Source: Aquimarina rhabdastrellae (GTDB taxonomy: Bacteria; Bacteroidota; Bacteroidia; Flavobacteriales; Flavobacteriaceae). From it: a stretch of 64,000 bases of DNA. The stretch lies in the NCBI GenBank assembly GCA_947387485.1, contig CANDNT010000018.1, positions 1-64,000 of the forward strand. The letters run 5' to 3'. The notes under the pieces were generated by a model, which worked only from the letters and a program-made list of their open reading frames with translations, was not told the DNA's origin and did not search any database. Of the stretch, positions 1-64,000 are shown piece by piece. A program made the translations under genes and the position numbers. The number at the start of each line of letters is the position of its first letter. The first letter of the stretch is position 1.

Positions 1-48
1 TACCTCCAATTTTTTCAAAACACCCATTATTTTCTCGAAATTTGCGCT

Positions 49-140
49 AAAGTTGTGCATATAAATTAAAGTGTCGTTACTTCAATTTACTGCTATTTAG
101 TAGTTTGCACAACTTTCTTCAAATGCACCACGGGTGCATT
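49..140. repeat. Inverted repeats at the left edge
   Basis: An 11-bp inverted repeat (AAAGTTGTGCA at 49-59 and its complement at 106-116) is separated by 46 bp. It is followed by an 8-bp hairpin at 122-140 (AATGCACC, loop ACG, GGTGCATT). No convincing gene lies in bases 1-227. The small hairpin could be a terminator for a gene left of the window, but no T-tract follows it. The role is unknown. Confidence 0.4.
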
Positions 141-227
141 CTATTATATTCTATTCAAAAACAAGTATTTTTACGTGTTGCCCATAATATCATTAGGGTT
201 GTATCTTGAAACCCAATCAATAATCAT

Positions 228-344
228 ATGTGCTCATCTAAAAAAAAGAAATTTTTAAAAATCATTCCAGGCATTGTTATTACTATTATTCTTGTTGCCT
301 TAATTATGAATATCTATCTACTTATATATTTTTTAAACTTATAA
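228..344 (+). CDS. Possible 38-aa single-span membrane peptide
   Basis: An ATG at 228 opens a 38-codon frame ending in TAA at 344. It encodes a short basic N-terminus (MCSSKKKKFLK) followed by a continuous hydrophobic stretch from about residue 12 to 38, which would form one transmembrane helix. It converges on the ABC permease gene ending at 348. I recognise no family. A lysine cluster followed by a long hydrophobic run is unusual for random AT-rich sequence, but AT-rich DNA does encode hydrophobic residues by chance, so this remains tentative. Confidence 0.3.
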   Translation: MCSSKKKKFLKIIPGIVITIILVALIMNIYLLIYFLNL

Positions 345-347
345 CAA

Positions 348-1601
348 TTACATTCCTGTTCTAATAGCTTCTACAGGATCCAATCTAGATGCCGAAATAG
401 CTGGTATTATTCCCGAAATCAATCCTATTACTGCCGAGATTATAGTTCCTATAAACATATTCCACGGGGATAATATAAATTCAAAATCTCCTGTAAACAT
501 AGAAGCTACATAAGACATTATCCATACAAGAACCAGTCCTATTAAACCTCCAATAATAGAAAGAACTATCGCCTCAAATAAAAACTGAAATAAGATAAAT
601 CTATTTTTGGCTCCTAGTGATTTTTGTATTCCGATAAGGTTTGTACGTTCCTTTACACTTACAAACATGATATTTGCAATCCCGAATCCTCCTACTAATA
701 ATGAAAAACCACTAATAATCAATCCAATAAAATTCATTTGTGTAGTAATATTATCTATAAAATCTGATAAACCTTGTAACTGATTTAAGAAAAACGTACT
801 TACTTCTCCTGGTTTAATCCCTCTAAACGATCTAAGTTTTTGATCTAGATTTGCTTTAAATTCTGCTACATCTACACCTTCTTCAGGTTTAACTACAATT
901 TGAGGAAAAGAAGATCTATTGTTATCACCATAAATTCTTCTTACCATATTCACAGGTAAAAACACCGCACTATCTTTAGAATTCCCAAAAAGTCCTGCCC
1001 CTTCTTTTTTCAATACTCCGATTACCGAAAATTTACGTCCATATAATCTTATCTTTTTACCCAATGGATTTTGTTCTCCAAAAAGACCTTTAGCCACCTC
1101 ATCACCTAATACAATCACAGGTGTTCCACTTACCGATTCAGATTCATTAAAAAAACGTCCTTCTTCAATTTGTAATGCTTCTATATCATAATATTCATGA
1201 GATACTGCTCCTATGGCCACATCAGCAACTGTTTGGTCTTCATATTTCACAGCTTCATTCTTAACATTCAGTGCATACGAAGCTGCTTCTAAGTCGGGTA
1301 AAGTCCTACTTATATGCTGATATTCTTCAAAAGTAACATCTGGAAATTGTTCTCTCTTCCATTGTGGTATATTAGATGGCCCAAAAGAAAAACGCATAAT
1401 AATTATAGTACTATTGTCTAAACCACTTATGCTTCCTTTAATTTCTTTTTCTAAGGAATCTACCGCTGCTAATACTGCTATAATTGAAAAAATTCCAATA
1501 GTCACTCCTAATAAGGATAAAAAGGTACGAAGCTTATTATTTCTTAATGCATTAATTGCAAAATTAAAGCTCTCTTTTAAGACTCTAAGGTAAATGAGCA
1601 T
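348..1601 (-). CDS. MacB/FtsX-type ABC transporter permease
   Basis: The 417-residue protein has the MacB-type permease layout. An N-terminal transmembrane helix (about residues 22-46) is followed by a periplasmic MacB core domain (about 50-280) and three C-terminal helices (about 290-315, 335-365, 380-405) forming the FtsX domain. The protein ends in the typical family sequence RLDPVEAIRTGM. Such permeases work with a separate cytoplasmic ATPase in mechanotransmission-type export or lipoprotein release; no ATPase gene is adjacent inside the window. The start MLIYLRVLKES is the only sensible one and puts the first helix in the expected place. The substrate cannot be inferred. It is transcribed divergently from purH across about 276 bp. 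Confidence 0.9.
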   Translation of the reverse strand: MLIYLRVLKESFNFAINALRNNKLRTFLSLLGVTIGIFSIIAVLAAVDSLEKEIKGSISGLDNSTIIIMRFSFGPSNIPQWKREQFPDVTFEEYQHISRTLPDLEAASYALNVKNEAVKYEDQTVADVAIGAVSHEYYDIEALQIEEGRFFNESESVSGTPVIVLGDEVAKGLFGEQNPLGKKIRLYGRKFSVIGVLKKEGAGLFGNSKDSAVFLPVNMVRRIYGDNNRSSFPQIVVKPEEGVDVAEFKANLDQKLRSFRGIKPGEVSTFFLNQLQGLSDFIDNITTQMNFIGLIISGFSLLVGGFGIANIMFVSVKERTNLIGIQKSLGAKNRFILFQFLFEAIVLSIIGGLIGLVLVWIMSYVASMFTGDFEFILSPWNMFIGTIISAVIGLISGIIPAISASRLDPVEAIRTGM

Positions 1602-1846
1602 ATCTAGATTCTTTTAGTTAAGATTATCGATCAATAAAGATAGGACGTTTTCGTCATAGTTTCGTTACACATTTTAACTCGGTTTCTTTTATTAAGCCTA
1701 TTCTTCACTCTTACCTCCTCTCTTATTTCGCTTCATTTAATAATTTTTTAGTCTCTTATTTTTTACCCTTTATATATTTACCTGTATTCTCTATTATTTT
1801 CAAAATTAAATTTGCGTTCATCGTTTTAAACTGATTTCTAAATTGC

Positions 1847-1854
1847 TACTTTTG
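1847..1854 (+). promoter_or_regulatory. Putative -7 promoter element for purH
   Basis: TACTTTTG matches the Bacteroidota -7 consensus TAnnTTTG and lies 23 bp before the purH ATG. I see no convincing -33 TTG at the usual spacing, so the assignment rests on the -7 match and its position. Confidence 0.55.
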
Positions 1855-1877
1855 CGGTTTATTAACTAAATACACTC

Positions 1878-3410
1878 ATGAACACAACAAAAACGGCAAA
1901 ATCTGCCTTAATTTCTGTATTTAATAAAGATGGTTTAGCTCCTATTGTTCAACAATTAAATGCATTGGGAGTGACTATCTATTCTACAGGTGGTACCGAA
2001 AAATTCATTAAAGATCTAGGTATCGATGTTATTCCTGTCGAAGACATCACTTCGTATCCTTCCATATTAGGAGGTCGTGTAAAAACACTACACCCTAAAG
2101 TATTTGGAGGAATCTTAAACCGTCAAAATAATGATAGTGATATTGCCGAATTAGAAACTTATGAAATTCCGCAAATTGATATCGTTATTGTTGACTTGTA
2201 TCCTTTTGAAAAAACTGTTGCTTCTGGTGCTGATGCTCAAGATATCATCGAAAAAGTTGATATCGGAGGTATTTCTTTAATTAGAGCTGCTGCAAAAAAC
2301 TTTGCAGATGTAACCTGTGTTTCTTCTGTAGAAGATTATGAAGAGTTTTTACAGGTGATCACAAACGGTAAAGGAGCCATTACTATTGAAGAGCGTAAAC
2401 GTTTTGCAACTAAAGCTTTTAAAGTATCTTCTCATTATGATACTGCTATCTTTAATTATTTTAATAGTGATAATGAAGAAAAAGCATATAAAGCGAGCTT
2501 TACTGAAGGCAAGGTTTTACGTTATGGCGAAAATCCTCATCAAGAAGGTTCTTTTTATGGAGCATTTAATGATATGTTTGATAAACTTCATGGTAAAGAA
2601 CTTTCTTACAACAATTTATTAGATGTAGATGCTGCCGTAAATTTAATGTTAGAGTTTAAAAATGAAGCTCCTACATTTGCTATTTTAAAACACAACAATG
2701 CTTGTGGATTAGCTCAACGAGCAACTGTACATCAAGCTTATGTAGATGCTTTGGCTGGTGATCCTGTTTCGGCTTTTGGCGGAATCTTAATTAGTAATAC
2801 TGAAATCGATGCTACTACTGCCGAAGAAATTCATAAATTATTCTGTGAAGTAGTTATTGCTCCATCATATACAGAAGAAGCTTTAACAATATTAAAAGGG
2901 AAAAAGAATCGTATTATTCTGATTCAAAAAGAAATTGAATTACCTCAACAACAAGTACGTACATGTTTAAACGGGGTACTTGTTCAAGATAAAGACTCAA
3001 AAACAGATACTGCAGCAGATTTAAAAACTGTAACTACTGTAGCCCCTACTGCAACACAAATAGAAGATTTATTGTTTGCTTCAAAAATTTGTAAACACAC
3101 AAAATCAAATACCATTGTATTCTCAAAAGGAAAACAATTACTTGCTAGTGGTACAGGGCAAACTTCTAGAGTAGATGCATTAAAACAAGCTGTAGAAAAA
3201 GCAAAAGCTTTTAATTTTGACCTTAATGACGCTGTAATGGCCAGTGACGCTTTCTTCCCATTCCCTGATTGTGTGGAACTTGCACATAAAGCAGGAATTA
3301 AAGCTGTCATTCAACCAGGCGGTTCTATAAAGGATCAATTAAGTATAGATTACTGTAATGAAAATGATTTAGCAATGGTTATGACCGGAACTCGTCATTT
3401 TAAACATTAA
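1878..3410 (+). CDS. purH: Bifunctional AICAR formyltransferase/IMP cyclohydrolase
   Basis: This enzyme performs the last two steps of de novo IMP synthesis in the cytoplasm: formylation of AICAR with 10-formyl-THF, then ring closure. The N-terminal MGS-like cyclohydrolase domain (about residues 1-195) contains STGGTEKFIKDLG and GGRVKTLHPKVFGGIL. The C-terminal AICAR transformylase domain contains RYGENPHQ and the Lys-His pair K271-H272 in KHNNACG, where the family's catalytic residues lie. At 510 residues it is slightly shorter than the roughly 529-residue E. coli protein but appears complete. The ATG at 1878 follows a -7 promoter element. It is separated by 48 bp from mreB, so read-through is possible. 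Confidence 0.96.
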   Translation: MNTTKTAKSALISVFNKDGLAPIVQQLNALGVTIYSTGGTEKFIKDLGIDVIPVEDITSYPSILGGRVKTLHPKVFGGILNRQNNDSDIAELETYEIPQIDIVIVDLYPFEKTVASGADAQDIIEKVDIGGISLIRAAAKNFADVTCVSSVEDYEEFLQVITNGKGAITIEERKRFATKAFKVSSHYDTAIFNYFNSDNEEKAYKASFTEGKVLRYGENPHQEGSFYGAFNDMFDKLHGKELSYNNLLDVDAAVNLMLEFKNEAPTFAILKHNNACGLAQRATVHQAYVDALAGDPVSAFGGILISNTEIDATTAEEIHKLFCEVVIAPSYTEEALTILKGKKNRIILIQKEIELPQQQVRTCLNGVLVQDKDSKTDTAADLKTVTTVAPTATQIEDLLFASKICKHTKSNTIVFSKGKQLLASGTGQTSRVDALKQAVEKAKAFNFDLNDAVMASDAFFPFPDCVELAHKAGIKAVIQPGGSIKDQLSIDYCNENDLAMVMTGTRHFKH

Positions 3411-3458
3411 TTTTACTAACTTTACCGAATTGTAACCCTATTAACTATAATTGCACCC

Positions 3459-4487
3459 ATGGGATTTTTTGACTTCTTGACCGAAGAGATCGCAATAGAC
3501 TTAGGTACTGCGAACACATTGATTATACACAACGACAAAGTTGTCGTTGATAGTCCATCTATAGTAGCTAGAGATAGAACCACTGGTAAAATTACTCATG
3601 TGGGAAAAGAAGCTGCTATGATGCAGGGAAAAACCCATGAAAATATTAAGACTATTCGTCCGCTTAAAGACGGAGTAATAGCCGATTTTGATGCTAGTGA
3701 AAAAATGATCAGTATGTTCATTAAAGACATTCCTGCATTAAAAAAGAAATGGATTACTCCATCGCTACGAATGGTTATCTGTATTCCTTCTGGAATTACA
3801 GAGGTTGAGATGCGTGCTGTAAAAGAAAGTGCAGAACGTGTAAATGGTAAAGAGGTTTACCTTATACACGAGCCCATGGCTGCAGCTATAGGTATTGGGG
3901 TTGATATCATGCAACCTAAAGGAAATATGATTGTAGATATAGGTGGTGGTACTACCGAGATTGCAGTTATTGCCTTAGGAGGTATCGTTTGCGACAAATC
4001 TGTTAAAGTTGCAGGTGATGTTTTTACAAATGATATCATTTATTATATGCGTACGCAACATAACTTATATGTAGGAGAACGTACTGCTGAGAAAATTAAA
4101 ATCCAAATTGGTGCTGCTACAGAAGATCTTGAATTACCACCAGATGATATGAGTGTTCAAGGACGAGATCTTTTGACAGGAAAACCAAAACAAGTTCAAA
4201 TCTCTTATCGTGAAATTGCAAAAGCTTTAGATAAATCTATTTTAAGAATAGAAGATGCTGTTATGGAGACTTTATCTCAAACTCCGCCAGAGCTTGCTGC
4301 TGACATTTATAATACGGGTATTTATCTTGCTGGAGGTGGTTCTATGTTACGTGGTTTGGATAAACGTTTGTCTCAAAAAACTGATCTTCCTGTTTATATA
4401 GCCGAAGATCCATTAAGAGCTGTAGTAAGAGGTACAGGTATTACTCTTAAAAATATTAATCGCTATAAAGGAGTATTGATTAAATAA
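3459..4487 (+). CDS. mreB: Rod shape-determining protein MreB
   Basis: This is a bacterial actin homologue that polymerises under the inner membrane and directs elongasome movement and rod shape. The 342-residue sequence begins MGFFDFLTEEIAIDLGTANT, with the phosphate-1 loop (IDLGTANT). It contains the connecting and phosphate-2 regions (DIGGGTTEIAVIALGGI) and the adenosine motif near the C-terminus (YLAGGGSMLRGLD). Length is normal for the family. It heads a co-directional mreB-mreC-mreD-mrdA-rodA cluster, the canonical order of the elongation machinery. Confidence 0.97.
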   Translation: MGFFDFLTEEIAIDLGTANTLIIHNDKVVVDSPSIVARDRTTGKITHVGKEAAMMQGKTHENIKTIRPLKDGVIADFDASEKMISMFIKDIPALKKKWITPSLRMVICIPSGITEVEMRAVKESAERVNGKEVYLIHEPMAAAIGIGVDIMQPKGNMIVDIGGGTTEIAVIALGGIVCDKSVKVAGDVFTNDIIYYMRTQHNLYVGERTAEKIKIQIGAATEDLELPPDDMSVQGRDLLTGKPKQVQISYREIAKALDKSILRIEDAVMETLSQTPPELAADIYNTGIYLAGGGSMLRGLDKRLSQKTDLPVYIAEDPLRAVVRGTGITLKNINRYKGVLIK

Positions 4488-4496
4488 TCCTAAAAG

Positions 4497-5321
4497 ATGC
4501 AGCAGATTGTAAACTTTTTTATTAGGAATAAAAACTTCCTATTGTTTCTGCTTCTACTTTTTATTTCTTTGGTCTTAACGATACAGTCACATTCGTATCA
4601 TAAGAGTAAATTTATTAGTTCTACTAATTTTTTAAGTGGAGGAGTATACGATTGGAGCTATAACATAACTAAGTATTTTAAACTGGCAGACTATAACAAG
4701 AGACTGCTAAGTGAAAATGCTTATTTACGTAATCAATTACACCTTCTTGATACCGATACTGTACAACAATATATAGATACCGCTTCTTTTGGCCGTCCAT
4801 TTACGTTTTCAAAAGCACTGGTAATTCGTAATGATTACAATAAAATAGATAATTACATCCTTATCGATAAAGGGAAAAAAGACAGCGTTCATGCAGATAT
4901 GGGGGTTGTTACAGATAAGGGAATTATAGGTATTGTAGAGCAAACTTCAAATCACTATTCAAGAGTTATTTCAATTCTTAATAGCAATTCTGAAATCAAT
5001 GCTGGTTTAAAAAAAACCAATCATTATGGTACTTTAACTTGGGATGGAAAAGATCCTAATATTGTACAATTAGAAGCAATACCTAGACAAGCTCCTATAA
5101 AAAAGGGAGATAGTATTATTACAGCTGGGTATTCTACAATTTTTCCTAAAGGAATTGGAATAGGAATTATTGAAGATTTTGATTTAGATCAAAACAATAG
5201 TTATTACAACATCAATGTCAAACTACATAATGATATGACAAACATTGGTTTTGTATATACTATTAAAAATAATAATCGAAAAGAGATTGAATCTCTATTA
5301 ATTGAAGGGGAAACAAATTAA
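4497..5321 (+). CDS. mreC: Rod shape-determining protein MreC
   Basis: A 274-residue bitopic protein with a short cytoplasmic N-terminus, one transmembrane helix (about residues 12-30), a coiled-coil-prone segment (about 60-85) and the periplasmic beta-rich MreC domain (VTDKGIIGIVEQTSNHYSRV region). It activates PBP2/RodA in the elongasome. It begins 10 bp after mreB, and its TAA overlaps the mreD ATG by one base (TAATG), consistent with translational coupling. Confidence 0.93.
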   Translation: MQQIVNFFIRNKNFLLFLLLLFISLVLTIQSHSYHKSKFISSTNFLSGGVYDWSYNITKYFKLADYNKRLLSENAYLRNQLHLLDTDTVQQYIDTASFGRPFTFSKALVIRNDYNKIDNYILIDKGKKDSVHADMGVVTDKGIIGIVEQTSNHYSRVISILNSNSEINAGLKKTNHYGTLTWDGKDPNIVQLEAIPRQAPIKKGDSIITAGYSTIFPKGIGIGIIEDFDLDQNNSYYNINVKLHNDMTNIGFVYTIKNNNRKEIESLLIEGETN

Positions 5322-5827
5322 TGAATTTAGACATAGCACTTAATCTTGGTAGGTTTATTACATTACTACTGATTCAAGTAATGGTATTAAATCACGTTGA
5401 TTTTCTGGGGTATCTTGACCCCTATCTTTATATTATATTTATTCTACTTTTCCCTTTAAACGCAAACAGAAGTTTATTTTTATTACTTAGTTTTATATAC
5501 GGACTTATTTTAGATATGTTTGGAGATTCTGGTGGTATCCATGCAGCTGCATGTGTTACTATTGCTTTTGCTAGGCCTTTAATTCTAAGATCAACTTTTG
5601 GTGTTAGTTATGAGTTTCAAACAATCAAATTAGCTAATGTAAGTTTTCTTCAACAATTAGTGTATGTATCTCTTATGGTTATCATACATCATTTTGTTCT
5701 TTTTTCTTTAGAGATATTTAACCTATCACATATACTATTATTTGCTAAAAAAGCGTTATTCACTAGCGTTTTCACTATAATACTTAGTATGCTCGTTTTA
5801 GTTTTATTTCGAAGAAAAAATTCATGA
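5321..5827 (+). CDS. mreD: Rod shape-determining protein MreD
   Basis: A 168-residue polytopic inner-membrane protein with five or six hydrophobic segments. Family identity is supported mainly by the hydropathy pattern, its size and its position between mreC and mrdA; MreD sequences are poorly conserved. It overlaps mreC by 1 bp and the following PBP2 gene by 4 bp (ATGA), so translation of the three is probably coupled. Confidence 0.88.
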   Translation: MNLDIALNLGRFITLLLIQVMVLNHVDFLGYLDPYLYIIFILLFPLNANRSLFLLLSFIYGLILDMFGDSGGIHAAACVTIAFARPLILRSTFGVSYEFQTIKLANVSFLQQLVYVSLMVIIHHFVLFSLEIFNLSHILLFAKKALFTSVFTIILSMLVLVLFRRKNS

Positions 5828-7686
5828 GGAAATTATTGCTTTATCTTATTATTGTTGTCATTGGAATTGTATTCATTTCTAGGTTATTCTACCTTCAAAT
5901 TTATAATACTTCTTATGCTGCTTTGTCTGAAGATAATGCGGTAAAAGTTATAAATGACTATCCCGAACGCGGAGCTATATATGATCGCAATGGAACTTTA
6001 TTAGTTTCTAATCAGCCTTCGTATGATGTGATGGCTATTCCTAGAGAATTAAAACCCTTTGATACCTTAGAGTTTTGTTCTTTATTAAACATTTCTAAAG
6101 AACGTTTAATCAAACAAATCGATAAAGCTAAACGTTATTCTTATAGAGTTGGTTCTGTAATTGTTCCTCAACTTACTAAAGATGAGTATGCGTATCTGCA
6201 AGAAAAAATGCACAAGTTCAATGGTTTTTATATCCAGAAAAGATCATTACGTGACTATCATACTGATCATGGTGCTAATGTATTAGGGTTTATAGGCGAA
6301 GTAAACAATGCTGCTATAAAAAAAGATAATTATTATATCTCTGGAGATTTAATGGGTATACGTGGTGTTGAAAAACAATACGAAAAAATACTACGTGGTA
6401 ATAAAGGTGTTAAACGTATTTTACAGGATCGATTCAATCGAGCTATAGGACCTTATAAAGGTGGTACTATGGATACACTTCCTGTTCCTGGAAAAGATTT
6501 AACACTCACCATAGATAACGAACTCCAAAAATATGGAGAACAGCTGATGGTAAACAAAAGAGGAGGTATTGTTGTTATCGAACCTGCTACAGGAGAAATT
6601 CTAGCTTTAATTACAGCTCCTCATTATAAACCAGATTTATTGGTAGGAAGAAAACGTTCTCCCAATTTTACCAAACTGTATAACGATACTATCGCAAAAC
6701 CTTTATTTGATCGCGGAGTTCAAGGATCTTATCCTCCAGGTTCTCCTTTTAAGACATTAACTGCTTTAATTGGCTTACAAGAAGGTGTTATTGATGATCG
6801 TTCGACTTTATTTTGTAGTGGTGCCTATAAATATGGTAAAAAAGCTAAAATGGGTTGTCACTGTGGTACAGGAAGACATAATCTTACTAGTGCCGTTGCT
6901 AAATCTTGTAACACTTATTTTGCAACTACATATCGCGGTTTTATAGAAAAATATGACTCTCCTAAAGATGGTATTGATAATTGGAAAGCTCATGCCGCAA
7001 GTTTTGGACTTGGTAACTTCTTGAACAATGACCTTTCTTCTGGAAGTAAGGGCTTAATTCCTGATGGAGCATTCTACGATCGTTATTATCCCGGAAATCG
7101 TTGGAGAGCTACAACTACACTTTCTAATGCCATAGGACAAGGAGAAGTAAGCACTACTCCTATTCAATTAGCAAATATGACTGCAGCCATAGCTAATAGA
7201 GGTTTCTTTTTTACACCTCACATAGTAAAAGCTATTGATAGTATATCTCTTAAAGATGAAAATTATACTGTTCCTAAATTAACTACCATAGACAAAAAAC
7301 ATTTTGCTCCAGTAATTGAAGGAATGCATAGAGTATACACTCATGGTACAGCAAGAGCTTTACAAGTACCCGGTATTGAGATCTGCGGAAAAACTGGTAC
7401 TTCAGAAAATTATACTAAGATCAATGGCGAAAGAACTCAACTTACAGATCATTCTATCTTTACAGCATTTGCACCTAAAGAGAATCCTAAAATTGCAATA
7501 GCTGTTTTTATCGAAAATGGTTATTGGGGATCAAGATCAGCTGGGCGAATTGCTAGTTTAATGATTGAAAAACATATCAAAGGTCATATTACTCGTACTG
7601 ATTTAGAAAAATGGGTTTTGGAACACAGTCTTGAAGAAGAATATGCAAAACCGTTAAGTGGCGAACCTTTTGAAATTAATAAATAA
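5824..7686 (+). CDS. mrdA: Penicillin-binding protein 2 (elongation transpeptidase)
   Basis: A class B PBP that crosslinks peptidoglycan during lateral wall growth, with RodA as its glycosyltransferase partner. The 620-residue protein has an N-terminal membrane anchor (about residues 4-22), a dimerisation/pedestal domain (NDYPERGAIYDRNG onward) and a transpeptidase domain. The active-site motifs are complete: S307-x-x-K310 in PPGSPFKT, S361-C-N363, and K523-T-G in CGKTGTSEN. It overlaps mreD by 4 bp and is followed 7 bp later by rodA. Confidence 0.96.
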   Translation: MRKLLLYLIIVVIGIVFISRLFYLQIYNTSYAALSEDNAVKVINDYPERGAIYDRNGTLLVSNQPSYDVMAIPRELKPFDTLEFCSLLNISKERLIKQIDKAKRYSYRVGSVIVPQLTKDEYAYLQEKMHKFNGFYIQKRSLRDYHTDHGANVLGFIGEVNNAAIKKDNYYISGDLMGIRGVEKQYEKILRGNKGVKRILQDRFNRAIGPYKGGTMDTLPVPGKDLTLTIDNELQKYGEQLMVNKRGGIVVIEPATGEILALITAPHYKPDLLVGRKRSPNFTKLYNDTIAKPLFDRGVQGSYPPGSPFKTLTALIGLQEGVIDDRSTLFCSGAYKYGKKAKMGCHCGTGRHNLTSAVAKSCNTYFATTYRGFIEKYDSPKDGIDNWKAHAASFGLGNFLNNDLSSGSKGLIPDGAFYDRYYPGNRWRATTTLSNAIGQGEVSTTPIQLANMTAAIANRGFFFTPHIVKAIDSISLKDENYTVPKLTTIDKKHFAPVIEGMHRVYTHGTARALQVPGIEICGKTGTSENYTKINGERTQLTDHSIFTAFAPKENPKIAIAVFIENGYWGSRSAGRIASLMIEKHIKGHITRTDLEKWVLEHSLEEEYAKPLSGEPFEINK

Positions 7687-7692
7687 TTCTAG

Positions 7693-8946
7693 ATGGCAAA
7701 ATCAAGTGTAGCTGCAATAGACTGGCTAACCGTTTTAATTTTTATTTTACTAATTGGTTTTGGATGGGGAAATATCTATTCTGCTTCTTTCAATGAAGAC
7801 ACTATTTCTTTTACAGATCTAAGTCTTTCTTATGTAAAACAAGGATTATGGATTGGACTAAGTCTACTTTTAGTTATTATCATACTCTCTATTGAAGCTA
7901 AGTTTTATGAACGCTTTTCTAGTGTCATTTATTTAGCCTCTTTGCTTTCCTTATTAGGTTTATTTGTTTTAGGTAAAAATATTTCTGGAGCTACTTCTTG
8001 GTATGTATTTGGCCCTGCAAGTATTCAACCATCAGAATTTGCTAAAGCAGCTACGGCGCTCGCTTTGGCTAAATACCTTAGCGACTTACATACTAATATC
8101 AAATACTTTAAACATCAACTTAATGCATTCTTGATCATAATTTTACCTGCATTAATTATCATTCCGCAACCAGATCCTGGAAGTGCCCTGGTATATGCAG
8201 CTTTCTTTTTCCCTTTATATAGAGAGGGGTTACCCGCTTTATATTTAATTATAGGGATATCCACTGTGGTTTTATTTGTCCTCACATTGCTATTTGGACC
8301 AACTTGGGTTGTTGCTATTAGTGTATTTTTAATTTTTGGGTTATTGTTTATGAATCGTAATCAAAAGCCCAAATACTCAAGATATTTCTTGACTGCTGCT
8401 ACTATAACTTTATTTTGCTTTTCTGTTAATTATATTTTCAATAATATTTTTGAACAACGACATAGAGATCGTTTTAATATCGTTTTAGGAAAAGAAATTG
8501 ATACTAAAGGTATTGGTTACAACACTAACCAAAGCGAAATTGCAATTGGTAATGGTAGTTGGTTTGGAAAAGGCTGGAAAGAAGGAACACAAACCAAAGG
8601 TGACTTTGTACCTGCTCAGGATACCGATTATATCTTTAGTACTGTAGGTGAAGAATGGGGGTTTGTAGGAGCAACTTTTATCATCCTTCTTTTTGTTATC
8701 TTATTACTACGTCTATTACACCTTGCAGAAAGGCAAAAAAATCAATTTAGCCGTGTTTATGGCTACAGTGTCGTAGGTATTTTATTTATTCATTTTACTG
8801 TAAATATAGGTATGGTTACAGGTTTATTACCTACTGTAGGAATACCGTTACCTTTCTTTAGTTATGGTGGTTCTAGTTTATGGGGTTTTACAATACTCCT
8901 ATTTATTTTTATAAAATTAGATGCGAACAGAGTGAATGAATGGTAA
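7693..8946 (+). CDS. rodA: SEDS peptidoglycan glycosyltransferase RodA
   Basis: A SEDS-family polytopic membrane protein of 417 residues that polymerises lipid II in the elongasome. About ten hydrophobic segments are visible. Family landmarks include SIQPSEFAKAATALALAKYL, the conserved acidic loop PQPDPGSALV, and the C-terminal GLLPTVGIPLPFFSYGGSS. Gene order after mrdA supports RodA rather than FtsW. It ends only 10 bp from the convergent nuclease gene, and no terminator hairpin is visible between them. Confidence 0.95.
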   Translation: MAKSSVAAIDWLTVLIFILLIGFGWGNIYSASFNEDTISFTDLSLSYVKQGLWIGLSLLLVIIILSIEAKFYERFSSVIYLASLLSLLGLFVLGKNISGATSWYVFGPASIQPSEFAKAATALALAKYLSDLHTNIKYFKHQLNAFLIIILPALIIIPQPDPGSALVYAAFFFPLYREGLPALYLIIGISTVVLFVLTLLFGPTWVVAISVFLIFGLLFMNRNQKPKYSRYFLTAATITLFCFSVNYIFNNIFEQRHRDRFNIVLGKEIDTKGIGYNTNQSEIAIGNGSWFGKGWKEGTQTKGDFVPAQDTDYIFSTVGEEWGFVGATFIILLFVILLLRLLHLAERQKNQFSRVYGYSVVGILFIHFTVNIGMVTGLLPTVGIPLPFFSYGGSSLWGFTILLFIFIKLDANRVNEW

Positions 8947-8956
8947 ATACTCTATT

Positions 8957-9751
8957 CTAAAACTTCCAAACGCTGGGATATACTTGATTTTCTAATCGAG
9001 TTTCTATTTCATCATCAAGTTTAGGGTAGAAATCTATTCCTGTTAACTTTTCTATTTGATCAACTGGTACAATAAAATCTTTTAGCGGTTTGTTTGAATC
9101 TTTATGTGGCATCAAAAAACCTATCATTTTTGGATTTGTTGAATTGTTATCCAAAATTACTTTATAAAAATATTCCGGAACAGCCACGTTTTCTTCTCCT
9201 ATATTTTTTAGATTTTTATGTAATACTCCTCCCGTAACAACATATACTCCATTATATCGCTTTGCCCAATATCTCACTTTCTTTTCTAACTTATTCCATA
9301 TTCCGCTATTAAATGCATGTTCTTGTGGACTAATATTAGAGGTTAAAAAAGTTTCTTCAAAGGCATCATAAGAAAATCTTCTATCTCCTGCTGGACATAA
9401 ATGCCCCTTATCATATCCAGATTTTTTATAATTTCTCCAATGAGCAGAAGATGACTTTACCTTTTTATCTTCTTGAAAATATGGCCTTTTAAATTCATTC
9501 TTGGATAAATGGTCAGCTTTAAGTTCATAAGCTACCCATTCTGCCTGTTCATAAGCTTCGGCATAAGATAACGTATAGTTATCATGTGTAATAATACTAC
9601 CCGTAGTAGATGTAGGTAAATAAAAGAAATTTTGTGTTTTTACAACTTCATCTATTTGAGGAGTCTTATCTATATACTCTTCTGCGTATTTAAAGATAGC
9701 TGCGACAATAAGAATAAGAATTGGATAAATTAATCTACGGTTAATTTTCAT
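8957..9751 (-). CDS. DNA/RNA non-specific endonuclease, membrane-anchored or secreted
   Basis: A 264-residue beta-beta-alpha metal nuclease of the NucA/NUC1 type that cleaves DNA and RNA without sequence specificity. The core motif is YDKGHLCPAGDRR, with the general-base His at residue 117 (family motif DRGH, here DKGH). A downstream Asn-rich Mg-binding helix SNISPQEHAFNSGIWNKLE follows. Residues 5-20 form a hydrophobic signal or anchor, so it probably acts in the periplasm or outside the cell. An upstream in-frame ATG at 9781 is rejected because a -7 promoter element (9770-9777) lies between it and the start at 9751. Nutrient scavenging from nucleic acids is a likely role. Confidence 0.9.
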   Translation of the reverse strand: MKINRRLIYPILILIVAAIFKYAEEYIDKTPQIDEVVKTQNFFYLPTSTTGSIITHDNYTLSYAEAYEQAEWVAYELKADHLSKNEFKRPYFQEDKKVKSSSAHWRNYKKSGYDKGHLCPAGDRRFSYDAFEETFLTSNISPQEHAFNSGIWNKLEKKVRYWAKRYNGVYVVTGGVLHKNLKNIGEENVAVPEYFYKVILDNNSTNPKMIGFLMPHKDSNKPLKDFIVPVDQIEKLTGIDFYPKLDDEIETRLENQVYPSVWKF

Positions 9752-9769
9752 GGTATAGGCTATTTGATG

Positions 9770-9777
9770 CAAAAATA
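9770..9777 (-). promoter_or_regulatory. Putative -7 element for the nuclease gene
   Basis: On the minus strand this reads TATTTTTG, an exact match to TAnnTTTG, about 18 bp before the chosen start at 9751. It decides the start, because the longer reading frame would begin inside the promoter. Confidence 0.6.
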
Positions 9778-10015
9778 ACAAAACTCTCTATCTTCCTATA
9801 CCCTCTTTTTATTTCAACATTTACAAAATACGGTTTAAGCGTATTTATTTTATCAATTTACCTCATTACACCGTAACTTATTTATATCTAATTTTAATAA
9901 CGTTATTTTTTTTAGAATTCAATCATCGTTTCTCCCCCGAATCTAGATATGAAATTCATCCTATGCTAATAGTATTTAATTCAAATTAAACCTATTAATA
10001 ATTCAGATATATTAC

Positions 10016-11614
10016 ATGAAAAACAACATTGAAAGTATTGTTGAAAATGTGTTAATTCATAATGGAATTAACGATTACGACAAGCAAGATTTAGAATTAC
10101 AATTACAAATCCATCCCAATTACCCTAGTTTCAATGCTATTACCGATACATTAGATTATTTTAATATAGATAATATTGCTGTCGAGGTTCCAAAAGAAGC
10201 TTTGGATCAACTACCTGATAGTTATATCTCTTTGGTAACCTCTAGTGAGGATGATCAAGAAATTGTTTCTGTATTAAGAAAAAAGGATACTATTCACATT
10301 AAATATCCTGATCAAAAATCTGAAAAAATTTCTATCTCTGAATTTGAAAAAAGATGGATTCCTAAAGTTATTGCAGTAGAACATAATGGCTCTTCTGATT
10401 TTACTTCTTCTAGATCTCAATTAAACACACTTTTGATAGCTGGTTTTGCTTTAAGCATAATAGCTCTGACTTTCTTTAAGAATTGGGATATTCAAGCTAT
10501 TAGCTTTTTAGGTCTTTCTATTATAGGTGGAATTTTTGGTTATTTCGCCGTAAGGGAAAGCTTAGGTTTACAATCACAAACTATGCATCAATTTTGTACT
10601 ACAGTAGGAAATACAAACTGTGGTGATGTAATCAATAGTGCCAATGGTAAGTTATTTAACAATTTCGGGATTGCAGATGCTAGTTTTGTTTACTTTACTG
10701 GTTTAGCAATTTATCAGTTCTTTTTTGGATTCACTTCTGTTTTAGTTTTCCCTTCTTTATTAAGTATTCCTATTATTTTTTATGCATTATATACTCAAGC
10801 ATTTAAAATCAAAAAATGGTGTGCTATTTGTCTTGCAATTAGCGCCATAACGATTACAATGTCAACTATTGCTATTATTTCATTACCTATAACTTTTGAT
10901 CTTTTAATTACAGCTCAATTTGTAGCCTTATTGAGTTTAATTACGCTAGGTTATATTCAGGTTAAAGAAAAATTAGTTGAAAATAAAAAGCAAAAAAACG
11001 AGAACATCACCCTTAATCGCTTTAAAAGAGATGGTCAAATTTTTAATCATTTATTTTCACAATCAGATCGTATTGAAAATATAAATAGCATTCCTAATGA
11101 GATTATTATCGGTAATCCTAATGCTAATTTTAAAATTATAAGTGTAACCAATCCTATGTGCGGGTATTGTAAAGATGCTTTTAAAGCATATGCTAGAGTT
11201 GCAAAAAGCTTAGGCGATTCTGTACAAATTGCAATTAGACTCAGTGTACAACATGACAATTTAGATCATCCTGCCACGCAGATCAGTCTTCGTTTAATCG
11301 AGATTTATCATCAACAAGGGCAACAAGGTTTTATTAACGCTTATAGCGAATGGTTTGACGATCGTACTCCTACTACATGGATTCAAAAATATGGTAAACA
11401 TAGTACTGACGAAAAATTCACTACTGTATTGCAAAAACAAGCTGAATGGACTCAAGAAAACAATCTTTTCTACACACCTGCATCATTAATTAATGGTCAG
11501 TTTTATCCTAAGAAATATAGTTATGATGAGTTCTATCACTTTGTAAGTATTTTACATGATAGTTATCAATCTGAAGCTTATACTGGAACTCCCGCTAGTT
11601 TAGAAATCGTATAA
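10016..11614 (+). CDS. Pseudo-C39 / VKOR / DsbA-like fusion protein (disulfide-forming)
   Basis: The 532-residue protein has three parts. Residues 1-122 resemble a peptidase C39 domain (IHPNYPSFNAITDTLDYF; SISEFEKRWIPKVIAVE), but the catalytic Cys is absent and the usual His strand reads EIVSVL, so it is probably a non-catalytic C39-like domain. Residues about 137-315 form a VKOR-type membrane domain with loop cysteines C194 and C202 and the quinone-proximal pair C269-A-I-C272. Residues about 360-532 are a DsbA-like thioredoxin domain with C382-G-Y-C385 and a likely cis-Pro loop TPAS (P488). Known VKOR-thioredoxin fusions pass electrons from substrate thiols to quinone, making disulfides outside the cytoplasm. 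The gene ends 28 bp before a row of Cys-rich double-glycine-leader peptide genes. I infer that these are its substrates and that the C39-like part binds their leaders. Confidence 0.9.
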   Translation: MKNNIESIVENVLIHNGINDYDKQDLELQLQIHPNYPSFNAITDTLDYFNIDNIAVEVPKEALDQLPDSYISLVTSSEDDQEIVSVLRKKDTIHIKYPDQKSEKISISEFEKRWIPKVIAVEHNGSSDFTSSRSQLNTLLIAGFALSIIALTFFKNWDIQAISFLGLSIIGGIFGYFAVRESLGLQSQTMHQFCTTVGNTNCGDVINSANGKLFNNFGIADASFVYFTGLAIYQFFFGFTSVLVFPSLLSIPIIFYALYTQAFKIKKWCAICLAISAITITMSTIAIISLPITFDLLITAQFVALLSLITLGYIQVKEKLVENKKQKNENITLNRFKRDGQIFNHLFSQSDRIENINSIPNEIIIGNPNANFKIISVTNPMCGYCKDAFKAYARVAKSLGDSVQIAIRLSVQHDNLDHPATQISLRLIEIYHQQGQQGFINAYSEWFDDRTPTTWIQKYGKHSTDEKFTTVLQKQAEWTQENNLFYTPASLINGQFYPKKYSYDEFYHFVSILHDSYQSEAYTGTPASLEIV

Positions 11615-11642
11615 TTTAATCTCCATTAATAAAATCAAAATC

Positions 11643-11801
11643 ATGCAAAAACAAATTAAAACTATAAAAGGCATCTCTATAATAGAGAAAATCGACCAAC
11701 AATATATAATAGGTAGTACCCGTCATACTTTGGAAGCTTTATGCAATACAGATGATGATTGTATAAGTCCTGGAGGGTGTATTGATGGAGCTTGCTTTTA
11801 A
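11643..11801 (+). CDS. Cys-rich leader peptide 1 (52 aa)
   Basis: A 52-residue precursor-like peptide. The leader (MQKQIKTIKGISIIEK...) ends in IIGS, not GG, so processing may occur after G24. The core contains four cysteines at C34, C40, C46 and C51 with framework C-x5-C-x5-C-x4-C, including CNTDDDC and a terminal GACF. The same framework and both motifs occur in the next gene, so the two are paralogues. It starts 28 bp after the VKOR-fusion gene and follows an A-rich segment ending AAAATCAAAATC directly before the ATG, which recurs before several sister genes. Two intramolecular disulfides are the natural inference. I recognise no characterised peptide. Confidence 0.8.
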   Translation: MQKQIKTIKGISIIEKIDQQYIIGSTRHTLEALCNTDDDCISPGGCIDGACF

Positions 11802-11819
11802 TATAAGTTTTTAACTCAC

Positions 11820-12060
11820 AAATCATTTTATTCTAATCATAAAAAATCAAAATCATGCTAAAGCAAATTCAATTTATTCAAGGGGTAACTTTAATTAAAA
11901 AAACTTCTCAACAACAAATTTCAGGTGGTCAAGGACCAAGAGTAGGTTGCAATACAGACGATGATTGTTATGGAGATGCTGTATGTTTAGGAGGTGCTTG
12001 CTTTTTATAACCTCTCTCTCTTGTAAATCATTTTACTCTAATCATAAAAATCAAAATCAT
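11820..12060 (+). repeat. Direct repeats of the precursor 5' flank
   Basis: A 37-bp segment at 11820-11856, running up to and into the start codon of peptide 2, recurs as a 36-bp segment at 12025-12060 in front of the decayed third copy. The two differ by one T/C change and one A in a poly-A run. This shows that a unit containing 5' flank, leader and core was tandemly duplicated. Confidence 0.8.
11855..12010 (+). CDS. Cys-rich double-glycine peptide 2 (51 aa)
   Basis: A 51-residue precursor-like peptide. The leader MLKQIQFIQGVTLIKK ends in the double-glycine motif QQQISGG (G24-G25). The 26-residue core has cysteines C32, C38, C44 and C49 in the framework C-x5-C-x5-C-x4-C, with CNTDDDC and GGACFL. 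It is a clear paralogue of peptide 1 and, in its leader, of peptide 7. It lies in the same direction as the VKOR-fusion gene. The function of the mature peptide (toxin, signal or other) cannot be read from sequence. Confidence 0.85.
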   Translation: MLKQIQFIQGVTLIKKTSQQQISGGQGPRVGCNTDDDCYGDAVCLGGACFL

Positions 12061-12224
12061 ATTAATACAAGTTTCTAGACAAGGAAAGACATTAACTAAA
12101 CTGTTTCTACAAACTTTCGATGGTGAGTTGAATACTTGTATGCACAAAAGGTAAAATCGTATGTTCAAAAGGAGAAGAATATAGATAGTCCGGTATTTAT
12201 CCTGAACAACCTTATACTTGTTAA
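12059..12224 (+). pseudogene. Decayed Cys-rich precursor gene
   Basis: The 36-bp flank that precedes the ATG of peptide 2 is repeated here, but the start codon has become ATA (12059). The frame then reads a leader-like sequence (ILIQVSRQGKTLTKLF, compare MLKQIQFIQGVTLIKK). It continues to a Cys and stops at a TAA soon after CMHKR. Removing one A from the AAAA run before GG near 12148 restores a Cys-containing frame ending ...YPEQPYTC at 12224, although one in-frame TAG remains. Lost start, frameshift and stop together indicate a dead paralogue. Confidence 0.75.
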
Positions 12225-12280
12225 TTGTTATAGGTCTAAATCTTGTTAAATATTAATCTTTAAAAACAGCTTATATCATT

Positions 12281-12487
12281 ATGAAAGAAATTAGAAAAAT
12301 TAAAACTGCTTCTTTATTAACTAAAAAGGAGCAACAATCTATTCAAGGTGGTATAGGGATCCTAGATACACGAGAAGCTTGTGCTTGTATTGTATTAGGA
12401 CCTAGAGGGTATCTCGAAATTGTACCTGTAGACTGTGATAGTTTATGTCCAGATGGATCTCAATCCATTTCTGGTCTTGCATATTAA
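12281..12487 (+). CDS. Cys-rich double-glycine peptide 4 (68 aa)
   Basis: A 68-residue precursor. The leader MKEIRKIKTASLLTKKEQQS ends IQGG at residues 21-24. The core of 44 residues carries CAC and CDSLC, giving the framework C-x-C-x15-C-x3-C, the same type as peptide 9 (C-x-C-x13-C-x3-C) despite different leaders. The leader and the preceding 30 bp (TTAAAAACAGCTTATATCAT region) are nearly identical to those of the next gene, while the cores are unrelated. This indicates leader duplication with core replacement or rapid core divergence. Confidence 0.88.
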   Translation: MKEIRKIKTASLLTKKEQQSIQGGIGILDTREACACIVLGPRGYLEIVPVDCDSLCPDGSQSISGLAY

Positions 12488-12516
12488 TATTAATTTTTAA
12501 AACAGCTTATATCATT

Positions 12517-12708
12517 ATGAAAGAAATCAAAAAAATCAAAGATGCTTCTTTATTAACAAAAAAAGAACAACAATCTATCCAAGGAGGAAACCTTCAATTC
12601 CCTATTCCTTGCAGATCAAGAAGGGATTGTTTTCTAGCTATAGGGGAACTTGATTGGGCATGTGTATCTCAACCACATTCACCATTCAGTTATTGTCAAC
12701 CACTATAA
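12517..12708 (+). CDS. Cys-rich double-glycine peptide 5 (63 aa)
   Basis: A 63-residue precursor with leader MKEIKKIKDASLLTKKEQQS ending IQGG. The core begins NLQFPIP and contains CRSRRDC, then two more cysteines, framework C-x5-C-x10-C-x10-C. A longer in-frame start at 12445 exists, but it would overlap the previous gene and place a spurious sequence before the leader. The start at 12517 aligns exactly with that of peptide 4, including the conserved 5' flank. The core is a clear paralogue of peptide 6. Confidence 0.9.
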   Translation: MKEIKKIKDASLLTKKEQQSIQGGNLQFPIPCRSRRDCFLAIGELDWACVSQPHSPFSYCQPL

Positions 12709-12742
12709 TTTAATCAAACATTAATCTATAAAGATGCTTATT

Positions 12743-12925
12743 ATGTCTAAAGACCTTTTAAAAACAGCTACTCCATTAACTAAATCTGAGCAGAAAAAAA
12801 TAAATGGAGGTCAATATACTCCTATTTTATGTAGAACTCGTAGAGATTGTTTTGATGCTACGGGGGAATATGCTTGGGCATGTTCTGCTAGTCCAGGATT
12901 TTATGGATACTGCATCCCCTTATAA
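12743..12925 (+). CDS. Cys-rich double-glycine peptide 6 (60 aa)
   Basis: A 60-residue precursor. The leader MSKDLLKTATPLTKSEQKK ends INGG. The core contains CRTRRDC and two later cysteines, framework C-x5-C-x10-C-x9-C, closely matching peptide 5 (RRDCF, WAC, YC and a final PL shared). An in-frame ATG three codons upstream (12734) is possible, but the 12743 ATG aligns with the starts of peptides 4 and 5. Peptides 5 and 6 are the most similar core pair in the cluster together with 1 and 2. Confidence 0.9.
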   Translation: MSKDLLKTATPLTKSEQKKINGGQYTPILCRTRRDCFDATGEYAWACSASPGFYGYCIPL

Positions 12926-12952
12926 ATTAATTAATCTCAAAAATCAAACATC

Positions 12953-13123
12953 ATGCTTAAAAACATTCTAAACACCAACAAGGTAACAGTTTTACAGAAA
13001 TCACAACAAAAAAATATCAATGGAGGAGGAGGTTTAAATTCATTTTGCCACAACGATAGTGAGTGTGATCGCGGATTAGTCTGTGCTGGTTGCTTTTGCC
13101 GTCCAATAGGTGGACCAGTATAA
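12953..13123 (+). CDS. Cys-rich double-glycine peptide 7 (56 aa)
   Basis: A 56-residue precursor. The leader MLKNILNTNKVTVLQKSQQK ends INGG and matches the peptide 2 leader (MLK, VT, SQQ, GG). The core has five cysteines (C32, C38, C44, C47, C49) with CHNDSEC aligning to CNTDDDC of peptides 1 and 2, then CAGCFC. The odd cysteine count is unique in the cluster and would leave one thiol free for dimerisation, metal binding or attachment. The A-rich 5' flank ending CAAACATC before the ATG resembles those of peptides 1 and 2. Confidence 0.85.
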   Translation: MLKNILNTNKVTVLQKSQQKNINGGGGLNSFCHNDSECDRGLVCAGCFCRPIGGPV

Positions 13124-13150
13124 TAAAATAAAGTTAACTTTTTCATAACG

Positions 13151-13182
13151 ATCCAAAATCACTATTACTAGTGATTTTGGAT
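13151..13182 (+). terminator. Perfect hairpin inside the precursor cluster
   Basis: A 14-bp perfect stem (ATCCAAAATCACTA at 13151-13164, TTAC loop, complement at 13169-13182) is followed by TACTTTT. It lies between peptides 7 and 8. It could be a weak intrinsic terminator or attenuator lowering expression of peptides 8 and 9, or a processing site stabilising the upstream transcript. Confidence 0.65.
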
Positions 13183-13211
13183 TACTTTTAAATCATCATA
13201 AATATATAATC

Positions 13212-13430
13212 ATGAGTCAATTAAAAAAAATCAAAGACATTGTTATTTTAAACAAAAACGAACAAAAAAATATCAATGGAGCTATGTTATCACCTTTTTG
13301 TGCAGGAACAGGAACAGGAGGAGTTTCTTCACCTGGGTATTCACAAGCTTGTTTAGGTCGTACAGGAAAATGTATGATTAACGGATATTTAGCTGCTTGT
13401 AATCCTAACGGTTCTTTCTGGTTTTACTAA
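13212..13430 (+). CDS. Cys-rich leader peptide 8 (72 aa)
   Basis: A 72-residue precursor with leader MSQLKKIKDIVILNKNEQKN ending INGA, so the second glycine is replaced by alanine (GA-type sites are tolerated by C39 peptidases). The core is the longest in the cluster (about 48 residues), rich in Gly and Ser, with four cysteines in framework C-x16-C-x6-C-x8-C and an aromatic end GSFWFY. It lies after the internal hairpin and may be expressed at a different level from peptides 1-7. Confidence 0.85.
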   Translation: MSQLKKIKDIVILNKNEQKNINGAMLSPFCAGTGTGGVSSPGYSQACLGRTGKCMINGYLAACNPNGSFWFY

Positions 13431-13463
13431 TCAATATTAATCATTAAATAAATTACTCTAATC

Positions 13464-13622
13464 ATGTCAAAATTATCAAACATCAAAGGAATTAAAACCT
13501 TAGATAAAAGCTCTCAAAAAAATATTGCTGGAGGAGGTCCTCAAGGAGAATTCTCTTGCTATTGTAATGGGACTTACGTTGGAGAAGTTAGCAGCATAGC
13601 TGAATGCTGGAATGCTTGCTAA
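13464..13622 (+). CDS. Cys-rich double-glycine peptide 9 (52 aa)
   Basis: A 52-residue precursor with leader MSKLSNIKGIKTLDKSSQKN ending IAGG. The core (GPQGEFSCYC...CWNAC) has four cysteines at C32, C34, C48 and C52, framework C-x-C-x13-C-x3-C, and the last residue is Cys. Peptide 4 has the same arrangement (C-x-C-x15-C-x3-C). The stop codon at 13620-13622 is followed by a strong hairpin with a T run, so this is the last gene of the cluster. Confidence 0.85.
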   Translation: MSKLSNIKGIKTLDKSSQKNIAGGGPQGEFSCYCNGTYVGEVSSIAECWNAC

Positions 13623-13647
13623 TTAAATTCAGTATAAGATTATATTT

Positions 13648-13686
13648 GAAATTCCATTAATTCTAGAGTTAATGGAATTTCTTTTT
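13648..13686. terminator. Terminator of the peptide cluster
   Basis: A perfect 13-bp stem (GAAATTCCATTAA at 13648-13660, complement at 13669-13681) with an 8-nt loop is followed by TTTTT at 13682-13686. It sits between the convergent peptide cluster and the OppC-like gene and probably ends transcripts from the plus strand. Confidence 0.85.
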
Positions 13687-14797
13687 ACGTTTTTATATCT
13701 AAAGCATCTCTTAATGCATTCCCTATTAACATAAATGCCATCACTAAACTCATTATTGCCATCCCTGGTATAATTGCTAGATAGGCTTTTCCTAAAATAA
13801 TATATGAATAGTGATCTTTTATCATTGCACCCCAACTAGGCATAGGTGGTTGTGCTCCTATTCCTAAAAAGCTCAATCCACTTTCTATCAAAATTGCTCC
13901 AGCAAAATTAGCTGCTGAAATTACAATTACTGGCGCAAAACTATTAGGCAATATATGCTTCAGTATAATTCTAAAATTGGTATATCCTAATGCTTTTGCC
14001 GCAGTTACATATTGCTGCTGTTTTACGCTCATTACCTGCCCTCTAACTATTCTAGCCACTTCTACCCACATTGTTAATCCTACCGCTATAAAAACTTGCC
14101 AAAAGCCTTTTCCTAAAGCTAATGTAATTGCTATAACTAACAATAATGTTGGAATCGACCATGTCACATTAATTAACCACATTATAGCTGCGTCTAATCG
14201 CCCTCCATAAAAACCAGCTAAAGCTCCTAAAGGAATTCCTATCAATAAAGATATAAGTACTGCCACAAAACCTATAGCAAACGAAATTCTCGTTCCTATA
14301 ATCATTCTACTCAATAGGTCTCTACCGTATTTATCTGTACCTAAAACAAATGTTTTAGTCTTTATATATTTTTTTTCAATTTGTTCTAGCGAATATTCTT
14401 TAGGAAATTTACTTTTAGATATCCATTTGGTCATCCCATCTTCTTCCCCTTCTCTATAAGGAGTGATCTCGATACCGTCATTTTTAATACTATAACTAGT
14501 AATAGGAAGTTCTGTAGCTGTATTTTCTTTTCCAAAAAACAATCGATTTAATGATGATTGCTCTGCTTTATGTCTAGATGGTAGAGTAAGCATCTGAACT
14601 GTAAATCCAGGTGCTTTAGAATGAATAGATAAATGCATTTGATTTGCATTTACAGAATTATCTGGAGCTAGTATATATCCAAACAGCGCTATGACTCCAC
14701 ATGCTATAACAAACCAAAAACTCAAAACGCCCCAAAAATTCTTTTTGAATTTTTGGAGCGCTAATTTATTTAGTGATTTAGAAGATTTCTCTTGCAC
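13685..14797 (-). CDS. OppC-like ABC transporter permease
   Basis: A 370-residue inner-membrane permease of the oligopeptide/dipeptide importer type. One helix (about residues 22-45) is followed by an insertion of about 120 mostly polar residues, then the BPD_transp_1 domain with five helices. The family signature is present: LGTDKYGRDLLSRMIIGTR and the EAA loop (AAKALGYTNFRIILKHILPN). The N-terminal extracytoplasmic insertion is longer than in E. coli OppC. No OppB partner, ATPase or binding protein is adjacent. It begins 1 bp after the stop of the tail-specific protease gene, so the two are co-transcribed. Confidence 0.9.
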   Translation of the reverse strand: MQEKSSKSLNKLALQKFKKNFWGVLSFWFVIACGVIALFGYILAPDNSVNANQMHLSIHSKAPGFTVQMLTLPSRHKAEQSSLNRLFFGKENTATELPITSYSIKNDGIEITPYREGEEDGMTKWISKSKFPKEYSLEQIEKKYIKTKTFVLGTDKYGRDLLSRMIIGTRISFAIGFVAVLISLLIGIPLGALAGFYGGRLDAAIMWLINVTWSIPTLLLVIAITLALGKGFWQVFIAVGLTMWVEVARIVRGQVMSVKQQQYVTAAKALGYTNFRIILKHILPNSFAPVIVISAANFAGAILIESGLSFLGIGAQPPMPSWGAMIKDHYSYIILGKAYLAIIPGMAIMSLVMAFMLIGNALRDALDIKT

Positions 14798-14798
14798 T

Positions 14799-16931
14799 TT
14801 AGTTCTTTATAGTCAACGAATTTGTTTTTGCGTTACGAAGGTTATTAAGCTTCATATCTTCTAATACATTAAGAGCTTCTTCCATATAAACATCTTTGCT
14901 TAAGCTTTTATGCCATCTCTTACGCTTCTCTCCTAAAATCGTATCATTTTTAATCAAATCTAACTCGTATGGTAAAGATTTATACTTTAAATCTGTTTTA
15001 TACTCAGAAATAGCATCAAATCGCTTCGCTTCTTCTTCACCATCTTTGATATTTTTACTGTACTTCTTAAAGTTAAGAGAATATTCATTCACATCTCTTT
15101 TATCTTTTACCCATTTTGCATTTTCTCCTATCAATTGCAATTGAGTATTTTTTGACATACGTTCTTTACTATTTGCTATAGTTTTATCAAAATCAATATA
15201 TCCATCCCAAATCTCATAATCAGCTGCTTTTATTTTATCCCATGGTAATGGATTTTCTTGATCTTTCTCTCCTACATCAATATAACTGTAACGGTCTTTT
15301 ACTACTACATCACTTTTTACTCCTTCTAATTGAGTAGATCCGCCATTTACACGGTAAAACTTTTGTGTAGTTAATTTTAATGCTCCTAAATCACCTTCAT
15401 CATTATTACGTACCCATCTGTTTAGGTCCATTACATTTTGAACAGTTCCTTTTCCATAGGTTTGTTTGCTTCCTATAATAATAGCTCTTTTATAATCTTG
15501 CATTGCCGCTGCCAATATTTCTGAAGCAGATGCAGACAATTCATTTACTAATAAAACTAATGGGCCATCCCATAAAATATTATGATCTCTATCTGTTAAT
15601 ATCTCTGGAGATTCTCCTCTTCCTTTAACCTGTACTATAGGCCCTTTTTTAATAAATAATCCAGCTATATCAACTACTGTTTGTAATGATCCTCCTCCAT
15701 TATTTCTAAGATCAATTACTAATCCTTGCATGTCTTGTTTTTTCAGCCTTATGATCTCTTTTTTGATATCACTAGCTGCATTGCGTTGATTATAATCTTG
15801 AAGATTAAAATAGAATTTTGGTAAGTTAATTACTCCATATGTTCTTTCGTTTTTCTTTACAACAGAAGATTTTGCATATGTTTCTTCTAATTCTACAACA
15901 TCTCTTACTATAGAAATATCTTCTATAGTACCGTCTACTTTCTTTATTGTTAATGTTACTGTTGTTCCTTTTGGTCCTTTAATCAAACTTACGGCATCAT
16001 CTAGTCTCATTCCTACTACACTTACTGGTTCTTCTTCATCTTCTTGTTTTACTTTAAGAATCAAATCACCAACCTCTACTTCTTCACCTCTCCAAGCTGG
16101 TCCACCTGATATAATCTCAATAATTTTAACATTATTATTCTTCTTTTGTAAACGAGCTCCAATTCCTTCTAATTTTCCTGACATTGCTATGTCAAAACGA
16201 TCTTTATCTTGTGGTGCAAAATAATATGTATGTGGATCAAACTCCTCTACTATAGCATTTACATAAATTGCGAACCAGTCTTTACGCTGTAAATCATCAG
16301 AAAATTCAAAATACTCTTTTAACGTATTCTTAGTATCTTCTCTAGCTTCTTTTTCTAATTCTTTTAATGATTTTGATTCTTTCTTCTCTTTATCTTCTTC
16401 TTGTTCTTCAACTTTATCATAATAATTAGAAAGCGTATTAAACTTTAATTGTTTTCTCCATCTGTTACGCATTTCTTTTTTGCTAGAAACATACTTTAGT
16501 TTATCATAATCTGTATTGATATTTTCTTCTTTATCATAATTAAAAGGAGTATCCAAAATTTCTTTATACAATACCCTAGATTCTGCCATACGCTCTTGCA
16601 AACGATCATACGTAAGATTAAAGAATGTCAAATCTTTATTTATAATCTGATCATCAATCAATGTTTCATAAGCTTTAAAATCTTCTATATCACTCGCGTA
16701 AAAATAACGTTTTAACGGATCTAAAGCATCTACATAGTCTTTATAAACTTCTTTTGAGAAATCATCATTAACGTCCTTTGCATCATAATGTAACTTATTG
16801 AGAACATAGCTAATTAAATCAATCAACAGTTTATCTTTATCTGTATCTCCTTCAAACTTCTTTGAAGTGAAACTACAAGATGCACCTGCTAAAATAACAG
16901 CCAACATCACTACTAAAAAACTCTTCTTCAT
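14799..16931 (-). CDS. prc: Tail-specific (carboxy-terminal processing) protease, S41
   Basis: A 710-residue Prc/Tsp-type periplasmic serine protease that degrades proteins from their C-termini. It has an N-terminal lipoprotein-like signal (Cys near residue 19 in LAGASCSF), a helical N-terminal domain, a PDZ domain (about 240-340, GIGARLQKKNNNVKIIEII), the S41 catalytic domain with the Ser in NELSASASE and the Lys in QTYGKGTVQ, and a long C-terminal extension (DUF3340 type). Length matches Prc rather than shorter CtpA enzymes. It is directly upstream of the OppC-like permease; a joint role in periplasmic peptide turnover and uptake is plausible but inferred. Confidence 0.94.
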   Translation of the reverse strand: MKKSFLVVMLAVILAGASCSFTSKKFEGDTDKDKLLIDLISYVLNKLHYDAKDVNDDFSKEVYKDYVDALDPLKRYFYASDIEDFKAYETLIDDQIINKDLTFFNLTYDRLQERMAESRVLYKEILDTPFNYDKEENINTDYDKLKYVSSKKEMRNRWRKQLKFNTLSNYYDKVEEQEEDKEKKESKSLKELEKEAREDTKNTLKEYFEFSDDLQRKDWFAIYVNAIVEEFDPHTYYFAPQDKDRFDIAMSGKLEGIGARLQKKNNNVKIIEIISGGPAWRGEEVEVGDLILKVKQEDEEEPVSVVGMRLDDAVSLIKGPKGTTVTLTIKKVDGTIEDISIVRDVVELEETYAKSSVVKKNERTYGVINLPKFYFNLQDYNQRNAASDIKKEIIRLKKQDMQGLVIDLRNNGGGSLQTVVDIAGLFIKKGPIVQVKGRGESPEILTDRDHNILWDGPLVLLVNELSASASEILAAAMQDYKRAIIIGSKQTYGKGTVQNVMDLNRWVRNNDEGDLGALKLTTQKFYRVNGGSTQLEGVKSDVVVKDRYSYIDVGEKDQENPLPWDKIKAADYEIWDGYIDFDKTIANSKERMSKNTQLQLIGENAKWVKDKRDVNEYSLNFKKYSKNIKDGEEEAKRFDAISEYKTDLKYKSLPYELDLIKNDTILGEKRKRWHKSLSKDVYMEEALNVLEDMKLNNLRNAKTNSLTIKN

Positions 16932-17152
16932 ATATGTATTTTATATTCTTAATTGGTTCAGGCAAATTACATTAAAAACTATGCCAAGAATAAGTAATAA
17001 TACTAAATTTTTCTTAAATGAACTAATGGGTTATCTGCAATACTGTTAATTATTTCTAATCATCACATATCTGCCTTTACCTAATTCATTATATACTAGG
17101 ATATCTATAGTTTTCTCTACTTTTTTTATTTCACAAGCTATACTTCTAATTC

Positions 17153-17190
17153 CTGTAAAAAACGTAGTTTTACAGCTATAAACTTATAGC
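17153..17190 (+). promoter_or_regulatory. Two inverted repeats immediately upstream of surE
   Basis: CTGTAAAA (17153-17160) pairs with TTTTACAG (17168-17175). An adjacent palindrome GCTATAA-AC-TTATAGC covers 17175-17190. The second ends 2 bp before the surE ATG. They could be operator half-sites or mRNA hairpins in the ribosome landing area. Confidence 0.45.
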
Positions 17191-17192
17191 TT

Positions 17193-17969
17193 ATGAACTC
17201 TGAAAGACCTCTTATTTTAGTCACTAATGATGACGGAATTACAGCTCCAGGTATTCGCGCATTAATTGAAGTCATGAACGAAATCGGTGATGTATATGTA
17301 GTTGCGCCTGATAGTCCTCAAAGCGCCATGGGACATGCTATAACAATTAATAATACGTTATACTGTGATAAAATCATTATTGATGCTGATGCGCCTCAAA
17401 AAGAATTCAGTTGTTCTGGAACTCCAGTAGATTGTGTAAAAATAGCTACTCATGAGATTTTAACTCGCAAACCTGATTTGTGTGTAAGCGGTATTAACCA
17501 TGGTTCAAATTCTGCTATAAATGTAATTTATTCTGGAACTATGAGTGCTGCCGTAGAAGCTGGTATTGAAGGAATTCCTGCTATTGGCTTTTCTCTACTA
17601 GATTTCTCTATGAATGCAAATTTTGAACCTACAAAACCTTTTATTAAACGTATTGTTGCTAATGTACTTCAAAATGGTTTACCTAAAGGTGTTGTGCTCA
17701 ATGTAAATTTCCCTAAACTTGAAGAAGATCAAATTAAAGGAATGAAAATATGTAGACAAGCAAATGCACATTGGGAAGAAGAGTTTGATAAGCGAACTAA
17801 TCCTATGGGTCGTGATTATTATTGGTTATCAGGAAAGTTTGTGAATTCGGATAAAGGAGAAGATACCGATGAATGGGCTTTGGCTAATGGCTATGTTTCT
17901 ATTGTACCCACTCAATTTGATCTAACCGCCCATCATTATATTCAAGAATTAAATTCTTGGGAATTATAA
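17193..17969 (+). CDS. surE: 5'/3'-nucleotidase SurE
   Basis: A stationary-phase survival phosphatase that removes phosphate from nucleoside monophosphates. The 258-residue sequence shows the N-terminal metal-binding motif LVTNDDGITAPGIRAL, the APDSPQSAMGHA segment and the conserved SGINHGSN loop. Length is normal. It is divergent from prc and followed closely by a small membrane gene and lpxB on the same strand. Confidence 0.96.
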   Translation: MNSERPLILVTNDDGITAPGIRALIEVMNEIGDVYVVAPDSPQSAMGHAITINNTLYCDKIIIDADAPQKEFSCSGTPVDCVKIATHEILTRKPDLCVSGINHGSNSAINVIYSGTMSAAVEAGIEGIPAIGFSLLDFSMNANFEPTKPFIKRIVANVLQNGLPKGVVLNVNFPKLEEDQIKGMKICRQANAHWEEEFDKRTNPMGRDYYWLSGKFVNSDKGEDTDEWALANGYVSIVPTQFDLTAHHYIQELNSWEL

Positions 17970-17980
17970 CTTATTATTTT

Positions 17981-18262
17981 ATGAAGGTTAAAGAAATTTT
18001 AATTGGTTTTACAGTTGGTCTTATTGCAAACGCTTTGGGAATCGCTCTTTATATTTTAATGTTTTCTAAAATAAGTATTAAAGAAACACTTAAAGCTGCA
18101 ATGGAACAAGGTTTTTTAGGAAGTCTCATCGCGCTAGGTGCTATCTTAAACTTGGTTGCTTTTTTCTTATTTTTAAAACAGAATAAAACCTTTCGCGCCC
18201 GTGGGGTGTTACTTGCTACTGTTATAGCTGCCGTAGTTATTGCATTAAGCAAAATGTATTAA
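17981..18262 (+). CDS. Small three-helix membrane protein, unknown function
   Basis: A 93-residue hydrophobic protein with three predicted membrane segments (about residues 6-27, 45-62 and 70-90) and a basic loop KQNKTFRARG before the last. I do not recognise a named family. An earlier in-frame TTG at 17957 would overlap the end of surE; the ATG at 17981 (MKVKEIL) is preferred. The position between surE and lpxB suggests co-transcription, but no function follows from that. Confidence 0.75.
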   Translation: MKVKEILIGFTVGLIANALGIALYILMFSKISIKETLKAAMEQGFLGSLIALGAILNLVAFFLFLKQNKTFRARGVLLATVIAAVVIALSKMY

Positions 18263-18296
18263 ACGTCTATTACAGACAATCTAATTTTATTGTTAT

Positions 18297-19409
18297 ATGA
18301 AATATTACTTAATCGCAGGAGAAGCTTCTGGAGATTTACATGGATCAAATCTTATGAAAGCTATCCTCAAAAAAGATCCTAATGCAGAGTTCAGGTTCTG
18401 GGGTGGTGATTTAATGCAGGAAGTAGGAGGTGTTTTGGTAAAGCATTATCGAGAATTAGCCTTTATGGGCTTTATCGAAGTATTATTTAATCTTTTTACC
18501 ATTTTAAAAAATATTAAAATGTGTAAACAAGATATTATTGACTTTAATCCAGATGCTATTATTTTTATTGATTATCCCGGTTTTAATATGCGAATTGCAA
18601 AATGGGCAAAACCTCTTGGATATAAAACACTCTATTATATCTCTCCACAAATCTGGGCATGGAAAGAAGGTAGAATTAAAGATATTAAACGTGATGTAGA
18701 TCAAATGTATGTTATTCTTCCTTTTGAAAAATCTTTTTATGAAGACAAGCATAACTACCCTGTTCATTTTGTAGGACATCCATTACTTGATGCTATTGAT
18801 AATCGCAAAGTAATCTCTCTAGATGATTTTAAAGAAAAAAATCAATTAGACGATCGCCCTATCATTGCTTTATTACCTGGTAGTAGAAAGCAAGAAATCA
18901 CAAAAATGCTTAATGTAATGCTAAGTGTTACAGATGACTTTAAAGCCTATCAATTTGTTATCGCAGGAGCGCCTAGTCAAGATATTTCTTTTTACAACAC
19001 ATTTGTGCAGCAAAAAAATGTAAATATTATCACCAATCAAACTTATGATTTATTAAGTCATGCTCATGCTGCTTTAGTAACTTCTGGAACAGCAACTCTA
19101 GAAACGGCTCTTTTTAAAGTTCCTGAAGTTGTTTGTTACAAAGGCAGTTCTATTTCTTATGAAATTGCTAAACGTATCATTAAACTAGATTATATTTCTC
19201 TTGTTAATCTTATTATGGATCGCTCTGTTGTTACAGAGTTAATTCAACATGAGTTCAATCACACTCAATTAAAACAAGAATTAGCCCAAATTCTAGATGG
19301 TGAACGCAGACAAGCTATACTTGCAGATTACAATGATCTCGAGCAAAAATTAGGCGGCAAAGGAGCAAGTGATAATGCTGCTCAACTCATTATTGATTTT
19401 TTAAACTAA
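18297..19409 (+). CDS. lpxB: Lipid-A-disaccharide synthase
   Basis: A peripheral-membrane GT19 glycosyltransferase that condenses UDP-2,3-diacylglucosamine with lipid X to give the lipid A disaccharide. The 370-residue sequence starts MKYYLIAGEASGDLHGSNLM, the family's N-terminal signature. It contains DYPGFNMRIAKWAK, SPQIWAWKEGR, FVGHPLLD and LLPGSRKQEI, and the donor-site region VTSGTATLETALF. Complete and typical in length. Confidence 0.96.
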   Translation: MKYYLIAGEASGDLHGSNLMKAILKKDPNAEFRFWGGDLMQEVGGVLVKHYRELAFMGFIEVLFNLFTILKNIKMCKQDIIDFNPDAIIFIDYPGFNMRIAKWAKPLGYKTLYYISPQIWAWKEGRIKDIKRDVDQMYVILPFEKSFYEDKHNYPVHFVGHPLLDAIDNRKVISLDDFKEKNQLDDRPIIALLPGSRKQEITKMLNVMLSVTDDFKAYQFVIAGAPSQDISFYNTFVQQKNVNIITNQTYDLLSHAHAALVTSGTATLETALFKVPEVVCYKGSSISYEIAKRIIKLDYISLVNLIMDRSVVTELIQHEFNHTQLKQELAQILDGERRQAILADYNDLEQKLGGKGASDNAAQLIIDFLN

Positions 19410-19421
19410 TTTAATTTACAT

Positions 19422-19979
19422 ATGCTAAGACTACTCCCCTACCTACTATTTATTATCCTACTTGCGTCATGTGGTTCATCCAAACGTGTTCATCAATCAT
19501 CAAAAAAAACAACTACTAAAACTAAAAAAGTTACATCTACTTCAAGTAAATCCACCTCAAAAAAAACTAAAGCAACAGCAAAATCGACTTCAAAAAAGAA
19601 GATTAAAAGCATTATTAATTATGCTGAAACTTTTAAAGGCACACGATATAAATTTGGTGGTACTACAAAAAAAGGAATGGATTGTTCTGGTTTAGTATAT
19701 ACTTCTTTTAAAAAAGAAAACATCACCTTACCTAGAACTTCTAGAGCAATGTCTGTAAAAGGAAAAAAGATCTCACTAAGTAAAGTAGCTCCAGGTGACT
19801 TAGTATTCTTTAAAACGAATAAAAATAAAAATGTAATCAACCATGTAGGTTTGGTTATTAGTACCAAAGGTAAGGTACAATTTATACATGCTTCTACTTC
19901 CAGAGGAGTAATGGTTTCTAGTTTAAGCGAACGCTATTGGAGAAGTAATTTTGTAAGTGTACGTAGAATCGTCCCCTAA
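19422..19979 (+). CDS. NlpC/P60 cell-wall peptidase lipoprotein
   Basis: A 185-residue lipoprotein with lipobox LLASC (C17), a Lys/Thr/Ser-rich low-complexity linker (about residues 21-64) and an NlpC/P60 domain. The catalytic triad is visible: C88 in GMDCSGLVY, H141 in NHVGLVI and H156 in FIHAST. Enzymes of this family cleave peptidoglycan stem peptides, usually the D-Glu to diamino-acid bond. It follows lpxB by 12 bp, probably in the same operon. Confidence 0.93.
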   Translation: MLRLLPYLLFIILLASCGSSKRVHQSSKKTTTKTKKVTSTSSKSTSKKTKATAKSTSKKKIKSIINYAETFKGTRYKFGGTTKKGMDCSGLVYTSFKKENITLPRTSRAMSVKGKKISLSKVAPGDLVFFKTNKNKNVINHVGLVISTKGKVQFIHASTSRGVMVSSLSERYWRSNFVSVRRIVP

Positions 19980-20002
19980 TTCATTTATCACAAAAGCTAT
20001 GT

Positions 20003-20060
20003 AATCTCATAAGAATTAAGCGTCTAACTTATATATACTATGCTTAATTTTTATGAGATT
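20003..20060 (+). promoter_or_regulatory. Long inverted repeat covering the comEC start codon
   Basis: A 19-bp arm at 20003-20021 (AATCTCATAAGAATTAAGC) pairs with 20042-20060 with one mismatch; the loop is 20 nt. The right arm contains the comEC ATG (20053-20055). No T-run follows, so it does not look like an ordinary terminator of the NlpC gene. In mRNA the start codon would be base-paired. Confidence 0.7.
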
Positions 20061-22104
20061 ATTAAATTTACCACTTCTATTTATTACTATAGGACTGTGT
20101 TTAGGCATTGGTTTAGGCTATTATTTACCTACAATTAATTTCATTCATTATCTATTCTATATTTTATCTAGCATATTCCTATTATTAGTAATTGGACATA
20201 AAATTGCTTCATTTTACACTGCTTTTTCTTCTCTTTTCTTTAAAATTTCAATTTTTATAGTTTTTACTATTCTTGGATATACCTTACTCCATCTTCAAGA
20301 TGATCGCATATCGACTTTACACTACACTCATCACCAAAATCTAACTACTGATCATACTTTTGTCTACCATATAACAGAACAGTTAAAGCCGAGTTCTTTT
20401 TATAAAAAATATAAAATATCATTACAACAGATTGACAGTGATGCTTATCATGGAACGCTATTACTGCGTATACCTAGAGATAAAAACATTCCTGATTTAG
20501 TTATTGATTCTTCTTATGTTTCTTTTCTTAAGTTAGCACCAATTCCTAGTACTAAAAATCCTTCTCAATTTAATTACAAAAGCTACTTAAAACGACAACA
20601 AATATTCCATCAAGCTACTTTAAATAATACGCCTATATATTCTTTTTTAAGAACCGATTTGTCTTTATTGGATTATGCTTATAAGCTACGTGATCATCTT
20701 AAACAAAAATTAAAAGCTACTCATCTATCTCAAGAAACTTTAGCTATTACTTATGCTTTGTTATTAGGACAACGTCAAGATATTGATCAAAAGACACTCA
20801 CTACATATTCTAGAGCAGGCGCCATCCATATCCTTGCACTATCAGGATTACATATTGGTGTTTTACTCTTTTTCGGAAAGTTTCTTCTTTCTTTTCTATT
20901 GACCTTTAAACATGGTAAACTTATAAGGGTTATCTTATTAATGATTTTCTTGTGGTCATTTGCTTTTTTAACTGGATTTTCTCCATCGATCCTCAGAGCA
21001 ACAACCATGTTTACATTTCTTATGATTGGTCAATACACACCTTCAAGAACCAATTCTTTTAATGCCTTACTTACTTCGTTCTTTATATTGTTATGTTTTA
21101 ATCCTCTTTTTTTATTTGATGTAGGTTTTCAGTTAAGTTATATAGCAGTTTTTTCCATTCTATGGATACAACCATTACTTGCTTCAGTTTACAAGCCTAA
21201 GTCACGGTTTATTCGCTTTTATTGGGATACTTTTACTGTTACTATTGCTGCTCAACTAGGGTTATTACCGCTTTCGTTATTTTACTTCCATCAATTCCCA
21301 GCATTATTTATGCTCACTAATCTTGTTATCATTCCTCTATTAGGTATCATATTAGGCCTTGGATTATTGGTTTTACTTTCAAGTCAATTTGATCTAGTAT
21401 CATTTGACTTTTTGACTTCCTCTTATGATTACAGCATACAAACTATGAATGCATTTATACATTGGATAAGTCAACAAGAAGCTTTTTTATTTTCTAATAT
21501 CACATTTTCTGGAAAAGCCATGATAATTTGGTATTTGGTTCTCATTTTAAGCATTTCTCTTATTAAAAGATTTCATCCAAAAAAAGTATATGCATTAGGA
21601 GTGAGTTTATCTTTATTACTATTTATATATACTTATGAAATTCATATTGCTAATAAAGAACAACGTTTTATAGTCTACCATCAATTAAAAAACAGCATTA
21701 TTGGTATTCATAAACATCGTCATTTATCTATTTTAAAGTCGAAAGAGATTCCTTCTTCTACATTTAATTATCTATTTAATAATTATCTTATTGAAAAAGA
21801 CCTCACAGGAATTACTACTAAAACTCTGAAAAATAGCTATCAATTTAATGATAATACCATTCTCATTATTGATAGTACAGCTGTATATCCCAAACATCAT
21901 TTTGATATTCTTATATTAAATCATTCTCCCAAGGTAAACTTAACTAGATTACTTCATGATATTACCCCAAAACTTGTCATTGCCGATGGTAGTAATTATT
22001 CTTCATATATTTCTCGATGGGAACAAACATGTAATAAAACAAAAATCCCTTTTCATCGTACTGACAAAAAGGGAGCTTTTATTTTAGATCTTAAATCTTA
22101 TTAG
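20053..22104 (+). CDS. comEC: ComEC/Rec2 DNA-uptake channel
   Basis: A 683-residue polytopic membrane protein of the ComEC/Rec2 family, which carries single-stranded DNA across the inner membrane in transformation. It has an N-terminal DUF4131-like part with two or three helices and an OB-like region, then the Competence domain with GAIHILALSGLHIGVLLFF and GFSPSILRATTMF. The C-terminal region (about 520-683) is soluble but lacks the HxHxDH metallo-beta-lactamase motif of longer ComEC proteins. The start codon lies inside a long inverted repeat, which may limit translation. Confidence 0.92.
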   Translation: MRLLNLPLLFITIGLCLGIGLGYYLPTINFIHYLFYILSSIFLLLVIGHKIASFYTAFSSLFFKISIFIVFTILGYTLLHLQDDRISTLHYTHHQNLTTDHTFVYHITEQLKPSSFYKKYKISLQQIDSDAYHGTLLLRIPRDKNIPDLVIDSSYVSFLKLAPIPSTKNPSQFNYKSYLKRQQIFHQATLNNTPIYSFLRTDLSLLDYAYKLRDHLKQKLKATHLSQETLAITYALLLGQRQDIDQKTLTTYSRAGAIHILALSGLHIGVLLFFGKFLLSFLLTFKHGKLIRVILLMIFLWSFAFLTGFSPSILRATTMFTFLMIGQYTPSRTNSFNALLTSFFILLCFNPLFLFDVGFQLSYIAVFSILWIQPLLASVYKPKSRFIRFYWDTFTVTIAAQLGLLPLSLFYFHQFPALFMLTNLVIIPLLGIILGLGLLVLLSSQFDLVSFDFLTSSYDYSIQTMNAFIHWISQQEAFLFSNITFSGKAMIIWYLVLILSISLIKRFHPKKVYALGVSLSLLLFIYTYEIHIANKEQRFIVYHQLKNSIIGIHKHRHLSILKSKEIPSSTFNYLFNNYLIEKDLTGITTKTLKNSYQFNDNTILIIDSTAVYPKHHFDILILNHSPKVNLTRLLHDITPKLVIADGSNYSSYISRWEQTCNKTKIPFHRTDKKGAFILDLKSY

Positions 22105-22653
22105 TTAATCATTTGAAAATGTACCTACAAAAGAAGATTCATATTCATTCCATGCTTTTTCGGTCTTAATATTCTTATAGGCATCTGTAGCTACCATTTT
22201 AAGGTAAATCTCTAATTGCTGTGGTGTTCTATACCCTACTACAGGTGCAATTACGTTTCCTTCTTCATCAAAGAAAACCATACTTGGATATCCTGATATT
22301 TTTAAAGCATTGGCAAAAAAGTGTTGGCTATTTCTACCTTTTTTACCTGGTTGATAATTAGGATTTGTATATGTAAAATCATTGTAAACTATTTCCTCTG
22401 TTCCTTCAGCATTAAACTTAACAGGATAGAAGTTTTTATTTACATAAGTTACTACATCTTTATTACGAAACGTTTTCTTATCTAATAATTTACATGGTCC
22501 ACACCAATCTGTATAGGCATCCATAAAAATCTTTTTAGGATCTTTTTTCTGAGCAGCCAAAGCTTCGTTCATAGTCATCCATTCTATCTCTTGAGCCTGC
22601 ATTGACATTGTGCCTACAACTGCAAGAAATAAGGCTATTATTATTTTTTTCAT
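22105..22653 (-). CDS. Secreted thioredoxin-family protein
   Basis: A 182-residue protein with a cleavable signal peptide (about residues 1-20, ending MSMQAQ) and a thioredoxin fold with active site W50-C51-G-P-C54. The region before it (ALAAQKKDPKKIFMDAYTDW) is typical of DUF255/thioredoxin-like periplasmic proteins in Bacteroidota. A disulfide reductase role in the periplasm is likely. It is convergent with comEC with no spacer and lies downstream of the two POT genes, but a terminator separates it from them. Confidence 0.9.
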   Translation of the reverse strand: MKKIIIALFLAVVGTMSMQAQEIEWMTMNEALAAQKKDPKKIFMDAYTDWCGPCKLLDKKTFRNKDVVTYVNKNFYPVKFNAEGTEEIVYNDFTYTNPNYQPGKKGRNSQHFFANALKISGYPSMVFFDEEGNVIAPVVGYRTPQQLEIYLKMVATDAYKNIKTEKAWNEYESSFVGTFSND

Positions 22654-22740
22654 AAGTAGTATATTATTCGGGTATTAAAGGTAAAAAAAATGCTTTTATT
22701 TATTCTTTATATGTCGTTAAAACCTTATATGCTTACTAAC

Positions 22741-22774
22741 AAAAAGCGTTCCTAAAAATTAGGAACGCTTTTTT
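22741..22774 (-). terminator. Terminator downstream of the POT transporter
   Basis: AAAAAGCGTTCCTA and its complement (22741-22754 and 22761-22774 approximately) form a stem with a short A-rich loop and A/T tracts on both sides. It ends the transcript of the POT/peptidase genes on the minus strand. Confidence 0.8.
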
Positions 22775-22806
22775 ATACCTTACAAACATAAAAATTATGT
22801 TTGTTA

Positions 22807-24375
22807 TTATTTTACTCCGTGCATTAATTTTTTCAATATAGGATTTAATAAAATCATGATTAAACCTGCTATAGCAGGAACTACTGTAAAGATCAAGAAG
22901 AAAGTTGTTAATGAATATTCTTTTGTGATTGAATCAATCATTCCTCCTAATTTTCCTGCAGAGAAATTACCTATAAAAATTGCCAAATACCAGATACCAA
23001 ACATTAATCCGATTAATTTAGCTGGAACCAGTTTACTTACATAAGACAATCCTACAGGTGATAAGAATAGTTCTCCTAGTGTATGAAATAAATATGCTAG
23101 AATTAACCATGCCATACTTACTGCTGCAGTTTCTGCTCCTTGTGGTATAGATGACGCTCCAAAGGCTAATATCCCGAATCCAAATCCTAATAAGATTAAT
23201 CCTATTCCAAATTTAACGGCTGCTGATGGATTGTATTTACTCTCCCAAAGTTTTGAAAACATAGGAGCAAATGATATAATAAATAATGAATTTAATATAC
23301 CAAACCAAGAAGCTGGTACTTCTGCTGCATCTGCACTAAATTCTCTATATAATTTCCATCCAACAATTCCCCAAATAATAGCAAAACTAAATCCTAATAT
23401 AATATTTGATAAGGAGATTTTCTTAAATGTTTGTACAAATAATTTATATAAAACCCATGTTATAATCAACAATGGAACTACAGTAATTAACGTATCTACA
23501 ATTTTAAATATCATTGCAGCATTACCTTCTAACAATCTATTAGTGTATTTACTAGCAAAAATTGTCATTGATCCTCCTGCTTGCTCAAATGCAGCCCAAA
23601 AGAATATGGTAAAAAATGCCAAAACTCCTACTACAATATAACGATCTCTTTGTACTCCAGAACTCGTTTTAACTTCTTCAATAGTATCTTCAACTTTGTC
23701 TTCTATAACATCGTCAATATCATCAAGCTCAACAGTTTCGTTAGGTGGTAATCCTACATTACCTAAAATACTTCTACCAAACCAGAATTGTAACATCCCC
23801 AAGAACATAAAAATTCCTGCAAGACCAAATCCCCAGCTCCAGCTTACTTTTTCTCCTACATATCCACATAACATAATCCCGATAAAAGCACCTGCATTTA
23901 CTCCCATGTAATAGATAGTATATGCACCATCTTTCTTCTCTTGATGCTTTTCATATAATCCACTTACTATCGAAGTTAAATTAGGTTTAAATAAACCATT
24001 ACCTATAATCAAACAGGCTAAACCTATATATAAAAACGTTGGTGTTTCTAATGCCATAGAAGCATGTCCCATAGTCATTACAAGAGCACCTAATGCTACA
24101 GCTTTTCTATATCCTAATAGTTTATCTGCTATAAAACCACCAAAAATTGGTGTAAGATATACTAAACCTGTATATATTCCGTAAAGTTCAAGAGCATCTT
24201 CATTACTCCAACCCCAACCACCTTTGGCTAGTTCTGAAGTTAAAAATAATACAAAGAGTGCACGCATTCCATAATATGAAAAACGCTCCCACATCTCTGT
24301 AAAGAAAACCATAAATAAGGATGGTTTATGCCCTAATAAACTAAATACTTTTGAGTCGTCTTGAGTAGTCGTCAT
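22807..24375 (-). CDS. POT-family di/tripeptide:proton symporter (copy 1)
   Basis: A 522-residue major-facilitator protein of the POT/PTR family. It has the family signature FFTEMWERFSYYGMRALFVLF in helix 1, the second signature FSIFY-like region as AYTIYYMGVNAGAFIG, and about 12-14 membrane helices with a charged loop (DDIDDVIEDKVEDTIEEV) after helix 6. It imports short peptides with protons. It lies 34 bp downstream of a second POT gene, with a dipeptidyl peptidase gene upstream of that. Confidence 0.93.
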   Translation of the reverse strand: MTTTQDDSKVFSLLGHKPSLFMVFFTEMWERFSYYGMRALFVLFLTSELAKGGWGWSNEDALELYGIYTGLVYLTPIFGGFIADKLLGYRKAVALGALVMTMGHASMALETPTFLYIGLACLIIGNGLFKPNLTSIVSGLYEKHQEKKDGAYTIYYMGVNAGAFIGIMLCGYVGEKVSWSWGFGLAGIFMFLGMLQFWFGRSILGNVGLPPNETVELDDIDDVIEDKVEDTIEEVKTSSGVQRDRYIVVGVLAFFTIFFWAAFEQAGGSMTIFASKYTNRLLEGNAAMIFKIVDTLITVVPLLIITWVLYKLFVQTFKKISLSNIILGFSFAIIWGIVGWKLYREFSADAAEVPASWFGILNSLFIISFAPMFSKLWESKYNPSAAVKFGIGLILLGFGFGILAFGASSIPQGAETAAVSMAWLILAYLFHTLGELFLSPVGLSYVSKLVPAKLIGLMFGIWYLAIFIGNFSAGKLGGMIDSITKEYSLTTFFLIFTVVPAIAGLIMILLNPILKKLMHGVK

Positions 24376-24409
24376 ACGTAATTATCTTTTCTTTTAGTTA
24401 TACCTTTAT

Positions 24410-25936
24410 TTAGTCCTCTATTAGCTCTCTTTCGTTATCTTCAGCTCCATGCGTTAGACGCTTTAAAGGCTTTAATAAGGCTATTACTAAGATTCCGAAA
24501 ACTACTGTAAAAATTGTAATCCCAGCAAAAATTGAATATTCTCCAAAGTCTGAAGCTTTTTCTCCTAATATACCTGCTACTTTGTTTCCTAAACCAGTAG
24601 CTGCAAAATATACTCCCATCATTAATGATGCATATTTTACTGGAGCTAACTTCGTAATAAAAGATAATGCAACTGGAGATGAACATAATTCACCTATAGT
24701 ATGGAATAAATATGCTAAAACTAACCAAATCATACTAGAGCTTCCTCCGCTTTGAAATTCAGAAACAGCAATAATCATAAATACAAAACCAAGTCCCATG
24801 ATTATTGTTCCTATTGCCATTTTAAATAAAGATGATGCCTCACCTCCTTTAAGTTTTCTTTTTGCCCAAAAACCTGCTATTCCAGTAGCTAAAAGAATAA
24901 TAAACCCAGCATTTAAACCTTGAAACCAAGTTGCTGGTATTTCCCATCCAAATAACATTCTATCTGTTTTTGTTTTAGTATAGATACTCATCAATCCTCC
25001 AGCTTGTTCAAAAGCTCCCCAGAAAACAATTACTATTAAAAAAGAAAGTAATAAGACTAAGAATCTATCTTTTAAAATTTGTGTTTCTAAACTTTTGTAA
25101 ATCATCATCATGATCCCTGCTACAAAAGCTATAAATATATAAAGTGCTGTATATCCCCAACTATCAACTCCAGCATAAGATAATCCTGCATAAACTGCAT
25201 ATCCTATAATTAATACGACGATACCTAATTGTAATGGTGATTTGAATAATTCTTTAATTAATACTCCTAGAGAAACGTCTTCTTTTTTATCTTCATCAGT
25301 AGGTTTATTACCAACATGTATTAAATATTTTTGCCCGTAAAGATATACTCCTAAACCAAACAACATTGCTATACCTGCTAAACCAAACCCATAATGCCAT
25401 CCTATTTGTTCTCCAACATATCCAACAATGAACGTAGCTAATAAAGATCCTAAATTTATTCCTATGTAGAAAATACTGAATCCCTTATCTCTACGGATAT
25501 CTCCTTGCTTATATAATCCACCAACCATGGTAGATATATTAGGTTTAAGCAATCCTACTCCAAGTATAATCAATATTAACCCTGTAAAGAAAGCCCACAT
25601 CTCTTCTACAGCTAAAATTCCATGTCCTGCAACAAGAACTAATGCTCCATATAAAACGGCTTTTTTCTGACCTAAAATCTTATCAGCAATCATTCCTCCT
25701 GGAATTGACATTACATATACTAACATGGTATACCATCCATATAACATTATGGATTCAGAATCTGCCCATCCTAATCCTGCATTTGGATCAGTTGTTTTTT
25801 GTACTAAGTACAATGTTAATAATGCACGCATCCCATAGTATGAAAAACGTTCCCACATTTCAGTAAAGAACAATATATACAGTCCCACTGGATGTCCAAA
25901 AAGCTCTTTTTTATGAGCTGGTAATGTTGCCGACAT
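24410..25936 (-). CDS. POT-family di/tripeptide:proton symporter (copy 2)
   Basis: A 508-residue POT/PTR protein with the signature FFTEMWERFSYYGMRALLTLY and the second motif FSIFYIGINLGSLLATFIVG. It is paralogous to the neighbouring copy but clearly diverged in the central loop and C-terminus, so the two may differ in substrate preference. It starts 36 bp after the S9 peptidase stop, consistent with a peptidase-transporter-transporter operon. Confidence 0.93.
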   Translation of the reverse strand: MSATLPAHKKELFGHPVGLYILFFTEMWERFSYYGMRALLTLYLVQKTTDPNAGLGWADSESIMLYGWYTMLVYVMSIPGGMIADKILGQKKAVLYGALVLVAGHGILAVEEMWAFFTGLILIILGVGLLKPNISTMVGGLYKQGDIRRDKGFSIFYIGINLGSLLATFIVGYVGEQIGWHYGFGLAGIAMLFGLGVYLYGQKYLIHVGNKPTDEDKKEDVSLGVLIKELFKSPLQLGIVVLIIGYAVYAGLSYAGVDSWGYTALYIFIAFVAGIMMMIYKSLETQILKDRFLVLLLSFLIVIVFWGAFEQAGGLMSIYTKTKTDRMLFGWEIPATWFQGLNAGFIILLATGIAGFWAKRKLKGGEASSLFKMAIGTIIMGLGFVFMIIAVSEFQSGGSSSMIWLVLAYLFHTIGELCSSPVALSFITKLAPVKYASLMMGVYFAATGLGNKVAGILGEKASDFGEYSIFAGITIFTVVFGILVIALLKPLKRLTHGAEDNERELIED

Positions 25937-25972
25937 ATGAAAATTATTAAGTTAGTATTCTTTTTTTATATC

Positions 25973-28144
25973 TTATAAATTCGATTTTACAAAGTTGTGC
26001 ATTTTAGTATATAAATGTAACCTTGTATTTCCTCCGTAAATTCCGTGATTTTTATCTGGATAGATTGCCCAGTCAAATTGTTTATTAGCTTGAATCAATG
26101 CTTCTACCATACGCATTGTATGTTGTACATGCACATTATCATCTCCAGATCCATGTACTAATAAATATTTCCCTTTTAATAATTCTGGGTAATTAAATGG
26201 CGAATTATCATCATATCCATTTGGATTTTCCTGCGGAGTCCTCATATAGCGTTCTGTATAAATCGTATCATAGAATCTCCAGCTTGTTACTGGTGCAACA
26301 GCTATTGCCATTTTAAATACATCACTTCCTTTTAACAAACAGTTTGTAGACATGTGTCCTCCAAAACTCCATCCCCAAATACCTATTCTATTTTTATCTA
26401 TAAATGGTAAATCTCCTAACTTTTTTGCGGCAGCTATTTGATCTTCTGTCTCTAATTTTACTAGATTTAAGTATGTAGCTTTTTTAAACTTAGCTCCTTT
26501 AAATCCAGTTCCTCTTCCGTCTACACAAGCAACAATATATCCTTGTTGTGCAAGCATATGATACCAATAATCATTTGATCTATTCCATGTATTTGCTACA
26601 GATTGTGATCCTGGTCCTGAGTATTGATACATTAACAATGGATATTTTTTTGATGGATCAAAATCTTTAGGCTTGATCATCCACATATTTAAATCTTCTC
26701 CATTAACTGCTATCGTAGAGAATTCTTTTGTAGCCATATCATATGTAGCCAAAAGTTCTTCTACTTCCTCATTATCTTTGATATTGCGAACTACCTTTCC
26801 ATCTTTTGCACTATTCAATGTAAATTCTGGAGCAGTAGCTGCACTAGAAAACTGATTGATATAATATGTAAAGTTTGTACTAAATGATGCGTTATTTGTT
26901 CCTTCTTTACTACTTAATCTCTTTTTACTTTTACCATTAAGCTTAATAGAATATACATCTCTGTTAATACTTCCGTTTTCTACACTCTGATAAAAAATTC
27001 TTTTACTCTTACTATCATAACCATAATAAGAAGTTACATCCCAAGTTCCTTTGGTTACTTGATTGATTAGTTTTCCATCTTTTGCATAGTGATAGATATG
27101 ATTGTACCCATCTTTTTCACTAGTCCAGATAAAACTATTATCATTTAAAAATGTAAGATCATCTGTTACATCAACATATGCCGCATCTTTTTCGTTAAGA
27201 ATTACACTTGCTTTATTTGTCTTATTATCTATAAATAATAAATCCAGATTATTTTGGTGACGATTAATTACTTGAGCACTCAAAATATCTGGATTTTCTG
27301 TCCATTCTATTCTTGGAATATAAAAATCTTGATAATCTCCTAATTTGATTTCTGTAGTTGCATTTTTTTCAAGATTAGTAATATGTAATGAAACTATCGC
27401 ATTTTTTTCTCCAGCTTTAGGATATTTAAATACATCTTGTTGTGGATATAATTGCTTACCGTAAACATCCATTGAGAATTCAGGTACTTTTCTTTCGTCA
27501 AATCTAATATGAGCGATATGAGTTCCTGTTTTATTCCAATCAAAAGCTCTTACAAAAGCAAATTCTTCTTCATATACCCAGTCAGTTAATCCATTTATAA
27601 TTTTATTTTTCTTTCCATCTGTAGTAATCTGCTGTGTTTTTCCTGTTTTTAAATCTAATACATAGATATTGTTAGCAAATACATAAGCTACTTTTGATCC
27701 ATCTGGCGAAAATGTAGGTTCTTGTATTTTATCTTCTCTTACCTTAGTTAGCTTCTTTGTAGAAGTATCATAAACATGAAAAATCCCTCTTGACGAACGT
27801 CTATAAATTGCCTCAACATCACTTGATAACAATAGTTTCTTCTCGTCTGCACTAAATTCGTATCCTGAAAAATAAGGTAAAGTGGCTAGGTCTCCACTAT
27901 TAACAAGTGTTTTTGATTTTTTTGCTGTTGCATAATCATAAACATCTACCATCGTTGTTCTCGCCTTACGGTCAACATTCAATACCGAGTATTGTTGTCC
28001 GTTATTCATAGAGTGTAATGACTCTAATGCTGAAGTTCTAAAAGTTCCTCCCCAAATATCTTCAAGGGTAAATTGTTTGTCTTGTGCTGTTACCAACGTA
28101 CTTAAAAAAAGCACTGCAGCAGTAAACAATTGTGTGATTTTCAT
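25973..28144 (-). CDS. Dipeptidyl peptidase IV-like S9 peptidase
   Basis: A 723-residue secreted prolyl-oligopeptidase-family enzyme with a signal peptide (about residues 1-20, ending VTAQ). An N-terminal beta-propeller (DPPIV_N, with DWVYEEEF, the Glu pair that binds the substrate N-terminus in DPP-IV) precedes the alpha/beta-hydrolase domain. The catalytic triad is S593 in GWSFGG, D668 in HGSGDDNVH and H700 in NHGIYG. The enzyme would release N-terminal dipeptides in the periplasm, which fits the two POT transporters downstream. Confidence 0.95.
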   Translation of the reverse strand: MKITQLFTAAVLFLSTLVTAQDKQFTLEDIWGGTFRTSALESLHSMNNGQQYSVLNVDRKARTTMVDVYDYATAKKSKTLVNSGDLATLPYFSGYEFSADEKKLLLSSDVEAIYRRSSRGIFHVYDTSTKKLTKVREDKIQEPTFSPDGSKVAYVFANNIYVLDLKTGKTQQITTDGKKNKIINGLTDWVYEEEFAFVRAFDWNKTGTHIAHIRFDERKVPEFSMDVYGKQLYPQQDVFKYPKAGEKNAIVSLHITNLEKNATTEIKLGDYQDFYIPRIEWTENPDILSAQVINRHQNNLDLLFIDNKTNKASVILNEKDAAYVDVTDDLTFLNDNSFIWTSEKDGYNHIYHYAKDGKLINQVTKGTWDVTSYYGYDSKSKRIFYQSVENGSINRDVYSIKLNGKSKKRLSSKEGTNNASFSTNFTYYINQFSSAATAPEFTLNSAKDGKVVRNIKDNEEVEELLATYDMATKEFSTIAVNGEDLNMWMIKPKDFDPSKKYPLLMYQYSGPGSQSVANTWNRSNDYWYHMLAQQGYIVACVDGRGTGFKGAKFKKATYLNLVKLETEDQIAAAKKLGDLPFIDKNRIGIWGWSFGGHMSTNCLLKGSDVFKMAIAVAPVTSWRFYDTIYTERYMRTPQENPNGYDDNSPFNYPELLKGKYLLVHGSGDDNVHVQHTMRMVEALIQANKQFDWAIYPDKNHGIYGGNTRLHLYTKMHNFVKSNL

Positions 28145-28490
28145 TAATACCAGTTTTTAATGCTATTAATTATAAATAGCGAATTCTTCTTTTCTCTTTA
28201 ACAAACGTAGATTATAAACCATTATTTTTTACTAGGTTTTAATGGTTTCAAAAAATCTAACGTCAAGAATACTAAAAATTATGTGAAAAATATAACATTT
28301 GCTGTTAAATAGCGTAAAAATCGTTTCTATTTTCTTGTTTTAATTATCAATATTACAATTCGATATCTTTTCCCTTTCTTAATCTACTGATACCTAAAGT
28401 ACTATTACTAAGCATGCTCTTATTCTTTAAATAGTACAAATAGTCATTGATAATGCTATCTTTGTGCACTTATTATTATCAGTATATATT
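28145..28490. other. Intergenic region between DPP-IV and HMG-CoA reductase
   Basis: This 346-bp region lies between divergent genes. It holds a minus-strand -7 element TACGTTTG (28202-28209) about 58 bp before the peptidase start, and a plus-strand TATCTTTG (28457-28464) about 27 bp before HMG-CoA reductase. I see no gene or strong repeat in it. Confidence 0.6.
28457..28464 (+). promoter_or_regulatory. Putative -7 element for the mevalonate genes
   Basis: TATCTTTG matches TAnnTTTG exactly. It overlaps an alternative GTG start at 28464, which argues for the downstream ATG at 28491 as the true start. Confidence 0.6.
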
Positions 28491-29807
28491 ATGATACCAC
28501 CTATTTCAGGTTTTTCTAAACTTTCTAAAACTGAAAAAATTGAATGGCTTGCTCAGCATCATTTTGACAACAGTGATGCCGCAATAACTGTGCTAAAAAC
28601 ATATTGGAACTCTGATCAACAATTGCAACAATTGCATGATGAGTTTACAGAAAATACCGTTTCTAATTACTATCTACCTTTTGGTATTGCTCCCAATTTT
28701 ACTATTAATGGGCAACGTTATACCATCCCAATGGCAATTGAAGAAAGTTCTGTTGTTGCAGCAGCTAGTAAAGCTGCCAAGTTTTGGGAATCAAGAGGTG
28801 GCTTTAAAGCTTCGGTTATAAGTACTACAAAAATAGGTCAAGTACATTTTAGCTATACTGGTGATTATAAAAAGTTAGAAACCTTTTTTAACTATATAAA
28901 ACCACAGTTAATTAGCGAAGCTTACCCTATCACAAAGAATATGGAAAAACGTGGTGGTGGTATTTCTAATATTGAATTAAGAGATAAAACTTCTGATCTT
29001 GAAAATTATTACCAATTGCATTGTTCTTTTGAAACTGTTGATGCAATGGGAGCTAATTTTATTAATTCTTGTTTAGAGCAATTTGCGCTTACGCTAAAGA
29101 ATGCCGCATTACAATTTGAAGCATTCAATGATGAAGAAAAGAATATTGAAATCATCATGAGTATTCTGTCCAATTATGTTCCAGAATGTCTTGTACGTGC
29201 CGAGGTTTCTTGCTCGATTAATGAATTACCAAATACCAACGATTTAACTGCACAGCAATATGCTGAAAAGTTTGTTCGTGCTATTACTATTGCTCAAATT
29301 GAACCATATAGAGCTGTAACTCATAACAAAGGAATCATGAACGGTATTGATGCCGTGGTATTGGCTACTGGTAATGATTTTAGAGCTATTGAAGCTGGAG
29401 CACATGCTTATGCTTCAAAAAACGGAAAATATGCTAGTCTTACTCATGCTGAAATCAAAAATGACGCACTTCATTTTAGTATTGAAATTCCATTGGCTTT
29501 AGGTACCGTAGGAGGATTAACAAGTTTACATCCGCTTGTAAAATTAGCATTACAAATGTTAAGTTTCCCTAATGCCAAAGAGTTAATGATGATTACTGCT
29601 GTAGCTGGTCTAGCTCAAAATTTTGCAGCAGTTAATTCTTTAATCACTACAGGTATTCAACAAGGGCATATGAAAATGCATTTGATGAATATTTTAAATC
29701 AATTTAATGCTACCGATACAGAAAAAACATTCCTTGTAGATTATTTTAAATCTCACACGGTAACACATAGTGAAGTGGTTACTCAAATAGAAAAACTACG
29801 CAGCTAA
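28491..29807 (+). CDS. Hydroxymethylglutaryl-CoA reductase, class II
   Basis: A 438-residue enzyme reducing HMG-CoA to mevalonate, the committed step of the mevalonate isoprenoid pathway. Class II features are visible: E54 in ENTVSNYYLPFGIA, the substrate-loop sequence IPMAIEESSVVAAASKAA, K280 in THNKGIMNG, D296 in LATGND, and the C-terminal His about residue 393 in QQGHMKMHL. These correspond to the Glu-Lys-Asp-His catalytic set of the bacterial enzyme. The ATG at 28491 is chosen over an upstream GTG that overlaps the promoter. Its stop overlaps the start of the next gene by 1 bp. Confidence 0.94.
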   Translation: MIPPISGFSKLSKTEKIEWLAQHHFDNSDAAITVLKTYWNSDQQLQQLHDEFTENTVSNYYLPFGIAPNFTINGQRYTIPMAIEESSVVAAASKAAKFWESRGGFKASVISTTKIGQVHFSYTGDYKKLETFFNYIKPQLISEAYPITKNMEKRGGGISNIELRDKTSDLENYYQLHCSFETVDAMGANFINSCLEQFALTLKNAALQFEAFNDEEKNIEIIMSILSNYVPECLVRAEVSCSINELPNTNDLTAQQYAEKFVRAITIAQIEPYRAVTHNKGIMNGIDAVVLATGNDFRAIEAGAHAYASKNGKYASLTHAEIKNDALHFSIEIPLALGTVGGLTSLHPLVKLALQMLSFPNAKELMMITAVAGLAQNFAAVNSLITTGIQQGHMKMHLMNILNQFNATDTEKTFLVDYFKSHTVTHSEVVTQIEKLRS

Positions 29808-30730
29808 TGAAACATACCTTTTACAGTCATGGAAAACTCTTATTAACTGGAGAATATCTTGTATTAGATAATACTAATGCATTGGCTTTGCCTACAAAAA
29901 AAGGGCAATCCATGACTGTAGAAGAAACCAATGCTAATAGCATTATCAACTGGAGAAGTTATGATGTACATCAAAAATGCTGGTTCGCTTTTGATTTCTC
30001 ATATAGTGATTTATCTAAATTGCTAGGTATTACAAAATCAGATAAAATTCAACATACTCTTCTTCATCTTTTGTATACAGCACAACAATTAAATCCTAGT
30101 TTTCTATCCTCTCAAAAAGGTTTTAAAGTAACTACTTTTTTAGAATTTGAACGTTTATGGGGTTTAGGTTCTTCTTCTACTTTAATTAACAATATTGCTC
30201 AATGGGCAAATGTTAATCCTTTTGAACTTTTATATAAAGGTTTTGGTGGTAGCGGATATGATATTGCCTGTGCTCAACACAATTACCCTATTCTTTATAA
30301 CAGAAATAACAACAATCCTACAGTCAATAAAGTAGATTTTAATCCCATTTTTAAAACACAGTTATTTTTTGTTTATCTCAATCAAAAACAAGACAGCAAA
30401 AAATCTATACAACATTATAGATCTTTACCTTCAACTGATCTTGATCTTGCTAAAAAACGTATCGAAGAGCTCACTTCCAAATTATTAATTTGTGATTCAC
30501 TTCAAGAATTTAATGCTCTTATTGATCTTCACGAAGAAATTATTGCAACCATTATAAAAACTCCTACTGTTAAATCTCGACTATTTTCAGATTATACCGG
30601 AAGTATTAAAAGTCTCGGTGGTTGGGGAGGTGATTTTATCATGGTTACTGCTGCATCTCCAGAGCAATTATCATATTTCAAACAAAAAGGTTTTGATACT
30701 ATTATTCCTTATCAAGAAATGATTTTATAA
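29807..30730 (+). CDS. GYDIA-type GHMP kinase (mevalonate-pathway kinase)
   Basis: A 307-residue GHMP-superfamily small-molecule kinase. It starts with a typical N-terminal strand and motif (YSHGKLLLTGEYLVLDNTNA). The ATP loop is GLGSSSTLINNIAQW and the diagnostic GSGYDIACA follows. Translationally coupled to HMG-CoA reductase (1-bp overlap), it most likely phosphorylates mevalonate or phosphomevalonate. Which of the two steps it performs cannot be told from sequence. Confidence 0.88.
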   Translation: MKHTFYSHGKLLLTGEYLVLDNTNALALPTKKGQSMTVEETNANSIINWRSYDVHQKCWFAFDFSYSDLSKLLGITKSDKIQHTLLHLLYTAQQLNPSFLSSQKGFKVTTFLEFERLWGLGSSSTLINNIAQWANVNPFELLYKGFGGSGYDIACAQHNYPILYNRNNNNPTVNKVDFNPIFKTQLFFVYLNQKQDSKKSIQHYRSLPSTDLDLAKKRIEELTSKLLICDSLQEFNALIDLHEEIIATIIKTPTVKSRLFSDYTGSIKSLGGWGGDFIMVTAASPEQLSYFKQKGFDTIIPYQEMIL

Positions 30731-30789
30731 GATAATGGCGGTTAGTCTTATCGTTTTTGAGTTTATGAACTAAAATATGATTTGATATT

Positions 30790-30833
30790 TAATAAAAAAC
30801 CGCTTAAAACGAATTTTAAGCGGCTTATTTTTT
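30790..30833. terminator. Bidirectional terminator
   Basis: A stem CCGCTTAAAA (30800-30809) with its complement at 30814-30823 is flanked by A-tracts on the left and T-tracts on the right. It can end both the GHMP kinase transcript (plus) and the odhB transcript (minus). Confidence 0.85.
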
Positions 30834-30847
30834 ATTTAAAAAAGGTA

Positions 30848-32062
30848 TTATAGCTCTAACGCCTTATTAACATTGTTATCCATTAATAACTCTACAGGAT
30901 TTTCTAGCGCTTCTTTTACCGCTACTAAGAATCCTACAGACTCTCTACCATCAATAATTCTGTGATCGTATGAAAGTGCCACATACATAATAGGAGCAAC
31001 AACAATTTGTCCATCTCTTACGATAGGACGCTCAACGATGTTGTGCATTCCTAAAATAGCACTTTGCGGAGGATTAATAATAGGTGTTGATAACATACTA
31101 CCAAATACACCACCATTAGTAATAGTAAATGTACCTCCAGTCATTTCATCAACTGTAATCTGCCCGTCACGTGCTCTAATTGCCAAACGCTTAATTTCTG
31201 CTTCAACTCCTCTAAAACTTAAGTTCTCTGCATTACGCACTACAGGTACCATTAATCCTTTAGGTCCAGATACTGCAATACTGATATCTTGGAAATCATA
31301 AGATATTTTATAATCTCCATCAATCATTGAATTTACATCTGGGTATAATTGTAATGCTCTTGTTACTGCTTTAGTGAAGAAAGACATAAAACCTAAACTT
31401 ACACCATGCTTAGCTTTGAAAGCTTCTTTATGTGCTGCACGAAGGTCAAATATTGGTTGCATATCAATCTCGTTAAATGTAGTCAACATTGCTGTTTCAT
31501 TTTTTACAGCAACTAGACGTTGTGCTACCTTACGACGTAACATTGATAACTTCTTACGTTCTTCTCCTCTGCTTCCTGGTCCAGGAGTTCCCATAGATGG
31601 CTTTGCATTTACCGCATCTGCTTTTGTAATACGACCATCACGTCCCGTACCTGTAACTTGAGTAGCATCTATACCACGTTCTGCCAAAACTTTCTTTGCT
31701 GCTGGAGATGCTGTTCCTGTAGCATAAGTTTTTGCTGGAGCAGCTGGTGCAGGAGCTGGAGTTTCAACTTTCTTTTCTTCAGCTTTAGGTGCTTCTGCTT
31801 TAGCTTCGCTACCTTCAGGTTTAGCTGCATCAGTATCTATTAAACATACTACTTGCCCTACTGCCACTGCATCACCTTCTTCGGCTTTTAGGGTTATAAT
31901 TCCACTGGCTTCTGCCGGTAATTCTAGTGTAGCTTTATCACTATCTACTTCAGCAATTGCTTGATCTTTTTCTACATAATCACCGTCTTCAACAAGCCAT
32001 TGTGCTATTTCAACTTCTGTAATTGATTCTCCCGGTGATGGGACTTTCATTTCTAAAGCCAT
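30848..32062 (-). CDS. odhB: 2-oxoglutarate dehydrogenase E2 (dihydrolipoyl succinyltransferase)
   Basis: A 404-residue E2 subunit. The N-terminal lipoyl domain carries the lipoylated Lys K43 in EVDSDKATLE, followed by an Ala/Pro/Glu-rich flexible linker (about 80-115), the peripheral-subunit-binding domain (ASPAAKKVLAERGI) and the catalytic domain with the His motif YDHRIIDG near the C-terminus. It transfers succinyl groups to CoA in the TCA cycle. It lies 42 bp downstream of sucA and forms an operon with it. Confidence 0.96.
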   Translation of the reverse strand: MALEMKVPSPGESITEVEIAQWLVEDGDYVEKDQAIAEVDSDKATLELPAEASGIITLKAEEGDAVAVGQVVCLIDTDAAKPEGSEAKAEAPKAEEKKVETPAPAPAAPAKTYATGTASPAAKKVLAERGIDATQVTGTGRDGRITKADAVNAKPSMGTPGPGSRGEERKKLSMLRRKVAQRLVAVKNETAMLTTFNEIDMQPIFDLRAAHKEAFKAKHGVSLGFMSFFTKAVTRALQLYPDVNSMIDGDYKISYDFQDISIAVSGPKGLMVPVVRNAENLSFRGVEAEIKRLAIRARDGQITVDEMTGGTFTITNGGVFGSMLSTPIINPPQSAILGMHNIVERPIVRDGQIVVAPIMYVALSYDHRIIDGRESVGFLVAVKEALENPVELLMDNNVNKALEL

Positions 32063-32104
32063 TATTTTACTTTTTAGTTGTATTTATATTTCTGTGGCGT
32101 TTTA

Positions 32105-34873
32105 TTAACGCTGATTATTTTTTGTTTTATCGAAAACATAGTCGATTACCTCTGCATGACGTCTTTTAGATCGTGTAGCACTACCTGCTGCTGGTGCTCC
32201 ATAAGGCCTTCTACTTGCAAATCTAAAGCTTTTTGCTTCATCTAGATGCATCAACATATGACTTAATGCTCCCATGTTGCGAGGCTCTTCTTGTGCCCAT
32301 ACTACATCCTCTGCATTATATTTTGTCATTGCAGTTCTAATCTCCTCTGCTGGTAACGGGAATAATTGCTCTACTCTTACTAGTGCTACATCTTCTCTTT
32401 CTGTAGTTTCTTTACGCTCTAATAAATCATAGTAGAACTTTCCTGTACAGAATACTAATGTTTTTACTTTTGTTGGTTCTGCAACTGGATCATCTATGGT
32501 CGGCATGAAACTTCCGTTTGCAAAATCGTCAACAGATGAAACTACTTTAGGATGACGTAATAAACTCTTAGGAGTAAACACTACTAAAGGTTTTCTATAA
32601 TTCGCTTTCATTTGTCTACGTAACAAATGGAACATATTTGCTGGTGTAGTAACATCTGCAATAAACATATTATCTTTTGCACATAATTGCAGGTAACGTT
32701 CCATACGTGCCGAAGAGTGCTCTGCTCCTTGCCCCTCATATCCATGAGGTAATAACATTACAATACCATTTTGTAATTTCCATTTATCTTCTGCAGAAGA
32801 TATATATTGGTCAATCATAATTTGTGCTCCATTACTGAAGTCTCCAAACTGTGCTTCCCATATAGTTAAGGTTTTAGGACTTGCCATCGCATATCCATAA
32901 TCAAAACCTAGTACTCCATACTCTGATAAGAATGAATTATATACATAGAAATCCCCTTGTTCTCCTTTTAGGTTATTCAACAAGATTACTTCTTCTTCAC
33001 TTTCTTCTACTTTAATAACTGCATGACGGTGAGAGAATGTTCCACGCTCTACATCTTGACCACTTAAACGTACATCATACCCTTCTTTTAATAAAGATCC
33101 ATAGGCCAACATTTCTCCCATAGCCCAGTCTAATTGGTCTTTCTCAAAGAATTGTGCATTACGATCTTTAATTAAACGCTCTATTTTACGCAAGAACTTT
33201 TTATCAGAAGGTAAGTTAGTTACAGCTTCTGCTATTTCTGTAAGTTTATCTTTAGGATACGAAGTATCAACAGTTTCCATCATTCTGTCTTCTTGAACAC
33301 GATCAAAACCAGACCATTCGTCTTCCATAAACGGAGTAATAACCGTTTTATCTTGTTGACGAGAAACTTCTAATTCTTCTTCTAGAGAAGCTTTATATTC
33401 TTTTTCTAATTGCTTTACATAATTTTCGTCAATAATACCTTCTGCAATCAATTTTGTTGCATAGATATCTCTTGCGTTTTTATGTTTTGCAATTGCTTTA
33501 TATAATTTAGGTTGTGTAAAACGAGGTTCATCTCCTTCGTTATGACCGTATTTACGGTATCCTAATAAATCTATAAATACATCACGTTTAAATTTCATTC
33601 TAAAATCTAAAGCAAATTGCATTGCATGTACTACTGCTTCTGCATCGTCTGCATTTACATGCAATACTGGAGACAATGTGATCTTTGCAACATCTGTACA
33701 ATATGTAGATGAACGTGCATCTAGATAATTTGTAGTAAATCCTATTTGATTATTTACTACAATATGGATAGTTCCTCCAGTTTTATAACCGTCTAATTGT
33801 GCCATTTGCACAATCTCATAAACTAAACCTTGTCCAGCTACAGCTGCATCTCCATGAACTACAATAGGTAATACATCACAAGTATTCTCGGCATAATGGC
33901 GATCTTGTTTTGCTCTTGTAATCCCTTCTACAACTGCACCTACAGTTTCTAAGTGAGATGGGTTAGGCGCAATATTCATATTAATTGCCTTACCAGAATC
34001 AGTACTACGTTTTGACGTCCATCCTAAATGGTATTTTACATCTCCATCAAAGATTGCTTCTTCATAATCTTTTCCGTCAAACTCACTAAAAATATCCTTT
34101 GCACTTTTACCAAAGATATTTGTTAAAGTACTTAATCGTCCACGGTGAGCCATACCCATAACGAATTCTTTTACTCCTTGATCGGCTGCTTTTTCTATTA
34201 AAGCATCTAAAGCTGGAATTAAAGATTCTCCACCTTCTAGAGAGAAACGTTTTTGTCCAACATATTTGGTATGTAAGAAACTCTCAAAAGAAACTGCTTG
34301 ATTCAATTTCTTAAGAATATGTTTTTTCTCTTCGGCAGTAAACTTAGTATGATTATCGTTTACATTAAGTTTATTTTGTATCCATGCAATTTCTTCTGGA
34401 TTACGGATATACATATATTCTACTCCAATAGCATCGCAGTAAATATTTTCTAAGTGTACTACAATATTGCTTAAAGTAGTTGCTCCTAATCCTAGAATTT
34501 CTCCTGCACTAAATACTGTATTTAAATCTGCTTGACTAAGTCCAAAGTTTTCTAAAGCAAGTGTTGGAGTATATTTTCTACGCTCACGTACAGGATTTGT
34601 CTTTGTAAAAAGGTGACCTCTTGTTCTATAGCCATCGATCAACTTAACTACTTGAAATTCTTTTTGTAGATTTTCTGGAACTGCTATTTTTTCTCCAGAA
34701 CCAGGTGTTTCTACATAAATAGTTTCGGTTTCTGCACTTTCAAGTCCAAAATCAAACCCTTGAAAAAATGCACGCCAACTTGGTTCTACACTATCAGGGT
34801 TTTGCAGATATTTATCATATAAATCTGCAAAAAATGCGGTATGAGCCGCATTTAAAAATGAATATCTATCCAT
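32105..34873 (-). CDS. sucA: 2-oxoglutarate dehydrogenase E1
   Basis: A 922-residue thiamine-diphosphate decarboxylase, the first component of the 2-oxoglutarate dehydrogenase complex. It starts with the E1 N-terminal segment (FADLYDKYLQNPDSVEPSW), contains GMAHRGRLSTLTNI and the ThDP/Mg region HGDAAVAGQGLVYE, and ends in the transketolase-like pyrimidine-binding and C-terminal domains (LLPHGYEGQGAEHSSARMER; WAQEEPRNMGA). Complete. E2 follows directly; E3 is not in the window. Confidence 0.96.
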   Translation of the reverse strand: MDRYSFLNAAHTAFFADLYDKYLQNPDSVEPSWRAFFQGFDFGLESAETETIYVETPGSGEKIAVPENLQKEFQVVKLIDGYRTRGHLFTKTNPVRERRKYTPTLALENFGLSQADLNTVFSAGEILGLGATTLSNIVVHLENIYCDAIGVEYMYIRNPEEIAWIQNKLNVNDNHTKFTAEEKKHILKKLNQAVSFESFLHTKYVGQKRFSLEGGESLIPALDALIEKAADQGVKEFVMGMAHRGRLSTLTNIFGKSAKDIFSEFDGKDYEEAIFDGDVKYHLGWTSKRSTDSGKAINMNIAPNPSHLETVGAVVEGITRAKQDRHYAENTCDVLPIVVHGDAAVAGQGLVYEIVQMAQLDGYKTGGTIHIVVNNQIGFTTNYLDARSSTYCTDVAKITLSPVLHVNADDAEAVVHAMQFALDFRMKFKRDVFIDLLGYRKYGHNEGDEPRFTQPKLYKAIAKHKNARDIYATKLIAEGIIDENYVKQLEKEYKASLEEELEVSRQQDKTVITPFMEDEWSGFDRVQEDRMMETVDTSYPKDKLTEIAEAVTNLPSDKKFLRKIERLIKDRNAQFFEKDQLDWAMGEMLAYGSLLKEGYDVRLSGQDVERGTFSHRHAVIKVEESEEEVILLNNLKGEQGDFYVYNSFLSEYGVLGFDYGYAMASPKTLTIWEAQFGDFSNGAQIMIDQYISSAEDKWKLQNGIVMLLPHGYEGQGAEHSSARMERYLQLCAKDNMFIADVTTPANMFHLLRRQMKANYRKPLVVFTPKSLLRHPKVVSSVDDFANGSFMPTIDDPVAEPTKVKTLVFCTGKFYYDLLERKETTEREDVALVRVEQLFPLPAEEIRTAMTKYNAEDVVWAQEEPRNMGALSHMLMHLDEAKSFRFASRRPYGAPAAGSATRSKRRHAEVIDYVFDKTKNNQR

Positions 34874-35098
34874 AATTATGGTTACAATGTTCTTTTAATA
34901 ACAAAACGCAACAAAAATACAATAAATACGCTATACTAAACACGCAATTAATCATATTTATCTAGCAATCTTTTATAACTTTAACATCTATTGTTATTTC
35001 TTTATCACCTTTTTATTGCTTTGGGATTAGTATCTTCAATTTTTGATTCCTTACATTGAAGACTTTTCTTATCCCATAACGGTACTTTATTTTTAAAA

Positions 35099-36073
35099 TT
35101 ATACCGTTCTATTCATTAAGTCTTGACCAAAACTTTTTAGTAATGTCTTGGCATCATCTTTAATTTTTAATTCTTCTAATACAGCGAAAGCCTCTTCGGT
35201 ATATTTTTGAATTTCTTTTCGTGTACGTTCTTTTGATCCTGTACCTTCAAATATCATCTTTACAGTTGCTATCTTCTCTGTAGGATCTTCTGGGTTTAAT
35301 GTAAACAAGCTTTTTAATTGTTTAGCTTCTTCTTCATTAGCATATTCTAGTGCCTTGAGATATAAAAAAGTCTTTTTATTCTCGATTATATCTCCTCCCA
35401 CTTGCTTCCCAAATGTCTCTGGATCACCAAAAGCATCTAGATAATCATCTTGCAATTGAAATGCAACTCCTAACAACCTACCAAAATCATAAATCTTCTT
35501 TTTGCAATCTTCTGTAGCATTTGCAACTATAGCTCCCATCTGCATTGCTGCCCCCACAAGAACAGCAGTTTTATATTCTATCATTTTGAGATACTCAGGA
35601 AGTGTTACATCATCTCTAGTTTCAAAATCTATATCATATTGTTGTCCTTCACAAACTTCTATAGCTGTTTTGGTAAACAACATGGCTAACTGTCTAAATG
35701 TATCACTTTCGTAATTTTCAAACAATTGATACGCATTAATCAACATTGCATCACCAGAAAGAATACCTGTATTTATATCCCATTTTTCATGAACAGTTTC
35801 TTTTCCTCTTCTTAATGGGGCTTTATCCATAATATCATCATGAACCAAAGAAAAATTATGAAAAACCTCAACTGCTAATGCTGCATCTAAAGCCTTTTTG
35901 TAATCTTCCCCAAAAATCTCGGCCGTCATCAATACCAATACCGGTCTTAATCGTTTTCCTCCTAAATTGAGAATATATGAAATAGGCTCATATAAATTCT
36001 TAGGTTCTTTATTTATCGTCTTTTGAGTTAAGTATTCTAAAAAATAGTGTTGATAATCAAGTATTGTATTCAC
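35099..36073 (-). CDS. Polyprenyl (farnesyl/geranylgeranyl-type) diphosphate synthase
   Basis: A trans-isoprenyl diphosphate synthase of 324 residues that condenses isopentenyl diphosphate with allylic primers. The first aspartate-rich motif is DDIMD (in LVHDDIMDKAPLRRG) and the second is DDYLD (in QLQDDYLDAFGD), plus the GGKRLRP substrate loop. A longer ATG start at 36124 would add 17 residues. I prefer the GTG at 36073 because VNTILDYQHYFLEYL aligns with normal family N-termini and the upstream part (AATTTTGCGG) resembles a promoter. Chain length of the product cannot be assigned with certainty. Confidence 0.9.
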   Translation of the reverse strand: MNTILDYQHYFLEYLTQKTINKEPKNLYEPISYILNLGGKRLRPVLVLMTAEIFGEDYKKALDAALAVEVFHNFSLVHDDIMDKAPLRRGKETVHEKWDINTGILSGDAMLINAYQLFENYESDTFRQLAMLFTKTAIEVCEGQQYDIDFETRDDVTLPEYLKMIEYKTAVLVGAAMQMGAIVANATEDCKKKIYDFGRLLGVAFQLQDDYLDAFGDPETFGKQVGGDIIENKKTFLYLKALEYANEEEAKQLKSLFTLNPEDPTEKIATVKMIFEGTGSKERTRKEIQKYTEEAFAVLEELKIKDDAKTLLKSFGQDLMNRTV

Positions 36074-36157
36074 TTCAAAAAATTTTATGCTAATGTAAAC
36101 GAATTCCGCAAAATTGTGGTACAACTTTGATAGAATATTATTTTAACACAAAACTTT

Positions 36158-36185
36158 GGAAACTTTTTTTGTTTAGAAAGTTTCC
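36158..36185 (+). promoter_or_regulatory. Operator palindrome for the TetR repressor
   Basis: GGAAACTTT (36158-36166) is repeated inverted as AAAGTTTCC (36177-36185) with a 10-bp spacer, giving a 28-bp site. It covers the putative -33 TTG (36169-36171) of the tetR promoter. This is the size and placement expected of an autoregulatory TetR-family operator. Confidence 0.75.
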
Positions 36186-36191
36186 GTGTTA

Positions 36192-36199
36192 TAAATTTG
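36192..36199 (+). promoter_or_regulatory. -7 promoter element of the efflux operon
   Basis: TAAATTTG matches TAnnTTTG. A TTG at 36169-36171 lies 20 bp upstream, the normal -33/-7 spacing for Bacteroidota, and the ATG of tetR is 17 bp downstream. Confidence 0.7.
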
Positions 36200-36215
36200 C
36201 ACAAAAAACTCAACT

Positions 36216-36818
36216 ATGTCAATGAAACAAAAAATAATAGAGACTGCATCAGAGATGTTCTTGTCATATGGATTTAAGAGTGTCACTATGGATGATCTAG
36301 CTTCTAATATTGGTATTTCTAAAAAAACGATATATGCTCATTTTAGTAATAAAACCAAATTAGTGGAAGCTACAACACAACATAGTTTTGATACTGTTTG
36401 TTCAAAAATAGATATCATCATTGATGCAGATTTAAATCCTATTGAAGAATTATATACGATAAAAGCAGAAGTAATAAAGCATTTGAAGTATGAAAAAAAT
36501 TCACCTTCTTTTCAATTACAAAAGTATTATCCAAAAATATATCAAGAATTTAGAACAAAGCAATTTAAGATAATGCAAGAATGTATTCTCAACAATTTGG
36601 ATCGCGGAATTGCATCTGGCATTTTTAGAAAAGAAATTGATACACAAATCATATCACGTATTTACTTTATGGGAATGACAGGTATCAAAGATCAAGACTT
36701 ATTTCCATTATCAGATTTTTCGGTGACTCAGCTTATGGCGCACTATTTAGAATATCATGTAAGGGGAATTTCAACAGAAAAAGGACTCACCATACTTAAA
36801 AATTTTACAAACAATTAA
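36216..36818 (+). CDS. TetR/AcrR-family repressor
   Basis: A 200-residue regulator with an N-terminal helix-turn-helix (about residues 24-45, VTMDDLASNIGISKKTIYAH) and a variable ligand-binding C-terminal domain. It is the first gene of a four-gene run with a TolC-like protein, a membrane-fusion protein and an RND pump, and a 28-bp palindrome overlaps its promoter. It is therefore likely to repress itself and the pump genes and to be released by a pump substrate. The inducer is unknown. Confidence 0.92.
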   Translation: MSMKQKIIETASEMFLSYGFKSVTMDDLASNIGISKKTIYAHFSNKTKLVEATTQHSFDTVCSKIDIIIDADLNPIEELYTIKAEVIKHLKYEKNSPSFQLQKYYPKIYQEFRTKQFKIMQECILNNLDRGIASGIFRKEIDTQIISRIYFMGMTGIKDQDLFPLSDFSVTQLMAHYLEYHVRGISTEKGLTILKNFTNN

Positions 36819-36821
36819 CTT

Positions 36822-38246
36822 ATGAGAAACAACCTTTGGTTATTCATGATTTGCTGTTTCTTCTCTACAGCAATTATGGCACAACAACCGACCTCGAGCA
36901 AGTATAGCTTTTCATTGCAAGAAGCTATTGACTTTGCTCTTGAGCATAGTTACACAAGTCTTAATGCAAGACGTGATGTAGCCAAGGCACTACAAAGGAA
37001 ATGGGAAACAACGGCAACTGGTTTACCACAAATCAATGCTAAAGTCGACTATCAAAATCAATTAAAACAGCCTGTGTCATTTTTACCAGCAGCTGCTTTT
37101 GATCCATTTAGTCAAATCAGAAATCTTGAGGATTATTATAATGTAACACCTAATCCTAATAACCCTGTTCCAGATGTACCTGACGGATTTATTCCTATTG
37201 TCTTTAGCCCAAAACAACAAGTAACAGCTACTGCAACTTTAACACAGTTGATCTTTGACGGTTCATACTTAGTAGGGTTAAAAGCAGCAAAAAGCTTTTT
37301 GAACTATACTTATACTAGTGAAGAAAAAACGCAACTAGATGTACGTAAAGGAATCATTAATGCTTATGGTAGTGTTTTATTGGCTAAAGAAATTGTAGCT
37401 GTAACTACAAATAATAAAGAAACTTTAGAAAAAAACCTTTCAGATATTACTCAAGTATTTGAAAACGGTCTAGAGGAAGAAGAAAGTGTTGAGCAATTGC
37501 AAATTACATTGGCTCAAATCGAAAGTCAACTTAACAATGCAAAACGTACTGAAGCAATCGCGATTCAAATGCTTAATCTTGCTTTGGGATTAGATGTAGA
37601 AACACAACTTAGTTTAACAGATGAACTAGAGACACTTACTCAACAAAATATGGATATAGCAATTACAAAATCTACATTTTCTATTGAAAATAATATAGAT
37701 TATAAACTTGCTTATCTATTAACAGAGCAACGTAGTCTTGAATTAAAATTAGAAAAGAGTAGAGCTTTACCTACTGTTTCTGCTTTTGTAAATTATGGAA
37801 CAAATTCTTCTGGAGATAAGTTTACATTTTTTGATAGCGATCAAAGATGGTTTCAATCATCAATTTTTGGAGCATCTGTCAACATTCCTATTTTCAGCTC
37901 ATTAGGAAGAGCTTCTAAAACGAAGCAAGCAAAAATTGCGCTAGAACAAGCTAATACACAATTTACAGAAGTACAACAACAAATAAAATTAGGTATCAAT
38001 CGTGCTAAGAGTGATTTTCAGTTTGCAGTTGAGAACTACTCTACTTCAAAAAAGAATCTAACTCTTGCCGAACGCATTGAAAATAAAAATCAAATAAAGT
38101 TTAAAGAAGGACTTGCTACAAGTTTTGAATTAAGACAAGCACAATTACAATTGTATTCTGCCCAACAAGAGAGTTTAAGTGCTATGCTTGATATCATTCT
38201 TAAAAAAGCCGAATTAGAAACGATTTTAAATACACCATCTAAATAA
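36822..38246 (+). CDS. TolC-family outer-membrane efflux protein
   Basis: A 474-residue outer-membrane channel with a signal peptide (about residues 1-20, ending IMAQ) and two outer-membrane-efflux-protein repeats with long helices (about 30-260 and 280-470). It provides the exit duct of the tripartite pump. It begins 3 bp after tetR and is followed 14 bp later by the fusion-protein gene. Confidence 0.92.
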   Translation: MRNNLWLFMICCFFSTAIMAQQPTSSKYSFSLQEAIDFALEHSYTSLNARRDVAKALQRKWETTATGLPQINAKVDYQNQLKQPVSFLPAAAFDPFSQIRNLEDYYNVTPNPNNPVPDVPDGFIPIVFSPKQQVTATATLTQLIFDGSYLVGLKAAKSFLNYTYTSEEKTQLDVRKGIINAYGSVLLAKEIVAVTTNNKETLEKNLSDITQVFENGLEEEESVEQLQITLAQIESQLNNAKRTEAIAIQMLNLALGLDVETQLSLTDELETLTQQNMDIAITKSTFSIENNIDYKLAYLLTEQRSLELKLEKSRALPTVSAFVNYGTNSSGDKFTFFDSDQRWFQSSIFGASVNIPIFSSLGRASKTKQAKIALEQANTQFTEVQQQIKLGINRAKSDFQFAVENYSTSKKNLTLAERIENKNQIKFKEGLATSFELRQAQLQLYSAQQESLSAMLDIILKKAELETILNTPSK

Positions 38247-38260
38247 AAATATCATTTATA

Positions 38261-39424
38261 ATGAAAAAAATATTTTCAATATTCACTATATCTCTTCTTG
38301 TAGTCTCTTGTGGAGACAATAAGGCTCCATCTGTCGAGGCTGTTATCGAAAGTAACAACCTTAACGCTATACGATCTAAGAGAACAGAAATTGTTGCTCA
38401 ACAACAAGAAATCGCAAATCAAATTAAAGAATTAGATCTTGCCATTTCTAAATTGGATACCCTTAAAAAATTACCTCTTGTAACAACTATAGTTGCCAAG
38501 GATTCTTTATTTAATCATTATCTAGAATTACAAGGTAATGTTGATACTAAACAAAATATTGTAATCGTTGCTGAGGCTCCTGGTATCATCAATCGTGTTT
38601 ATGTAAAAGAAGGACAACGTGTAAGTAAAGGACAATTACTAGCTTCTATAGATGATGGTGGATTAAGCCAAAACTTAGCTCAATTAGAAGTTCAAGCAGA
38701 ATTAGCTAAAACTACTTATGACAGACAAAAAAGGTTATGGGATCAAAAAATTGGTTCCGAAATTCAATACCTTCAAGCAAAAACCACTTATGAAGCTCAA
38801 CAAAATGCTATTGGTCAATTAAAGAAGCAAATTGCCAAAACGCAAATCACAGCTCCATTCAGTGGTGTATTAGATGATGTTATCTCAGAACAAGGAAGTA
38901 TTGTTTCTCCTGGTGCTTCTGTATTTAGAATTGTGAACTTAAACAATATGTACATTCAAGCTGATGTACCAGAAAGTTATATCAGTAATGTTACTAAAGG
39001 TAAAGCTGTAGAAGTATTCCTTCCTATTTTAGGAAAAACAATTCAAAGTAAAGTTAGACAAGCTGGTAACTACATTCACCCTAGCAACCGTACGTTTACT
39101 GTAGAAATAGCAGTACCAAATGAGAAATCTTTGGTTAAACCAAATCTTACTGCTAAAATCAAAATTAACGACTATACAAATCCTAAAGCGATCTTAATAC
39201 CTCAAAGTATCATTTCTGAAAATGCAGAAGGTGTACAATATGTATATGTTACTACAGGTAAAGACGCAAACAAAGAAGCTACTGCAAAAAGAGCATTTGT
39301 AAAGACTGGAAAAACACAAGGAGATTTAATAGAAATTCTAGAAGGAATTAATAATGGTGACGCTATTATCCTAGAAGGAGCTCGAAGTGTAAAAGATGGT
39401 CAAAAAGTAAAAATCTTAAACTAA
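38261..39424 (+). CDS. RND efflux periplasmic adaptor (membrane fusion protein)
   Basis: A 387-residue HlyD/AcrA-type adaptor, lipid-anchored through the lipobox LVVSC (C17). An unusual coiled-coil segment (about residues 35-65, QQQEIANQIKELDLAISKLD) precedes the biotinyl-lipoyl-like domain (VYVKEGQRVSKGQLLASIDD). Then come the hairpin (about 125-195) and beta-barrel domains (TAPFSGVLDDVISEQGSIV). It connects the TolC-like protein and the RND pump in the same operon. Confidence 0.93.
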   Translation: MKKIFSIFTISLLVVSCGDNKAPSVEAVIESNNLNAIRSKRTEIVAQQQEIANQIKELDLAISKLDTLKKLPLVTTIVAKDSLFNHYLELQGNVDTKQNIVIVAEAPGIINRVYVKEGQRVSKGQLLASIDDGGLSQNLAQLEVQAELAKTTYDRQKRLWDQKIGSEIQYLQAKTTYEAQQNAIGQLKKQIAKTQITAPFSGVLDDVISEQGSIVSPGASVFRIVNLNNMYIQADVPESYISNVTKGKAVEVFLPILGKTIQSKVRQAGNYIHPSNRTFTVEIAVPNEKSLVKPNLTAKIKINDYTNPKAILIPQSIISENAEGVQYVYVTTGKDANKEATAKRAFVKTGKTQGDLIEILEGINNGDAIILEGARSVKDGQKVKILN

Positions 39425-39431
39425 GCATTCT

Positions 39432-42400
39432 ATGCAAGTAAATGATAAAAAAGTAAACAAAGAGTTTGGACTCTCCTCTTGGGCCATAGACAATAAGACT
39501 ACGATCTATGTGATGATGGGACTCTTTTTAGTTCTTGGTCTTTCGGCTTATTTTTCGATGCCTAGAGAAAATTTTCCAGAAATTAAAGAGACTAAAATAT
39601 ATATCAGTACACTCTATCCAGGGAATACTGCCGAAGATATCGAACGTTTAATTATTGATCCTTTGGAGGATAAATTAAAAAACGTAAGTAATGTTGTAGA
39701 AATTGAGTCTACTGCTCAAGAAGATTACGGAATCATTACTATTGAATTTGATGAGGAACTTACCGTTGCCGAAGCCAAACAAAAAGTAAAAGACGAAGTT
39801 GATAGTGAAAAAGCTAATGAAGACTGGCCAACTTTTAATGATGCAAAAGTTGAACCTAACGTTTTTGATCTAAGTATCTCTGAGGAGACTCCGATTATGA
39901 ATATCAATATCTCTGGAGATTATCCTGTAGAAAAACTTAAAGAATATGCAGAATATCTTGAAGACGAAATCGAGGATTTACCAGAAATCAAGAAAGCTGA
40001 TATTCGTGGTGCACAAGACAAAGAAGTCGAAGTTGCTGTAGATATCTATAAAATGATGGCTGCTCAAGTGAGTTTTGACAATGTTCTTAATGCGATTAGA
40101 AATGGTAATGTTACTATGTCTGCAGGTAATTTAATAACTAGTGGACAACGCCGTACTTTACGTATCTTGGGAGAGATTGATCAACCTATAGAATTAAATG
40201 ATTTTGTAGTAAAATCACAAGGTGGTCCTGTATATCTTAAAGATATTGCTAAGGTTTCTTTTAAAGAAGAAGAAAAAACTACGTATGCACGCGAGTTTGG
40301 TCATAGTGTAGTTATGCTTGATGTTAAGAAGCGATCTGGTAAAAACATGGTTGAAGCTGTTGAGAAAATTAATGTTATTCTAGAAAATGCTAAAAAAGAT
40401 ATTTTCCCAACCGATCTTTCTGTTACTGTTGCAAATGATCAATCTGCAAAAACAATTAACCAAGTAAATGACTTAGTAAACAATATCATATTTGGTATTA
40501 TCTTAGTTGTAGGAGTATTAATGTTCTTTTTAGGATTTAGAAATGCCTTGTTTGTAGGATTTGCAATTCCTATGTCTATGTTCATGTCCTTTATGATTCT
40601 ATCCGCGCTAGGATATACAATGAATACCATGATTCTTTTTGCTTTAATCATGGGATTAGGGATGCTTGTAGATAATGGTATTGTGGTAGTAGAAAACGTA
40701 TATCGCTTGATGGACGAAGAAGGAATGTCTCGTCTTGAAGCTTCAAAAAAGGGTATTGGTGAAATTGCCTTCCCTATCATTATTTCTACAGCAACTACTG
40801 TTGCTGCTTTTATTCCTTTAGGAATGTGGCCTGGAGTTATGGGACAATTTATGATCTATTTCCCTATCACTTTATCTGTAGTACTTGGATCTTCATTATT
40901 CGTTGCCATCTTTATCAACTCTATGTTGGTATCTCAATTTATGGAAGTAGGGCAACGTGTATTGACCACTAAACAATTAATTAGATTAAGTATTCTCTTA
41001 GGTGGATTCGGAATTTTAATCTTAATCATTGGAGATGAAGTACGAGGTCTTGGTAGTGTTATGATTTTTACTGCTATTATGTTCTGGTTATACAAATATG
41101 TATTAAAGAAAATGGCAAACTTTTTCCAAAGTAGAATTCTTACTTGGTTAGAAAATAAATATCAAAATTTCTTAAGCTTTGCGCTAAAAGGGTGGAGACC
41201 TTATCTATTCTCATTCGGTACTTTTGTTTTACTTATTGTTGTATTTATGGCCTTTGGTGCATCTATAGGAAGTAAGCGCACTAGTGTTGAATTCTTTCCT
41301 GATAATAAGCCGAACCAGATTACAGTATATATAGAGTATCCTCAAGGTACTGATATCGAAAAGACCAATCTTATTACCAAAGAGATTGAACAACGTGTAT
41401 ATGATGTAGTTAACGCTCCAGAATATACTGAAGCAGATGGATATAATTTCTTAGTAGAATCTGCAGTTTCTCAAGTTGGTGAAGGAGCTGGTAACCCTCA
41501 AACTGATGGTGGTAGTAATGCAGAAATGCCTCACCGTGGTAAGATTACAGCTACTATGAGAGAATATAAATATCGTAAAGGTAAAGACAGTGAAATTCTA
41601 AGACAAAAAGTACAAGAAGCTTTAAAAGGAATTTATCCTGGAGTGGCTATCTCTGTAGAAAAAGATCCTGTTGGACCTCCTGCTGGTTATCCGATCAACA
41701 TAGAAATTGAAGGTGATGATTATGATGAATTAATTGTTGTTGCCGAAAAAATGCGTGACTTTATCAATACCAAAAACATTGCTGGTATTGAAGAATTAAA
41801 AATTGACGTAAACAAAGGTAAACCTTCAATGCAAGTAGTAGTTGATCGTCAAAAAGCAGGTGAGCTAGGCGTTGCTGCAGGACAAGTAGGAAACCAATTA
41901 AGACGTTCTATTTTTGGAGATAAAGGTGGTGTTTATAAAAAAGATGGTGAAGACTATGATATCTATGTTCGTTTTGATAAAGATATTAGATACAATTCAA
42001 GTGCTTTATTTAATCAAAATATCATTTTTAGAGATCCTACTGGCCAGATTAAAGAGATTCCAGTTTCTGCTTTAGCAAATCAAAAGAATACTTCTTCGTT
42101 TAGTGCTATTAAACACAAAGACACAAAACGTGTGGTTACTGTTTATTCTGCATTACAACCTGGATATACAGATGCTGGTGCGATTGTAGCACAGATTCAA
42201 ACAGAAATGGCAAACTTTGAGGGACAACCAAAAGGTGTTAAAATTGATTATACTGGACAAATTGAAGAGCAAGCAAAACAAATGTCTTTCTTGATGGGTG
42301 CATTCTTTGCTGGTTTAGGTTTAATCATGTTGATCTTGATTTTCCAATTCAGTTCTATTTCTAAACCTACCATTATCATGATTGCTATTTTCTTGAGTTT

Positions 42401-42908
42401 TATCGGTGTATTTGGTGGTATATTAATTACAGGAGCATCTTTTGTAATCATGATGACTATGATGGGTATTATATCTCTCGCAGGTATCGTGGTAAATAAC
42501 GGGGTGGTATTACTAGATTATACACAATTATTAATTGATCGTAAGAAAGTAGAATTAAACATTCCAGAGAATGAATTATTATCTAATGACGAGGTAATGA
42601 AATTAGTCGTAAAAGGAGGTAAAGCGCGTTTACGTCCAGTATTATTAACAGCTATTACTACAGTTTTAGGGTTAATTCCATTAGCAATAGGATTCAATAT
42701 TGATTTCTTCTCTTTATTTACGGAGTTCGATCCTAAAATATATATGGGTGGAGATAACGTAATTTTCTGGGGACCTCTTGCATGGACTGTGATCTATGGA
42801 TTAATTATTGCCACATTCTTGACATTAATTATTGTTCCTGCTCTATTCTTTATTGTTAATCGCTTTAAAGTATGGATAAGATCAAAAAGAAAACCTTCTA
42901 TTGCTTAA
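39432..42908 (+). CDS. RND-family efflux transporter (AcrB-like)
   Basis: A 1158-residue proton-driven inner-membrane pump. It shows the duplicated RND topology with 12 membrane helices and two large periplasmic loops. The proton-relay Asp lies in helix 4 (GLGMLVDNGIVVVENVYRLM). The second half repeats the pattern (GIISLAGIVVNNGVVLLDY). It is about 110 residues longer than AcrB, with extra sequence after helix 6 (about 515-600). It is the last gene of the tetR operon and is followed by a strong terminator. The substrate class (HAE1-type drug or lipid) is inferred only. Confidence 0.94.
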   Translation: MQVNDKKVNKEFGLSSWAIDNKTTIYVMMGLFLVLGLSAYFSMPRENFPEIKETKIYISTLYPGNTAEDIERLIIDPLEDKLKNVSNVVEIESTAQEDYGIITIEFDEELTVAEAKQKVKDEVDSEKANEDWPTFNDAKVEPNVFDLSISEETPIMNINISGDYPVEKLKEYAEYLEDEIEDLPEIKKADIRGAQDKEVEVAVDIYKMMAAQVSFDNVLNAIRNGNVTMSAGNLITSGQRRTLRILGEIDQPIELNDFVVKSQGGPVYLKDIAKVSFKEEEKTTYAREFGHSVVMLDVKKRSGKNMVEAVEKINVILENAKKDIFPTDLSVTVANDQSAKTINQVNDLVNNIIFGIILVVGVLMFFLGFRNALFVGFAIPMSMFMSFMILSALGYTMNTMILFALIMGLGMLVDNGIVVVENVYRLMDEEGMSRLEASKKGIGEIAFPIIISTATTVAAFIPLGMWPGVMGQFMIYFPITLSVVLGSSLFVAIFINSMLVSQFMEVGQRVLTTKQLIRLSILLGGFGILILIIGDEVRGLGSVMIFTAIMFWLYKYVLKKMANFFQSRILTWLENKYQNFLSFALKGWRPYLFSFGTFVLLIVVFMAFGASIGSKRTSVEFFPDNKPNQITVYIEYPQGTDIEKTNLITKEIEQRVYDVVNAPEYTEADGYNFLVESAVSQVGEGAGNPQTDGGSNAEMPHRGKITATMREYKYRKGKDSEILRQKVQEALKGIYPGVAISVEKDPVGPPAGYPINIEIEGDDYDELIVVAEKMRDFINTKNIAGIEELKIDVNKGKPSMQVVVDRQKAGELGVAAGQVGNQLRRSIFGDKGGVYKKDGEDYDIYVRFDKDIRYNSSALFNQNIIFRDPTGQIKEIPVSALANQKNTSSFSAIKHKDTKRVVTVYSALQPGYTDAGAIVAQIQTEMANFEGQPKGVKIDYTGQIEEQAKQMSFLMGAFFAGLGLIMLILIFQFSSISKPTIIMIAIFLSFIGVFGGILITGASFVIMMTMMGIISLAGIVVNNGVVLLDYTQLLIDRKKVELNIPENELLSNDEVMKLVVKGGKARLRPVLLTAITTVLGLIPLAIGFNIDFFSLFTEFDPKIYMGGDNVIFWGPLAWTVIYGLIIATFLTLIIVPALFFIVNRFKVWIRSKRKPSIA

Positions 42909-42930
42909 TTAGAAGAACTTTAAACTAAAT

Positions 42931-42972
42931 AAAAACAACGGTTGTAATATATCAATTACAACCGTTGTTTTT
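42931..42972 (+). terminator. Terminator of the RND efflux operon
   Basis: A perfect 18-bp stem (42931-42948 with 42955-42972) around a 6-nt loop ends in a T-run. It lies 23 bp after the RND stop codon. Confidence 0.9.
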
Positions 42973-43100
42973 ATTTATAGCACTCTTTAAATTGAATGTA
43001 ATTAGAATTTAATCGATTCTCGTTACAACTATACAAATTCTATAACTTAATAACTAATCCTGATCAACTCTTTATTTTTTCTTTTAGAAATCATAGTATA

Positions 43101-43135
43101 TAAAAAGAGGCTTGAAAATATCAAGCCTCTTTTTA
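43101..43135. terminator. Bidirectional terminator near the MORN gene
   Basis: A perfect 15-bp stem (43101-43115 with 43121-43135), core AGAGGCTTGA, with A and T tracts on either side. It lies downstream of the minus-strand MORN-like gene. Confidence 0.85.
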
Positions 43136-43155
43136 TCACAAAAATTAAATAAATA

Positions 43156-43506
43156 TTAATTACTTACTAAACGCTTTGAGTTTTCCCAACTCGTTACTTC
43201 AGTAATTTGGTTTGAAGCATAGTCTACTTCAGTTAATTTTTTCTCATTCCAGAAAAACCACTTTCCAGTTTTCTTTCCGTTAAGGTATTGTCCCATTGCG
43301 ATTTTTTCACCTTCCGCATTATATGAAATCCACTCACCATCTAATTTACCTTGTTTGTTGTAATATCCTGATTGGCGAACTGTCCCATTATCGTGAAAAA
43401 AGGTTCCTTTTATTTTTTCTCCTTCTTTTTCAAAGGTAGGCTTATCGTTTTGCGCCATTAAAGCTACTGAACAAAACATCATCGCCATCATTACTGCATT
43501 TTTCAT
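43156..43506 (-). CDS. Secreted MORN/YwqK-like repeat protein
   Basis: A 116-residue protein with a signal peptide (about residues 1-18, ending ALMAQN). Three or four beta-hairpin repeats of the MORN/YwqK type follow (DNGTVRQSGYYNKQGKLDGE, WISYNAEGEKIAMGQYLNGK and KTGKWFFWNEKKLTEVDY). Such repeats bind lipids or act as structural scaffolds. No enzymatic motif is visible, although similar proteins are sometimes mislabelled as nucleotidyltransferases. Monocistronic, between two terminators. Confidence 0.82.
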   Translation of the reverse strand: MKNAVMMAMMFCSVALMAQNDKPTFEKEGEKIKGTFFHDNGTVRQSGYYNKQGKLDGEWISYNAEGEKIAMGQYLNGKKTGKWFFWNEKKLTEVDYASNQITEVTSWENSKRLVSN

Positions 43507-43642
43507 ATGTAGGATTGTTTTAGGTTCTTTTAAATCAATATATTAACAAATCTAACATTAATTTTACTTTTAAACAACAATTACATAACAATAAATTAAC
43601 ATACAAACCGTAAAAATATTACTGTCAACACTTTAAAACACA

Positions 43643-43667
43643 AAAAGCAGCACAAAATGCTGCTTTT
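43643..43667 (-). terminator. Terminator of the SusCD operon
   Basis: AAAAGCAGCA (43643-43652) pairs with 43658-43667 across a CAAAA loop. On the minus strand it lies directly after the SusD gene and is followed by a T-rich stretch. Confidence 0.75.
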
Positions 43668-43688
43668 CAGATAATTTAAGTTCTTTTT

Positions 43689-44996
43689 TTATTGATTCTC
43701 ATTTGCTGGTATAGGAAATTGAGAAAATGTTGCATCTCCTGCTCTATCAATTGGTAAATCTCCAAGCCTATCAAATCTTCTTAAATCAATCCATCTATGT
43801 CCACCTTCTGCAAACAAAGAGTATCTTCTTTGATTTAAGATTTCGTCAACCAATTCTGCTGCAGTATTTCCTCCAGAATAATTAGGTAAACCCGCTGCAT
43901 TTCTAATAACATTTATAGCATTAACTGCTTCTGTAGGATTAGAAATATGATTAGCTTCAGCATAAAGAAGTATTAACTCTTCGTTTCTAATAATCGGTAC
44001 AGAAGCTACATTACTATCATAAATAAACACATCATATTCTCCTGTCAAGTTTGATTGTGTTAAAGGTTGATCTCTTAACACCACTTTATTAAGTCTAGTA
44101 TCCCCTACTTCAGCATCTGTGATAAAAGACGGATGTGCTATCCTAGCATTTGCCCCAGTTGAGTTTAATGCAAAAAATAGTGGGTTTGCTATATCTGCTC
44201 CAGTTAGACTAAAAGTCATATTTACTCCTGTATTTAAATCTCCTCCCATACTCATAAATGAATCTTGTAAAAAGGAATTTGCAGCATTATAATCTCCTCT
44301 ATATACTTCAACTCTAGCCGCTAATGCATTTACAAAAGTCATAAAAGAAGAAGGTTCATTTACTAAATCAAAACCTGAAGGTATTGCAAAAGGGAAACTA
44401 TTTCCACCATTAGCTAAATCTGTTAATGAAGAGGTTAATAACCCCATAATTGTTGTCAATGCTTGATCATAGCTTTCAAAAGCCCCTAGGTTATCTGGGT
44501 CAGCAACATCTGTTCTTATTCCATTTTGATATTGTAGATTCAATACCATTAACAATTCATGTGCTTTAATCGCATTAGCAAAACCTCTAGTAGCAGCTGC
44601 TTCTTCATCTGTAAATCCAGCAGTTGAATTTGAAAGCCCTTCTAATAACAAATTAATGTTTTTTATAGTCGCATATCTAGAAGCATATGGTGCTGTTGTA
44701 TAAAAAGTATTGTTATCCAAAGTTCCTGTTAACAAATCTGCAGTCCATCTAGGGTCAGAACTCTGGAATCTCCAGTATTCTCTACCAGCTACAGCCTGAG
44801 CATCAATTTGTGTTCCTAGTCTATCTCTCATATCAGATAAGACTCCCGCCATTGTTTGTATTAATTCTGCTCTAGAAAGATCTTCGGCTATAGAGCTTGT
44901 TGTTGGTCCATTCAAATTTTCTCCATCTTCTACATCACATGATATCATGAAAATTGAAGAAAAAACTATTATTAAAAATGTTCTTAATATTTTCAT
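43689..44996 (-). CDS. SusD/RagB-family nutrient-binding lipoprotein
   Basis: A 435-residue surface lipoprotein (lipobox FMISC, C20) of the SusD/RagB family, which caps the SusC barrel and captures substrate. It has the helical TPR-rich scaffold and the C-terminal RagB features (RNEELILLYAEANH, AINVIRNAAGLPNY and ILNQRRYSLFAEGGHRWIDL). It follows the TonB-dependent receptor gene by 17 bp. No glycoside hydrolase, lyase or sulfatase gene is nearby, so the substrate may be peptide or a small molecule rather than a polysaccharide. Confidence 0.93.
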   Translation of the reverse strand: MKILRTFLIIVFSSIFMISCDVEDGENLNGPTTSSIAEDLSRAELIQTMAGVLSDMRDRLGTQIDAQAVAGREYWRFQSSDPRWTADLLTGTLDNNTFYTTAPYASRYATIKNINLLLEGLSNSTAGFTDEEAAATRGFANAIKAHELLMVLNLQYQNGIRTDVADPDNLGAFESYDQALTTIMGLLTSSLTDLANGGNSFPFAIPSGFDLVNEPSSFMTFVNALAARVEVYRGDYNAANSFLQDSFMSMGGDLNTGVNMTFSLTGADIANPLFFALNSTGANARIAHPSFITDAEVGDTRLNKVVLRDQPLTQSNLTGEYDVFIYDSNVASVPIIRNEELILLYAEANHISNPTEAVNAINVIRNAAGLPNYSGGNTAAELVDEILNQRRYSLFAEGGHRWIDLRRFDRLGDLPIDRAGDATFSQFPIPANENQ

Positions 44997-45013
44997 TTCT
45001 TTATTTTTTTGTA

Positions 45014-48000
45014 TTAAAAATCAACTGCTAAGTGAAATAAATATCGTTTTGAAGATGGAAATGGTGTTACTTCAACTCCAGTTGATAATCCATTTGATCC
45101 AAAGTTTGACACTTCTGGATCATAACTATTGTAGTCAAAAATGTTGATTAAATTATTTCCTGAGAATCCTAATTTCACATTAGAAACATATCCTCTAAAT
45201 ACTCCTTTTAAAAATTTATCTGGTAAATTATAATATAGTCCTATTTCTCTTAATCTTAAATAAGAAGCATCCTCTACAAAAGGCGTCGCATTTCCATTTC
45301 TAAATGCATTAACTCTAAAAGGCCCATTTCCTAATTGTCCTGTAGGGTCTAATTCTATATCATCATAATCTGCACTTGTACCTCCAAAATCTGTTAATAG
45401 ATTCGTTAAATTAACATTATCTCCACCTTGTTTCCAATGCCACAAAAATGATAATGTGAAATCTTTATATCTTATATTATTTGTGAATGTAACCTGAAAA
45501 TCAGGTTCTGCATCACCTAATACAACTAAGTCACCATCGGCATTATTTCCAACAATTTGAGTAGCACTTTTTCCTTCTTCTATTCTAAATGTTCCTAATC
45601 CAGCTCCAAATCCACCTAAATTAAAAGCAGGAACATCTAATTCTGTAATTTCTGATTTATTCTTAAAAAACAAGATACCAGAGTTCCATTCAAAATCTTC
45701 TCCTTTGAACACATCTGCATTTAACGAAACTTCCACCCCTCTATTGGCCAAATTTCCTGCATTAGCAAATCTTGATGTAAAACCTGATGAAGGTTCCGTA
45801 TTTGCTTCTAGAATAAGATCATCTACTGTTTTATTATAGTAAGAGAATTCTAAATTTATTCTATTGTTAAAGAATCCAGAATCAAAACCTATTTCAAATT
45901 CTTTTTGTCTCTCTGGAGAAATAGAAGGATCACCTAAAGTAACAGGTACTACAATTCCTACATTTCCATCAATTAATGAATTAGTGTATGCAGTAAACAA
46001 TGCACCATTAGGAGCAAAGTTTCCAGCCTCTCCATAAGCTGCACGTACTTTCATTTGATTTAAGAATCCAACTTTCCAAAAATCAAACTTGTGCAAATTA
46101 ACTGCTGCTGAAGCTTTTGGATAATAAAACAATTTATTAGCATCTCCATTATTACTTGATTTATCCCCTCTTATCCCTATTGTTCCTATAACTTTATCTT
46201 GATAATTGATTTCTTCTTGTATAAAGAATCCTGCATCTTCTTGTTCTTGTCTAAATTGGGTTACACTTACATTTGCTCCTTGATCCAAATTTGTTTGAGT
46301 TGCTATTAAATCTGAAGTTATATTTCTAACGGTATTTCTAGAAAATGTCTGCTTAGTTAAACCTCCCTGAGTTGTAAAACTCAACTCATTATTGGTATTA
46401 TAATTATGTACTAAAAATGCCGAGTAATTTGCGTCTTTATTCTCTGTTGTACCTAAAGCCGAAACTCCATTTAACCCTTGAGGTGGTCTTTGAAATTGCA
46501 GTGTTTCAGGAAAAATAGCTGTTGTAATTAATTCATAATAATCAACTCCTCCTCTAAGTATTAATTTTAAATTAGATTTCTCACTTTCAAATAATCTAAC
46601 ATCCAAAGTACCTCCAGTAATAAATCTATTTACATCTTCTCTATTTGTAATCAAATCTCTTGTTTGTAGTGGATTTGATGCTGCATATGGATTGTCCGGA
46701 TATACGCCATTTTCATCTGGGAATAAATCTGCCCAAGGTAATGTTGAAGTTAAAGCAACTCCGATTGTTGTTCCTGTATTATCATTATTAAAGAAACCTC
46801 TATCTGAAGATGAATTAATATAATTACTAGTCAATGTTAACTTTGCCCTATTTTCCCAAAAATTATGCCCTATATTAAACCTAATCGATTTCTTATCATA
46901 TCCTGTATTCTTTACAATTCCATCTTCAGAATTATTAGAGAATCCTGCATAAAAAGAAGTATTTTCACTTCCTCCAGAAACACTAACATTAGTATTGGTA
47001 ATAAATCCTTCTTCACCAAAAATTTCTCTTTCATAGTCCACTAATCTACCATTATCTCTAGCGTCTCTAAAGAGTGCTACTTGTGCATTAGCAGCATCTC
47101 TAGATTCCTGTTCTTCAACAGGGTCACTACTTGGATTAAAAAAGAAATCAAATACTCTATCTTCAGTAAAATTTCTTTGTCCTCTAAAGTTAATGATAGT
47201 ATTAAAACCTACATCTTGAGAAAATGACACTTTTGTTCTTCCTTTTTTACCTCTTTTAGTCGTAATTATAATCACCCCTGCTGCTGCTCTAGCTCCATAT
47301 ATAGCCGCTGCAGACGCTCCTTTTAGTACTTCTAGACTTTCAATATCCTCAGGATTAATATCTGCTATCCTGTTTGATGGGTTATCTTGATTAGAAGCAT
47401 TTCCTCCACTCGCTGCTCCAGAAACAGCATTTAATCCTGCTCCAGCTATACTATTATTATTAACGTATACTCCATCAACAATATATAATGGCTGAGAATT
47501 ACCATTAATCGAAGTAACTCCTCTTAATTTTACTGAGATACCTCCTCCTGGTGCTCCAGAATTTTTAGTAACCAAAGCTCCTGCAAATTTTCCTGCTAAT
47601 GCTCCATCTAAAGTAACTGGCGGAGTATTTCCTGCCAATTCCTCAGCTGTAATTGAAGCTACTGCATTTGCAGCATTACTTCGTTTAACCGAAGATGCTA
47701 ATCCTGTTACAACAACTTCTTCTAATGCTGCTGCAGATTCTTGTAGCACAACATTTACTGTTCTGTTACTTTCTACTGTGATTTCTTGTGTTTCAAAACC
47801 TAAAGATGAATACACCAGAGTCACAGGAAACCCTCCTACTCTTATCGAGTAATTACCATCAATATCACTTGTTGTTCCATTGGAGGTTCCTTTTTCTATA
47901 ATGTTTACAAATGGTATAGCTTCCCCCGAAGATCCATCTGTTATTTTCCCTAAAATGGTTTCTTGCGCCCACAAGACCACTGGAAAAAAAATAAATAATA

Positions 48001-48037
48001 GCAATAATAAATTGCTATAGCCCGCTTGTTTTTTCAT
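45014..48037 (-). CDS. SusC/RagA-family TonB-dependent outer-membrane transporter
   Basis: A 1007-residue outer-membrane protein. It has a signal peptide (to about residue 24), a CarboxypepD_reg-like domain (about 28-100, GKITDGSSGEAIPFVNIIEK), a TonB plug domain (about 115-235, with the SusC signature DINPEDIESLEVLKGASAAA) and a C-terminal 22-strand barrel ending in an aromatic-terminated strand (RYLFHLAVDF). It forms the transport barrel for the SusD-like protein encoded just downstream. Energy comes from TonB-ExbBD, encoded elsewhere. Confidence 0.95.
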   Translation of the reverse strand: MKKQAGYSNLLLLLFIFFPVVLWAQETILGKITDGSSGEAIPFVNIIEKGTSNGTTSDIDGNYSIRVGGFPVTLVYSSLGFETQEITVESNRTVNVVLQESAAALEEVVVTGLASSVKRSNAANAVASITAEELAGNTPPVTLDGALAGKFAGALVTKNSGAPGGGISVKLRGVTSINGNSQPLYIVDGVYVNNNSIAGAGLNAVSGAASGGNASNQDNPSNRIADINPEDIESLEVLKGASAAAIYGARAAAGVIIITTKRGKKGRTKVSFSQDVGFNTIINFRGQRNFTEDRVFDFFFNPSSDPVEEQESRDAANAQVALFRDARDNGRLVDYEREIFGEEGFITNTNVSVSGGSENTSFYAGFSNNSEDGIVKNTGYDKKSIRFNIGHNFWENRAKLTLTSNYINSSSDRGFFNNDNTGTTIGVALTSTLPWADLFPDENGVYPDNPYAASNPLQTRDLITNREDVNRFITGGTLDVRLFESEKSNLKLILRGGVDYYELITTAIFPETLQFQRPPQGLNGVSALGTTENKDANYSAFLVHNYNTNNELSFTTQGGLTKQTFSRNTVRNITSDLIATQTNLDQGANVSVTQFRQEQEDAGFFIQEEINYQDKVIGTIGIRGDKSSNNGDANKLFYYPKASAAVNLHKFDFWKVGFLNQMKVRAAYGEAGNFAPNGALFTAYTNSLIDGNVGIVVPVTLGDPSISPERQKEFEIGFDSGFFNNRINLEFSYYNKTVDDLILEANTEPSSGFTSRFANAGNLANRGVEVSLNADVFKGEDFEWNSGILFFKNKSEITELDVPAFNLGGFGAGLGTFRIEEGKSATQIVGNNADGDLVVLGDAEPDFQVTFTNNIRYKDFTLSFLWHWKQGGDNVNLTNLLTDFGGTSADYDDIELDPTGQLGNGPFRVNAFRNGNATPFVEDASYLRLREIGLYYNLPDKFLKGVFRGYVSNVKLGFSGNNLINIFDYNSYDPEVSNFGSNGLSTGVEVTPFPSSKRYLFHLAVDF

Positions 48038-48243
48038 AATGATTCGCTTAAATATTTCTTTAAAGCTATCAAAGATTGTCTAAAAAAAATGTTAACAAAT
48101 AGCTAATCCTTGTAAATAACCATCAAATAAAAACACAAAAAACTATTTATTTAATTAAAAAAATCAATACTAATCATTAAAAAAGTTAATTTGATAACAA
48201 TTTAATTTCTATTGATACTTCTCAATTTTTAGTACAAACTTCT

Positions 48244-48251
48244 TACTTTTG
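48244..48251 (+). promoter_or_regulatory. Putative -7 element for aspS
   Basis: TACTTTTG followed by CATC matches TAnnTTTG and lies 27 bp before the aspS ATG. No convincing -33 element at normal spacing is seen. Confidence 0.55.
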
Positions 48252-48277
48252 CATCTTCAAATATTAAAGACATCATC

Positions 48278-50032
48278 ATGTATAGATCGCATACTTGTGG
48301 CGAATTGAATGCTACACATATTAATACTACTGTAACGCTTTCTGGTTGGGTTCAAAAAAGCCGTGACAAAGGGTTTATGATTTGGGTTGATTTACGTGAT
48401 CGTTATGGAATCACTCAACTTATATTTGACACAGAAAGAACACCAAAAGATGTTGTTGAAAAAGCAAAAACATTAGGTCGTGAATTTGTTATTCAAGTTA
48501 AGGGATCTGTGATCGAACGTGAATCTAAAAATCCTAATATAGCTACTGGAGATATTGAAATTCTTGTAGAAGAATTAATTGTACTTAACGAAGCATTATT
48601 ACCTCCTTTTACAATTGAAGACAATACTGATGGTGGAGAGGATATTCGTATGAAATATCGTTATCTAGACATTCGTCGTAATCCTGTTAAAAATAGTTTG
48701 ATGTTCCGTCATCAAGTGGGTATGCAAGTGAGAAATTACTTATCAAATCAAGGATTTATCGAAGTAGAAACTCCTTATTTGATTAAATCTACACCAGAAG
48801 GTGCTAGAGATTTTGTAGTTCCTTCAAGAATGAACGAAGGGCAATTCTATGCATTACCTCAATCTCCTCAAACTTTTAAACAACTATTAATGGTCGGTGG
48901 AATGGACAAATATTTCCAGATCGTAAAATGTTTTAGAGATGAGGATTTACGTGCAGATAGACAACCTGAATTCACTCAGATTGACTGCGAAATGGCTTTT
49001 GTAAATCAAGAAGACATTCTTTCAATTTTTGAAGGTATGACACGTCATCTTTTAAAAGAAATTAAAGATGTTGCTATAAATAAATTCCCTCGTATGACTT
49101 ATGACGAGGCTATGCGTACTTATGGTAATGATAAACCAGATATTCGTTTTGACATGAAATTTGGTGAATTAAATGCTGTTGCACAACATAAAGAATTCAA
49201 AGTTTTTAATGATGCTGAATTGGTAGTAGGAATTGCTGTTCCTGGAGCTGCTTCTTATACAAGAAAAGAAATCGATAAACTTATTGATTGGGTAAAGCGC
49301 CCTCAAGTTGGTGCTTTGGGAATGGTTTATGTTAAGTGTAACGAGGATGGCTCTTATAAATCTTCTGTAGATAAATTCTATGACCAAGACGATTTAGCAA
49401 AATGGGCTGAGGCAACAGGTGCCAAAGCTGGAGATTTAATCTGTGTGCTTTCTGGTCAAACTAATAAAGTTAGAGCTCAATTAAGTGCATTACGTATGGA
49501 AATGGCAGAGCGTTTAGGATTACGTAATCCTGAAGAATTTGCTCCTTTATGGGTAGTTGATTTTCCTTTATTAGAATGGGATGAAGAAACTGAACGTTAC
49601 CATGCTATGCATCACCCATTTACTTCTCCTAAACCAGAGGATATTCCTTTATTAGAAACTGATCCTGGTAAGGTTAGAGCAAATGCTTATGACCTTGTTC
49701 TTAACGGTAATGAAATTGGTGGAGGGTCTATTCGTATTCACGATAAAAATACACAAGCATTAATGTTTGATCATTTAGGATTTACTCCAGAAGAAGCCAA
49801 AGCTCAGTTTGGATTCTTAATGGATGCATTCCAATATGGTGCTCCTCCACATGGTGGTTTAGCATTTGGTTTTGACAGACTAGTTGCTATCTTAGGTGGC
49901 CAAGAGACTATTAGAGATTTTATTGCTTTCCCTAAAAACAATAGTGGTCGTGATGTTATGATTGATGCTCCTGCTGCTATTGATAATGATCAATTACAAG
50001 AATTAAGTATTCAACTTTCTATTCAAGAATAA
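48278..50032 (+). CDS. aspS: Aspartate-tRNA ligase
   Basis: A 584-residue class IIb aminoacyl-tRNA synthetase charging tRNA-Asp. It has an N-terminal OB-fold anticodon-binding domain (about residues 1-105), catalytic motif 2 ([18 protein letters not shown]), the bacterial GAD insertion (about 290-420), and motif 3 near the C-terminus ([15 protein letters not shown]). Length and domain order are those of the bacterial enzyme. A strong terminator follows. Confidence 0.97.
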
Positions 50033-50052
50033 TATACTTATATCATATACAC

Positions 50053-50083
50053 TAAAAAGAGCTCTATAATAGAGCTCTTTTTA
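50053..50083. terminator. Terminator of aspS
   Basis: A perfect 14-bp stem (50053-50066 with 50070-50083), core AGAGCTCTA, with a 3-nt loop and terminal T-run. Confidence 0.85.
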
Positions 50084-50101
50084 TATCCTTTAAACATATC
50101 G

Positions 50102-50109
50102 TATCTTTG
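50102..50109 (+). promoter_or_regulatory. Putative -7 element for the 87-aa membrane protein
   Basis: TATCTTTG matches TAnnTTTG exactly and lies 16 bp before the ATG at 50126. Confidence 0.55.
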
Positions 50110-50125
50110 CTAAAATTCATTTCAA

Positions 50126-50389
50126 ATGAAATATGTTATTCGCATCTTATTTTTTGCTTTATTAATTTCTGGAAGTATTGGGTTCTATATTAAATCTCAA
50201 GATCCAATTGTAGGAAATCGCATTATAGGTATTACTGTTTTGGCTACTTCTTTTATTTTAATGCCTTTATTTATTTATCACCGCTGGAAAGGAAAAAATG
50301 TAAAAGATTATTTGCTTACTGATGATAATCTTAAAAAAATGAAAGATTTTAATAATAGTAAGGAAAAAAACAACACTAATTCACTGTAA
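50126..50389 (+). CDS. Small two-helix membrane protein, unknown function
   Basis: An 87-residue protein with two hydrophobic segments (about residues 4-22 and 32-52), then a basic and polar C-terminal tail (KGKNVKDYLLTDDNLKKMKD). I do not recognise a family. It has its own -7 element after the aspS terminator and precedes the cold-shock gene, which has a separate promoter. Confidence 0.75.
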   Translation: MKYVIRILFFALLISGSIGFYIKSQDPIVGNRIIGITVLATSFILMPLFIYHRWKGKNVKDYLLTDDNLKKMKDFNNSKEKNNTNSL

Positions 50390-50429
50390 TAATTTACATT
50401 TATTTAACAAACCCTTTTTTTTTAACACT

Positions 50430-50437
50430 TACCTTTG
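50430..50437 (+). promoter_or_regulatory. Putative -7 element for the cold-shock gene
   Basis: TACCTTTG matches TAnnTTTG and lies 31 bp before the ATG at 50469. Confidence 0.55.
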
Positions 50438-50468
50438 TTATATTAAATTACATTATTACGTTATTACA

Positions 50469-50660
50469 ATGGAAGGAACAGTTAAGTTTTTTAATGAATC
50501 TAAAGGTTATGGATTCATTGTGAATGATCAAACAGGAAGAGACATTTTCGTTCACGCAAGCGGTTTAAACGGTGAAGTTTTAGCCAAAGGAGATAAAGTA
50601 GAATATCAAGAAGAAGAAGGTAGAAAAGGGGTTATTGCCTCTAGAGTACGCGTTCTTTAA
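50469..50660 (+). CDS. Cold-shock-domain RNA-binding protein
   Basis: A 63-residue single cold-shock domain, the usual size. RNP1 (KGYGFIV) and RNP2 (DIFVHAS) are both present, as is the N-terminal GTVKFFNE strand. It acts as a nucleic-acid chaperone that melts RNA structure. Monocistronic, with its own promoter and terminator. Confidence 0.95.
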   Translation: MEGTVKFFNESKGYGFIVNDQTGRDIFVHASGLNGEVLAKGDKVEYQEEEGRKGVIASRVRVL

Positions 50661-50689
50661 AACATATATATTCAAAATATTTCGAGGAA

Positions 50690-50721
50690 AGAGGCTGTTG
50701 ATATCAAAACAACCTCTTTTT
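50690..50721 (+). terminator. Terminator of the cold-shock gene
   Basis: AAAGAGGCTGTT (50690-50701) pairs with AACAACCTCTTT (50710-50721) with one mismatch, followed by more T residues. It abuts the 3' end of the convergent tadA gene. Confidence 0.75.
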
Positions 50722-50724
50722 TTG

Positions 50725-51174
50725 TTAATTCGTTTTTCTTCTTTCTTTAAAAAATCGTTGTAATAACTCACTACATTCTCTTTCCATTACTCCTCCATTA
50801 AGTATTGTTTTGGGATGCAATTTGGTTCCTAAAGCAATGCAGCCTCTTTGTTCATCTCTTGCTCCATAGACAATACGACCTATTTGGCTCCAAAATAATG
50901 CTCCCCCACACATTTGACAAGGTTCTATAGTCACATACAATGTGCAATCTTTTAAGTATTTTCCTCCTATAAAATTTGCTGCCGAAGTAATTGCTTGCAT
51001 TTCTGCATGTGCCGTTACATCATTTAATCGCTCTGTAAGATTATGTGCTCTTGCGATTATTCTATCCGCTACTACAATCACTGCTCCAATAGGAATTTCG
51101 CCTTCTTCAAAAGCTAATTCTGCTTCTTGATAAGCTTTACGCATAAAATACGCATCGTCAAAAGGTGTTATCAT
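50725..51174 (-). CDS. tadA: tRNA-specific adenosine deaminase
   Basis: A 149-residue zinc deaminase that converts A34 to inosine in tRNA-Arg(ACG). The zinc site and proton shuttle are intact: H56-A-E58 in TAHAEMQAI, and C86-x-x-C89 in EPCQMCGGA. The ATG at 51174 follows a minus-strand TATTTTTG element at 51200-51207. It is divergent from dxs. Confidence 0.94.
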   Translation of the reverse strand: MITPFDDAYFMRKAYQEAELAFEEGEIPIGAVIVVADRIIARAHNLTERLNDVTAHAEMQAITSAANFIGGKYLKDCTLYVTIEPCQMCGGALFWSQIGRIVYGARDEQRGCIALGTKLHPKTILNGGVMERECSELLQRFFKERRKTN

Positions 51175-51199
51175 CTAATTATTATCATCGATTATACTG

Positions 51200-51229
51200 C
51201 AAAAATACGATTTCAAAATAGTATTTTTG
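51200..51229. promoter_or_regulatory. Divergent -7 elements for tadA and dxs
   Basis: Two TATTTTTG sites lie back to back: one on the minus strand at 51200-51207 serving tadA, one on the plus strand at 51222-51229 serving dxs. They are 14 bp apart, so the two transcription start regions overlap closely. Confidence 0.55.
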
Positions 51230-51278
51230 TTTTCGCTATAGCTTTATATATTGTAAGCAAAGCTTTAATTATTTTTTT

Positions 51279-53057
51279 ATGAAAGCATCCTTACTTTCTA
51301 ATATTACCTACCCAGAAGATCTTCGGAAATTAAAACCAGAAGAATTACCTTTTTTAGCTAAAGAATTACGTGATTTTATTATCAATATAATAGCTACCAA
51401 AGAGGGGCATCTAGGTGCTAGTTTGGGTGTTATTGAATTAACTATTGCTTTACATTATGTCTTTAATACGCCTGAAGATTTACTTGTGTGGGATGTAGGG
51501 CATCAAGCTTATCCCCATAAAATTCTTACTGGTCGTAAGGCTATTTTTCATACGAATAGGCAGCTTAATGGTCTTAGTGGCTTTCCTAAACGTAGCGAAA
51601 GTATTTATGATACTTTTGGAGTAGGTCATTCGTCTACTTCTATCTCGGCTATACTAGGTATGGCAATTGCTTCAAAATTATCTGGTCATCACCATAAACA
51701 ACACATCGCTGTGATAGGCGACGCATCAATTGCTAGCGGTATGGCTTTTGAAGGTTTGAATCATGCTGGAGTCACTGATACAAACCTTTTAATCATTCTT
51801 AACGATAATGCCATCGGAATTGATCCTAGCGTAGGTGCTTTAAAGGAGTATCTCACCAAAGCTCTAATTGGAATTAAGCCTCATCATGATAATATTATTG
51901 AAGCCTTAAACTTTAATTATTTTGGTCCTATCGATGGTCATGATTTTAATAGTTTATTGGACACTTTAGAAAAACTAAAGAATACTCCCGGACCTAAACT
52001 ACTTCATATCATTACAACAAAAGGAAAAGGATTAAAAAAAGCCGAGGAAAATCAAGTAAAATATCACGCTCCAGGTAAGTTTAATAAACATACGGGTGAG
52101 TTATTACCTAAGCCAGATACGCCACAACCACCCAAATATCAAGATGTTTTTGGTCATACCTTAGTTGACTTAGCAAAGCAAAATGAAAAAATCATAGGAA
52201 TCACTCCTGCTATGCCTACAGGAAGTTCTTTAAAATATATGATGGAAGCATTTCCTGATCGGGCATTTGATGTAGGTATAGCTGAGCAACATGCTGTAAC
52301 TTTAGCTGCAGGTATGGCTACTCAAGGTTTAATCCCTTTTTGTACCATTTATTCTACATTTTTACAACGTGCTTATGATCAAATTATTCACGATGTAGCC
52401 TTGCAAAATCTTCCTGTAATTTTTTGTATAGATAGAGCTGGATTAGTAGGTGCAGATGGCGCTACACATCACGGTATTTTTGATATCGCTTATTTACGTT
52501 GTATTCCTAATATGGTAATAGCAGCACCTGCAAACGAAATTGAACTTAGAAACCTACTCTATACGGCTTCTCTTGGCATTTCATATCCATTAGCTATCCG
52601 TTATCCTAGAGGTAGAGGGACTATCTTAGATTGGAAAAAACCATTTAAGGCTATTACATCTTATAAAGCTAAGTTAGTACATCAAGGATCACAACTTGCC
52701 ATATTATCTACAGGCACTATTACAAAAAATGTAAAAGAAGCTCTTCAACAGCATGTTTCGCCTCATTTAATAGCGCATTATGAGTTTTGTTTTATCAAGC
52801 CTTTAGATTTAGATACATTACATACTATTTTTAAAAGTTTTAAAACCATTATTACTATTGAAGATGGTTGTATTACAGGTGGGTTTAGTTCAAGCATATT
52901 AGAATTTGCTAATCAGCATCATTTTACTGCTCACCATATTGATGTTTTAGGAGTTCCTGATGAGTTTATACATCAAGGCACTACCGAAGAGCTTTATGAT
53001 TTATGTGGTATCTCTCCTAAAGCTATTTTATCAAAAATAAATTCGTATTTATCATAA
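51279..53057 (+). CDS. dxs: 1-deoxy-D-xylulose-5-phosphate synthase
   Basis: A 592-residue thiamine-diphosphate enzyme that joins pyruvate and glyceraldehyde 3-phosphate to DXP. It has the ThDP-binding motif GDAS (G147-D148, with NDN about 28 residues later), the transketolase pyrimidine domain with the catalytic Glu E336 in IAEQHAVTLAAGMA, and the C-terminal transketolase domain. It is slightly shorter than the E. coli enzyme. As the same window encodes the mevalonate pathway entry enzyme, the DXP made here may feed thiamine or pyridoxal synthesis rather than isoprenoids. Confidence 0.92.
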   Translation: MKASLLSNITYPEDLRKLKPEELPFLAKELRDFIINIIATKEGHLGASLGVIELTIALHYVFNTPEDLLVWDVGHQAYPHKILTGRKAIFHTNRQLNGLSGFPKRSESIYDTFGVGHSSTSISAILGMAIASKLSGHHHKQHIAVIGDASIASGMAFEGLNHAGVTDTNLLIILNDNAIGIDPSVGALKEYLTKALIGIKPHHDNIIEALNFNYFGPIDGHDFNSLLDTLEKLKNTPGPKLLHIITTKGKGLKKAEENQVKYHAPGKFNKHTGELLPKPDTPQPPKYQDVFGHTLVDLAKQNEKIIGITPAMPTGSSLKYMMEAFPDRAFDVGIAEQHAVTLAAGMATQGLIPFCTIYSTFLQRAYDQIIHDVALQNLPVIFCIDRAGLVGADGATHHGIFDIAYLRCIPNMVIAAPANEIELRNLLYTASLGISYPLAIRYPRGRGTILDWKKPFKAITSYKAKLVHQGSQLAILSTGTITKNVKEALQQHVSPHLIAHYEFCFIKPLDLDTLHTIFKSFKTIITIEDGCITGGFSSSILEFANQHHFTAHHIDVLGVPDEFIHQGTTEELYDLCGISPKAILSKINSYLS

Positions 53058-53099
53058 ATTAAAAAAGCCTGAGAGCATATGTTCTCAGGCTTTTTTAAT
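53058..53099. terminator. Bidirectional terminator between dxs and the M36 peptidase
   Basis: A perfect 17-bp stem (53058-53074 with 53083-53099), core AAGCCTGAGA, flanked by A and T runs. It lies between convergent genes and can serve both. Confidence 0.9.
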
Positions 53100-53113
53100 A
53101 TCATATCTTAGTC

Positions 53114-55729
53114 TTATTGCACAACTAATTTTGATGTAGTAACCGCTGAGCCATCTTCTGCCTCAATTCTCAATACATATACTCCTGCATTAAGATCTGC
53201 ACTTACTTGATATACGTTTTCTAATTGCGCATTTTGCTTAAATACTGTTCTACCATTAAGGTCATAAATAGTGATTGCACTATTACCAATATTTTGCTTC
53301 ACTCTAATGTTAAATACTCCATTAGAAGGATTAGGTTCTATAATGAATACTCCTTCATTAAAATCATCTGTACCTAATGTTTGACAATCAAGCTCTGATG
53401 CTGGTGGCATATCAAAAGCTACTGTTTGATCTGTTCTATTATTTGAGGATCCTTGATCTGCGCTATATCCAACTCCTCTTCTTGCAAAAACTTCCCAAAT
53501 TAAACATTTGTTAGCTTCGCTATTTGGTAATTGATCTGCTGCTGCCAGGATACCATCTCTACCGTCAACAAAACCTGGACTACAGCTTTGTAACTTCATT
53601 CCGTCCATTACTAATTGCATAGCCAAGTTATTTCCTCCATTTCCGTTATAAAGATCGGCATCAAAACCATCTCTTTCTATAAATGCCCATGATAAATCCC
53701 AAAGGATAGCTGCCCAAATTGATCCTATTCCGTGAGGTCTAGTAAATTGTGCTTCGTTAGCAACATCTTCATAAGTAACTGGATTTACAGTCATATCTGT
53801 ACTGTATGGGAAAGGCCTGATTCCTCCTCCTGTAGTAGGCTGACCAATAGCAAAAGTTCCTATTCCTCTTGCATCTGTTCCTTGATCCCCAGGTTCTATC
53901 GTCATCATTAAAGCTACCCAGTCTGACCAACCTTCACCCATTTGCTCAACATTTCCTAAACAGCTTGCATTAGCTGGTCCTCCTGTTAATCTATTTGAGA
54001 TTCCATGACCGTACTCATGTGCTATAATTCCGTTATCAAAAGATCCGTCTTCTGCTACATAATCTTCAATTCTTACTCTACCAATAGTAGCATTCATTGA
54101 TTCTGACGATAGCGCTGAGATAATTGTCTCTCCATCTGTTCTATTGATACTCATTGCTGGGATAGTAATAGCTCCATCGCCACCTCCCATTGTTATGTTT
54201 CCATCTTGATTATTTACCACTAATACAGCAACTGCTCCTGCATTTTGACAAGCTATTACTTTTGCTGTAAAGTTACAGGAACCTCTTCTTACTACTGCTA
54301 TTTTACCATCAAGCTCAGCTCCATTTGTAATTGCACTACAAGCATCATTAGGATCTGGATCTGCATTGTCATCTATAGCTAAGGCAACATCTGCAGTAAT
54401 TCCAGCTGGTAATAAAGGTGGTTGTACATTTCCTGGGAAAAAGTTGTTATCTATCGCTCCATAATTTCCTGCAATAGAAGTATTGTTTATAGTAAAACGA
54501 ACTACTTCATCCGGGTTCCATACAAACATCGACATCACTGGATTAAATCCATCTGGTGGTGTTCCAAAAGTTGCATTATTTAATCCTGATCCGTCTTGAG
54601 CATCTGCTAAAACGTGATCGTTTCCTGTTCCTCCTTTTCCGTAGTTATTAGTCTGGAAGTTACCTGATTCTTCATCAAATCCATACTTATACCATACATC
54701 GTGAATTACATTATTCACATAGAATAAATTTGTTATTGATGCGTCTTCATAATCTGCTATTCTATCTGATGCATCATAATCATAATCAAAAATTAAATCT
54801 GCACCTCCGTCAGGTCTATGCCCAACCCCATTATTTCCGTTTCTATCTTCTGTAGCTAAAACATTGTTTCCTGTAGTAGTTGTATGCTCTGCTCCAGCAA
54901 CACCATTTGTATCGTGCCACCCAAAAGGAGAAGCTTCATTATCTTCTTGACCAGAAACTAACTGTCTTGCTCCATGGTTAGGACTTTCTACATATGGTAA
55001 TGGAAATACTCTATATGATGGATTCATCACCATATTTGCACTTTCTGCTTTAGATTCTAATACAGAAGTAGTGTTTATCTCTTTTGACTTTACTTGAGCA
55101 TGTCCATGATTTTCGAAAGTACATTCTAATATCCAATCATTTTTTTCTAAGAGTTTTCCGTCTTTAGCATCAACTCTTACGCTATACCAGTTTTTACCAT
55201 CTACTGTATGGATACTTAAATCCCATGATAGTATTAAACGGTCGTCTTTTTGCTGATACATTAAACGTACAGGGATATTATCTACAGATACATCTCCTCC
55301 AGAAAATAAAATATCATTTCCTGATTTTCTTTCAATAACATCAAGCCCTCCTGCATTTCCAAGCTCTAAGGCAGCTACTGCTTTTCTTATAGCTTCTTCT
55401 GCATTAATTTCTGGGTTAATTCTATTAACCTTTGTTGCTAAGTCATTAATGTATTTTCCTGCAAAGTGAACAACTTCGCCATTTTTAATTGCAAAGCTAC
55501 CTACAGCATTATGTACAGGAATGTTCTTATATTCCTGTATTGCATAGACATTAATAACTTTAGACTTTTTTGAATTTGACATAGATTGGATTTTTAATCC
55601 TTCTACGTCTGCATTACGCATTCCTGAATTTCTTAAATAATCTTTTAGAATTTCGCCATCGACGTTTTGTGCTGAACAAAGATTTATCCCTAACACAAAC
55701 ATCATTAGTTTGAGGTAAAATCGTTTCAT
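53114..55729 (-). CDS. Secreted M36 (fungalysin-type) metallopeptidase with T9SS domain
   Basis: An 871-residue exported zinc peptidase. It has a signal peptide (about residues 1-20), an FTP/PepSY-like propeptide (about 50-215), the M36 catalytic domain with the zinc motif HEYGH at 571-575, an inserted PA domain (about 455-545, AVVRRGSCNFTAKVIACQNA), and a C-terminal type IX secretion sorting domain (FIIEPNPSNGVFNIRV ... GVYVLRIEAEDGSAVTTSKL, about the last 75 residues). It would be exported through the type IX secretion system and digest proteins outside the cell. It may supply peptides to the DPP-IV/POT system. Confidence 0.95.
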   Translation of the reverse strand: MKRFYLKLMMFVLGINLCSAQNVDGEILKDYLRNSGMRNADVEGLKIQSMSNSKKSKVINVYAIQEYKNIPVHNAVGSFAIKNGEVVHFAGKYINDLATKVNRINPEINAEEAIRKAVAALELGNAGGLDVIERKSGNDILFSGGDVSVDNIPVRLMYQQKDDRLILSWDLSIHTVDGKNWYSVRVDAKDGKLLEKNDWILECTFENHGHAQVKSKEINTTSVLESKAESANMVMNPSYRVFPLPYVESPNHGARQLVSGQEDNEASPFGWHDTNGVAGAEHTTTTGNNVLATEDRNGNNGVGHRPDGGADLIFDYDYDASDRIADYEDASITNLFYVNNVIHDVWYKYGFDEESGNFQTNNYGKGGTGNDHVLADAQDGSGLNNATFGTPPDGFNPVMSMFVWNPDEVVRFTINNTSIAGNYGAIDNNFFPGNVQPPLLPAGITADVALAIDDNADPDPNDACSAITNGAELDGKIAVVRRGSCNFTAKVIACQNAGAVAVLVVNNQDGNITMGGGDGAITIPAMSINRTDGETIISALSSESMNATIGRVRIEDYVAEDGSFDNGIIAHEYGHGISNRLTGGPANASCLGNVEQMGEGWSDWVALMMTIEPGDQGTDARGIGTFAIGQPTTGGGIRPFPYSTDMTVNPVTYEDVANEAQFTRPHGIGSIWAAILWDLSWAFIERDGFDADLYNGNGGNNLAMQLVMDGMKLQSCSPGFVDGRDGILAAADQLPNSEANKCLIWEVFARRGVGYSADQGSSNNRTDQTVAFDMPPASELDCQTLGTDDFNEGVFIIEPNPSNGVFNIRVKQNIGNSAITIYDLNGRTVFKQNAQLENVYQVSADLNAGVYVLRIEAEDGSAVTTSKLVVQ

Positions 55730-55840
55730 AAGTAATAAAATTGAGTTTTAAGTTAATTGTGTGATATTTTGCAATTTATTAAAAAACATTTTATTACAAA
55801 AACTGTTTTTTACCTCTTTAATCTACAAGTGTAATATTAT

Positions 55841-57187
55841 TTACACTTTTAATCCTTTAATTTTTTGAAACTTCATTAATGCATTTCCATCCGTTAAACT
55901 CGCTACATACTTGCAAATACTGATTAATCTCGTATAAATATCAAGACTTTTATAGTCAAAATGCTCGCCTTCAGCTTTTAGGATTAAAGTATCATAATTG
56001 GATAATTTATTATCATTATATCGATCTGCTGCTCCGCAGTATTTATCTAATAATGTCGCTAATATCTCATAACCAGCTATTTCCTTTTCCACAACTTCTC
56101 TACTCTGATATATTTTTGAGACACATAATTTTATAATATCATTAATTTGTGCTTCATATTTACTTTTATCGATTAATGCAGCATCAAATGTTCCTAATAA
56201 TATCTTTTCTTCGTTCGCTACAAAAATAGCGGCAGCTTCTTGTATAAGTGTATTAATAGCTAATGCTCTTAAATAACTTAATCGATCTGCTGTAGTTGAT
56301 AAGCTATGATATTTTGAAGTATTTATAGATTCTTTAACCAAATTGATTAAATATTCTAGCGCGTATTCTTCTTGAATCAATCCTAAATTAATTCCATCTT
56401 CAAAATCTATAATGGTATAACATATATCGTCTGCGGCTTCAACTAATAAGGATAACGGATGACGACTATAAGTCATTTCTCCATTAATAATATTAGGTAT
56501 CAAACCTACTTCTTCTGCTATATCTTTAAAAAACGCTTTTTCACTTTGAAAATATCCAAACTTTTTATGTGCTACATGAGCTGTTGGTTTTTTGGGTAAC
56601 GATTCTTTAGGATATTTCATAAAAGCTCCCAAAGTTGCATAAGAGAGTCTTAATCCTCCTTCTATTCCTTTTCTAGATTCTGTTAATATTTTAAATCCGT
56701 TAGCATTTCCTTCAAAATCTATCAAGTCTTGATATTGTTTAGGAGTCAAATACTCTTTATAAGCTAATCCTTTTCCTGTTTTAAAATATTCTCCTATAGC
56801 TTTTTCTCCAGAATGTCCATAAGGAGGGTTTCCTATATCATGTGCAAGGGCTGCTGCTGCTACAATAGCTCCAAAATCATTAAAATGATATCCGTGAACT
56901 TCGGCTAAATGAGGATGTTTTTCTATAATTTTCTTTCCTACTACTCTTCCTAACGAACGTCCGACAACTGATACCTCTAGACTGTGTGTTAATCGTGTAT
57001 GAACAAAGCTTGTTTTGGATAAGGGTATTACTTGTGTTTTATCTTGTAAACTTCTAAAGGCTGACGAAAATATTACACGGTCATAATCTACTTCGAATCC
57101 TAATCGTGTTTCGTCTTGTTCTATACGTAATCGTTTATTTGTATCTCCAAATCTTTTAAGTGACAGGAGTCTTTCCCAGTTCATCAT
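55841..57187 (-). CDS. dgt: dGTPase (dGTP triphosphohydrolase)
   Basis: A 448-residue HD-domain enzyme that hydrolyses dGTP to deoxyguanosine and triphosphate. The N-terminal signature SSAFRSLQDKTQVIPL, the first His in THSLEV (H68) and the HD pair H116-D117 in ALAHDIGNPPYGHSGEKA are present. It lies directly downstream of nrdA on the same strand, beyond a terminator. That places a dNTP-degrading enzyme beside dNTP synthesis. Confidence 0.92.
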   Translation of the reverse strand: MMNWERLLSLKRFGDTNKRLRIEQDETRLGFEVDYDRVIFSSAFRSLQDKTQVIPLSKTSFVHTRLTHSLEVSVVGRSLGRVVGKKIIEKHPHLAEVHGYHFNDFGAIVAAAALAHDIGNPPYGHSGEKAIGEYFKTGKGLAYKEYLTPKQYQDLIDFEGNANGFKILTESRKGIEGGLRLSYATLGAFMKYPKESLPKKPTAHVAHKKFGYFQSEKAFFKDIAEEVGLIPNIINGEMTYSRHPLSLLVEAADDICYTIIDFEDGINLGLIQEEYALEYLINLVKESINTSKYHSLSTTADRLSYLRALAINTLIQEAAAIFVANEEKILLGTFDAALIDKSKYEAQINDIIKLCVSKIYQSREVVEKEIAGYEILATLLDKYCGAADRYNDNKLSNYDTLILKAEGEHFDYKSLDIYTRLISICKYVASLTDGNALMKFQKIKGLKV

Positions 57188-57240
57188 CTATTTTAATATA
57201 TAAAAATACTGTTGCTTCTATTTTGCTTCAAAAATAACTA

Positions 57241-57273
57241 AAAAGAGAAGCATACAAACGTAGCTTCTCTTTT
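57241..57273 (-). terminator. Terminator of nrdA
   Basis: AAAAGAGAAGC (57241-57251) pairs with 57263-57273. On the minus strand it lies 30 bp after the nrdA stop and ends in a T-rich run. Confidence 0.75.
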
Positions 57274-57302
57274 AATATTGCGTTTAATAATTTTTATTAG
57301 GG

Positions 57303-59762
57303 TTAAGAACCACACATTAAACAATCATCTCCCTCACTTTCTTTTGATTGTTGTATTATTGCTTTTAGTTCTTCTGGTGTTAATGCACTTCCTTCTACAG
57401 ATACTGGTTGCGTATTCATCATAGGTTTTGGTTTTGATTCCATCACCTGAGCTGCCGCTGCTGCTACCTGTTTTGTTTGAGGAGTTTCTTTTTTATCATT
57501 ACTCAATGTAAACTTAATAGCATCTACTGCAGATTTTGTTCTTAAGTAATACATTCCTGTTTTTAATCCACTTTTCCATGCATAAAAGTGCATCGATGTA
57601 AGTTTTGCCATCGTTGCTCCTTCCATAAATAGGTTCAACGATTGTGATTGATCTATAAAGTATCCTCTATGTCTAGACATGTCTATAATATCTTTCATAC
57701 TCATCTCCCATACTGTCTTATATAAATCTTTTAATTCTTGTGGAATGATATCTATTCCTTGAATTGACCCATTAGCTCTCATGATCGCATCTTTAAGTTC
57801 ATCACTCCATAGATTTAAACTTACCAAGTCTTCTAGTAAATGTTTATTTACAACAATAAATTCACCTGATAATACTCTACGTGTATAGATATTACTTGTG
57901 TATGGTTCAAAGGCTTCGTTATTTCCTAATATCTGAGAAGTTGATGCAGTAGGCATTGGTGCTACTAATAAAGAGTTTCTTACTCCATTTTTAAGCACTT
58001 GTTCTCTTAGGTTTTTCCAATCCCAGCGACCGCTTAATTCATCATCTTTAATCCCCCACAAATTGTATTGAAATTCTCCTTTAGAAATCGGCGAACCTTC
58101 ATAAGATTGATATGGTCCGTCTACAACCGCTTCTTCCATAGATGCTGTTACTGCTGCAAAGTATAATGTCTCAAAAATCTCCTGATTCAATTTCTTTGCA
58201 CTATCACTAGTAAATGGCATTCTAAGTTTAATAAAAGTATCTGCCAATCCTTGTACTCCTAATCCAACTGGTCTGTGACGAAAGTTTGAGTTTTCTGCTT
58301 CTTTTACTGGGTAATAGTTGCGATCTATTACTCTGTTTAGGTTTTTGGTAACTCGTTTTGTAATTCTGTATAATTCTTGGTGATCAAAAGCTCCATCTTT
58401 GATAAACATAGGTAACGCTATAGAAGCCAAATTACATACTGCTACCTCATCTGGACTTGTATATTCAAGAATCTCTGTACATAAATTTGAAGAACGGATA
58501 GTTCCTAAATTTTGTTGGTTTGATTTTCTATTAGCTGCATCTTTATATAACATATAAGGAGTACCTGTTTCTATTTGAGATTCAAGTATTTTCTCCCATA
58601 ATTCACGAGCTTTAATCGTTCTACGTCCTTTTCCTGCTTCTTCATATTTAAGGTACATATTTTCAAAGCTTTCGCTATGAACATCAAAAAGACCTGGACA
58701 CTCATTAGGACACATTAATGTCCAATGTCCATCTTCTTCTACACGCTTCATGAATAAATCAGGAATCCACATTGCATAGAATAAATCTCTTGCTCTCATT
58801 TCTTCTTTTCCGTGATTCTTTTTAAGATCTAGAAAATCAAAAATATCTGCATGCCATGGTTCTATATATATTGCAAATGAACCTTTACGTTTTCCTCCTC
58901 CTTGATCTACATATCTCGCTGTATCATTAAATACTCTAAGCATAGGTACAATTCCGTTTGAAGTTCCATTAGTACCTGCTATATAAGACCCTGTAGCTCT
59001 AACATTATGAATAGATAATCCTATTCCTCCTGCCGATTGTGAAATCTTTGCAGTTTGTTTTAAGGTATCGTAAATCCCATCAATACTATCATCTTTTGTT
59101 GTTATTAAAAAACAAGATGACATTTGAGGTTTTGGTGTTCCTGAATTAAATAGTGTAGGTGTAGCGTGTGTAAAGTATTTTTTTGACATTAACTCATAGG
59201 TCTCAATAGCAGCATCTAGGTCATTTAAATGAATACCTATAGAAACCCTCATTAACATATGTTGTGGTCTCTCGGCTATCTTACCGTTAATCTTCAATAA
59301 ATACGATCGCTCTAAGGTTTTGAATCCAAAATAATCATATCCAAAATCACGATTATAAATAATTGTAGAATCTAATCGATCTTTGTTAGCCATAATTACT
59401 TCATATACATCATCTGCAATTAATGGCGCTTCTTTATTAGTTCTAGGGTTTACATAAGCATACAAATCCTTTACTACCTCTGAGAAAGTTTTCTTTGTAT
59501 TTTTATGTAAGTTAGATACCGAGATACGCGCTGCAAGTTTTGCATAATCTGGATGCGTAATGGTCATTGTAGCTGCAATTTCGGCTGCAAGATTATCCAA
59601 TTCGCTCGTCGTTACTCCATCATATAAACCTTCTATCACCCTCATAGCCACCTTAACTGGGTCTACAAGTTCATTCAATCCATAACACAATTTTCTTACC
59701 CTTGAGGTAATTTTGTCGAACATAATTGGCTCTTTACGGCCGTCCCTTTTTACTACATACAT
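57303..59762 (-). CDS. nrdA: Ribonucleoside-diphosphate reductase, alpha subunit (class Ia)
   Basis: An 819-residue catalytic subunit. It has an N-terminal ATP-cone ([18 protein letters not shown], about residues 1-90) for allosteric activity control. Active-site cysteines are in MSSCFLIT and VAVCNLA, the NLCTEI loop supplies the radical Cys and Glu, the paired tyrosines are in GMYYLRTK, and the C-terminal redox tail ends CLMCGS. Sequence character is closer to eukaryotic R1 than to E. coli NrdA, as usual for Bacteroidota. nrdB lies upstream on the same strand, with a structured 227-bp gap. Confidence 0.95.
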
Positions 59763-59780
59763 ACGCTATTATGGTTTTAT

Positions 59781-59870
59781 ATTTTTCTAAAAAGTTAATA
59801 CAGTATACCCTCTGCACTTTTTAGAAAAATGAGTTAAGTTAATACCAACACTTTGTTTATATAACAAAGT
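59781..59870 (-). promoter_or_regulatory. Structured nrdB-nrdA intergenic region
   Basis: Two perfect inverted repeats occur here: a 15-bp stem (59781-59795 with 59816-59830, 20-nt loop) whose 3' arm on the minus strand ends about 19 bp before the nrdA start, and an 8-bp stem (ACTTTGTT, 59850-59857 with 59863-59870). Neither is followed by a clear T-run on the minus strand, so they may be leader structures rather than terminators. A 16-bp palindrome (TACTGATTTATCAGTA) lies at 59944-59959, just after nrdB. Confidence 0.6.
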
Positions 59871-59989
59871 ATCTACCTAATTTTTTAAATGTCTATTGTT
59901 TTCCTTTTATCCCCTTTCTACAACCACCTTAAATGAGGTAGCTTACTGATTTATCAGTATTTAATAGAAGTAGTTATCTTTTACTCTGA

Positions 59990-61012
59990 TTAAAAATCGG
60001 CGTCAAAGCTAATTTTATTATCGTCTGCATCTTTATTTAATACTCCCGCTTTTTGATATTCTGAAACTCTTTTTTCAAAGAAGTTTGTTTTCCCCTGTAA
60101 CGAAATCATATCCATAAAATCAAATGGATTAGCGGTACCGTATTCTTTTTCACATTCTAATTCGACTAGTAATCTATCTGTTACAAACTCTAAATATTGT
60201 GTCATTAGGTTTGCGTTCATACCAATCAAACTTACAGGTAATGACTCTGTAATAAATTCACGTTCTATATCTAAAGCGTTCACGATAATCTCTCTAATAC
60301 GTTCTTTAGGAACTTTATTTATCAAGTGTTTATTGTGAAGGTGAACTGCAAAATCACAGTGTACTCCTTCGTCTCTAGATATTAATTCATTAGAAAAAGT
60401 TAACCCAGGCATTAATCCTCGTTTCTTTAACCAATATATAGAACAGAACGCTCCCGAGAAGAAAATACCTTCTACTGCAGCAAATGCAATTAAACGTTCT
60501 GCAAATGAATCTGATTCAATCCATTTTAATGCCCAATCTGCTTTTTTCTTAATTGCAGGAAAAATCTCTATTGCTCTAAACAATTGATCTTTTTCTTTTT
60601 CGTCTTTAACATAGGTATCAATAAGAAGTGAATAGGTTTCTGAATGGATATTCTCCATCATAATTTGAAATCCATAGAAAAATTTAGCTTCACTATATTG
60701 CACTTCATTAACAAAGTTTTCGGCCAAATTTTCATTCACAATACCATCTGATGCCGCAAAAAAGGCTAGGATATGTTTTATAAAATAACGCTCATCATCA
60801 TTGAGCTTTGTTTTCCAATCTGTAATATCTTGGTGTAAATCTATTTCTTCTGCTGTCCAGAAGCTAGCTTCCATCTTCTTATACCAATCCCATATATCAT
60901 GATGTTTAATAGGAAATATCACGAATCTATCTTTATTCTCTTGTAAGATCGGTTCAACTACGCTCATGCTCTTTAATTCTAAATTTTGTGCGATTAATTT
61001 TGTCGTCATCAT
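59990..61012 (-). CDS. nrdB: Ribonucleoside-diphosphate reductase, beta subunit (class Ia)
   Basis: A 340-residue di-iron radical subunit. Metal and radical residues are present: D89 ([10 protein letters not shown]), E120-x-x-H123 and the radical Tyr Y127 in [12 protein letters not shown], plus a second ExxH in RDEGVHCDF. The protein resembles eukaryotic R2 strongly ([46 protein letters not shown]). A -7-like element lies only about 10 bp before the ATG at 61012, so translation might start at 61009 or at the internal Met16 ([11 protein letters not shown]). Confidence 0.94.
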
Positions 61013-61424
61013 TGACTAGAACAAAGATCAGAAAATACCTCAAATCTATCTCTTAAAAAAGCGAAACGTTTTCAACAAAGTTTTCAACACAGATGTAATT
61101 TCTTACAAATCAGTCACAACCAACAAAACATACATAAACAACTATTTATCAGGTGTTTAAAATTCACAAAAAAAGATATAAACATCCTTGTTAGCAACTC
61201 TCGGAGCGCTTATATTTTCGCTTGTTAAGCGCATTTCTAAGCTTACATTTTTGGCACTATTCAACACTTTTAAAACACCTATATTTTTATATTAATAACT
61301 CCTAAAAAAACATTCTTTTTTTAAGTTTAAATACCATCTAATTTTATTCTATATCTATTTATAAACAAAAAAAGCAGTCTAAATTTTCATTTAAACTGCT
61401 TTGCGATCTTTTGCTATTTTCTTA
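61013..61424. other. 412-bp non-coding region upstream of nrdB
   Basis: No gene is supported here. It contains a 10-bp direct repeat GTTTTCAACA at 61068-61077 and 61080-61089 (period 12), an imperfect match to a DnaA box in each copy. There is also a 7-bp stem GCGCTTA/TAAGCGC (61206-61212 with 61226-61232) and the terminator of the DUF3109 gene at its right end. It is probably the regulatory region of nrdB. Confidence 0.5.
61371..61402 (-). terminator. Terminator of the DUF3109 gene
   Basis: AAAGCAGT-CTAAAT (61371-61384) pairs with 61389-61402 with one mismatch and A-rich flanks that become a T-run on the minus strand, 23 bp after the stop codon. Confidence 0.75.
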
Positions 61425-61997
61425 TTATTTCTTCTTAAAAGTTTCAGCCATTTTTTCTAATTCCATATACCAATCTTCACCAAACTTTCTAACTAAAGCT
61501 TCTTTTACAAATTTATAGACTGGCACTTGTAATTCTTTTCCCAATGAACATGCATCATCGCATATCTGCCAATGATGATAATTTACTGCCGCAAACTCTG
61601 TGTAATCTTGAACTCTAATAGGATATAAGTGACACGAAACTGGTTTTTTCCAGGAAACTTCGCCTTTATTATAAGCCTCTTCTATTGCACAAAGAGCTGT
61701 TCCTTTATCATCAAAAATCACATATGCGCATTCTTTTCCATCTATCAATGGTGTTTCTAACTCTCCTTTATCTGTTTTAATCGACGTACCTTGTGTTTGG
61801 ATTGCAGCTCTACCTTCTTCTCTTAAATAGCCTTTAACTATAGGATAAATTTCTTCTAATATTTCTACTTCTGATTCCTCTAGTGGCGCGCCGGCATCTC
61901 CTTCTACACAACAAATCCCTTTACAAGCATTAAGATTACATACAAAATCCTTTTGTATTACATCTTCTGATATTATAGTTTTTCCTAATTGAAACAT
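61425..61997 (-). CDS. DUF3109-family Cys-rich protein
   Basis: A 190-residue cytoplasmic protein with a conserved cysteine pattern: C20, C25, C29 and C30 in CNLNACKGICC, then cysteines in LCAIEEAY, SCHLYPIRV and CDDACSLG. This matches the DUF3109/YkgJ-like zinc or iron-sulfur binding family, function unknown. A minus-strand TATCTTTG (62002-62009) lies only 5 bp before the ATG, so the transcript would be nearly leaderless or the start slightly further in. Confidence 0.88.
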   Translation of the reverse strand: MFQLGKTIISEDVIQKDFVCNLNACKGICCVEGDAGAPLEESEVEILEEIYPIVKGYLREEGRAAIQTQGTSIKTDKGELETPLIDGKECAYVIFDDKGTALCAIEEAYNKGEVSWKKPVSCHLYPIRVQDYTEFAAVNYHHWQICDDACSLGKELQVPVYKFVKEALVRKFGEDWYMELEKMAETFKKK

Positions 61998-62077
61998 GTC
62001 GCAAAGATACTTCTTATCATCAATAATTTTTATACTTAATTCGTCTTTTTATTTTACTTTTATAAAAAGTATATCTA

Positions 62078-62085
62078 TACTTTTG
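62078..62085 (+). promoter_or_regulatory. Putative -7 element for the marC-like gene
   Basis: TACTTTTG matches TAnnTTTG and lies 31 bp before the ATG at 62117. Confidence 0.5.
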
Positions 62086-62116
62086 TTTATTTTTTTAACT
62101 ATAAAAGAGCTTTGTT

Positions 62117-62689
62117 ATGAATTTTAATTTCAAGGAAATAATCACCGCTAGTATGATTCTTTTTGCTGTTATCGATATAATAGGGAGTATTCCTATTATC
62201 ATTGATTTACGTAAACGTGTAGGTCATATTCAAAGTGAAAAAGCATCTATCGTTGCTGCTATTTTAATGATTCTCTTTTTATTCCTAGGAAAAGAGATTC
62301 TTAATCTTATAGGGATTGATGTAAACTCTTTTGCTGTCGCAGGTTCTTTTATTTTATTCTTTATTGCTCTTGAAATGATTTTGGGTATTCAGCTTTATAA
62401 AGATGATGAACCTGAAACAGCAGCTATTGTTCCTCTCGCTTTCCCTCTTATTGCTGGTGCAGGAACCATGACTTCTATTTTATCGTTAAGAGCCGAATAT
62501 CACACTTCTAATATCATTGTTGCTATTTTAATCAACATCCTTTTTGTTTATATTGTTTTAAAATCATCAGGAAAAATCGAAAAAGTATTAGGAAAACAAG
62601 GAATTGGTGTGATTCGTAAAATATTTGGTGTAATTTTGCTTGCAATAGCAGTTAAGCTATTTACTACCAATATTAAAGGTCTTTTTTAA
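62117..62689 (+). CDS. MarC-family integral membrane protein
   Basis: A 190-residue protein with six hydrophobic segments and the MarC/UPF0056 family features (FAVIDIIGSIPIIIDL near the N-terminus; VPLAFPLIAGAGTMTSIL in the middle). The role of the family is not established; the old link with multiple antibiotic resistance is not supported. It overlaps the next gene by 1 bp. Confidence 0.9.
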   Translation: MNFNFKEIITASMILFAVIDIIGSIPIIIDLRKRVGHIQSEKASIVAAILMILFLFLGKEILNLIGIDVNSFAVAGSFILFFIALEMILGIQLYKDDEPETAAIVPLAFPLIAGAGTMTSILSLRAEYHTSNIIVAILINILFVYIVLKSSGKIEKVLGKQGIGVIRKIFGVILLAIAVKLFTTNIKGLF

Positions 62690-62886
62690 TGAAATTATTT
62701 ATTTATTTTTTAATTGTAGCAGCATTTGGCTTATTAATTTATAATACTACTTTACTTAATTTTAGTAATCTTCTTGATGGAGATAGTGGTGTAGCGCTTA
62801 TAGGTGTATTAGCCTCATTATGTGTTATTGCTCTTATGCTTATCCTACTAGTTTCTAGAGCTATTGCTGAGAAAAAAGGAAGGTAA
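62689..62886 (+). CDS. Small two-helix membrane protein
   Basis: A 65-residue hydrophobic protein with two membrane segments (about residues 2-20 and 36-58) and a basic end (AEKKGR). The ATG overlaps the MarC stop (TAATG), so it is translationally coupled to it and could act with it. No family recognised. Confidence 0.75.
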   Translation: MKLFIYFLIVAAFGLLIYNTTLLNFSNLLDGDSGVALIGVLASLCVIALMLILLVSRAIAEKKGR

Positions 62887-62902
62887 CTATAGCTATATAA
62901 AT

Positions 62903-63211
62903 CTATTTTAATAAGATAAAAAAACTTATAATCACGATAGGAATAAGCACTACTGTAAGCATCATAAATACATTATGTAATCGCCTAAAGACTAGTGCTT
63001 TTTTCAATCTTCTTTTTACTTCTGGATCTTGAGTAGTTTTTATATGTTGTTTAATCAGTTTAACTGAAGCATATGAAGAGTCTATTATAATCTCTTTACT
63101 CAAAAAAATTGCAGTACTATTATCCAATAACCTAAAGGTTACTGCTATAATAAACATTATCAATGGAGAGCAAACAGCTATTGCTATTAAATATTCTTTA
63201 AATGCTGACAT
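62903..63211 (-). CDS. Small two-helix membrane protein, unknown function
   Basis: A 102-residue protein with hydrophobic segments at about residues 9-28 and 78-100, and a polar middle with many Lys and Arg (KLIKQHIKTTQDPEVKRRLKKA). I do not recognise a family. It starts 24 bp after the stop of the S41 peptidase gene, on the same strand, and may be co-transcribed with it. Confidence 0.75.
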   Translation of the reverse strand: MSAFKEYLIAIAVCSPLIMFIIAVTFRLLDNSTAIFLSKEIIIDSSYASVKLIKQHIKTTQDPEVKRRLKKALVFRRLHNVFMMLTVVLIPIVIISFFILLK

Positions 63212-63235
63212 GGGGTAGCCTGTTTTTTACTTACA

Positions 63236-64000
63236 TTAGTTCTTTAATGATAGTACTCTTTGTATCATTTTATTGCTTTGATTAATATATCTTTCAAATT
63301 CACTTGTCCCAAATAATTGTTGTGCCATGGTTGCTTTTATATACCTTTTCATTTGTGATTCATAATCTTCAAGATTTAAAACAATTTTTCGTTCTTTATT
63401 ATATTGAATAAAATCTTTGATCATTTCATCATCTATTTGTACTTCATTATCAAACTCTTCTAATGTCAATCCATTATAATAGACTCTATTTTCATCCATT
63501 TTTTCAAATACAAATCTCGCAATAAAACCTGACCTCAACATATAATCCAATGTTTCTCCTACTCTAGTAGTATCTTTACTCACAAAAATATCGGGTATGA
63601 TACCTCCTCCTCCATAGACGATCTTTCCTTTAGGCGTTTTAAATTTTAGAGAATCTACTACTTGAATACTATCTACATGCTGTAATTCTCCATTTTTATA
63701 GCGTTCTAAATATTCATTAAAATATTCTTCATTCCCTCCTTTATACGAACGTTGAATTGATCTTCCTGTTGGTGTATAATATCTAGAAATAGTCAATCGT
63801 ATAGCACTACCATCTCCTAAAGACATTTCTCGTTGCACTAATCCTTTACCATAAGACCTTCTTCCTATGATTAATCCTCTATCATTATCTTGTATCGCTC
63901 CTGCAAAAATCTCACTAGCCGATGCCGAATTTTCATTAAGTAATACATATAATTTACCTTTTTCAAAACTTCCATCCTCCGTAGCGTAATTTTCTTCTAC
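63236..64000 (-). CDS. S41 carboxy-terminal processing peptidase (partial)
   Basis: The C-terminal 254 residues of a CtpA-type serine peptidase; the 5' part lies beyond the window. Reading from 64000 the frame gives VLLNENSASASEIFAGAI, with the nucleophilic Ser in SASASE, then SYGKGLVQ with the catalytic Lys, and YYTPTGRSIQ. A GTG at 63838 could be mistaken for a start, but it is Val within the catalytic domain. It is distinct from the Prc-type enzyme at 14.8-16.9 kb, with a shorter C-terminal region. Confidence 0.93.
   Translation of the reverse strand, partial: VEENYATEDGSFEKGKLYVLLNENSASASEIFAGAIQDNDRGLIIGRRSYGKGLVQREMSLGDGSAIRLTISRYYTPTGRSIQRSYKGGNEEYFNEYLERYKNGELQHVDSIQVVDSLKFKTPKGKIVYGGGGIIPDIFVSKDTTRVGETLDYMLRSGFIARFVFEKMDENRVYYNGLTLEEFDNEVQIDDEMIKDFIQYNKERKIVLNLEDYESQMKRYIKATMAQQLFGTSEFERYINQSNKMIQRVLSLKN

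What the first reader, a model, noticed from the sequence alone, without database searches (positions are those of the whole stretch)
10016..13686. Cys-rich double-glycine peptide array beside a C39-like/VKOR/DsbA fusion
One 532-residue disulfide-forming membrane protein is followed at once by eight intact and one decayed gene for small Cys-rich peptides with double-glycine-type leaders, all on one strand and closed by a strong terminator. Seven cores have four cysteines and one has five. Tight linkage suggests a dedicated oxidative-folding system for a family of secreted peptides. VKOR-thioredoxin fusions and GG leaders are known separately. A large array of varied cores served by one fused oxidase is, to my knowledge, poorly described.
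Basis: partly seen in the sequence, partly recalled or inferred. Interest (0 to 1): 0.88.

Follow-up and report, generated by a model that had tools for sequence, protein, structure and literature searches.

The report
One oxidase for many disulfide peptides
A marine bacterium carries a row of eight small cysteine-rich secreted-peptide genes beside a membrane enzyme that very probably makes their disulfide bonds; the pair recurs in related bacteria and looks like an undescribed way to build a large, fast-changing set of knotted peptides.

Summary
In detail: a 532-residue C39-like/VKOR/DsbA fusion (10016-11614) is followed by eight intact double-glycine-type peptide genes (Cys 4,4,4,4,4,5,4,4), one relic and a terminator-like hairpin. 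It is one corner of a larger system. The genome holds 49 such peptides at 26 places (45 with an even Cys count), three fusions, one intact C39 exporter and no DsbB match. Of 80 related fusion loci, 60 carry such peptides (up to 18); 305 lie on the fusion's strand, 2 on the other. Of the 20 empty loci, 15 genomes were searched whole and all 15 carry leader peptides elsewhere. Leaders are conserved (69% identity within a locus), cores are not (23%). All 83 fusions scored keep six redox cysteines; none keeps the C39 catalytic cysteine. Unexpectedly, positive charges place every active site on the cytoplasmic side, opposite to 14 of 16 VKORs without the C39-like domain. Best reading: a leader-reading, cytoplasm-facing oxidase makes the disulfides before a C39 ABC exporter cleaves and secretes the peptides, probably as bacteroidetocin-like weapons. 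Orientation, leader reading and activity are inferred. New variant of a known kind.

The parts
10016..11614 (+). C39-like/VKOR/DsbA-like fusion oxidase, 532 aa; its only six cysteines are C194, C202, C269, C272, C382, C385
10073..10384 (+). N-terminal C39-like domain (residues 20-123), catalytic Cys absent; invariant residues around an HPxYPS motif; no hydrophobic segment (so no signal peptide seen) before the first membrane segment at about residue 134
   Evidence: ComA peptidase domain 3k8u among the structure matches
10505..10873 (+). VKOR domain (residues 164-286), loop pair C194/C202 and C269-x-x-C272
11093..11542 (+). DsbA-like thioredoxin domain (residues 360-509), C382-G-Y-C385
11643..11801 (+). 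precursor peptide 1, leader ends GS, 4 Cys (C-x5-C-x5-C-xn-C framework)
11855..12010 (+). precursor peptide 2, leader ends GG, 4 Cys, same framework; Pfam Squash inhibitor E 0.0099, below its cut-off
12025..12160 (+). relic of a ninth peptide gene: repeated upstream block without a start codon
12281..12487 (+). precursor peptide 3, 4 Cys; its core family has 15 members in 15 loci
12517..12708 (+). precursor peptide 4, 4 Cys; probable start 12517, inside a longer listed frame 12445-12708
12743..12925 (+). precursor peptide 5, 4 Cys, paralogue of peptide 4; probable start 12743, listed frame from 12734
12953..13123 (+). precursor peptide 6, 5 Cys; falls in a 39-member cluster found in 19 loci
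13150..13183 (+). internal terminator-like hairpin, 15 pairs
13212..13430 (+). precursor peptide 7, leader ends GA, 4 Cys, no relative among the 334 peptides compared
13464..13622 (+). precursor peptide 8, leader ends GG, 4 Cys, no relative among the 334 peptides compared
13648..13681 (+). terminator-like hairpin closing the array, 15 pairs

Best explanation
The locus belongs to a genome-wide system that makes a large, fast-changing repertoire of disulfide-bonded secreted peptides. Each precursor has a conserved leader and a hypervariable Cys-rich core. The membrane fusion protein would bind the leader with its C39-like domain (catalytically dead), oxidise the core with its DsbA-like CGYC domain, and pass the electrons through the two VKOR cysteine pairs to quinone. 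Charge distribution and the lack of a signal peptide put all these parts on the cytoplasmic face, so disulfides would be made on the leader-bearing precursor. A separate C39 ABC exporter with an HlyD partner, encoded once in this genome beside a sister fusion, then cuts the leader and exports the folded core. The mature peptides most likely act on other bacteria in the manner of bacteroidetocins. Shown by sequence: anatomy, linkage, Cys parity, redox cysteines, dead C39 site, exporter in trans. Inferred: leader binding, cytoplasmic orientation (about 0.65), quinone as acceptor, antagonism (about 0.5).
For: Linkage: 305 leader peptides on the fusion strand against 2 on the other in 80 loci; over 148 other Flavobacteriaceae genomes, each of a different genus, leader peptides occur in 15 of 22 with the fusion and 3 of 126 without (Fisher 9e-13); in 14 of the 16 genomes with both (own included) a peptide lies within 5 kb of a fusion (read). 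Disulfides: even Cys count in 291 of 309 Cys-bearing peptides and 92 of 101 families, 45 of 49 in this genome. Oxidase: six redox Cys in 83 of 83 fusions; C39 Cys in 0 of 83, His in 2, Asp in 7, against 27 of 27 for each in the exporters. Orientation: the side holding all active parts is richer in K/R in 83 of 83 (16.2 against 1.0) and in 12 of 12 of a phylum-wide set, while 14 of 16 VKORs without the C39-like domain show the opposite (Fisher 6e-6). Exporter: one intact C39 ABC gene in this genome (domains); a C39 match in a frame of 700 aa or more in 31 of 31 related genomes; exporter and HlyD both in the same stretch as fusion and peptides in 18 of 22 Tenacibaculum loci (3 of the other 4 have the exporter without HlyD, and all 4 may be cut short by the stretch held). 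Sole source: no DsbB match here, and the only VKOR matches are the three fusions.
Against: No experiment, transcript or peptide is available. 20 of 80 fusions have no local peptide on their strand. In the family sample 7 of 22 fusion genomes other than this one have no leader match at E 1e-4 and 3 genomes have leaders without the fusion at E 1e-30. The positive-inside rule is statistical; 2 of 16 control VKORs break it, several controls are near copies of each other, and the side-B loops are very short and so offer few positions. The cytoplasm is reducing, and the DsbA-like part resembles periplasmic proteins. Odd-Cys cores exist (18 of 322 at the 80 loci, one of them a misplaced cut, and window peptide 6), and 13 of the 322 have no Cys. 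C39-like leader binding is analogy only.
Confidence: 0.6

Rival explanations
1. Same substrates and enzyme, but canonical orientation: C39-like domain, VKOR active site and DsbA-like domain all lie in the periplasm, and the exported peptide is oxidised there after leader removal.
For: Known VKOR-thioredoxin fusions and DsbA proteins are periplasmic or lumenal (recalled); the closest folds are ScsC/DsbA proteins, several of them titled periplasmic; 2 of 16 control VKORs also break the charge rule.
Against: Side-A charge counts and the N-terminal domain of about 134 residues with no hydrophobic segment before it; a leader-binding-type domain would have no leader to meet there; an ABC/HlyD conduit usually bypasses the periplasm (recalled).
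Confidence: 0.25
2. The peptides are intercellular signals (ComC/BlpC-like pheromones) rather than weapons.
For: Double-glycine leaders also serve pheromones in Gram-positives (recalled); some cores are strongly conserved, e.g. one family with 17 members in 17 loci (core pN/pS 0.24 over 44 equal-length pairs).
Against: 49 peptides in one genome, 289 distinct cores among 305, and no receptor or kinase gene recognised beside the array (by eye).
Confidence: 0.15
3. The peptides are inhibitors or toxins aimed at eukaryotic prey or hosts (knottin-like protease inhibitors or channel blockers).
For: C-C-CC-C-C framework in 49 of the 333 peptides counted; weak matches of a 6-Cys model from a related locus to MCoTI knottins (best E 2.8, 4 of the 6 matches listed) and of peptide 2 to the Squash inhibitor family (E 0.0099, below cut-off); cores mostly not cationic (mean net charge -1.1).
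Against: All structural matches are non-significant; fusions of this kind are also found in Parabacteroides and in isolates from soil, spring water, a pond and rice grains.
Confidence: 0.2
4. The fusion is a general disulfide or metal-handling housekeeping enzyme and the peptides are incidental neighbours or metal-binding peptides.
For: 20 of 80 fusions lack local peptides; paired Cys could also bind metal.
Against: Strand bias 305 to 2, genome-level co-occurrence, and a candidate leader/Cys frame near 12 of 15 distant C39-like fusions against 1 of 16 other VKORs, that one an antisense frame. Four of the 15 had longer flanks; without them it is 8 of 11 against 1 of 16, and a few of the candidate frames are marginal.
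Confidence: 0.07

Closest known systems
Bacteroidetocins (Coyne et al. 2019, PMC6671954)
   Same: Double-glycine leader, 4 Cys in the mature peptide, adjacent thiol oxidoreductase whose deletion weakens the toxin, adjacent C39-type ABC transporter, Bacteroidota host, no obvious immunity gene (section 7 and passages read); target BamA (PMC8546649, passages).
   Different: There one peptide per four-gene locus, with oxidoreductase and a five-membrane-helix protein as separate genes. Here an array of eight, 49 in the genome, a three-domain fusion, and the exporter on another contig. Sequence relationship to bacteroidetocins A and B was not tested.
Pediocin PA-1 with PedC, and other class II bacteriocins with a thioredoxin-like accessory protein (PMC5465099, passages)
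   Same: ABC transporter plus an accessory protein associated with disulfide formation; in that paper PedC raised pediocin output but was not essential in E. coli.
   Different: No VKOR, no C39-like domain on the accessory protein, a single peptide with an immunity gene (VKOR and C39-like points recalled).
VKOR-thioredoxin fusion of PDB 4nv6 (Synechococcus, recalled) and the Aeropyrum VKOR that works in two compartments (Hibender 2017, seen only as a reference title)
   Same: VKOR four-cysteine relay joined to a thioredoxin-fold partner (4nv6); a natural VKOR acting also in the cytoplasm (title).
   Different: No C39-like domain and no peptide substrate array (recalled); 4nv6 has K/R in the loops that are poor in K/R here (alignment, E 0.036, by eye).
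Prochlorosins (recalled, not searched)
   Same: Conserved leader, hypervariable cores, one enzyme serving many scattered precursors in trans.
   Different: Lanthionine chemistry by LanM, not disulfides.

Membership tests
VKOR family (PF07884) | family match over cut-off and four redox cysteines | tested here: met
   45.7 bits against 27.5; C194, C202, C269, C272 in 83 of 83 fusions
Canonical periplasm-facing VKOR/DsbA pair | positive charges on the side opposite the active site | tested here: not met
   K+R on the active-site side in 83 of 83 and 12 of 12 fusions; opposite in 14 of 16 other VKORs
C39 peptidase | catalytic cysteine | tested here: not met
   0 of 83 fusions (3 gapped there), 27 of 27 exporters
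Bacteroidetocin-type system | double-glycine leader, 4-Cys core | tested here: met
   7 of 8 window peptides have 4 Cys, 1 has 5; leaders end GG (6), GS (1), GA (1); published leader is 15 aa, here 23-25 aa
Bacteroidetocin-type system | thiol oxidoreductase gene adjacent | tested here: met
Bacteroidetocin-type system | C39 ABC transporter in the same gene cluster | tested here: not met
   none among the frames listed around the array; single copy on contig C4
Bacteroidetocin-type system | sequence relationship to bacteroidetocins A and B | not tested
   their sequences were not fetched
Bacteroidetocin-type system | kills Bacteroidales through BamA | not testable with these tools
   needs bench work
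Class IIa (pediocin-like) bacteriocin | YGNGVXC motif in the core | tested here: not met
   absent from all eight cores as printed (read by eye; motif as given in PMC6671954)
Class I lanthipeptide | leader family match and Lan enzymes nearby | tested here: not met
   best leader match 14.4 bits against cut-off 22; no Lan enzyme recognised among the frames listed for 5000-18000 (by eye)
Microcin V-like type 1 export | C39 ABC transporter plus HlyD adaptor | tested here: met
   adjacent genes on contig C4 of the same genome; TolC partner not tested

The most novel reading that the evidence does not exclude
A peptide-maturation chemistry not described in the papers searched: a leader-guided, cytoplasm-facing quinone-linked disulfide oxidase, in which a dead C39 peptidase domain reads the same leader that the exporter's live C39 domain later cuts. 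One enzyme thereby folds dozens of unrelated cores in the reducing cytoplasm, giving Bacteroidota a disulfide counterpart of the prochlorosin library.
Probability: 0.5. Interest if true: 0.88.

Novelty: new variant of a known kind. Interest (0 to 1): 0.78.

Why it matters
If right, it gives a gene-level handle (one fusion gene) to find disulfide-rich peptides by the hundred in marine, soil and gut Bacteroidota; in the four plasmid records inspected the peptides are called hypothetical proteins or, in Spirosoma, are not in the gene table shown (which is known to be incomplete). It makes two questions directly testable: how a Gram-negative cell oxidises peptides that leave by a one-step export route, and whether a dead peptidase domain can serve as a general leader reader. 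A membrane oxidase that folds many unrelated disulfide frameworks would also be useful for producing such peptides in laboratory strains.

Tried and rejected
Family libraries (Pfam; NCBIfam) name none of the eight window peptides: all their matches lie under the cut-offs, as do those of nine peptides from related loci. Tandem-repeat search of the array found none. The sigma-70 scan found fewer promoter-like sites than shuffles (16 against 23.3), and a Bacteroidota-type promoter pattern (recalled) was not found in the stretches scanned, so no promoter is claimed. Ten proteins of more than 900 aa first scored as exporters start alike and read as UvrA by eye; they and three short partial hits are left out, leaving 27 of 40 hits as exporters. 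The peptide structure model (35 aa from locus L082, pLDDT 79) gave no significant fold match. The idea of ordinary cationic antimicrobial peptides was set aside: mean net charge -1.1, positive in 25% of 333. Papers: ten searches showed no description of a C39-like/VKOR/DsbA fusion with peptide arrays; several of them listed only 12-20 of up to 639 papers, and the library holds open-licence papers only, so this is not proof of absence. A 2025 preview of a class II bacteriocin atlas for the gut (PMC12648078, listing only) may overlap. A 2026 preprint on a disulfide-bearing RiPP made in the membrane (PMC13252029, abstract and passages) is a different system: the words VKOR and C39 do not occur in its text.
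Full report
WHAT IS THERE. The window lies in a 4.99 Mb, 59-contig genome whose nearest named relatives at this locus are Aquimarina (best fusion identity 70%). Upstream are cell-shape genes (mreC, mreD, PBP2, rodA by appearance) and a non-specific endonuclease on the other strand; downstream on the other strand is a gene that reads as an ABC permease (by eye). Between them, on the + strand, are the fusion gene and eight peptide genes. The three fusion domains all pass Pfam cut-offs. An AlphaFold2 model on 45 sequences has mean pLDDT 85.7 and pTM 0.58. Foldseek matches it to DsbA-like proteins, to PCAT1 and to the ComA peptidase domain (the listing does not say which part of the model is matched). 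A profile search finds DsbA-like chains and the VKOR/thioredoxin structure 4nv6 (E 0.0013).

IS IT MORE THAN CHANCE. The strict rule (ATG start, leader motif, at least 3 Cys) finds the eight and nothing else in 64 kb, and nothing in 20 arbitrarily chosen stretches totalling 400 kb of the same genome, where four leader-like frames appear, none with 3 Cys. The rule was drawn from the window's own leaders, so its reach outside this family of leaders is not claimed.

RELATED LOCI. A scan of the genome collection (84,980 species) found 206 relatives, of which the best 80 were kept. In their 1.31 Mb the strict rule finds 305 peptides on the fusion's strand and 2 on the other (both in L049); 60 of 80 loci have at least one (25 of 42 Aquimarina-type loci, 35 of 38 others), 14 have eight or more, the maximum is 18; 289 of the 305 cores are distinct. 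In 18 of 22 Tenacibaculum loci the C39 ABC exporter and HlyD adaptor are both in the same stretch; of the other four, three have the exporter only, in whole or part, and one (L081) ends just past the fusion. Eighteen of the 20 loci without peptides were looked at again with a looser rule and no convincing missed peptide appeared. Fifteen of the 17 Aquimarina-type genomes without local peptides were searched whole with the leader profile; all 15 carry matches elsewhere, 3 to 62 each at E up to 1, the best in each at most 5.5e-6. Not every one of those matches need be a Cys peptide; their cores were not read.

WHOLE-GENOME VIEW. The leader profile A3 (built in part from this genome's own leaders) finds 49 peptides in the window's genome, E up to 0.13, at 26 places on 12 contigs (my grouping). 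Cys counts are 2 (2 peptides), 4 (19), 5 (4), 6 (22), 8 (2): 45 of 49 even. Two of the 49 (on C9 and C17) end in AA or AG rather than GG or alike and are weaker. In the two outlying stretches read the peptides stand between housekeeping or biosynthetic genes with no obvious partner. There are three fusions, each with at least one peptide nearby (on C4 a DUF6734 gene lies between), a single intact C39 ABC exporter with HlyD, and no DsbB match. All 31 related genomes searched have a C39 match in a frame of 700 aa or more (the ABC domain itself was not checked there). So oxidase and exporter must act in trans on most peptides if they act on them at all.

CO-OCCURRENCE. In 149 Flavobacteriaceae genomes, each of a different genus, the fusion (E up to 1e-30) is in 23 and leader peptides (E up to 1e-4) in 19, both in 16. 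Without the window's own genome: 15 of 22 against 3 of 126, Fisher P 9e-13. In 14 of the 16 a peptide lies within 5 kb of a fusion; G047 and G118 are the misses (read). Genomes were treated as independent, which overstates significance somewhat.

DISULFIDES. With no Cys filter, 322 leader peptides on the fusion's strand at the 80 loci have 0 (13), 2 (4), 4 (133), 5 (17), 6 (139), 7 (1) or 8 (15) cysteines, none 1 or 3. One of the 5-Cys cases (L068:15160) is a misplaced cut. Clustering of 334 peptides (window and sister loci included) gives 103 families, with an even modal count in 94, or 92 of the 101 that have cysteine (binomial P 2e-18). There are 25 cysteine patterns, led by C-C-C-C (104 of 333 peptides) and C-C-CC-C-C (49). 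The window's odd peptide 6 has look-alikes with 5 and 7 Cys in L055 and L014, so the odd cysteine may be used rather than an error.

DIVERSIFICATION. Among 1455 same-locus pairs, leaders average 69% identity and cores 22.5%; leaders are the more alike in 1447. In the window the figures are 42.5% and 26.2%, leaders the more alike in 24 of 28 pairs. Pooled pN/pS is 0.32 for cores and 0.22 for leaders between loci (239 pairs), 0.54 and 0.17 within loci (23 pairs). These pairs were chosen for equal length and at least 40% core identity, which lowers the core figures. The genes are under coding constraint, and cores are freer after local duplication.

THE ENZYME. All 83 fusions (80 loci, two sister loci, window) keep C194, C202, C269, C272, C382, C385, and these are the window protein's only cysteines. 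None has Cys at the C39 catalytic position (3 are gapped there), 2 keep the His and 7 the Asp; 27 of 27 exporters keep all three. Instead the domain has invariant residues around an HPxYPS motif (45 sequences).

ORIENTATION. The model has an extra helix (135-154) before the VKOR helices. This puts the C39-like domain, both VKOR cysteine loops and the DsbA-like domain on one side. Counting K+R near the membrane, that side has a mean of 16.2 and the other 1.0, the same direction in 83 of 83; with VKOR loops alone 6.6 against 1.0, again 83 of 83. The stretches counted on the active side are about three times as long. As a control I took VKORs from 118 phylum-wide genomes (26 positive). Of 29 loci fetched, 2 were dropped for misread frames. 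The 11 with a C39-like domain, plus the window, show the same bias (12 of 12); of 16 without it, 14 show the opposite and 2 do not (L200, L202) (Fisher 6e-6); some of the 16 are close relatives of each other. The 4nv6 alignment also shows its K/R in the loops that are poor here (by eye). With no hydrophobic segment before residue 134, the cytoplasmic orientation is the better reading. A natural VKOR working in two compartments is reported for Aeropyrum (Hibender 2017, title in a reference list), and inverted VKOR or DsbB is used in making disulfides in the E. coli cytoplasm (PMC5471842, one passage).

BEYOND THE FAMILY. Relatives on plasmids were found in eight records of five genera at 19-27% identity, seven of them covering most of the query. 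The four records inspected (Parabacteroides distasonis, Aureibacter, Spirosoma, Emticicia) each have one or two 6-Cys double-glycine peptides near the fusion and a peptidase-domain ABC transporter downstream. The gene tables call the peptides hypothetical proteins; the Spirosoma one is not listed, and those tables are incomplete. In a set of 15 (these four and the 11) 12 C39-like fusions have a candidate frame nearby, against 1 of 16 other VKORs, an antisense frame. Flanks were 6 kb for the four and 1.5 kb for the rest; without the four it is 8 of 11, and a few candidates are marginal.

WHAT IT PROBABLY DOES. The nearest characterised system is the bacteroidetocins, where a thiol oxidoreductase gene, a 4-Cys double-glycine peptide and a C39-type transporter make a toxin acting on BamA, with no obvious immunity gene (PMC6671954, PMC8546649). 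I take the peptides here to be antagonistic for the same reasons (host phylum, parts, lack of an evident receptor gene), with about even confidence. The mostly uncharged or acidic cores (mean net charge -1.1) argue for binding a protein target rather than for charge-driven membrane lysis.

CHANGES ON CHECKING. The dead-C39 count rested on a truncated tally; completes it and bears it out.

Noticed in passing
L008:5280-6554 (contig C4 of the same genome): A DUF6734 protein (319.6 bits) sits between the lone 4-Cys peptide and the sister fusion; glycosyltransferases also lie between fusion and exporter in the Parabacteroides and Spirosoma plasmid loci, and the Parabacteroides locus has a LanC-like gene too. 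Some loci may make further modified disulfide peptides.
   Followed up: partly
L009:8877-11630 and loci such as L057, L076, L077, L078, L086, L088: A TPR-CHAT protein lies directly upstream of the fusion in L009 and several other loci; 13 of the 80 loci have a match within the fetched stretch. A possible protease partner.
   Followed up: no
L025, L026, L032, L034 around 10067-10800: Runs of double-glycine leader peptides with no cysteine and a conserved PLTNEPV-like core, 13 copies in 4 loci, among the Cys-peptide genes.
   Followed up: no
17 Aquimarina-type loci, e.g. L011, L012, L016, L020, L021, L024, downstream of the fusion: One peptide family (CCYHNGTTWVQGPPCF type) changes little across 17 loci (core pN/pS 0.24 over 44 equal-length pairs), unlike its hypervariable neighbours, and none of the window's eight belongs to it.
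   Followed up: partly
window 13150-13183: An internal terminator-like hairpin separates peptides 1-6 from 7-8, so the array may be two transcription units.
   Followed up: no
G091: A genome with two strong leader peptides (E 6e-10) but no fusion at E 1e-30; it may use a different or more distant oxidase.
   Followed up: no
L049:9711-10134: The only two minus-strand hits of the strict rule: peptides with a different, lysine-rich leader next to a fusion without same-strand peptides; an exporter lies 4 kb further on.
   Followed up: no
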